IMG/VR virus record: IMGVR_UViG_3300006916_000373
Location: 1 to 24,282 of that record
Reading direction: 5' to 3' (one strand)
Length of the DNA stretch: 24,282 nucleotides
Source of the DNA: a virus
The position numbers were made by a program, and so were the translations under genes. Each line of letters starts with the position of its first letter. Within the stretch, counting starts at the first letter, position 1. This document shows, one piece after another, positions 1 through 24,282 of this stretch. The notes beneath the pieces are model-generated. The model did not search any database. It was given only the letters and a program-made list of their open reading frames with translations, and was not told where the DNA came from.

Positions 1-482
1 ATGGTGTTAGTTCGGCTATTCAAACTCAAATGAATGCAAAAGCACCAATTGCCGACCCTAGTTTTACTGGTACTGTTACTTGTGTTGACTTAACAGTTAC
101 TGGAACTACAACCACTTTAAAAACTCAAAATGTTGAAATTGAAGATAAGATTATAACATTAGGTGTTCCTTCTACTGGTTCTAGCTCTACAACTACTGGA
201 GATGCATCAGGTATAACTATTGATACGACCTCTACAGTTACAGATAGACCCACATTTCAATGGAAGAAAGATAAAGGTGGAGGCAATACAGATGGGGCGG
301 GTACAGCCAATTATTTAACTGGATGGTTGCTTTCAAATCATCGTACAAGTAATCAAGCTAATCATGGTATTGCCATTATGGATTTTAAAGATGATGCAGG
401 TGCACCTAGTGGTAATTCAGCAGGAGTGGGTTCATTTACTTACAATACAAATGAAGATGCTCTTTATCTAAGGACTGCTTAG
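1..482 (+). CDS. Tail fibre/appendage protein, C-terminal end (5' partial)
   Basis: The reading frame is open from position 3 to the TAG at 480-482, so the gene starts before the window; the internal ATG at 30 is not needed as a start. The visible 160 or so residues begin with VSSAIQTQMNAKAPIADP and FTGTVT, then a LTVTGTTTTLKTQNVEIEDK segment. Such low-complexity Thr/Gly/Ser beta modules are typical of the distal part of phage tail fibres and side appendages. The last 80 residues are less repetitive and may form the C-terminal tip. The next gene overlaps the stop codon (TAGTG) and a second fibre gene follows, so this is the fibre locus. The family type is clear from composition and motifs; the receptor and exact position in the tail are not. 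Confidence 0.8.
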   Translation, partial: GVSSAIQTQMNAKAPIADPSFTGTVTCVDLTVTGTTTTLKTQNVEIEDKIITLGVPSTGSSSTTTGDASGITIDTTSTVTDRPTFQWKKDKGGGNTDGAGTANYLTGWLLSNHRTSNQANHGIAIMDFKDDAGAPSGNSAGVGSFTYNTNEDALYLRTA

Positions 483-649
483 TGTCAAAATTAGTTCCTG
501 CAGTCCAAAACGATAAATTCAATATTAAAGAGACTGATTTCTTATTAAAACTTATGATGAGAAGCCAGTTTGATGGTGTTGACCTGGAAGTTGCCAATTC
601 TGTTCTTATCAAACTAAGTAAACTGCATAAGGCTAAACTTGAGAGTTGA
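482..649 (+). CDS. Small conserved-type protein between tail fibre genes, 55 aa
   Basis: A GTG start at 482 overlaps the stop of the preceding fibre gene (TAGTG), and the frame runs to TGA at 647-649. The product begins MSKLVPAVQNDKFNIKETDF and contains LLKLMMRSQFDGVDLEVANS followed by VLIKLSKLHK. The pattern of Leu-rich helix, S-x-F-x-G-x-x-(L/V)-E, then a helix ending in a K-L-x-K element resembles tiny proteins I associate with phage tail-fibre genes; that resemblance is from memory. It has no membrane segment or signal peptide and is predicted as a small helical hairpin. The role is unknown; a fibre assembly helper or minor component is an inference from position. Translational coupling to the upstream gene is likely because no separate strong ribosome site is visible. 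Confidence 0.6.
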   Translation: MSKLVPAVQNDKFNIKETDFLLKLMMRSQFDGVDLEVANSVLIKLSKLHKAKLES

Positions 650-658
650 ACTTTCAAC

Positions 659-663
659 GGAGG
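659..663 (+). promoter_or_regulatory. Shine-Dalgarno site GGAGG for the GTG start at 672
   Basis: GGAGG lies eight bases before the GTG at 672. It decides that start over the later in-frame ATG and supports this very short gene as real. Confidence 0.7.
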
Positions 664-671
664 ATTTATCT

Positions 672-794
672 GTGATAAAACAAGGATTAGACAATATGAC
701 CATTCAAGGTAAAGATGCTCATATACTCGCCAAGCTATTGGACAAATTAGGAAAAGCATTTGAAAAAGCCGTAGAAAAGGAATCCAATGGCTAA
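672..794 (+). CDS. Small hypothetical protein, 40 aa
   Basis: A GTG start at 672, with GGAGG eight bases upstream, opens a 40-residue frame ending TAA at 792-794. The product reads MIKQGLDNMTIQGKDAHILA, then a helix KLLDKLGKAFEKAVEKE. It looks like one short beta strand plus an amphipathic helix. It overlaps the next fibre gene by eight bases, so the two are probably translationally coupled. Such a tiny frame could arise by chance, but the strong ribosome site, regular charged/hydrophobic pattern and coupled position favour a true gene. I do not recognise a function; a small companion of the fibre is the simplest idea. Confidence 0.55.
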   Translation: MIKQGLDNMTIQGKDAHILAKLLDKLGKAFEKAVEKESNG

Positions 795-3700
795 TTGGGA
801 AAAAGTAGTCTTAGGTAAGGGTACATCCTCTCAATATATAAAGGGCGATGGTACGTTTGCTACTTATGGTGGTGTAGGTCTAGTAGATAATAACACTTGG
901 ACTGGAGTTAACAAATTCTCTACCCATACTGGCATAGGAGTTTCACCTGAAACTGATTGGAAAACTAATGTCATAGGTTTACAAATAGGTGCTGGAGGTT
1001 CAATATTCGCAAGAAGCGATAGTGGTGAAACTAAAATATTTATTGCTGAAAATGTTAAATGGAACAGTACAGGGTATCAGCGTATTAATAGTGGATATTC
1101 AGCAATGCATTATATGGATGGAGGTGCTCATAATTTTGCAGTAGCAGGGACTGATAATGCTGATACGACTATTAGCTTTACAAATGCATTAGTCTTAAGT
1201 AATACTGGCAATGCTACTTTTGCAGGTCAGTATCTAAATATAGATGCAGGTGGAACTAATATGGCGATTACCACCAACTCTGATACTATGCATTTTATTG
1301 CAGATTCAAATGCCAATGGTGGAACACATAATCCATTTGAATGGTGGCACGATAGCCCCACTATTGATGGTGGTACAAAAATAATGCATTTAACCACTAG
1401 TGGTGATTTATCAATTGCAAACGATTTAACAGTCACTGGTAGTATAACTACAGGTGGAGTTACATCTACTGGTCATATAGTATTACCAGATGCAAGTGGC
1501 TCTGGCGGAGTTTTAAAACTTGGTGCAAGTGAAGATATACAAATATATCACGATGGCGGTAACTCTTACCTCGACCATTTAAATACTGGTGACTTAAAGA
1601 TTAGAAGTTTAAAGCATGGAGGTGACATTGTTTTCCATACTGAATCAAGTATAGATGGTACTCAACATTCAATATTAACTCTTGCCAGTGATAGCTCGTC
1701 TACTTTTGCAGGTAATATAACTGCGGATAGTGGTGGCACGACAAGTTTAACTATAGATGGTAATAACTCGTCAGGTGACGATGGTAGACTTTATCTTAAA
1801 GGTCATACAAGTTCTGCTAGTAGAGCGTATGTTTATTTTAATAATGGAGTGTCTAGTGGTGGTCAAGCTTGGTATGCAGGTGCATTAAGAGGCTCTAATA
1901 GTTTTGCTATAGGTCGTGGAGATGACTATGGTACTAATACTGATTTTTATATTAATAGTTCTGGCAATGCTGTTTTTAGTGGCGATGTGACAGTTAATTC
2001 AGGCTTGTATCCAGATGCTAATGAAGGTGCAGAACTAGGAAATGCTAGTCTACGATTTTCTACAGTATTTGCTGAAGTTGTAAACACTGGTAACGCAAGC
2101 AGTACAGGGTTAGCAAAAGCTGACATGATGTTGCAGATTGGCGGAGATGGTTCTAATGGAAAATACAATGCTATTGGATTCGGTTACGATGGTCAGACTG
2201 AAGTACCTGCAATTATAGCTTACAAAGGCACTAGTGGTGCAGGTAGTACTAAAGGTGAATTAGGTTTTTATACAAGAAGTGTTACTACAAATACTGCACC
2301 TACTCAAAGAATGACTATTTCCGACAGTGGGAACGTAGGGATTGGAAATTCAGGAGGGTCTCATAGATTATTTGTTTATGAGAATAAAGATGATGCATAT
2401 GCTGTAAGGATAAAAAATGACCACGCAGGTGGGTATGGTTTACAAATTAATGCAGGGTCTAGTGCTAATGAACAAGCATTAAATATAACAACTGAAGCAA
2501 ACGCACATATAATGTCAGTGTTAGGTGATGGCAATGTGGGGATTGGAACAGTTATTCCTGCTTCTAAAATACACATTGTAGATGGGGCGGGAACACTGCC
2601 AACATTAATTGGAACTGATTACCTTGTTATTCAAAACAACGATAATACTGGTGACCAAGCAAGAATGGCTATAATTGCAGGAACAACAGGATATAGTGTT
2701 ATTGATTTTGGTGATGCAAGTGATGTAGATGCAGGTGGAATAGCCTATCAACATCACGCCTCTTCTGATTTGATGACTTTTAGAGTCAATGCCACAGATT
2801 TTGTTCATATAAAAGATTCTGGAATGGGTATTGGGCAAGACGTTCCCACACATATGTTAGATATCTATGCAGGAACAAAAAATGCCTCTGGTGGAGTTCA
2901 TTTAACAAATGATGATTCGGGTGGTGGGGGAGCAGACGGAACTACTTTATTTATAGAACAAAATACTACAGATTTCTTTATTAGAAACTATGAAGATGCA
3001 GGTATCAGAATGAAAACTCACGATACTGATGCTATGTATATAGATAATGACCAGAATGTAGGGATTGGAACTTTAAGTCCAACTGCACCCCTTCATGTAG
3101 TAAAAGCCGTTGATAGTGATTGGATTGCGAAATTTGCAAACACAGGTACTACCAATGCATATGGGTTGTCAATAGATACAACTGCTAACACAGGTACAGG
3201 TGAGTTCGCTCTTGGAGTTTATACAGGTACAGGTACTGGGATGTTTGTAACTAGCGATGGTAAAGTTGGGATTGGAACCCCAACTCCTAGTCACGCTTTA
3301 AGTGTAAATGGTGAAGTTAGATTTACTTTAGGTGGAAGTTCTCAAGTTACTTTTAGCACAGTTGGTGGCGATAGTGCTATGTACATGACTAATAGTGATG
3401 GAACTGCAAAAGTTAATTTTGATACTGAAGGTGATTCTTATTTTAATGGTGGTAATGTTGGTATTGGTACAGAGTCTCCGACACATAAGCTCGAGGTCAC
3501 AGTATCAGATAGTGGTGACCCAGCAGTAGACATATACAACACACACGCTACAAATGGCTATGGATTAAGAGTTAGTGCTGGTGACGATGATAATGTTTAC
3601 GCATTAAGAGTTGGCGATAAAGATGGAGCAGATTTAATGACTGTTTGGGGTGGGGGTAAAGCTACCTTTACTGGGGAAGTTGGCATTGGAACAGTTAATC

Positions 3701-4416
3701 CTGACTCTCAATTTCATCTTCATGGTTCAACAGGTATTAGATTAACAGACAGCAATCAAAATGCCAATGAATATGCAGAAATAAAATACGATAATTCTGG
3801 AGTTACAAATTTATATATTAACAATGATTGGACTGGTTCAAATGCATTAATCAATTTTCAATTGGCTGGCTCAACAAAAATGGCAGTTAGAGGCGATGGA
3901 AATGTTGGCATCGGCACAACTTCTCCTGCACAAGCTCTTGATGTAGCAGGTAGTATTATATCTACTGGGGTAGTTCTTGCTCCTACTTACGGAACGTTTA
4001 TTCACAGTTTTACAGATGACATAGGTACATCAACACATTATTTACCTTGGAATAGTAGTGCCGAAACGCAAGGCAATGATTATAGTTCTACATCGTTTGT
4101 TGTGCCAATGAATATGGTATTGGTGAAGTTATATGTAAGAATAGAAACAATAAGCAATTCTGGTTCATTTAACCTCACTGTTGCAGTTGTTAGCAAACCA
4201 AATGGCAGTATAACGAACACAACAGTAGGAACAGCAGTTAAGTCGGTATCTGTTGATGGAAAGAATTATGTATACAGTGAAGCAGATTTTGATTCATCGC
4301 CTCAATTAACAACAGGTCAAATGGGTTCAATAAAATTTCAATCAAGCGGTGATATGGGAAACAGTACAGATTTCTTTGTTACTTCCGTTTGGAGAATGGA
4401 TAACAACACAATATAG
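787..4416 (+). CDS. Large tail fibre protein with VGIGT repeats, 1209 aa
   Basis: The protein starts MANWEKVVLGKGTSSQYIKG, an N-terminus like that of marine-phage tail fibres (recalled, not searched). Most of the length is Gly/Thr/Asn/Asp-rich beta structure with recurring modules: S-T-F-A-G / F-S-G-D-V type strands, and eight G-x-V-G-I-G-T-like turns followed by P and a hydrophobic L-x-V strand. A ninth, degenerate copy (TGIGVSP) lies near residue 48. The last 140 residues (from about 1070, GTFIHSFTDDIG) lack the repeats and have a different hydrophobic pattern, consistent with a C-terminal receptor-binding head. No catalytic motif and no intramolecular chaperone motif is obvious. The ATG at 787 overlaps the end of the preceding small gene and has a purine-rich AAAAGGA just upstream. 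Role: adsorption to the host surface; the receptor is unknown. Confidence 0.85.
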   Translation: MANWEKVVLGKGTSSQYIKGDGTFATYGGVGLVDNNTWTGVNKFSTHTGIGVSPETDWKTNVIGLQIGAGGSIFARSDSGETKIFIAENVKWNSTGYQRINSGYSAMHYMDGGAHNFAVAGTDNADTTISFTNALVLSNTGNATFAGQYLNIDAGGTNMAITTNSDTMHFIADSNANGGTHNPFEWWHDSPTIDGGTKIMHLTTSGDLSIANDLTVTGSITTGGVTSTGHIVLPDASGSGGVLKLGASEDIQIYHDGGNSYLDHLNTGDLKIRSLKHGGDIVFHTESSIDGTQHSILTLASDSSSTFAGNITADSGGTTSLTIDGNNSSGDDGRLYLKGHTSSASRAYVYFNNGVSSGGQAWYAGALRGSNSFAIGRGDDYGTNTDFYINSSGNAVFSGDVTVNSGLYPDANEGAELGNASLRFSTVFAEVVNTGNASSTGLAKADMMLQIGGDGSNGKYNAIGFGYDGQTEVPAIIAYKGTSGAGSTKGELGFYTRSVTTNTAPTQRMTISDSGNVGIGNSGGSHRLFVYENKDDAYAVRIKNDHAGGYGLQINAGSSANEQALNITTEANAHIMSVLGDGNVGIGTVIPASKIHIVDGAGTLPTLIGTDYLVIQNNDNTGDQARMAIIAGTTGYSVIDFGDASDVDAGGIAYQHHASSDLMTFRVNATDFVHIKDSGMGIGQDVPTHMLDIYAGTKNASGGVHLTNDDSGGGGADGTTLFIEQNTTDFFIRNYEDAGIRMKTHDTDAMYIDNDQNVGIGTLSPTAPLHVVKAVDSDWIAKFANTGTTNAYGLSIDTTANTGTGEFALGVYTGTGTGMFVTSDGKVGIGTPTPSHALSVNGEVRFTLGGSSQVTFSTVGGDSAMYMTNSDGTAKVNFDTEGDSYFNGGNVGIGTESPTHKLEVTVSDSGDPAVDIYNTHATNGYGLRVSAGDDDNVYALRVGDKDGADLMTVWGGGKATFTGEVGIGTVNPDSQFHLHGSTGIRLTDSNQNANEYAEIKYDNSGVTNLYINNDWTGSNALINFQLAGSTKMAVRGDGNVGIGTTSPAQALDVAGSIISTGVVLAPTYGTFIHSFTDDIGTSTHYLPWNSSAETQGNDYSSTSFVVPMNMVLVKLYVRIETISNSGSFNLTVAVVSKPNGSITNTTVGTAVKSVSVDGKNYVYSEADFDSSPQLTTGQMGSIKFQSSGDMGNSTDFFVTSVWRMDNNTI
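2329..3918 (+). repeat. Tandem-like G-x-V-G-I-G-T fibre modules
   Basis: Eight copies of a 21-base element encoding G/Q/S-(N/K/E/G)-(V/M)-G-I-G-(T/N/Q) start at 2329, 2530, 2818, 3052, 3259, 3451, 3673 and 3898. Later copies are spaced 192-234 bases apart. Most share the core ggnattggaa at DNA level, and each is followed by a Pro and an L-x-V strand. The intervening sequence is much more diverged, so this is a protein-module repeat rather than recent tandem duplication. Confidence 0.8.
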
Positions 4417-4419
4417 GAG
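4415..4419 (+). promoter_or_regulatory. Shine-Dalgarno AGGAG for the ATG at 4427
   Basis: AGGAG overlaps the TAG stop of the fibre gene and lies seven bases before ATG 4427. It fixes that start rather than an in-frame ATG at 4349 inside the fibre gene. Confidence 0.7.
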
Positions 4420-4426
4420 TATTACC

Positions 4427-4750
4427 ATGAAAGGTTATGCACAAAAAAAGAAAGACAAGAAATGGTCTGTAGGTAAAACCAAAGTAGTGGTTTCTCCTGC
4501 AGTAACCGAAGTAAAAGACGAGAATGGTGTCGTAGTTCGTGAAGCAAAAGCTGAAGAATCTAAGGATGTCATTAAATTAAACAAGAAACGCTATGACCCT
4601 GAAACAGGAAAAGCACAAACTGACCTAGTAGAAACTATGTCTGTAGAAAGATGTGCTGATAATGTAAAGAACATAGATAATCAGATTGCTGAATTAACTG
4701 CAGAGAAAGAAGGTTGGGAAGCCTTAAAAGCAGATATAGAAGCACTCTAA
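4427..4750 (+). CDS. Hypothetical protein, 107 aa, C-terminal coiled coil
   Basis: The start is the ATG at 4427, just after AGGAG and ten bases past the fibre stop. An in-frame ATG 78 bases earlier would overlap the fibre gene with no ribosome site. The product is highly charged: a basic N-terminus (MKGYAQKKKDKKWSVG), a short beta-like KVVVSPAV segment, and a C-terminal helix (about residues 73-107) with NVKNIDNQIAELTAEKEGWE, a probable coiled coil. It has no membrane segment or signal peptide. Its place directly after the fibre gene suggests a fibre-associated or assembly protein, but nothing in the sequence proves this. I do not recognise a family. Confidence 0.7.
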   Translation: MKGYAQKKKDKKWSVGKTKVVVSPAVTEVKDENGVVVREAKAEESKDVIKLNKKRYDPETGKAQTDLVETMSVERCADNVKNIDNQIAELTAEKEGWEALKADIEAL

Positions 4751-4763
4751 ATAAAGGATAATC

Positions 4764-5000
4764 ATGCCAGATAAAACAAAAAAAGAAAGTCAGGTAGTTG
4801 TCATAAACGATGTTGAATACAAAGTAGATGATATGTCTGAACAACAAGTACTGTTAGTCAATCACGTAGCAGACCTGGATAGAAAACTTGCAGGTAGCCA
4901 ATTTAATATTGACCAGTTGCAAGGTGGTCGTGAATTTTTCATGAAGAAGTTAGAAGCGGAGCTAGAAAATGAGGAAGTTGCTACTGTTGAATCTGATTAA
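4764..5000 (+). CDS. Small acidic hypothetical protein, 78 aa (DUF6447-like pattern)
   Basis: The ATG at 4764 is preceded by AAAGGA at good spacing. After MPDKTKKESQ the protein has a short beta hairpin (VVVINDVEYKVDDMSEQQ), then a long helix with VNHVADLDRKLAGSQFNIDQ and a GREFFMKKLEAELE tail. The layout of hairpin, 'LS/MS' turn, helix and Gly-Arg followed by an aromatic resembles small phage and bacterial proteins grouped as DUF6447. That match is from memory and should be tested by profile search. The role is unknown. It lies between fibre and lysis genes, and its end overlaps the next proposed gene by 32 bases. Confidence 0.7.
   Translation: MPDKTKKESQVVVINDVEYKVDDMSEQQVLLVNHVADLDRKLAGSQFNIDQLQGGREFFMKKLEAELENEEVATVESD
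4958..4961 (+). promoter_or_regulatory. GGAG ribosome site candidate for ATG 4969
   Basis: GGAG inside the preceding gene sits seven bases before ATG 4969. It is the best visible argument for starting the next small gene there rather than at later GTG or out-of-frame ATG codons. Confidence 0.4.
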
Positions 5001-5190
5001 TGTCAGTTGCAGTAGTGGTTGGTCAGTGGGTGGGTATGAACTCACCCCTGCTGACACTACAAACAATACAGTGTTTATTGAGATAATGGATACGGATTCA
5101 GTCATTCACTATTATTACGATGGTTTGTATGAAACAAATTGGTGTTGGATTCACGAACAATATGAAGATGTAGTAAAGGTAAATGAGTGA
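4969..5190 (+). CDS. Small hypothetical protein, 73 aa, start and frame uncertain
   Basis: This frame covers the only stretch between the 78-aa and 108-aa genes, so some gene is expected here. From ATG 4969 it begins MRKLLLLNLINVSCSSGW, a basic-plus-hydrophobic start with a Cys at residue 14 that loosely recalls a lipoprotein signal, although Asn at -3 is a poor lipobox. The rest (GGYELTPADTTNNTVFIEIM, then IHYYYDGLYETNWCWIHEQY) is aromatic and beta-rich and looks like genuine protein. A GTG at 5026 would give a 54-residue form without the hydrophobic start. A TAATG at 5000 opens a different frame (28 aa, MSVAVVVGQWVG...), which could join this one by a -1 shift. It overlaps the next gene by eight bases. 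Confidence 0.5.
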   Translation: MRKLLLLNLINVSCSSGWSVGGYELTPADTTNNTVFIEIMDTDSVIHYYYDGLYETNWCWIHEQYEDVVKVNE

Positions 5191-5509
5191 AAAACCAAAT
5201 ACCGCTAGAAGTTATAGGACTGCTATTCTTGATGATAACGCCATTGTTTCTATTAATCTTAAATGGCTTGCTCAAGGATGTGTACTCGTGGCATTTCTGG
5301 TCTATGGTTACTGGCAGATTGAAAGCAGAATACAAGCTTTGGAAACTAAAGTGGCTACTGCGGATAAACAGATTGGGGACTTACTTAGTAAACACATCGT
5401 GGAAGAAAGGTCTGAGAGAGAAGAACTAGCAGAGAAGGTAAAATTTTACGAAAAGGAATTATCAGTAAACTTTAACCCCATGACTTGGGGTAAGAAAAAG
5501 CGGAAATAA
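5183..5509 (+). CDS. Small membrane protein with coiled coil, 108 aa (possible spanin or holin-class lysis protein)
   Basis: ATG 5183 overlaps the preceding stop (ATGAGTGA). Residues 27-44 (KWLAQGCVLVAFLVYGYW) form one membrane helix, preceded by a roughly 26-residue polar N-terminus. A long charged coiled-coil helix with heptads follows (IESRIQALETKVATADKQIG to about residue 93). It ends with the basic tail MTWGKKKRK. One N-terminal anchor plus a long coiled coil is the architecture of an inner-membrane spanin, and the gene lies four genes before the endolysin. Other phage membrane proteins share this layout, so the lysis role is an inference from position. A second frame at 5187-5429 in the same DNA is hydrophobic by chance. 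Confidence 0.7.
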   Translation: MSEKPNTARSYRTAILDDNAIVSINLKWLAQGCVLVAFLVYGYWQIESRIQALETKVATADKQIGDLLSKHIVEERSEREELAEKVKFYEKELSVNFNPMTWGKKKRK

Positions 5510-5511
5510 GT

Positions 5512-5847
5512 ATGGACACACAGACATTATTAGATTCTTATATGACACTTGGAGCATCAGGATTTTGTGTTGTTTTTCTGGGTTATATGTTAGTGAACTT
5601 AATGAAAAGTCAAACATCTCAATCTGAGAGCTTGGATAATCTTGCTATTAGCCAAGCAAAAGCAGAGGAAACTATAACAAACGTGGAAGGCATTTTGCTC
5701 AAACTATTAGATAGAATTCAAAGAGAATCTGAGAACCAACAAAATTCATCCTCTCGTAGGCACGAGTCTTTAATGAAAGAGGTAGATGATTTATCAGACA
5801 AGATTAGTTATATGTCTGGAAGATTAAATGGTGGAGGAAAGCACTAA
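5512..5847 (+). CDS. Holin-like small membrane protein, 111 aa
   Basis: The ATG lies two bases after the preceding stop. After a short N-terminus (MDTQTLLDSYM), residues 12-30 (TLGASGFCVVFLGYMLVNL) form a single membrane helix. A Ser/Gln-rich linker and a long amphipathic helix (TNVEGILLKLLDRIQRESEN and a second segment near 85-105) follow. One N-terminal helix plus a charged cytoplasmic coil resembles the BhlA/UviB type of putative holin, but the similarity is architectural rather than motif-based. It is the second of three consecutive single-span proteins before the M15 peptidase. The next gene overlaps its stop codon by one base (TAATG). Confidence 0.65.
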   Translation: MDTQTLLDSYMTLGASGFCVVFLGYMLVNLMKSQTSQSESLDNLAISQAKAEETITNVEGILLKLLDRIQRESENQQNSSSRRHESLMKEVDDLSDKISYMSGRLNGGGKH

Positions 5848-6059
5848 TGGAGAATAAAGATATATATCGCCTACTAGTTAAACACGATGAGAGATTAAAG
5901 AATATCTATTCGGCACTAGGCAGAGTTGAAAAACATTTAGATAAGTTAAATGGAAAAGTTGAAAACCATGAAAGGTCAATTGCAAAAATGCAAGTACTTG
6001 GCACGATTGGCGTTCTTTCTTTTCCAGTAATTGTAAACATAATAATGAGGATAATATAA
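5847..6059 (+). CDS. XhlA-like small protein with C-terminal membrane anchor, 70 aa
   Basis: ATG 5847 overlaps the upstream stop (TAATG). The N-terminal 45 residues are a charged coiled coil (HDERLKNIYSALGRVEKHLD), and residues 49-70 (QVLGTIGVLSFPVIVNIIMR) form a membrane helix at the extreme C-terminus. This order is typical of the haemolysin XhlA type of phage lysis accessory proteins, which act in the host inner membrane with a holin and an amidase or peptidase. The length is close to that family's usual 70-90 residues. The family match is by layout only. Coupling to the genes on both sides supports a shared lysis operon. Confidence 0.65.
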   Translation: MENKDIYRLLVKHDERLKNIYSALGRVEKHLDKLNGKVENHERSIAKMQVLGTIGVLSFPVIVNIIMRII

Positions 6060-6235
6060 TGTTAGCAAAGTTAATAGCAGATGACCTGTTGTCAGATGAG
6101 AATGGTAAAGAAGTAATTGCTGAAATTAATAAAGCGGTAGATATACCCATCATTTCTGAAAAAACAGAACAAAAAATACTTGAGGCACTTTGGAAAGTAA
6201 TTAAAGGTGTGTTGCTCAAAAAGATTGGTCTTTAA
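6059..6235 (+). CDS. Hypothetical 58-aa protein in lysis cassette
   Basis: The frame has an ATG at 6059 overlapping the upstream TAA (TAATG), and its own TAA overlaps the endolysin ATG in the same way. The double coupling is strong evidence for a real gene. The product runs MLAKLIADDLLSDENGKEVI, then NKAVDIPIISEKTEQKILEA, and ends in an amphipathic basic helix LWKVIKGVLLKKIGL. That C-terminal helix could lie on a membrane surface but is too polar for a clear transmembrane span. The function is not recognised; a holin regulator or endolysin partner would fit the position. Confidence 0.65.
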   Translation: MLAKLIADDLLSDENGKEVIAEINKAVDIPIISEKTEQKILEALWKVIKGVLLKKIGL

Positions 6236-6633
6236 TGCCACGTCTTGGAAAAAGAAGTAAGAAAAGACTAGAGGGGGTGGATGATAGACTTATCCATCTC
6301 CTTAATGAAGTATGTGCTTTTTTTGACATTACTGTTATTGAAGGTAAAAGAAGCCAGGAAAGGCAAAATAAATTAGTGGCTGAAGGTCTTAGCAAAACAA
6401 AATTTGGAAAGCACGTAGAAGGCAAGGCAGTAGATATATGCCCATATCCAGTAGATTGGGACGCTAGAGATGATTTTCATTATCTAGGAGGATGGATGTT
6501 GGCTACTGCAAATAGACTTGGGTATAAGATTCGTTGGGGTGGAGATTGGAATGCGAGTTCGCAATTCAAGGGGCAAAGAACCACTAAGGATAATCGCTTT
6601 GATGACTTAGTTCACTTTGAGATACTTGACTAA
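6235..6633 (+). CDS. Endolysin, peptidase M15 (VanY/L-Ala-D-Glu type), 132 aa
   Basis: The protein is a compact M15 metallopeptidase. Zinc ligands and catalytic residues are visible: the K-H-x-x-G-x-A-x-D motif KHVEGKAVDICP gives H60 and D67, and the terminal DLVHFEI gives H127 as third ligand. The usual R/Q element is at GKRSQERQ (R39, Q44). These peptidases cut peptide cross-bridges of peptidoglycan and release progeny by lysis. The length of 132 matches single-domain phage M15 endolysins such as the T5 type. There is no signal peptide, so a holin or similar pore must expose it, consistent with the membrane proteins just upstream. The start overlaps the previous stop (TAATG). Confidence 0.9.
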   Translation: MPRLGKRSKKRLEGVDDRLIHLLNEVCAFFDITVIEGKRSQERQNKLVAEGLSKTKFGKHVEGKAVDICPYPVDWDARDDFHYLGGWMLATANRLGYKIRWGGDWNASSQFKGQRTTKDNRFDDLVHFEILD

Positions 6634-6643
6634 ATGAGGAATC

Positions 6644-7405
6644 ATGAAAATAAAAGAAAGAGTTGTCGTCTTCCCAGATGTACACTATCCACACCAAGAT
6701 GAAAAGGCATTTAAATGTGCTTTAAACGTTATAAAGGAATTAAAACCTACTGGATTCTTGCTATTAGGAGATTTTGTTGAAGGTGAATCAGTTAGTCATT
6801 GGCAATGGCGTAAAAAGAAACGCCCTCCTCTTGAGTACCAACTTCCTTTTATTGAAAAAGAAATCGAAGAAGGCAATAAAGGACTTGATAGGATTGATGA
6901 GGTTTTGGATAAGGTCAAGTGTAGAAAAAAACAATACGCTCAAGGCAATCATGAATTATGGTTCGACCACTTTGTCGAAGAAAACCCATACCTTGAACAT
7001 TATGGCTCCAGAACAGCATTCAAATTTGATGAACGTGGATACGAATGGCATGACTATGGTGATGTCTTTAAAGTGTTCGGAAGCAAATTATACGCTTATC
7101 ACGGAGGACACTTTATGGGAGTTGCCCATGCAAGAACTCACGCCTTACAAATGGGATGCAACATTATCTACGGACATACTCACGACAGTCAAAAAGCAGT
7201 CATCACCCACATCTCAGGACCACATATGGCATATTCAATGGGATGTTTAGCCGATATGAAAAAAGATTTTCTTAAAGGAAGACCAACAAACTGGACTCAC
7301 AATGTGGGTTTAGTAGATATCTTTACTAATGGAAATTTTAATCTTGTAGTTCTTGACATTACTAATGGCGTTACATCCTATGGAGGGAAAATTATAAGTG
7401 CCTAA
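6644..7405 (+). CDS. Calcineurin-like metallophosphoesterase, 253 aa
   Basis: All blocks of the superfamily are present in order: D-x-H at D12/H14 (FPDVHYPHQD), G-D at D43 (LLLGDFVEG), G-N-H-E at N102/H103 (QGNHELWF), a His block at H153/H156 (YHGGHF), and G-H-T-H at H178/H180. These residues bind the two-metal centre that hydrolyses phosphoesters. The substrate cannot be read from the motifs; nucleic acid ends, cyclic nucleotides or protein phosphate are all possible. The insert at about 48-95 is helical and basic (WQWRKKKRPPLEYQ). GAGGA lies just before the ATG. It is an enzyme gene placed among late structural and lysis genes; a role in the virion or in late host takeover is inference. Confidence 0.9.
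   Translation: MKIKERVVVFPDVHYPHQDEKAFKCALNVIKELKPTGFLLLGDFVEGESVSHWQWRKKKRPPLEYQLPFIEKEIEEGNKGLDRIDEVLDKVKCRKKQYAQGNHELWFDHFVEENPYLEHYGSRTAFKFDERGYEWHDYGDVFKVFGSKLYAYHGGHFMGVAHARTHALQMGCNIIYGHTHDSQKAVITHISGPHMAYSMGCLADMKKDFLKGRPTNWTHNVGLVDIFTNGNFNLVVLDITNGVTSYGGKIISA
7382..7387 (+). promoter_or_regulatory. Shine-Dalgarno GGAGGG for the GTG start at 7398
   Basis: GGAGGG lies ten bases before GTG 7398, within the end of the phosphoesterase gene. It supports this non-ATG start, which overlaps the upstream stop by eight bases. Confidence 0.65.
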
Positions 7406-10400
7406 ACAGTCAAAATCATTAAGAGACTTTAGCGGAGGAGTTGCTAAAGGAGTAGACGTTCTATCTTTAAAAGATAATCAAATGGCAGAATGCGTCAATT
7501 TTATACCAGACAATGTTGGTAAACTTAAAATTGTACCAAGCGAAGCCAACGCTTCTACAAATGAATTAAACACAGAGCTACCCGATGGCTATACAAGGAA
7601 TATTCATGCGTGGTCTGCTGATTTTAATTTATCAGACCCTAGCCAAAGTAATAACATAACAGCTCCAACTGTTACAGAAGTACAAGCATCCAAAAGAGCC
7701 AATATGGAGTTATACTTTACTCCTTTTCAGTCTCCTATTCCTGGCAGTGATTCAGAGGTTGATTATGCAGAAAGAGCATTAATAATCAAAGATGTTGATA
7801 GAGATGAGTACTTTATAAATACAGTGGTTAATAATCCCATGAGAGAAAACTTTGAATCAAAAGTTCCAAAGAATTCTATTCAAGGTCTAACACTAAATGC
7901 ATTAGAAAAGATGAGCCATAAGCATTATTTAGCATCTTCTGAAGAGGGTTCAGATTATACCGACCCTACTATTCCATGGCATTTTAAAACATTGGCTGGT
8001 GGCGATACTAGATTAAATGGCTCAAATACAGTAAAAGCTTCTTTTGGTCCAATTGATTCAAATAATGTTCATGGATTTGTAGGAAACAGTCCTCAGGCTG
8101 TAAACATGAATTCTGCTCTTGATAGCAATTGGCTTGATGCAAATAAGACATTTGAAAGTAATACAAACGTGTACATAGATACTCCAGTTGAAAACGCAAG
8201 GGGTAAGAATTTTAATTATGTTAATTCAGAAGGCAACACCGTTTATCCTACCACTAATAGAAATGGCGGTGCGTTTAAAATAGAATCTGTCCCCAATGGA
8301 GGTTCAGCTAACAATAGCACCAATACGATTGAATTTGGGCATACTGCTTTTAATGCTTCTGCATCTCAAAATGACGCATATGCTTATCGAATGGTCATTG
8401 AATGGGATTACTGGGGAAAGATAAATATTCGCTTTCCAAATGAGGAGCCTGATGGAGCTATTAACTATGCACATGGTAAAGGATTTAGACCTGTTGGTAA
8501 TAGTAGCACTGCTGACCCTAAAAAAACTATTGAAGGAACAACATATACTTATAAACAATTAGCTCCAATTTTTCACAAACACAGTTTTGAAGATAAATTC
8601 ACAAATCAGAATATTACCAATCAAATGGTTAGTGAAAGTGGGGCGTTTTATTACATGATGAATCACAATCCTTATTTTGGTGCATTTAGCGAATGGACAT
8701 ACAATCTTGACAATATTTCTAGATTTGAGACTGCTACGTACGGCGTTACTGTTAAGTATTATACAAACGTTACTCAAACAGCAGAAGCGTCAATTACAAG
8801 AACGTATGATGTCGAGATAGGGCAAACTGCAATGGACATAAGGGCAGGTTTATTTTACGATGCTGATGGAATAATTGCAGAGATACCTACAGACCATCAA
8901 GTCAAATTTGAAATAGTAGGTGGTAAAGTTAGAATATTTCAAGACACGGATACTGTTAAGGCTTACGGAATAAAAGAGGTAACTGTTAGCAAGACAAACA
9001 TTGTAGACCATGGCGATAAGGTAACCCATGGTCAACGATATCAGCATTTAGTTGCAATTACAAATCAAAATTCAATGTCAACTGTATACTCAATGGAAAA
9101 TGACACATGGATAGATTGGCAAATGGATTTCAAATTCAATGAAACTGAATGGATAGGAACTGTAAATGTAGGAAACAACAGTACAAATGGAACGTATGCT
9201 ACAATGTCTACTGGTTCGCATCCTAGTTTAGTTGGAAAGCAAGTCAGAGGAACAGGTATTGCTCCAGGCACTACCATTACAGCTCAAAATACTGGAGTGT
9301 CTCCTGCTACGATAACCTTAAGCACTGCTAGTACTTCTGCTGTGTCGAATGCAACGGTTTATTATTGGGATTCATCTACAAATGTAGACGTAACATATAT
9401 GGATGCAGAGGGGCATTTGTTTGGCAGTGATGCGACTTTTAAAGATTACAACAGACCTCAGTGGTTTGGGTATTTAGATTTAAATCATACTTATTTAAAG
9501 ACTCAGTTTGATAGCGTTAGTAATAATTACAATAGCAATAGTCCTCAAGTTGAAATGGCTAAGGGATTTACTACAGACGCTTTATGCCCTAATCCTTATA
9601 GAATAAAGATTACAAACAGTCCAGCCACAGCTTTAAAAGGTCAAGATACTCATATTGCCACAAAGGTAGATGGGCTTTTTTCTTTCTTAGATGGAACAAC
9701 AGATGAGACATTGGTAAAAAGCAACCCCAATCATTCCACTACTTGGGGAAGTCATCCCTTAGGAATAAAGATTCAATACGATTGGCTAGATGGTCAGGAT
9801 AGCGAAGCTGGTTCTTTAATGCCAGGTTCTTTCTTAAAAAAAGAATTAACGGAGTTTTATTTTAGCTACGTATATGAAGGGGGATATGTAAGTCAACCTC
9901 AGCAATTCTATCAACATACCTACAATGCTGGAAACAGTGGAGCTGATTCAATAAATAAAGCTTTTTCTACTGCTCCAAAAGCAGATTCTTGTGCGTTAGG
10001 ATTGCACATTGGAATTGGTCCACAATTAATTAGCGGAAAAGGAAACAATGCTTCTTGGTCTGGATTATCAGAAAAAGATGGTGTACTAAACACTCGCTTA
10101 AAAGGGGTAGAGATATATGCTAGATTTAATAATACAGACCCAAATAATATTTATCTTATCTGTGAGGTCGATTTAAATAAAGGATGGAAGTCCTTTGCAA
10201 CAGGAACATGGAAAGAGTTTACAACTTTTGGCAATGTTTCTCATTATGGCACTAGCTACGCCAATACTTCAGGAGGTCCAGTAACAGACCATATTATTTA
10301 TAAGGCAGTACCAACGTTTGAAAGCTTTTACAATAGGTATCAATTAGCCTGGGACGAACCAATTGGGTTTGAAAGCGATGGAACTGGTTGGAAAACAGCT

Positions 10401-11150
10401 TGTGTTTTTAATAGAAGAGCTTATTATGGCAATGTTAGGATTAAAGGAAAGGACGACCAACTGAATTATTACCCTGACGGAATTCTAAAGTCAGCTTTGG
10501 GTATGTATGCTACGGTTGGAGAAAGCAATTTAATCGAAGCAACTGTGAACGATGGGGATGATATTGTAGCCTTAAGAGTTACAGGTAATAAATTATGTCA
10601 ATTCAAGAAGTATTCTCTAACCATAATGGGCATTAAAACGCTCGAGAATGGGGAGAATCGTGAGGAAATTGAAGAGACCCTACATCATGTTGGCTTAGAG
10701 AATGATAACCAGATTTGCGACACTCCTTATGGCTTGTTTTGGATTAGTCGAAGTGGTGTATATTTATACAATGGACAAAACTTTAAATCTTTAACATCAA
10801 ATTCAGAAGGCAGTCTTATTGATAAAAGCCAATGGGAGAATTTTTATGGAAAAAGAACTCATATTGGATATGATGCTTATTGGAATCAGGTTCATATTTG
10901 CAAAGACACTATTTCAAATACAGAAACCATTATATATAACTTTAATACTGGAGCTTTTACAGATGGATTGGGTATGTATGGAGGTGCAAAAAAGACTGGT
11001 TTTGTTACTGACAGAGAAGGGCATTTACTTTGGGCTGAACAAGTGGCTCAAGGTTCACAAGGAACTGCTGTAAACCCTAGTAAAACAAATAAATTAACGG
11101 AGCTAGGGAGCCAAATACAAACTGCTCCACCACCAGCATCGGGAGATTAA
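7398..11150 (+). CDS. Large tail structural protein (stopper/tubular-type), 1250 aa
   Basis: A GTG start gives MPKQSKSLRDFSGGVAKGVD, followed by V-L-S-L-K-D-N-Q-M-A-E and a 'PDNVGKLKI' strand. This N-terminus is like those of phage tail/neck proteins (x-DFSGG-(I/V/L)-N type) that sit near the portal. The body is beta-rich and long. Near residues 590-655 a VGKQVRGTGIAPGTTITA block followed by TITLSTAS is a recurrent small beta domain, probably inserted. The C-terminal 200 residues contain NDGDDIVALRV and GLFWISRSGVYLYNG, the repeated strand-turn pattern of a beta-propeller-like domain, as in T7 gp12-type tubular proteins. The last ~20 residues are polar and Pro-rich. Exact tail position is inferred; a virion structural role is well supported by motifs and context. 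Confidence 0.75.
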   Translation: MPKQSKSLRDFSGGVAKGVDVLSLKDNQMAECVNFIPDNVGKLKIVPSEANASTNELNTELPDGYTRNIHAWSADFNLSDPSQSNNITAPTVTEVQASKRANMELYFTPFQSPIPGSDSEVDYAERALIIKDVDRDEYFINTVVNNPMRENFESKVPKNSIQGLTLNALEKMSHKHYLASSEEGSDYTDPTIPWHFKTLAGGDTRLNGSNTVKASFGPIDSNNVHGFVGNSPQAVNMNSALDSNWLDANKTFESNTNVYIDTPVENARGKNFNYVNSEGNTVYPTTNRNGGAFKIESVPNGGSANNSTNTIEFGHTAFNASASQNDAYAYRMVIEWDYWGKINIRFPNEEPDGAINYAHGKGFRPVGNSSTADPKKTIEGTTYTYKQLAPIFHKHSFEDKFTNQNITNQMVSESGAFYYMMNHNPYFGAFSEWTYNLDNISRFETATYGVTVKYYTNVTQTAEASITRTYDVEIGQTAMDIRAGLFYDADGIIAEIPTDHQVKFEIVGGKVRIFQDTDTVKAYGIKEVTVSKTNIVDHGDKVTHGQRYQHLVAITNQNSMSTVYSMENDTWIDWQMDFKFNETEWIGTVNVGNNSTNGTYATMSTGSHPSLVGKQVRGTGIAPGTTITAQNTGVSPATITLSTASTSAVSNATVYYWDSSTNVDVTYMDAEGHLFGSDATFKDYNRPQWFGYLDLNHTYLKTQFDSVSNNYNSNSPQVEMAKGFTTDALCPNPYRIKITNSPATALKGQDTHIATKVDGLFSFLDGTTDETLVKSNPNHSTTWGSHPLGIKIQYDWLDGQDSEAGSLMPGSFLKKELTEFYFSYVYEGGYVSQPQQFYQHTYNAGNSGADSINKAFSTAPKADSCALGLHIGIGPQLISGKGNNASWSGLSEKDGVLNTRLKGVEIYARFNNTDPNNIYLICEVDLNKGWKSFATGTWKEFTTFGNVSHYGTSYANTSGGPVTDHIIYKAVPTFESFYNRYQLAWDEPIGFESDGTGWKTACVFNRRAYYGNVRIKGKDDQLNYYPDGILKSALGMYATVGESNLIEATVNDGDDIVALRVTGNKLCQFKKYSLTIMGIKTLENGENREEIEETLHHVGLENDNQICDTPYGLFWISRSGVYLYNGQNFKSLTSNSEGSLIDKSQWENFYGKRTHIGYDAYWNQVHICKDTISNTETIIYNFNTGAFTDGLGMYGGAKKTGFVTDREGHLLWAEQVAQGSQGTAVNPSKTNKLTELGSQIQTAPPPASGD

Positions 11151-11590
11151 TGGCAATACTATTAAAATCAACAACGTCAGATAGAAAAGCTATCTCTTCT
11201 GGTAAACTAATTACCAAGCATTACGACATGGGCGATATTAGTATTAATAAAAAATTCAACAGATGTAGTATTACTTACAAGATGCGTGATATTGGAATTA
11301 GTCCTTTAAAAATCACATATAGATTAGATGAAGCTGGTTCTTTTGTTGACTTCGATACAGTAAACGACAATGAGTTTTCTGTTTATGACAATGGAGCTAG
11401 GCTGTCCAGAACAAATGGAAAAATAAAAACCGCAGAATTTGATTTTATTAAAAACAATAAATACGGTAAAGTAGTTCAAATAAAAATTGCATATATCACA
11501 TCTGGTATGGGTTACAACTCAAGTACTTCCATAGACGATTTTGAACTTTCAGATATTACCTTTACTTACAGACCAATCAACAGGAATTAA
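11150..11590 (+). CDS. Small beta-rich structural protein, 146 aa
   Basis: ATG 11150 overlaps the stop of the large tail protein (TAATGG), so the pair is translationally coupled. The protein is almost wholly beta: alternating strands such as CSITYKMRDIGISPLKITYR and VVQIKIAYIT, a KHYDMGDISINKKF start, and a C-terminal FELSDITFTYRPINRN strand. There is no membrane segment and no catalytic motif. It looks like a jelly-roll or Ig-like sandwich that partners or caps the preceding large protein. In related phages this sort of strand-rich tail may be fused to the large protein; that is an inference. Function unknown; structural role likely. Confidence 0.65.
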   Translation: MAILLKSTTSDRKAISSGKLITKHYDMGDISINKKFNRCSITYKMRDIGISPLKITYRLDEAGSFVDFDTVNDNEFSVYDNGARLSRTNGKIKTAEFDFIKNNKYGKVVQIKIAYITSGMGYNSSTSIDDFELSDITFTYRPINRN

Positions 11591-11591
11591 C

Positions 11592-12086
11592 ATGGCAGAT
11601 AATTATTCAAAACATAGTAGTAAGTCAGACGTAGCCGATTATTGGGCGTATGATAGAAAAAAGAGATACAGAACAGACCTAGCATTAAAAGCTGGTCCAA
11701 CAGTTGGTGATTGGTTGGCTAAGGACTATAAAGCAACTAAGCTTGCAAAATCAAAAGCAGGGACCACAGTTCAAAAAGCAAAAACAGGAACCCAAAGCAA
11801 AGGACTGTTGTCCAAAGTGCTTACTTACGGTGATGATTCAGCTACTTTCTTAGGAGGTGCAGAGCAAGCTGTGGCAAAAGGAATAACTTCCCCAGTTACA
11901 GGTTTAGGAAGCTTGGCAACAAAGGCTGGATTTGCAAAAACTGGAGGCTTGCTAACTGGAGCAGGTACCGCAGTTCAAGGAGCATTAACATCAATGGGAC
12001 CAGTGGGTTGGGCTTTATTAGCAGGGACATTATTTATGGCTAATAAAGGTAAAGGTGGAGCAACAAAAATAAAAGGGAGTTACTAA
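11592..12086 (+). CDS. Gly/Ala-rich membrane-active internal virion protein, 164 aa
   Basis: The start is ATG 11592, six bases after AGGA; an in-frame ATG 51 bases earlier lies inside the preceding gene and lacks a ribosome site. The N-terminal 75 residues are polar and basic (DYWAYDRKKRYRTDLALK; then a Lys/Thr/Gly-rich stretch). The C-terminal half is Gly/Ala-rich, and residues 119-150 (GGLLTGAGTAVQGALTSMGP plus VGWALLAGTLFM) could insert in a membrane. Short basic proteins with such glycine-rich membrane segments are typical of phage ejection (internal core) proteins, like T7 gp14. It opens a coupled block leading to the giant protein. The role in DNA ejection is inferred from composition and position, not from a family motif. 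Confidence 0.65.
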   Translation: MADNYSKHSSKSDVADYWAYDRKKRYRTDLALKAGPTVGDWLAKDYKATKLAKSKAGTTVQKAKTGTQSKGLLSKVLTYGDDSATFLGGAEQAVAKGITSPVTGLGSLATKAGFAKTGGLLTGAGTAVQGALTSMGPVGWALLAGTLFMANKGKGGATKIKGSY

Positions 12087-12541
12087 TGTCTAAAACATAC
12101 AATGAGGCAGAAGCATGGGCTCTTGGTTCAGGAAGTAAAGCTGGAAGATGGTGGGATACTTGGATTGGAAGAGACGGTTTCTTTTCATTTCTTGGTGGGT
12201 CAAAAGCAAGAAAACAAAGAAATGTGATTTCAAGTATTAGTAGGGAAATAGCAAATATAGAAAAGAGAAAAGGAGACATTTTTCCAAACGCAATGGGCAA
12301 TTTTAATAGAAGGACCATGAGCGATTGGAATGCTCTTCAAAGTAAGAACTCTGGTTCTCCTCTTACTCTGGCTACTGACACAGGAAAGAATTTTAATTTT
12401 CAAAATCAAATTTCAACAGCAGTTAATAACACAAACGCTTCATTAACAGACACAATTGGCAAGGCACAAGACAGATTATGGGCTCAAGAAGACCAAATAG
12501 CTAATTTAAAAGCAGAACAAGAATCAATAAGGAATTCATAA
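12086..12541 (+). CDS. Probable internal virion protein, 151 aa
   Basis: ATG 12086 overlaps the previous stop (TAATG). The first 45 residues are Trp/Gly/Phe-rich with basic residues (GRWWDTWIGRDGFFSFLGGS, then KARKQR), suggesting a membrane-surface segment. The remainder is helical: VISSISREIANIEKRKGD, a Ser/Asn/Thr-rich linker near 90-115, and a terminal coiled coil (DRLWAQEDQIANLKAEQE). I do not recognise a family. Its position between the Gly-rich protein and the coiled-coil protein, all coupled to the giant gene, suggests a component of the ejected internal complex. Confidence 0.6.
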   Translation: MSKTYNEAEAWALGSGSKAGRWWDTWIGRDGFFSFLGGSKARKQRNVISSISREIANIEKRKGDIFPNAMGNFNRRTMSDWNALQSKNSGSPLTLATDTGKNFNFQNQISTAVNNTNASLTDTIGKAQDRLWAQEDQIANLKAEQESIRNS

Positions 12542-12542
12542 C

Positions 12543-13604
12543 ATGGCACAAGATGACGCAGTATTAGAAATATTAGGCTCGCTTTTAGGTGGGGCAATGC
12601 AAGGCAGTATGCAAAGCGATGCTGTCGATAAACAGATTCAAGCGAATGAGGATATTACCTTATTAAAAGATTCTTTGGGCATGGGAAACATGAGGTTGCA
12701 AGACTCTTTAAATAGAGAGAACGCACTGCTTCAAGACTCATTAAGTCGAGATGCAGAGATGAGTAAACTTCAAATGCAAGATTCATTAGCAAACGATAGC
12801 TATCAACAAAATCAGTTATTTGCAGACTCTTTACGCACAAAGAATCAATCAACGATAGATTCAATGAAACAGGTGATGCAAGACGATAGTCAAGCACATG
12901 ACATGGACTTACAAAGAACCAGGTCTCTTTTAGGGCTTATTCCTGCTCAAACTTCTCTTGCTACACAAGGAATAGCAGATGACATTTCATCTCTTGACCA
13001 GAAATACGGTGCAGTACAGGCTAAAATGGCGTTGCGTAATCAGGGAATTGCAGATGCAAAGTCAACTCCTATTGACCTTGAGCATTTAAGAGGTAAAAAA
13101 TTAAGAGAGTTCTTTGATGAGTCTCCTTTTATGGGTCTAAATGAATCAGATATTATTGATAGTTACAATGATGCTAAGACAAATGAAAGACAACCATTGG
13201 ATTTTGCAATAAATACAGCCATCAAGCTTCCTGCCAGTAACCCAAAAAGACAAAGTATGGTCAAATTAGTAGACGATATGCTTGAAAAACTTGGAGTTAC
13301 GTATAATGAAGCAGGTGAAAGGCAGACTGGTGGTATTTACGATGACTTTACTGATGGCGATTTTGGACTAGGCGGAGGCACAGACCCTCAGGGACAATCA
13401 GCCAAAGCAATTATTGAAGAGCTAGAAACGTATAGGACCATGCTTTCTGGTGGAGAAAAAAGCATTGACCAGTTATATGAGATTTCTCCTGAAGAACGAG
13501 AACTTTATGATTCTTATGGTGTTACTAAAGGTGCAAAGAAAAAAGAGATAAGAGACTTGGAAAGAGACGTTATTACAAAGTTAATTGAGCAATTAAGTAA
13601 ATGA
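12543..13604 (+). CDS. Coiled-coil internal virion protein with D-S-L repeats, 353 aa
   Basis: ATG 12543 follows the previous stop by one base, with AGGA nine bases upstream. The N-terminus AVLEILGSLLGGAMQGSMQS is a Gly/Ala/Met-rich helix. From residue 43 to 108 there is a repeat with D-S-L at 43, 54, 65, 80 and 95 and D-S-M at 106, i.e. spacings 11, 11, 15, 15, 11, which points to a right-handed coiled coil. Residues 125-353 are helical and polar with a short acidic Gly-rich region near 267-282 (YDDFTDGDFGLGGGTD). The stop overlaps the giant gene's start (ATGA), so translation is coupled. A T7 gp15/N4-like internal protein is the likely role, from layout only. Confidence 0.65.
   Translation: MAQDDAVLEILGSLLGGAMQGSMQSDAVDKQIQANEDITLLKDSLGMGNMRLQDSLNRENALLQDSLSRDAEMSKLQMQDSLANDSYQQNQLFADSLRTKNQSTIDSMKQVMQDDSQAHDMDLQRTRSLLGLIPAQTSLATQGIADDISSLDQKYGAVQAKMALRNQGIADAKSTPIDLEHLRGKKLREFFDESPFMGLNESDIIDSYNDAKTNERQPLDFAINTAIKLPASNPKRQSMVKLVDDMLEKLGVTYNEAGERQTGGIYDDFTDGDFGLGGGTDPQGQSAKAIIEELETYRTMLSGGEKSIDQLYEISPEERELYDSYGVTKGAKKKEIRDLERDVITKLIEQLSK
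12669..12866 (+). repeat. Hendecad/15-residue D-S-L repeat (protein level)
   Basis: Six copies of (Q/K/A/I)-D-S-(L/M) lie at residues 43, 54, 65, 80, 95 and 106 of the 353-aa protein, spaced 11, 11, 15, 15 and 11. The DNA core is roughly aagaytcnttr. Both 11/3 and 15/4 periods suit a right-handed helix bundle. Confidence 0.7.
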
Positions 13605-16600
13605 CCCCTTATGAAACTAGGGTAAAATTAAGAGCTTATCGTTTTAACAACTCTCGTTTTAGCCCAGAAGAAGCTTCTGAATTAGAAAGATACGCTAAAT
13701 TGTATGGCGTGCCTTTTGGAAAGAAAGGTACAGAGCTACCTCAAAACGCTCCTCAAAGCAATGTTCTATCTCAGTTTAGTTCAGGATTTACAGAAGGGTT
13801 TCTTGGTCCTATTGCAATGGGTGGCTGGTCTGAAGACCCACAAGACGAATTTCAATCTATTGCCCACAGCGTAGGGCATTTATTAGGATTTGCATTCCCT
13901 ATGGCTGGTAGCCTTGTTTCATTTGGGGGCTCAGGTATAGCAAGGCTGGGGTTAATGGGCACTGGAAAAGTTGCTAGAGGATTTCAATCTGCAGGTAAAA
14001 CTGTAGGTAGCGTTGGGCAGGCTATGAAAAAAGGAAAATCTGTACCTTTATTCGTTGGCGATAAGGCAGTAGATGCCACAAAAAAGATAATGGCAAACGC
14101 TGGTTTTGAAGCTGGGAAATATCTTAAGGCAGGTGAAGCAGTCACTCATAAAGCTAAGTTGATTGATATGGCATTTCAAGCACAGCATTTATCTGTGGCA
14201 AGTGCTGTAAGTGGTATGTGGAATGGGCAAGATGATGAAGTAGATAATTTAATATTTGGAGCAGTTGCAGGAGGATTCTTTGGAGGATTGGGAAACTTTG
14301 TTCGTATAGGAAATATGGTTCAACATCCTAATAAAGTTGTTAGTGACGCAGGGAAACGTTCCTTATGGCAACATTCTAAAGAATTTTCTAATACATTATG
14401 GGATAATAGAGGGCAAATCCTAAGAGGAGCATTAGGTTCTGCATTTCAAGGTGGAATGGCAACAGCTCAAGGTGCTCCAACTGCTACGCAAATATATGAA
14501 TATGGATTGGGTGCTTTTTTTGGGTATGGTGCTCACGGTGTTGTAGAAAAGAAATCAACAGAATTTTTTAATAGGTACAATGAAAAGAAAGAAGACGGTA
14601 TTTTAAAAAGAGACTTTACAGAAATGAGAGATATGCTTAATTCTGAAGCATATAAAGAATTACCATTGGAATCTCAACAACTTGTTAAAGAAAAGTATTC
14701 TCAGCATATAGGTGATATCTGGGATAGAATGGAAAATTCAAAATTAGATAGAAATGACCCAGATTCTGTAGCAAGTGTAGTGTTGGCAGAAAAAATAGTA
14801 GAGCCTTACAATGAAGCTTTAAATAAAAAAGCAGAAGATTTTGGAAAGAAAGTAGAAAACCTTGAACCTCACGAAATAGCAGAAGTAAAAGCAGAGTTAC
14901 TTGATATGGTACCTAGGTCTTATAGAAAACAGCAAGAAATGAATATAATTGCTGAAGGGGTTATGAGGCAAATACGTGACCCTAAGATTGAACCAGAAGG
15001 AAAGGTTAAGGAAATTGCAGATAAGCTTACACCTGAAGAGCTTGCACAAGTAAAAGAAGGATACATAGACCCACTTGAAAAAAGAATTAAAGAGCATTTT
15101 GAAGAACTACCAAAAGAAAAAATAGAAGTAACCAGTCAAGATATACTTAAAGCAGAAGAGGTAATCCTTTCAGACCAACCTGAAGTAATTGTTGAACCAG
15201 TAATAAAACGATTTTTAAATCAACTGCAAAAAGAATCCGATATTTACGATGGCAATGAAGTGCTAGAGCACGCTGTAAAAACTTACAATGAGTTAATCCC
15301 AAAGACAGAAGGTGGTAAAAAAGATACACGATTCATCCCTGTTCGTGGAATGGTAAAAGAATACATACAAATCGTCCAAGACAAATTTCCAGGAATTAGA
15401 GTAACCCCTGAAATGCAGAACAGTTTAACCCAAATGTTCACAAGACTATCGCAAGGCATTTTACGACCTATTGTTAGCTTTAATAAAACAAAGAAAAAAA
15501 CATCGAGCATATGGGGCTTTAATGCCCTAAAGAAAAAGGTAGTAGGGTATGAGCCTAGGTCTGCTGATGAAAAAATGCATGAAAAACTTTGGGGAGATGA
15601 GGTTACTGTAAGAGAATTCGCAGAGATTGTTGACAAAAAAGGCAATACTTACGTCACTTTAAAACCATATGAAAGAGTATGGAATAGTAAAACAAGACAA
15701 TTTGAAATGGTCATGTCAAAAGAAGACTGGCTAAATGTGACCAAAGGATTAAATAAAAAAAATCAGTACCTCAAGATACCCAAAAAAGATGGAGGGGTTG
15801 AAAGAATCTATGAGTACCACCCTGAAACCCAAAATTTTGAATTAAAAACAATTATAAATGAAGTCGTAAAGAAATCAAACAGTAAGTTAATTACCAAAAA
15901 CCTTCTTAATAAATACATTGAAAAAGATTATAAAGTCTGGTTAGAAACTATGGGTTATGACCCTGTAAAAGACAAAGCAATTATTGAAAATAAAGGATTA
16001 CGTAATCTATATAATAAGGCATTCAAATCGAATTATCTCTATGAAAAGAATTGGAACTTTAAAAGTGCTATTGCTCGAGTAAAACGTGAAGCATTGTTGT
16101 CTTCAAAGTCATTCTACGAACAAGACTCTAAATTCTTTAAAGACATCACCAAGGGTACTGGTGAAATTAATATTATAGCCATAGAAGCAGAAAAGAACTT
16201 ACTGAGTAGAGCTGGCGAGATTGGTAAAAAGTGGCTTAATGTAGAAGGAAAACAGCCAGAAACATTCTGGACTGTTGATAAGAACGGAAAACTGGTTAAG
16301 CAGGCTTGGGAAAGCAAGATTGATGGCTGGTTGGTTATGCATTCAGACCTGTACAAAAGGTTTATGGAGGCAAACGGATTTAAAGGGACAGATATGTCTC
16401 ATATGAAACCAGCAGTAGCAGTTACCATGCCAGATGGAAGCTTATTCTTAGTTAAAGGAGGAGTTCATCCTGGTGCAAAGGCTTACAACGATGCAATGCC
16501 TAGTAAAAATTCAATGATAGTAGTAACCTCTGCAATTAAAGCTATGCCAGAAGGAACAAAAGTATATAGAGGGCAGGCTAAGAAGAATGGTAAATACGAA

Positions 16601-19600
16601 ATAAAGGATTACGATGGTCCTAGTCTAAAAATGAAAGTAGAGGACTTTAGAATTAACTTTGGAGTGTATGGCGATAAACATTCAGCAGAGCCCACTACTA
16701 TAAAAAAACAAATGCATTCTTTCTTTGATAGCTTGACCATGAGCAAAGAAGGCTATCAAGAATTCATGGATGCTATTCACCACCAAACTGTTCATGGTTC
16801 TGATATTGCAAACAACTATATAAAATCCCTTAAAGAAAACCCTGATGCATTACCACCTCAAGGTTTTAAAGTATCAGAATTAAGCGATAAAGACTTTATT
16901 CGAGTTATTAATAACCCAAATCACAAACTGCACGAATCTTTGAATAAGGATATCTTTAAAAAGATTAAAAAACTAGAAAAAGCAGAAGAATTTGAAGGTG
17001 CTGTGTATGAAGAGTTAAAAGAATATGCTAATAATTTTGAACGATGGTATCGAGCTACTGGTTATAATCCTGTATCTGCCATCATAAACAACAGTTTATA
17101 CGAGAAGTCTGTTCATATTTATCGTATGAATAAATTCACAAATCCAGAATGGAAAAACTCAGGAAGTGGCTGGGTGGCTGGTGTAGACCCAGTAATGGAA
17201 TCCTTAACTGGGGGTATTAAAAAGAATACAAGCTATGATTTTTTTGAAGATGGCAAATTGGTCAAAAGAAAAGTTGGTCATTTTAAAGTGGGACATAGCC
17301 ACAGAAAAATGAAGGTAAAATGGATAGGAAAAGACAAAGAAATAGAACTAGAAAAAGCTTGGGAGGAATTTAAGGCTGAAAAAGAGCCTTTATTAAAAGC
17401 TAGAATGAGAAATAAGCTAATGTTTGCGGTTATGAGGGTACCAGCAAACGCTATTTCAGGCACAAGAGGCTTATTGTTTGATGGATTTGCTAGGTCAGAT
17501 GTTGATTTAGCCAATTGGGGCGTTTATATGAGGGGCAGAGACCACTTTTATATTGACGGTGCAGACGTAGATGGTGATAAAGTGTTCTTTTATCAGGGTT
17601 TGCCTGAAAAATATATGCAAGATTTGGTCAAAAACGACAGTTTTTTAGAAAGAGTTAAGGGTGATAAGAGCATTTTCTTTGAAAATAAAGCAGAAAAGAT
17701 GGACAAGCTCTTTAAAAGTGAAGTTTCTAAAGCAGATTTAGACTATGTAAAAAACAATCCATTGGGTCAATGGTCTCCTGGTGCTTTACGCAAAACAGGA
17801 ATGAGTGCGTATGAAGGTAAAAAAGGATTAGAACAAATTGTTAATGCAAAATCGTTTTTGCAAAATGTTTTAGCAGATATAATTACCAATAAAAAAGGCA
17901 ATCTAAATGTTGATATTTATAAAAAGAATAGAGAAGGACAAACAAAATGGGTAGGTACCCTTGTAGGAAAGACTAGTGAAAAGCAACTATATAAAGAAGA
18001 TGGATATTATGTAGTAGGTACAGAAGCACATAGTAGAACTGCTGATAGTGCAAATTATTGGAATATGGCTAACCCTCAAGAATTAATACAAATTGTAACT
18101 AATTCTGCTTTTGAAAAACTTACTTTTATTCCAAGTAATAAAAAAGCTAAACCAAGGAAAGGTACATTACAGGATATTAAAAATTCTTTAGAGTATAAAC
18201 ATCTACATGAGTTAAACAGAAAGTTGTATGGTTATGATTATGCAAACAATAGAGCGTTTACTATTTCAGAGATACAAGACGCTGTAAGACCTTTTACTGG
18301 AGCCCCAAAGACAATGAGTGCTATCGTAGATATTGCCCATAAAGTAAGTCAAAATGAAATGAACATTGACCCTCTACGTCATTTTAATTACGAGACGTAC
18401 AGGGAATCCATAAGGTTATTAAGCAGGGAGTTACTAAGGGACAAGAACGTTTTAAACTACATTACTAGAAAGAACCTAAGAGTAATGCCATTGTATTATA
18501 GTATTGACTATAAGGCAGTATATGGTGCCATGAAAAAGTATCCTGATTTTATAACAAAGAGTGGTAAAAAACTTGGTCAGGTCCCTGAAAAAGGAGGAAG
18601 GAAAGAAGATAAAGAGCCCTATAGAGATTTTTTATGGGAAGCTTTAGAGTCTCCTAATAGCGAAGGATTAACACCTTTAGAAGTAAGGCTGGGCGATACT
18701 GGAAAAAAGATTCAAAGAACTTTTAATAATATGTTCAGTAATAAAAGATGGGAACCAGGTCAAAACCCTAAACCTATTATGCGTTATAGCTCAAGAGTTG
18801 AAAAAGAATACAAGATAAACGACTCTTACGATGTTTGGAGTGCTTTACAGCTTAATATGAAAGGCAAGGCATTAGATAGGGCATTAAAAGGAGCAGGGCA
18901 TACTGTAGAAAAAGGTCAAATTCCTTATGAACGCATCAATGAGATTGCCAATCGTATTGTTAATGGCGAGCAAATAACTGGTAATAATATTGAGATTCTT
19001 GAAAATGAGAAATGGTCCAAGCAAATACAAAAAGCAGTAGACGATATCCAAGCTGGAAAGCAACCAAAGACTCAATCTGAAAGTAAGTTCTTAGTATTAA
19101 GGGATATTATAGCAAGACAAGCAGAAGCAATAAAGATACAGTTTAACCATACTTTTAGAAACGAGAATCAACGTGTGTTTGAAAACGAACAGGAAGCAAA
19201 CAATCTTATTAGAAAAGACGTAGTTGAAATCAGTAAGATTGCAAAAGAACTAAAAATCAAACCAGAGGTAGCGGTTGATTATTACTATAATTTCCTTTTA
19301 TCAAGTTTACGTCCTCAACCTGTTCGATTAGAGGGACTAATAAGAAATTTAAATGGAAGAATAGCCACTGCTGAAAAAAGAGGCGAGCTTGATAAGGTAG
19401 AAATATTAAAAGCTGAAAAAGAGCGAACAAGGGCTCAATACGAAAATACCAGCACACCTAGATTTATTTGGTCAATGGATGCGATACCTGACCGTGTCAA
19501 AGCTCAGTTTATGAAAGGGTATGCTGATACTTTTGATTTATTAAATACTGTTAGCCCTGAGAAGGCTGGAAAAGAAGTTACTGATTATCTATCAAAATCA

Positions 19601-22600
19601 AAAAAAGATACCAAGCTAGGAGAAATAGATAGCAATATTGACGGAGAAAGAATAGCTGAAGTAGAAATTGACAGGTTGTTTAAACCCACAGAAGTAGGTG
19701 GTGTTGAAGTAGCAAAAGAAACAAAAGGCAAAGCACAAAACATACCCAATGATATTCCTCAAGTATTAAGGAGCATTACGCAAAGCTTAAAGACCTTACC
19801 TGATGGTGCAATTCTTCGATTTGAGGACCTGTATACTTACATGAAAGCACAACAAGGAGATGGACCAACTAGTATTAAAATGGCAACATGGGATGATATA
19901 AGAAACTTTAACAGGTTTTTAAAAGATATAGTTAACTCTACCAATCAGACAGGCAAAGTAAAAAAACTATACAACTTCTTATTTCCAGATACAGTAGGAA
20001 AAAAACAAGCTGGTCACGACCTTGATTTGTTGTTTAAAATGAAAACACCTATACGCAATGCCAAAGACTTTGGTCTTGCAACCATTAAAGTGCCTTTGTC
20101 CTCTATGTCCTTTCTTCAGAAGGTTGGAGGTCAAATGAGAGAGCTAGAAGATTCAATTAAAAATGGCATGGTAGAGTCTTTATTTACAGGAGTCTCTGTT
20201 AAAGCTGAATTAGAAGCTATACCAAATGGCATTCAATCCTTTACTGACTTGTTTATGTTTGCTCAAAAGAGTATGAACCGTGAAAGAGCGTGGAAAACAG
20301 AAGACGTTGCTTTTTACGAACAGGAATGGGCAAATACATTGAAACTCTGGGAAAGTAAATACGAAGGAAAAACATTTAAAATAACTAGAAATGGGAAAGT
20401 AATAGAAAGAACATCAGAAGAACTGATAAAAGACATTCAAGAACAGCAAGGAAGATTTTTAAAAAACTTTTATGAAAGCTATTTAGGTGCTGGAGTCATT
20501 GATGCAGAAGGTGAATTCCAAAGAGTTGATTGGAAGCGTATTGATGAGAAAATGGAATGGGCTGGTAACGGTTTATTTATACATGACTTTATACGATACG
20601 ATAAAAATGGAAGATTTGATATAGAAAACTTTCAAAAAAAGGTTATGGACAACGTAGAAACCTTTGGTGTAAATGCCCTAAATAAAATGCTAGGCAATCG
20701 CAACAACCCTATGAGTACTGAATTATTAAACAGAGTACAGCATGAAATAGCGATGGAGGAACACTTACTTAGTAAAAAAATAAAAAGAAATTCAGATGAA
20801 GCAAAAAATGCTAGGGTTGCTTGGAGAAAGGCAAATGAATTCTTTGGCATAGGTAGAGTAGGAAGTGAAGGTAAGGATGGATTTGTTACAGAGTATTTCC
20901 CCCAAATGAATCACGATACTAAAAAATTAAAACCTTGGGTACAAGAACAGCAGTTAAAGTTAAAAGCCAAATTAGAAAACTATGTAAATGACCTAACTCA
21001 AGGTGGTAAGACCGTTAAAGAAGACTCCGTTTATAAAATACCTAAGCGTTACCAATTCAAAGAACTAGAATTGCAAGCATTAACAGGTAGAATGCCTAAA
21101 GAAAAACAAAAGGAAATCTGGGGGGTTTATGGAGCAAACAACATAAAGCAAACCCTTATAGACCTAAAACTTGCAAGTCAAAATGCTGACTATCAATTGT
21201 ATCTTGGGCAAAGAGTAGAAAGTGCTAATGGGCAATCTGATTACCTTGTAAACTTTTTAAACGCTGAATTCCGTAAGGGAAAAGAACAGTGGAAAGATAT
21301 TAACGCTGAATATAGACCAGGTACAGGACAACAAAGAGGCGATACTCACGTTCCTCACTTTAGTTATGGCTTTGAAGTACTAGAGGCTTACACAAACCAA
21401 TGGGTAAGCTCTTTATTTAAGAATATGAATGCTTTGACATTCCGTAAGGTCATTAATAATTACGAACAGAATAATGTTTTTGTTAAAGAGAACCCAGAAA
21501 TGGGCGATATGTGGGTTAACGAAATGAGAAAGTATGCTAGTAGCTTAATGGGAAAACCCAATGCATTGCCTACAAAGTATACTGGACTGACCATAGTAGA
21601 AAGAGCAAAATTAAAACAAAGAATAAAAGAATCCCCTGAAGGCATACAAAAAGAATGGGATAAAAGAAAAATAGAAAGAGACGATAAAATAAAAAAACAG
21701 TATGGCACTAGAACGTCTTTGTTTAATCCATTGCAAAATTTAGAATACAGAATGTCTGACCAGAATATGGTGGAATACTTAGATGCTAAATCACAGCAAT
21801 TAAACAAATGGGCTATACCAGGAATTAGTAAGAAGTTTCATGGAACACCTAAGGCTCCAAAGTTATTTGGAATGGATTTACCTACTTCTGAGAAAGCAAG
21901 ACATCAAGTCTTATACCAGATATTAAATAACATAGGTGCTTATGAATCAAAATTGTCTCTTATATCTCTACTTGCTCATCCTAAAACATACTTAGGTAAC
22001 GTAGTAGGTGGTAGCTCAAACACTATTACGAATATGGGTTTTAGCAAATTTAAAAGGGCTAGAGATGTTAAATGGCTGGTCAATAACGTATTTGCAGGAG
22101 CAAAATTAAAAGATGGGACTCCAATTACAGATAGGAATACCATACATAGATGGGTAGCTGAGATAGGTGCATTAGAATCTTTTTACATTAACGAAGCAAT
22201 GATGGATAAAAGATTGGACATTAAAAAACTAAAGCCTTTCTTTAAGGAAGTTTTTTCTAAAAGAGACATTACTGATGCTACTGTAATGGACTTAGCTAAG
22301 AAATACCAAGTAACAGATTCTATCCTATCTGCTGGTGGTTGGTTTATGAGAGCATCAGAAAGAACTCTACGTACAGACGCTTTTATTGCTCATTACTTAA
22401 ATGCAAGAGAAGCATTGGGGCAAATAATACCTAATATGCCCTTTGACCATCCTTATTTAACAGGAATGGCATTAAAGGGAGTAGAAGCTACTCAGTTTTT
22501 ATATCACAACGTAAATAGACCTGCTGTTGCTAGGTCTACAATGGGTAAAGTGTTTACAAGGTTTCAACCTTTTATGTGGAATTCTATTCGTTTTAGAAGA

Positions 22601-23083
22601 GATATTTACAAACAAGCAAAGATTTATGGATTCAATGATAAGAAATCTATCGACAGGTTAAAAAGATTAGCCATAATGGATTTATCTACTTTTGCTTTAG
22701 CCCAAGTATTTGTTGGTTCTTTATTTGATAGCATTCTTCCACCGCCTTTATCTTATGTACAAGATACTGCTGATTGGCTATTTGGAGATAAAAAAGCAAG
22801 AGAAAGAGCGTTCTTTAGTGCTTATCCTTCTCCAATACTTGCACCATTACAAGTAGCAACTGCTCCTATACATAGATACTGGATGCCACTTATGACTGCT
22901 CTTATAAATGGAGAGTGGGAACGATGGGCAAACTACTATACTTGGACAATGTTACCATTTGGAAGATTGGCACGAAGTACAATCATGACTCTAGAAAGAC
23001 CAGAAATGACTGCTGAATTTATGTTTGGTATCCCTGTCCATAAATTTGGAACTATGATAAGGAAAGATAACGATGGGACCTAA
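13601..23083 (+). CDS. Giant internal virion protein, candidate two-barrel virion RNA polymerase, 3160 aa
   Basis: One uninterrupted frame starts at ATG 13601, overlapping the upstream stop (ATGA). Residues 55-310 carry Gly-rich hydrophobic segments (about 86-120, SIAHSVGHLLGFAFPMAGSL; 213-240; 276-310), likely for membrane passage. Residues 320-560 are charged helices. At 905-1060 lie DGWLVMHSD (D908), GFKGTDMSHMKP (K928, K936) and GVYGDKH (K1026). At 1279-1326 lie R-x-P and DGADVDGDKVFFY, with DVDGD at 1322-1326. This D-x-D-G-D loop matches the catalytic signature of the second double-psi barrel in two-barrel RNA polymerases, and the upstream lysines could form the first barrel. The C-terminal half is helical, with LLAHPKTYLGNVVGG near 2790 and a hydrophobic stretch at about 3024-3060. 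A giant ejected protein is likely; polymerase activity is an inference from motifs. Confidence 0.8.
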   Translation: MTPYETRVKLRAYRFNNSRFSPEEASELERYAKLYGVPFGKKGTELPQNAPQSNVLSQFSSGFTEGFLGPIAMGGWSEDPQDEFQSIAHSVGHLLGFAFPMAGSLVSFGGSGIARLGLMGTGKVARGFQSAGKTVGSVGQAMKKGKSVPLFVGDKAVDATKKIMANAGFEAGKYLKAGEAVTHKAKLIDMAFQAQHLSVASAVSGMWNGQDDEVDNLIFGAVAGGFFGGLGNFVRIGNMVQHPNKVVSDAGKRSLWQHSKEFSNTLWDNRGQILRGALGSAFQGGMATAQGAPTATQIYEYGLGAFFGYGAHGVVEKKSTEFFNRYNEKKEDGILKRDFTEMRDMLNSEAYKELPLESQQLVKEKYSQHIGDIWDRMENSKLDRNDPDSVASVVLAEKIVEPYNEALNKKAEDFGKKVENLEPHEIAEVKAELLDMVPRSYRKQQEMNIIAEGVMRQIRDPKIEPEGKVKEIADKLTPEELAQVKEGYIDPLEKRIKEHFEELPKEKIEVTSQDILKAEEVILSDQPEVIVEPVIKRFLNQLQKESDIYDGNEVLEHAVKTYNELIPKTEGGKKDTRFIPVRGMVKEYIQIVQDKFPGIRVTPEMQNSLTQMFTRLSQGILRPIVSFNKTKKKTSSIWGFNALKKKVVGYEPRSADEKMHEKLWGDEVTVREFAEIVDKKGNTYVTLKPYERVWNSKTRQFEMVMSKEDWLNVTKGLNKKNQYLKIPKKDGGVERIYEYHPETQNFELKTIINEVVKKSNSKLITKNLLNKYIEKDYKVWLETMGYDPVKDKAIIENKGLRNLYNKAFKSNYLYEKNWNFKSAIARVKREALLSSKSFYEQDSKFFKDITKGTGEINIIAIEAEKNLLSRAGEIGKKWLNVEGKQPETFWTVDKNGKLVKQAWESKIDGWLVMHSDLYKRFMEANGFKGTDMSHMKPAVAVTMPDGSLFLVKGGVHPGAKAYNDAMPSKNSMIVVTSAIKAMPEGTKVYRGQAKKNGKYEIKDYDGPSLKMKVEDFRINFGVYGDKHSAEPTTIKKQMHSFFDSLTMSKEGYQEFMDAIHHQTVHGSDIANNYIKSLKENPDALPPQGFKVSELSDKDFIRVINNPNHKLHESLNKDIFKKIKKLEKAEEFEGAVYEELKEYANNFERWYRATGYNPVSAIINNSLYEKSVHIYRMNKFTNPEWKNSGSGWVAGVDPVMESLTGGIKKNTSYDFFEDGKLVKRKVGHFKVGHSHRKMKVKWIGKDKEIELEKAWEEFKAEKEPLLKARMRNKLMFAVMRVPANAISGTRGLLFDGFARSDVDLANWGVYMRGRDHFYIDGADVDGDKVFFYQGLPEKYMQDLVKNDSFLERVKGDKSIFFENKAEKMDKLFKSEVSKADLDYVKNNPLGQWSPGALRKTGMSAYEGKKGLEQIVNAKSFLQNVLADIITNKKGNLNVDIYKKNREGQTKWVGTLVGKTSEKQLYKEDGYYVVGTEAHSRTADSANYWNMANPQELIQIVTNSAFEKLTFIPSNKKAKPRKGTLQDIKNSLEYKHLHELNRKLYGYDYANNRAFTISEIQDAVRPFTGAPKTMSAIVDIAHKVSQNEMNIDPLRHFNYETYRESIRLLSRELLRDKNVLNYITRKNLRVMPLYYSIDYKAVYGAMKKYPDFITKSGKKLGQVPEKGGRKEDKEPYRDFLWEALESPNSEGLTPLEVRLGDTGKKIQRTFNNMFSNKRWEPGQNPKPIMRYSSRVEKEYKINDSYDVWSALQLNMKGKALDRALKGAGHTVEKGQIPYERINEIANRIVNGEQITGNNIEILENEKWSKQIQKAVDDIQAGKQPKTQSESKFLVLRDIIARQAEAIKIQFNHTFRNENQRVFENEQEANNLIRKDVVEISKIAKELKIKPEVAVDYYYNFLLSSLRPQPVRLEGLIRNLNGRIATAEKRGELDKVEILKAEKERTRAQYENTSTPRFIWSMDAIPDRVKAQFMKGYADTFDLLNTVSPEKAGKEVTDYLSKSKKDTKLGEIDSNIDGERIAEVEIDRLFKPTEVGGVEVAKETKGKAQNIPNDIPQVLRSITQSLKTLPDGAILRFEDLYTYMKAQQGDGPTSIKMATWDDIRNFNRFLKDIVNSTNQTGKVKKLYNFLFPDTVGKKQAGHDLDLLFKMKTPIRNAKDFGLATIKVPLSSMSFLQKVGGQMRELEDSIKNGMVESLFTGVSVKAELEAIPNGIQSFTDLFMFAQKSMNRERAWKTEDVAFYEQEWANTLKLWESKYEGKTFKITRNGKVIERTSEELIKDIQEQQGRFLKNFYESYLGAGVIDAEGEFQRVDWKRIDEKMEWAGNGLFIHDFIRYDKNGRFDIENFQKKVMDNVETFGVNALNKMLGNRNNPMSTELLNRVQHEIAMEEHLLSKKIKRNSDEAKNARVAWRKANEFFGIGRVGSEGKDGFVTEYFPQMNHDTKKLKPWVQEQQLKLKAKLENYVNDLTQGGKTVKEDSVYKIPKRYQFKELELQALTGRMPKEKQKEIWGVYGANNIKQTLIDLKLASQNADYQLYLGQRVESANGQSDYLVNFLNAEFRKGKEQWKDINAEYRPGTGQQRGDTHVPHFSYGFEVLEAYTNQWVSSLFKNMNALTFRKVINNYEQNNVFVKENPEMGDMWVNEMRKYASSLMGKPNALPTKYTGLTIVERAKLKQRIKESPEGIQKEWDKRKIERDDKIKKQYGTRTSLFNPLQNLEYRMSDQNMVEYLDAKSQQLNKWAIPGISKKFHGTPKAPKLFGMDLPTSEKARHQVLYQILNNIGAYESKLSLISLLAHPKTYLGNVVGGSSNTITNMGFSKFKRARDVKWLVNNVFAGAKLKDGTPITDRNTIHRWVAEIGALESFYINEAMMDKRLDIKKLKPFFKEVFSKRDITDATVMDLAKKYQVTDSILSAGGWFMRASERTLRTDAFIAHYLNAREALGQIIPNMPFDHPYLTGMALKGVEATQFLYHNVNRPAVARSTMGKVFTRFQPFMWNSIRFRRDIYKQAKIYGFNDKKSIDRLKRLAIMDLSTFALAQVFVGSLFDSILPPPLSYVQDTADWLFGDKKARERAFFSAYPSPILAPLQVATAPIHRYWMPLMTALINGEWERWANYYTWTMLPFGRLARSTIMTLERPEMTAEFMFGIPVHKFGTMIRKDNDGT
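16310..17620 (+). other. Candidate RNA polymerase catalytic core (two double-psi barrels)
   Basis: This part of the giant gene encodes about residues 904-1340. Seen: IDGWLVMHSDLYKRF, GFKGTDMSHMKP, FGVYGDKHSAEP, then MRVPANAISGTRG and YIDGADVDGDKVFFYQG. Known: in beta/beta', QDE-1, YonO and crAss-like gp66 polymerases, barrel one supplies lysines and barrel two supplies the Asp triad D-x-D-G-D that binds magnesium, in that order along a single-chain enzyme. Inferred: D1322, D1324 and D1326 are the triad. An EF-hand- or dockerin-like calcium loop is the main alternative, but the preceding R-x-P and the following V-F-F-Y strand favour the barrel. Confidence 0.55.
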
Positions 23084-24282
23084 AGAGCAAAAATATTATA
23101 GAGATTTACTTGAAAGCTTAGGCATAAAATTCAAATCTAAAGGAGTGCGTCTTGCAGGACCAAAGTATTATGGCGTAGAAGATTCAGAAATGACCTCTCC
23201 TTTAAGTAATAAAGAGTTTAAAAGAAGAAATTTTGCAGTAACTGAAGAAGGTAAAATTATACAAGCTGGAAATCCTGCATTAATTCCCACAGAAGTATAT
23301 CCTTCTCCTAGTGGTGCGGTAGCAAGCATTGCTACAGATGCTTTGGCTATGAAAAATCCAGCACTTGGATTAATAGGTGGGGCATTACTAGGTAGGTCTC
23401 CAAAAAAGACGATACCAGCAGAGAATGCCTCATTGGCATACGCCCCAAGCAACAAAACATATGATTATTATAACAACGTTTCTGTGACACCTAAAAGCAT
23501 AGACATCCCCAGACATACAGTAGCTTCAAGCACCCCACGTGATTTTGACCTATTTAAAGGGACAATAAAAGATACTAAGAAAAGATTAACTTTAACTCCT
23601 GAGCAATTAACGTCAAAAAAAGCTTTAGACGATGCAAAAATAAAAGCTCGTAATTTAGGAGAGTATAACAAACAGGTTGTTTATAATCCGCATACTAAGC
23701 TTCCTGAGGTTATTGACAATAGTGAATTTTTAAAACGCCTAGAAAGACAAGGTGATGACTACCCTTGGTTTGTAGATGAATTAGGTGATAACATTCCAAT
23801 GGACTGGAACTTAGACCAAATAAGAGGAATGGGTGGCTTTAGAAACGTAGTAGATAAAAATGCTGTGAACCAATTGCAATACCTTTCCCAAAGAGGATTA
23901 ATGCATGACATAGACCTTGGCACTCCCAGTGGATTTAAAGGAGAGCATTATTCTGATGCAATGCAAATAAAATACGATAACCCAGGTGAGGCAATAGAAG
24001 GCATTCAAAGAATTGCAAGGGATAACCCAGATAGGCATTATAAAGTAGGACAAACAGGTGGAGGGCTTAGAGTCTGGGACGTAACAAGGTATCCTATTAA
24101 AACACATGGAACAAGGGCAGTACCAGAAAGATTAAAAGACATGAAAGCAATGGGAAATGATGATTTTTATACAAATATGACCATTGGCAATAACATTGAA
24201 AGGATAAGGCAACAGTATAGAGACTTTGGTTTACCTGTTCCATCACAGGCTGAAATAAGAAAACACGGAATTCAGAATGATG
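23073..24282 (+). CDS. Large hypothetical phage protein downstream of the giant (3' partial)
   Basis: ATG 23073 lies inside the last 11 bases of the giant gene, with AAGGA upstream, and opens a frame of 403 codons that has not stopped at the window end. The protein starts MGPKEQKYYRDLLESLGIKF. Residues 84-107 (VASIATDALAMKNPALGLIG) are a weakly hydrophobic Gly/Ala stretch. The rest is polar and mixed alpha/beta, with FVDELGDNIPMDWNLDQIRG, YLSQRGLMHDIDLGTPSG and VGQTGGGLRVWDVTRYP. I recognise no family or catalytic motif. Coupling to the giant gene and the early Gly/Ala segment suggest another internal or ejected protein. Minus-strand frames across this DNA look like chance shadows. Confidence 0.75.
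   Translation, partial: MGPKEQKYYRDLLESLGIKFKSKGVRLAGPKYYGVEDSEMTSPLSNKEFKRRNFAVTEEGKIIQAGNPALIPTEVYPSPSGAVASIATDALAMKNPALGLIGGALLGRSPKKTIPAENASLAYAPSNKTYDYYNNVSVTPKSIDIPRHTVASSTPRDFDLFKGTIKDTKKRLTLTPEQLTSKKALDDAKIKARNLGEYNKQVVYNPHTKLPEVIDNSEFLKRLERQGDDYPWFVDELGDNIPMDWNLDQIRGMGGFRNVVDKNAVNQLQYLSQRGLMHDIDLGTPSGFKGEHYSDAMQIKYDNPGEAIEGIQRIARDNPDRHYKVGQTGGGLRVWDVTRYPIKTHGTRAVPERLKDMKAMGNDDFYTNMTIGNNIERIRQQYRDFGLPVPSQAEIRKHGIQND

Follow-up and report, generated by a model that had tools for sequence, protein, structure and literature searches.

A predicted two-barrel RNA polymerase within a giant, probably virion-borne protein of uncultured phages

The stretch of DNA analyzed here (the window, 24,282 bases, which is the entire virus record) encodes, among other proteins, one of 3160 residues, and this raises the question of what such a giant product contributes to the phage. 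The initial annotation, made from the letters alone, had proposed that it is a virion-packaged RNA polymerase of the two-barrel type, on the strength of a DVDGD motif at residues 1322-1326 and an upstream R-x-P at residues 1279-1281. Both motifs lie exactly where it had placed them, and the span that it had assigned to the polymerase (16310-17620) falls within the module delineated here, although the latter reaches further at both ends (Table 1).

Table 1. Features of the giant gene and of its neighbors in the window. The limits of the two barrels are our own reading of the strands in the model and are approximate.
Feature	Position	Strand	Basis
1250-aa structural-type protein, upstream	7398..11150	+	Position conserved in relatives; no PHROG or family match
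Four small genes (146, 181, 151 and 353 aa), directly 5' of the giant gene	11150..13604	+	Same layout in relatives
Giant protein with the predicted polymerase inside	13601..23083	+	Open frame, 3160 aa
Predicted two-barrel RNA polymerase module, aa ~811-1588	16031..18364	+	High-confidence model; this span aligns structurally with QDE-1 and further two-barrel polymerases
Barrel one (DPBB-B type), aa ~888-1012, with D908 G909, K936, K952 and K980	16262..16636	+	Model strands; near-invariant Lys (72 relatives); match to barrel one of a crAss-like RNAP
Barrel two (DPBB-A type), aa ~1187-1332	17159..17596	+	Model strands; crAss-like RNAPs matched at profile level (E 1.5e-5)
R-x-P (RVP, aa 1279-1281)	17435..17443	+	R and P unchanged across 72 relatives
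DVDGD (aa 1322-1326), predicted metal-binding Asp triad	17564..17578	+	Three Asp in 62/62 relatives >2000 aa (among the best 80 of 296)
Probable bridge helix, a long helix 3' of barrel two, aa ~1393-1430	17777..17890	+	38-residue model helix; conserved SPxxR...G(R/K)...L
C-terminal domain common to the whole family, aa ~2780-3150	21938..23050	+	Best-conserved stretch of the alignment
Next late gene, cut by the window end (533 aa in a longer contig)	23073..24282	+	ORF; longer contig

DVDGD is the sole D-x-D-x-D in the giant protein. When the protein was shuffled 20,000 times a D-x-D-G-D arose in 3.1% of the shuffles, and its combination with an R-x-P at the native spacing in just 0.055%; the pair is unlikely to have arisen by chance. 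The decisive evidence, which is much stronger than these shuffling statistics, is the conservation of the motif together with the fold of the region that contains it.

Direct searches with the window protein recovered only close kin (78-100% identity), and Pfam, PHROGs and the PDB chain sequences held no polymerase match for it. Accordingly, we collected relatives in two ways. IMG/VR was first scanned for DNA that would code for GAD[FLIMV]DGDK, which gave at least 120 stretches; among the matches listed, 99 encode proteins with the arrangement R-x-P ... [SA]G ... GADxDGDK, and the complete giant proteins of this set measure 2834-3218 residues. Over the module, the members of a window-like branch (V) are 33-85% identical to the window protein, and those of another (L) 16-20%. 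The second set was retrieved with the C-terminal 700 residues as the only bait, which was chosen to guard against circularity; it comprises 296 IMG/VR contigs encoding a relative, partly overlapping the first set. No account of this polymerase family turned up in literature searches of an open library, and scans of 50,697 phage records and of 84,980 genomes (the latter in two scans) recovered no member at the sensitivity used. In one relative (L067:3864-6443) residues 97-174, within the polymerase region, gave weak hits to acetyltransferases of the GNAT type (PHROG E 8.7e-4; Pfam below cut-off), which we do not trust and which would be either spurious or due to an inserted domain.

Examination of the 62 ORFs of more than 2000 residues among the best 80 of the 296 contigs revealed R-x-P...D-x-D-x-D in every one. 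The triad reads DLDGD in 27 of these, DVDGD in 25, DKDSD in nine and DLDAD in one, and the distance from the arginine of R-x-P to the triad is 39-44 residues in 61 and 55 in the remaining one. Only the three aspartates are fixed across these 62 ORFs, as would be predicted for a metal-binding catalytic triad, and the sister triads DLDGD, DVDGD and DKDSD tell the constrained positions of the catalytic loop from those free to vary. The valine of the window protein, previously regarded as a distinctive variant, is no such hallmark, for leucine and lysine occupy this position in sister branches. The DKDSD loop typifies a third branch (L165, L171, L172, L182, L190, L192, L204, L208), in which a lysine is situated between predicted metal-binding aspartates.

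To obtain the fold we modeled residues 800-1645 with AlphaFold2 using an alignment of 72 sequences (pLDDT 87.3, pTM 0.85). Superposition of this model shows two double-psi barrels in one chain, with the DPBB-B type preceding the DPBB-A type. All 14 Foldseek matches in the PDB at E<1e-3 are to QDE-1 or plant RDR2, and VIA-align likewise places QDE-1 (Z 17.7, 451 residues, 4.2 A) and RDR2 (Z 17.1) at the top, followed by P74-26 gp62 (Z 11.9, 417 residues), P23-45 gp96 (Z 11.0, 329 residues), gp66 of the crAss-like phage phi14:2 (Z 10.5, 567 residues) and, below these, the catalytic subunits of multisubunit RNA polymerases. Among the predicted viral structures of BFVD, unnamed proteins (A0A516LW39 and others, TM 0.68) rank highest, and proteins of crAss-like phages including phi14:2 come next. 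The lack of a barrel fold, or a match of this region to a calcium-binding or unrelated domain, would have spoken against the proposal; the model instead matches two-barrel polymerases. As for single-subunit RNA polymerases of the T7/N4 type, we rejected them as candidates, there being no Pfam match in the giant protein and the model resembling the two-barrel enzymes; a separate genome search for T7-type RNA polymerases was run without a positive control and carries no weight.

Homology to the crAss-like enzymes could be detected at the level of profiles. Comparison of the family profile with eight aligned crAss-like RNA polymerases gave a match over barrel two (E 1.5e-5), and the profile of the L branch matched them from barrel one through barrel two (E 1.9e-4, 343 columns), whereas a control profile of the C-terminal domain gave E 0.94. 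When the family profile was run against the whole genome of the crAss-like phage cr50_1, the 4775-aa RNA polymerase gene was matched at barrel one (E 1.1e-4), in a region where it shares an M...NIHM...SAxK.G-like stretch with the family. Against the single sequences of gp96, gp64 and gp66 the family profile gave nothing significant, the eight-sequence crAss-like alignment being needed.

The lysine blocks that had been put forward as evidence for barrel one fared unequally. The DG...KP block (D908 G909 with K936 P937) stands, in that the DG and the K are conserved within the family. The GDK block (residues 1024-1026), on the other hand, does not extend past close kin, and SEK takes its place in the other branch. 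Better candidates for the barrel-one lysines would be K952 and K980, which are near-invariant across 72 relatives and align with the crAss-like SAxK.G; they may correspond to K743 and K767, the barrel-one lysines of QDE-1 (PMC1750930). Taken together, the modeled fold, the profile homology with crAss-like enzymes over both barrels, and the invariance of the aspartates in an independently fetched set point to the module being, almost certainly, a two-barrel RNA polymerase, as had been proposed.

To better understand the role of this predicted polymerase we examined its gene contexts. Related contigs of 41-51 kb have, in this order, genes for the terminase and portal (PHROG E 1.3e-81 and 2.1e-61), the capsid (1e-15) and tail-type proteins; these are followed by metallophosphoesterase and peptidase-like genes, a structural-type protein of 1000-2200 residues, small proteins and the giant gene. 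The latter marks the end of the virion block in the contigs examined, and 3' of it most contigs have one more gene and then convergent early genes on the opposite strand, including a primase-helicase (in several contigs) and single-strand annealing proteins. Six contigs of this size (G001, G003, G004, G006, G007 and G010) each encode one copy of the polymerase, and in none of them is an A- or B-family DNA polymerase recognizable. Simple searches found no repeated promoter-like motif 5' of the early genes (nothing above shuffled controls) and no clear depletion of sigma-70-like sites. The window also codes, at 787-4416, for a 1209-aa protein with NVGIGT-x-P type repeats, which by eye resembles a tail spike or fiber and reaches the cut-off with no Pfam profile. 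The early block of G010 encodes a ThiF/E1-like protein (L226:15687-17162, minus strand; E 4.9e-13) beside a JAB-like protein (E 0.001), and the two look like a phage-borne pair for ubiquitin-type tagging.

An integrase is present in two of the six contigs and also in the virus of the window itself, on a contig of 27.6 kb; in all three a tyrosine integrase lies near the giant gene (G004:12680-13090, G006:32418-32786 and L009:16411-17307). The members that bear it are possibly temperate phages with a virion-type polymerase, which would be an unusual pairing.

The polymerase module starts about 800 residues into the giant protein, and the approximately 2300 further residues to which it is fused are kept across the family. 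For the C-terminal domain the only PHROG match is to the end of phrog_11358 (E 9.8e-5; 1.7e-7 in G003), a family of 3431-aa giant proteins without assigned function. No fold could be recognized for this domain, the AlphaFold2 model of the last 700 residues being too poor to search (pLDDT 62), and it therefore gives packaging no direct support. Nevertheless, the position of the gene and the precedents of the crAss-like phages and P23-45 make it very probable that the giant protein is packaged in the virion.

From the fold, the triad, the homology and the gene position, all obtained by computation, we infer catalysis, packaging, injection and an early-gene role. Barrel one would supply the conserved lysines, D1322, D1324 and D1326 of barrel two would hold the magnesium ions for RNA synthesis, and a long helix comes after barrel two. 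Built into a protein of about 3000 residues that is encoded with the virion proteins and ends in the family-wide stretch of about 370 residues, the polymerase would be packed in the particle, enter the host with the DNA and transcribe the first phage genes, as do the crAss-like gp66 and P23-45 gp96.

The same enzyme could instead be made and used inside the cell, for middle or late transcription. YonO and P23-45 gp64 set a precedent, being two-barrel RNA polymerases that act outside the virion (PMC5467207, PMC10770324), and an integrase-bearing phage could employ such a polymerase after induction. We consider this unlikely, however, given that the gene closes the virion block and that its polymerase is fused to some 2300 family-wide residues, unlike YonO (~100 kDa) and gp64 (616 aa). 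The two-barrel core is also common to PolD (PMC4996933), and with no A- or B-family DNA polymerase in the six contigs one might envisage a PolD-like DNA polymerase or primase that replicates the phage genome. Yet these phages have a separate primase-helicase among their early genes while the giant gene belongs to the virion block, RNA polymerases are the closest structural neighbors (PolD is missing from the structural matches listed, which is not evidence of its absence), and all three aspartates are kept as against the two invariant catalytic ones described for PolD (PMC4996933), which leaves a replicative role very improbable.

Nor do we give much credence to an inactive virion protein in which the polymerase fold survives for structural or DNA-binding purposes alone during ejection. 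The DKDSD branch, departing as it does from the usual glycine before the last aspartate, might be taken in its favor, but the three aspartates, the R-x-P and the barrel-one lysines remain fixed despite an overall identity of about 18%, which fits selection for catalysis. A packaged, single-chain, two-barrel DNA-dependent RNA polymerase that transcribes the first phage genes is the reading that we favor and consider probable.

With this predicted polymerase the single-chain two-barrel polymerases, a group that links phage enzymes, the polymerases of RNA interference and the catalytic core of cellular RNA polymerases, gain a large branch that had gone unannotated. Sequence searches of Pfam, PHROGs and the PDB fail to see it, even though 296 contigs of a single virus collection encode relatives. 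It suggests how uncultured phages may begin infection without the host polymerase, and defines a module of about 850 residues that is amenable to assay. More tentatively, and with considerable doubt, we raise the possibility that, among two-barrel RNA polymerases of the virion, these proteins form a major class of their own, the third, situated in the middle of an ejected protein of about 3000 residues in phages of about 50 kb that have no cultured member and of which some carry an integrase; if so, even temperate phages would bring along an early-gene polymerase, which could transcribe during genome entry.

Among known systems the nearest solved folds are those of the RNA-interference RNA polymerases QDE-1 and plant RDR2, which share both barrels and the helical part after them. 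These are nonetheless cellular enzymes of eukaryotes, which use RNA or DNA as template and have no significant sequence match to the family, for which phage transcription is expected. YonO of SPbeta (likened here by description) and gp64/gp62 of P23-45/P74-26 are, like the present module, single-chain two-barrel phage RNA polymerases, but small ones that are not part of the virion. In P23-45 gp96 (PDB 8H2M/8H2N), too, a two-barrel RNA polymerase is part of a giant protein; there it is fused to a virion tape measure of 5002 residues and transcribes the pre-early genes (PMC10770324); its polymerase is at the N-terminus rather than about 800 residues in, and the profile match is not significant.

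The gp66 of phi14:2 (PDB 6VR4; gp077 of KC821624, structural by MS/MS) is likewise a single-chain two-barrel RNA polymerase in a very large protein encoded among virion genes, and it is a virion component transcribing early genes (PMC7886860); the genes for such crAss-like virion enzymes measure 13-14 kb. The gp66-type enzymes and the present family have a common signature, M...h.h...SAxK.G ... R-x-P ... GxD-x-D-x-DK, though no pairwise sequence similarity is detectable. In barrel two most crAss-like enzymes read R-x-P ... GSD-F-D-I-DK and here it is R-x-P ... GAD-x-DGDK, so that the triads are mostly DFDID in the former as against DVDGD, DLDGD or DKDSD in the latter. The contigs of about 50 kb, compared with crAss-like genomes of about 100 kb, suggest phages of a different group from Crassvirales, and the family has a C-terminal domain of its own, with no match in six known phages tried in a search that lacked a positive control. 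Single-chain two-barrel RNA polymerases in giant virion proteins are thus already known from crAss-like phages and P23-45; what is new here is a highly divergent branch, set apart by a C-terminal domain of its own, by contigs of smaller size and by other triads.
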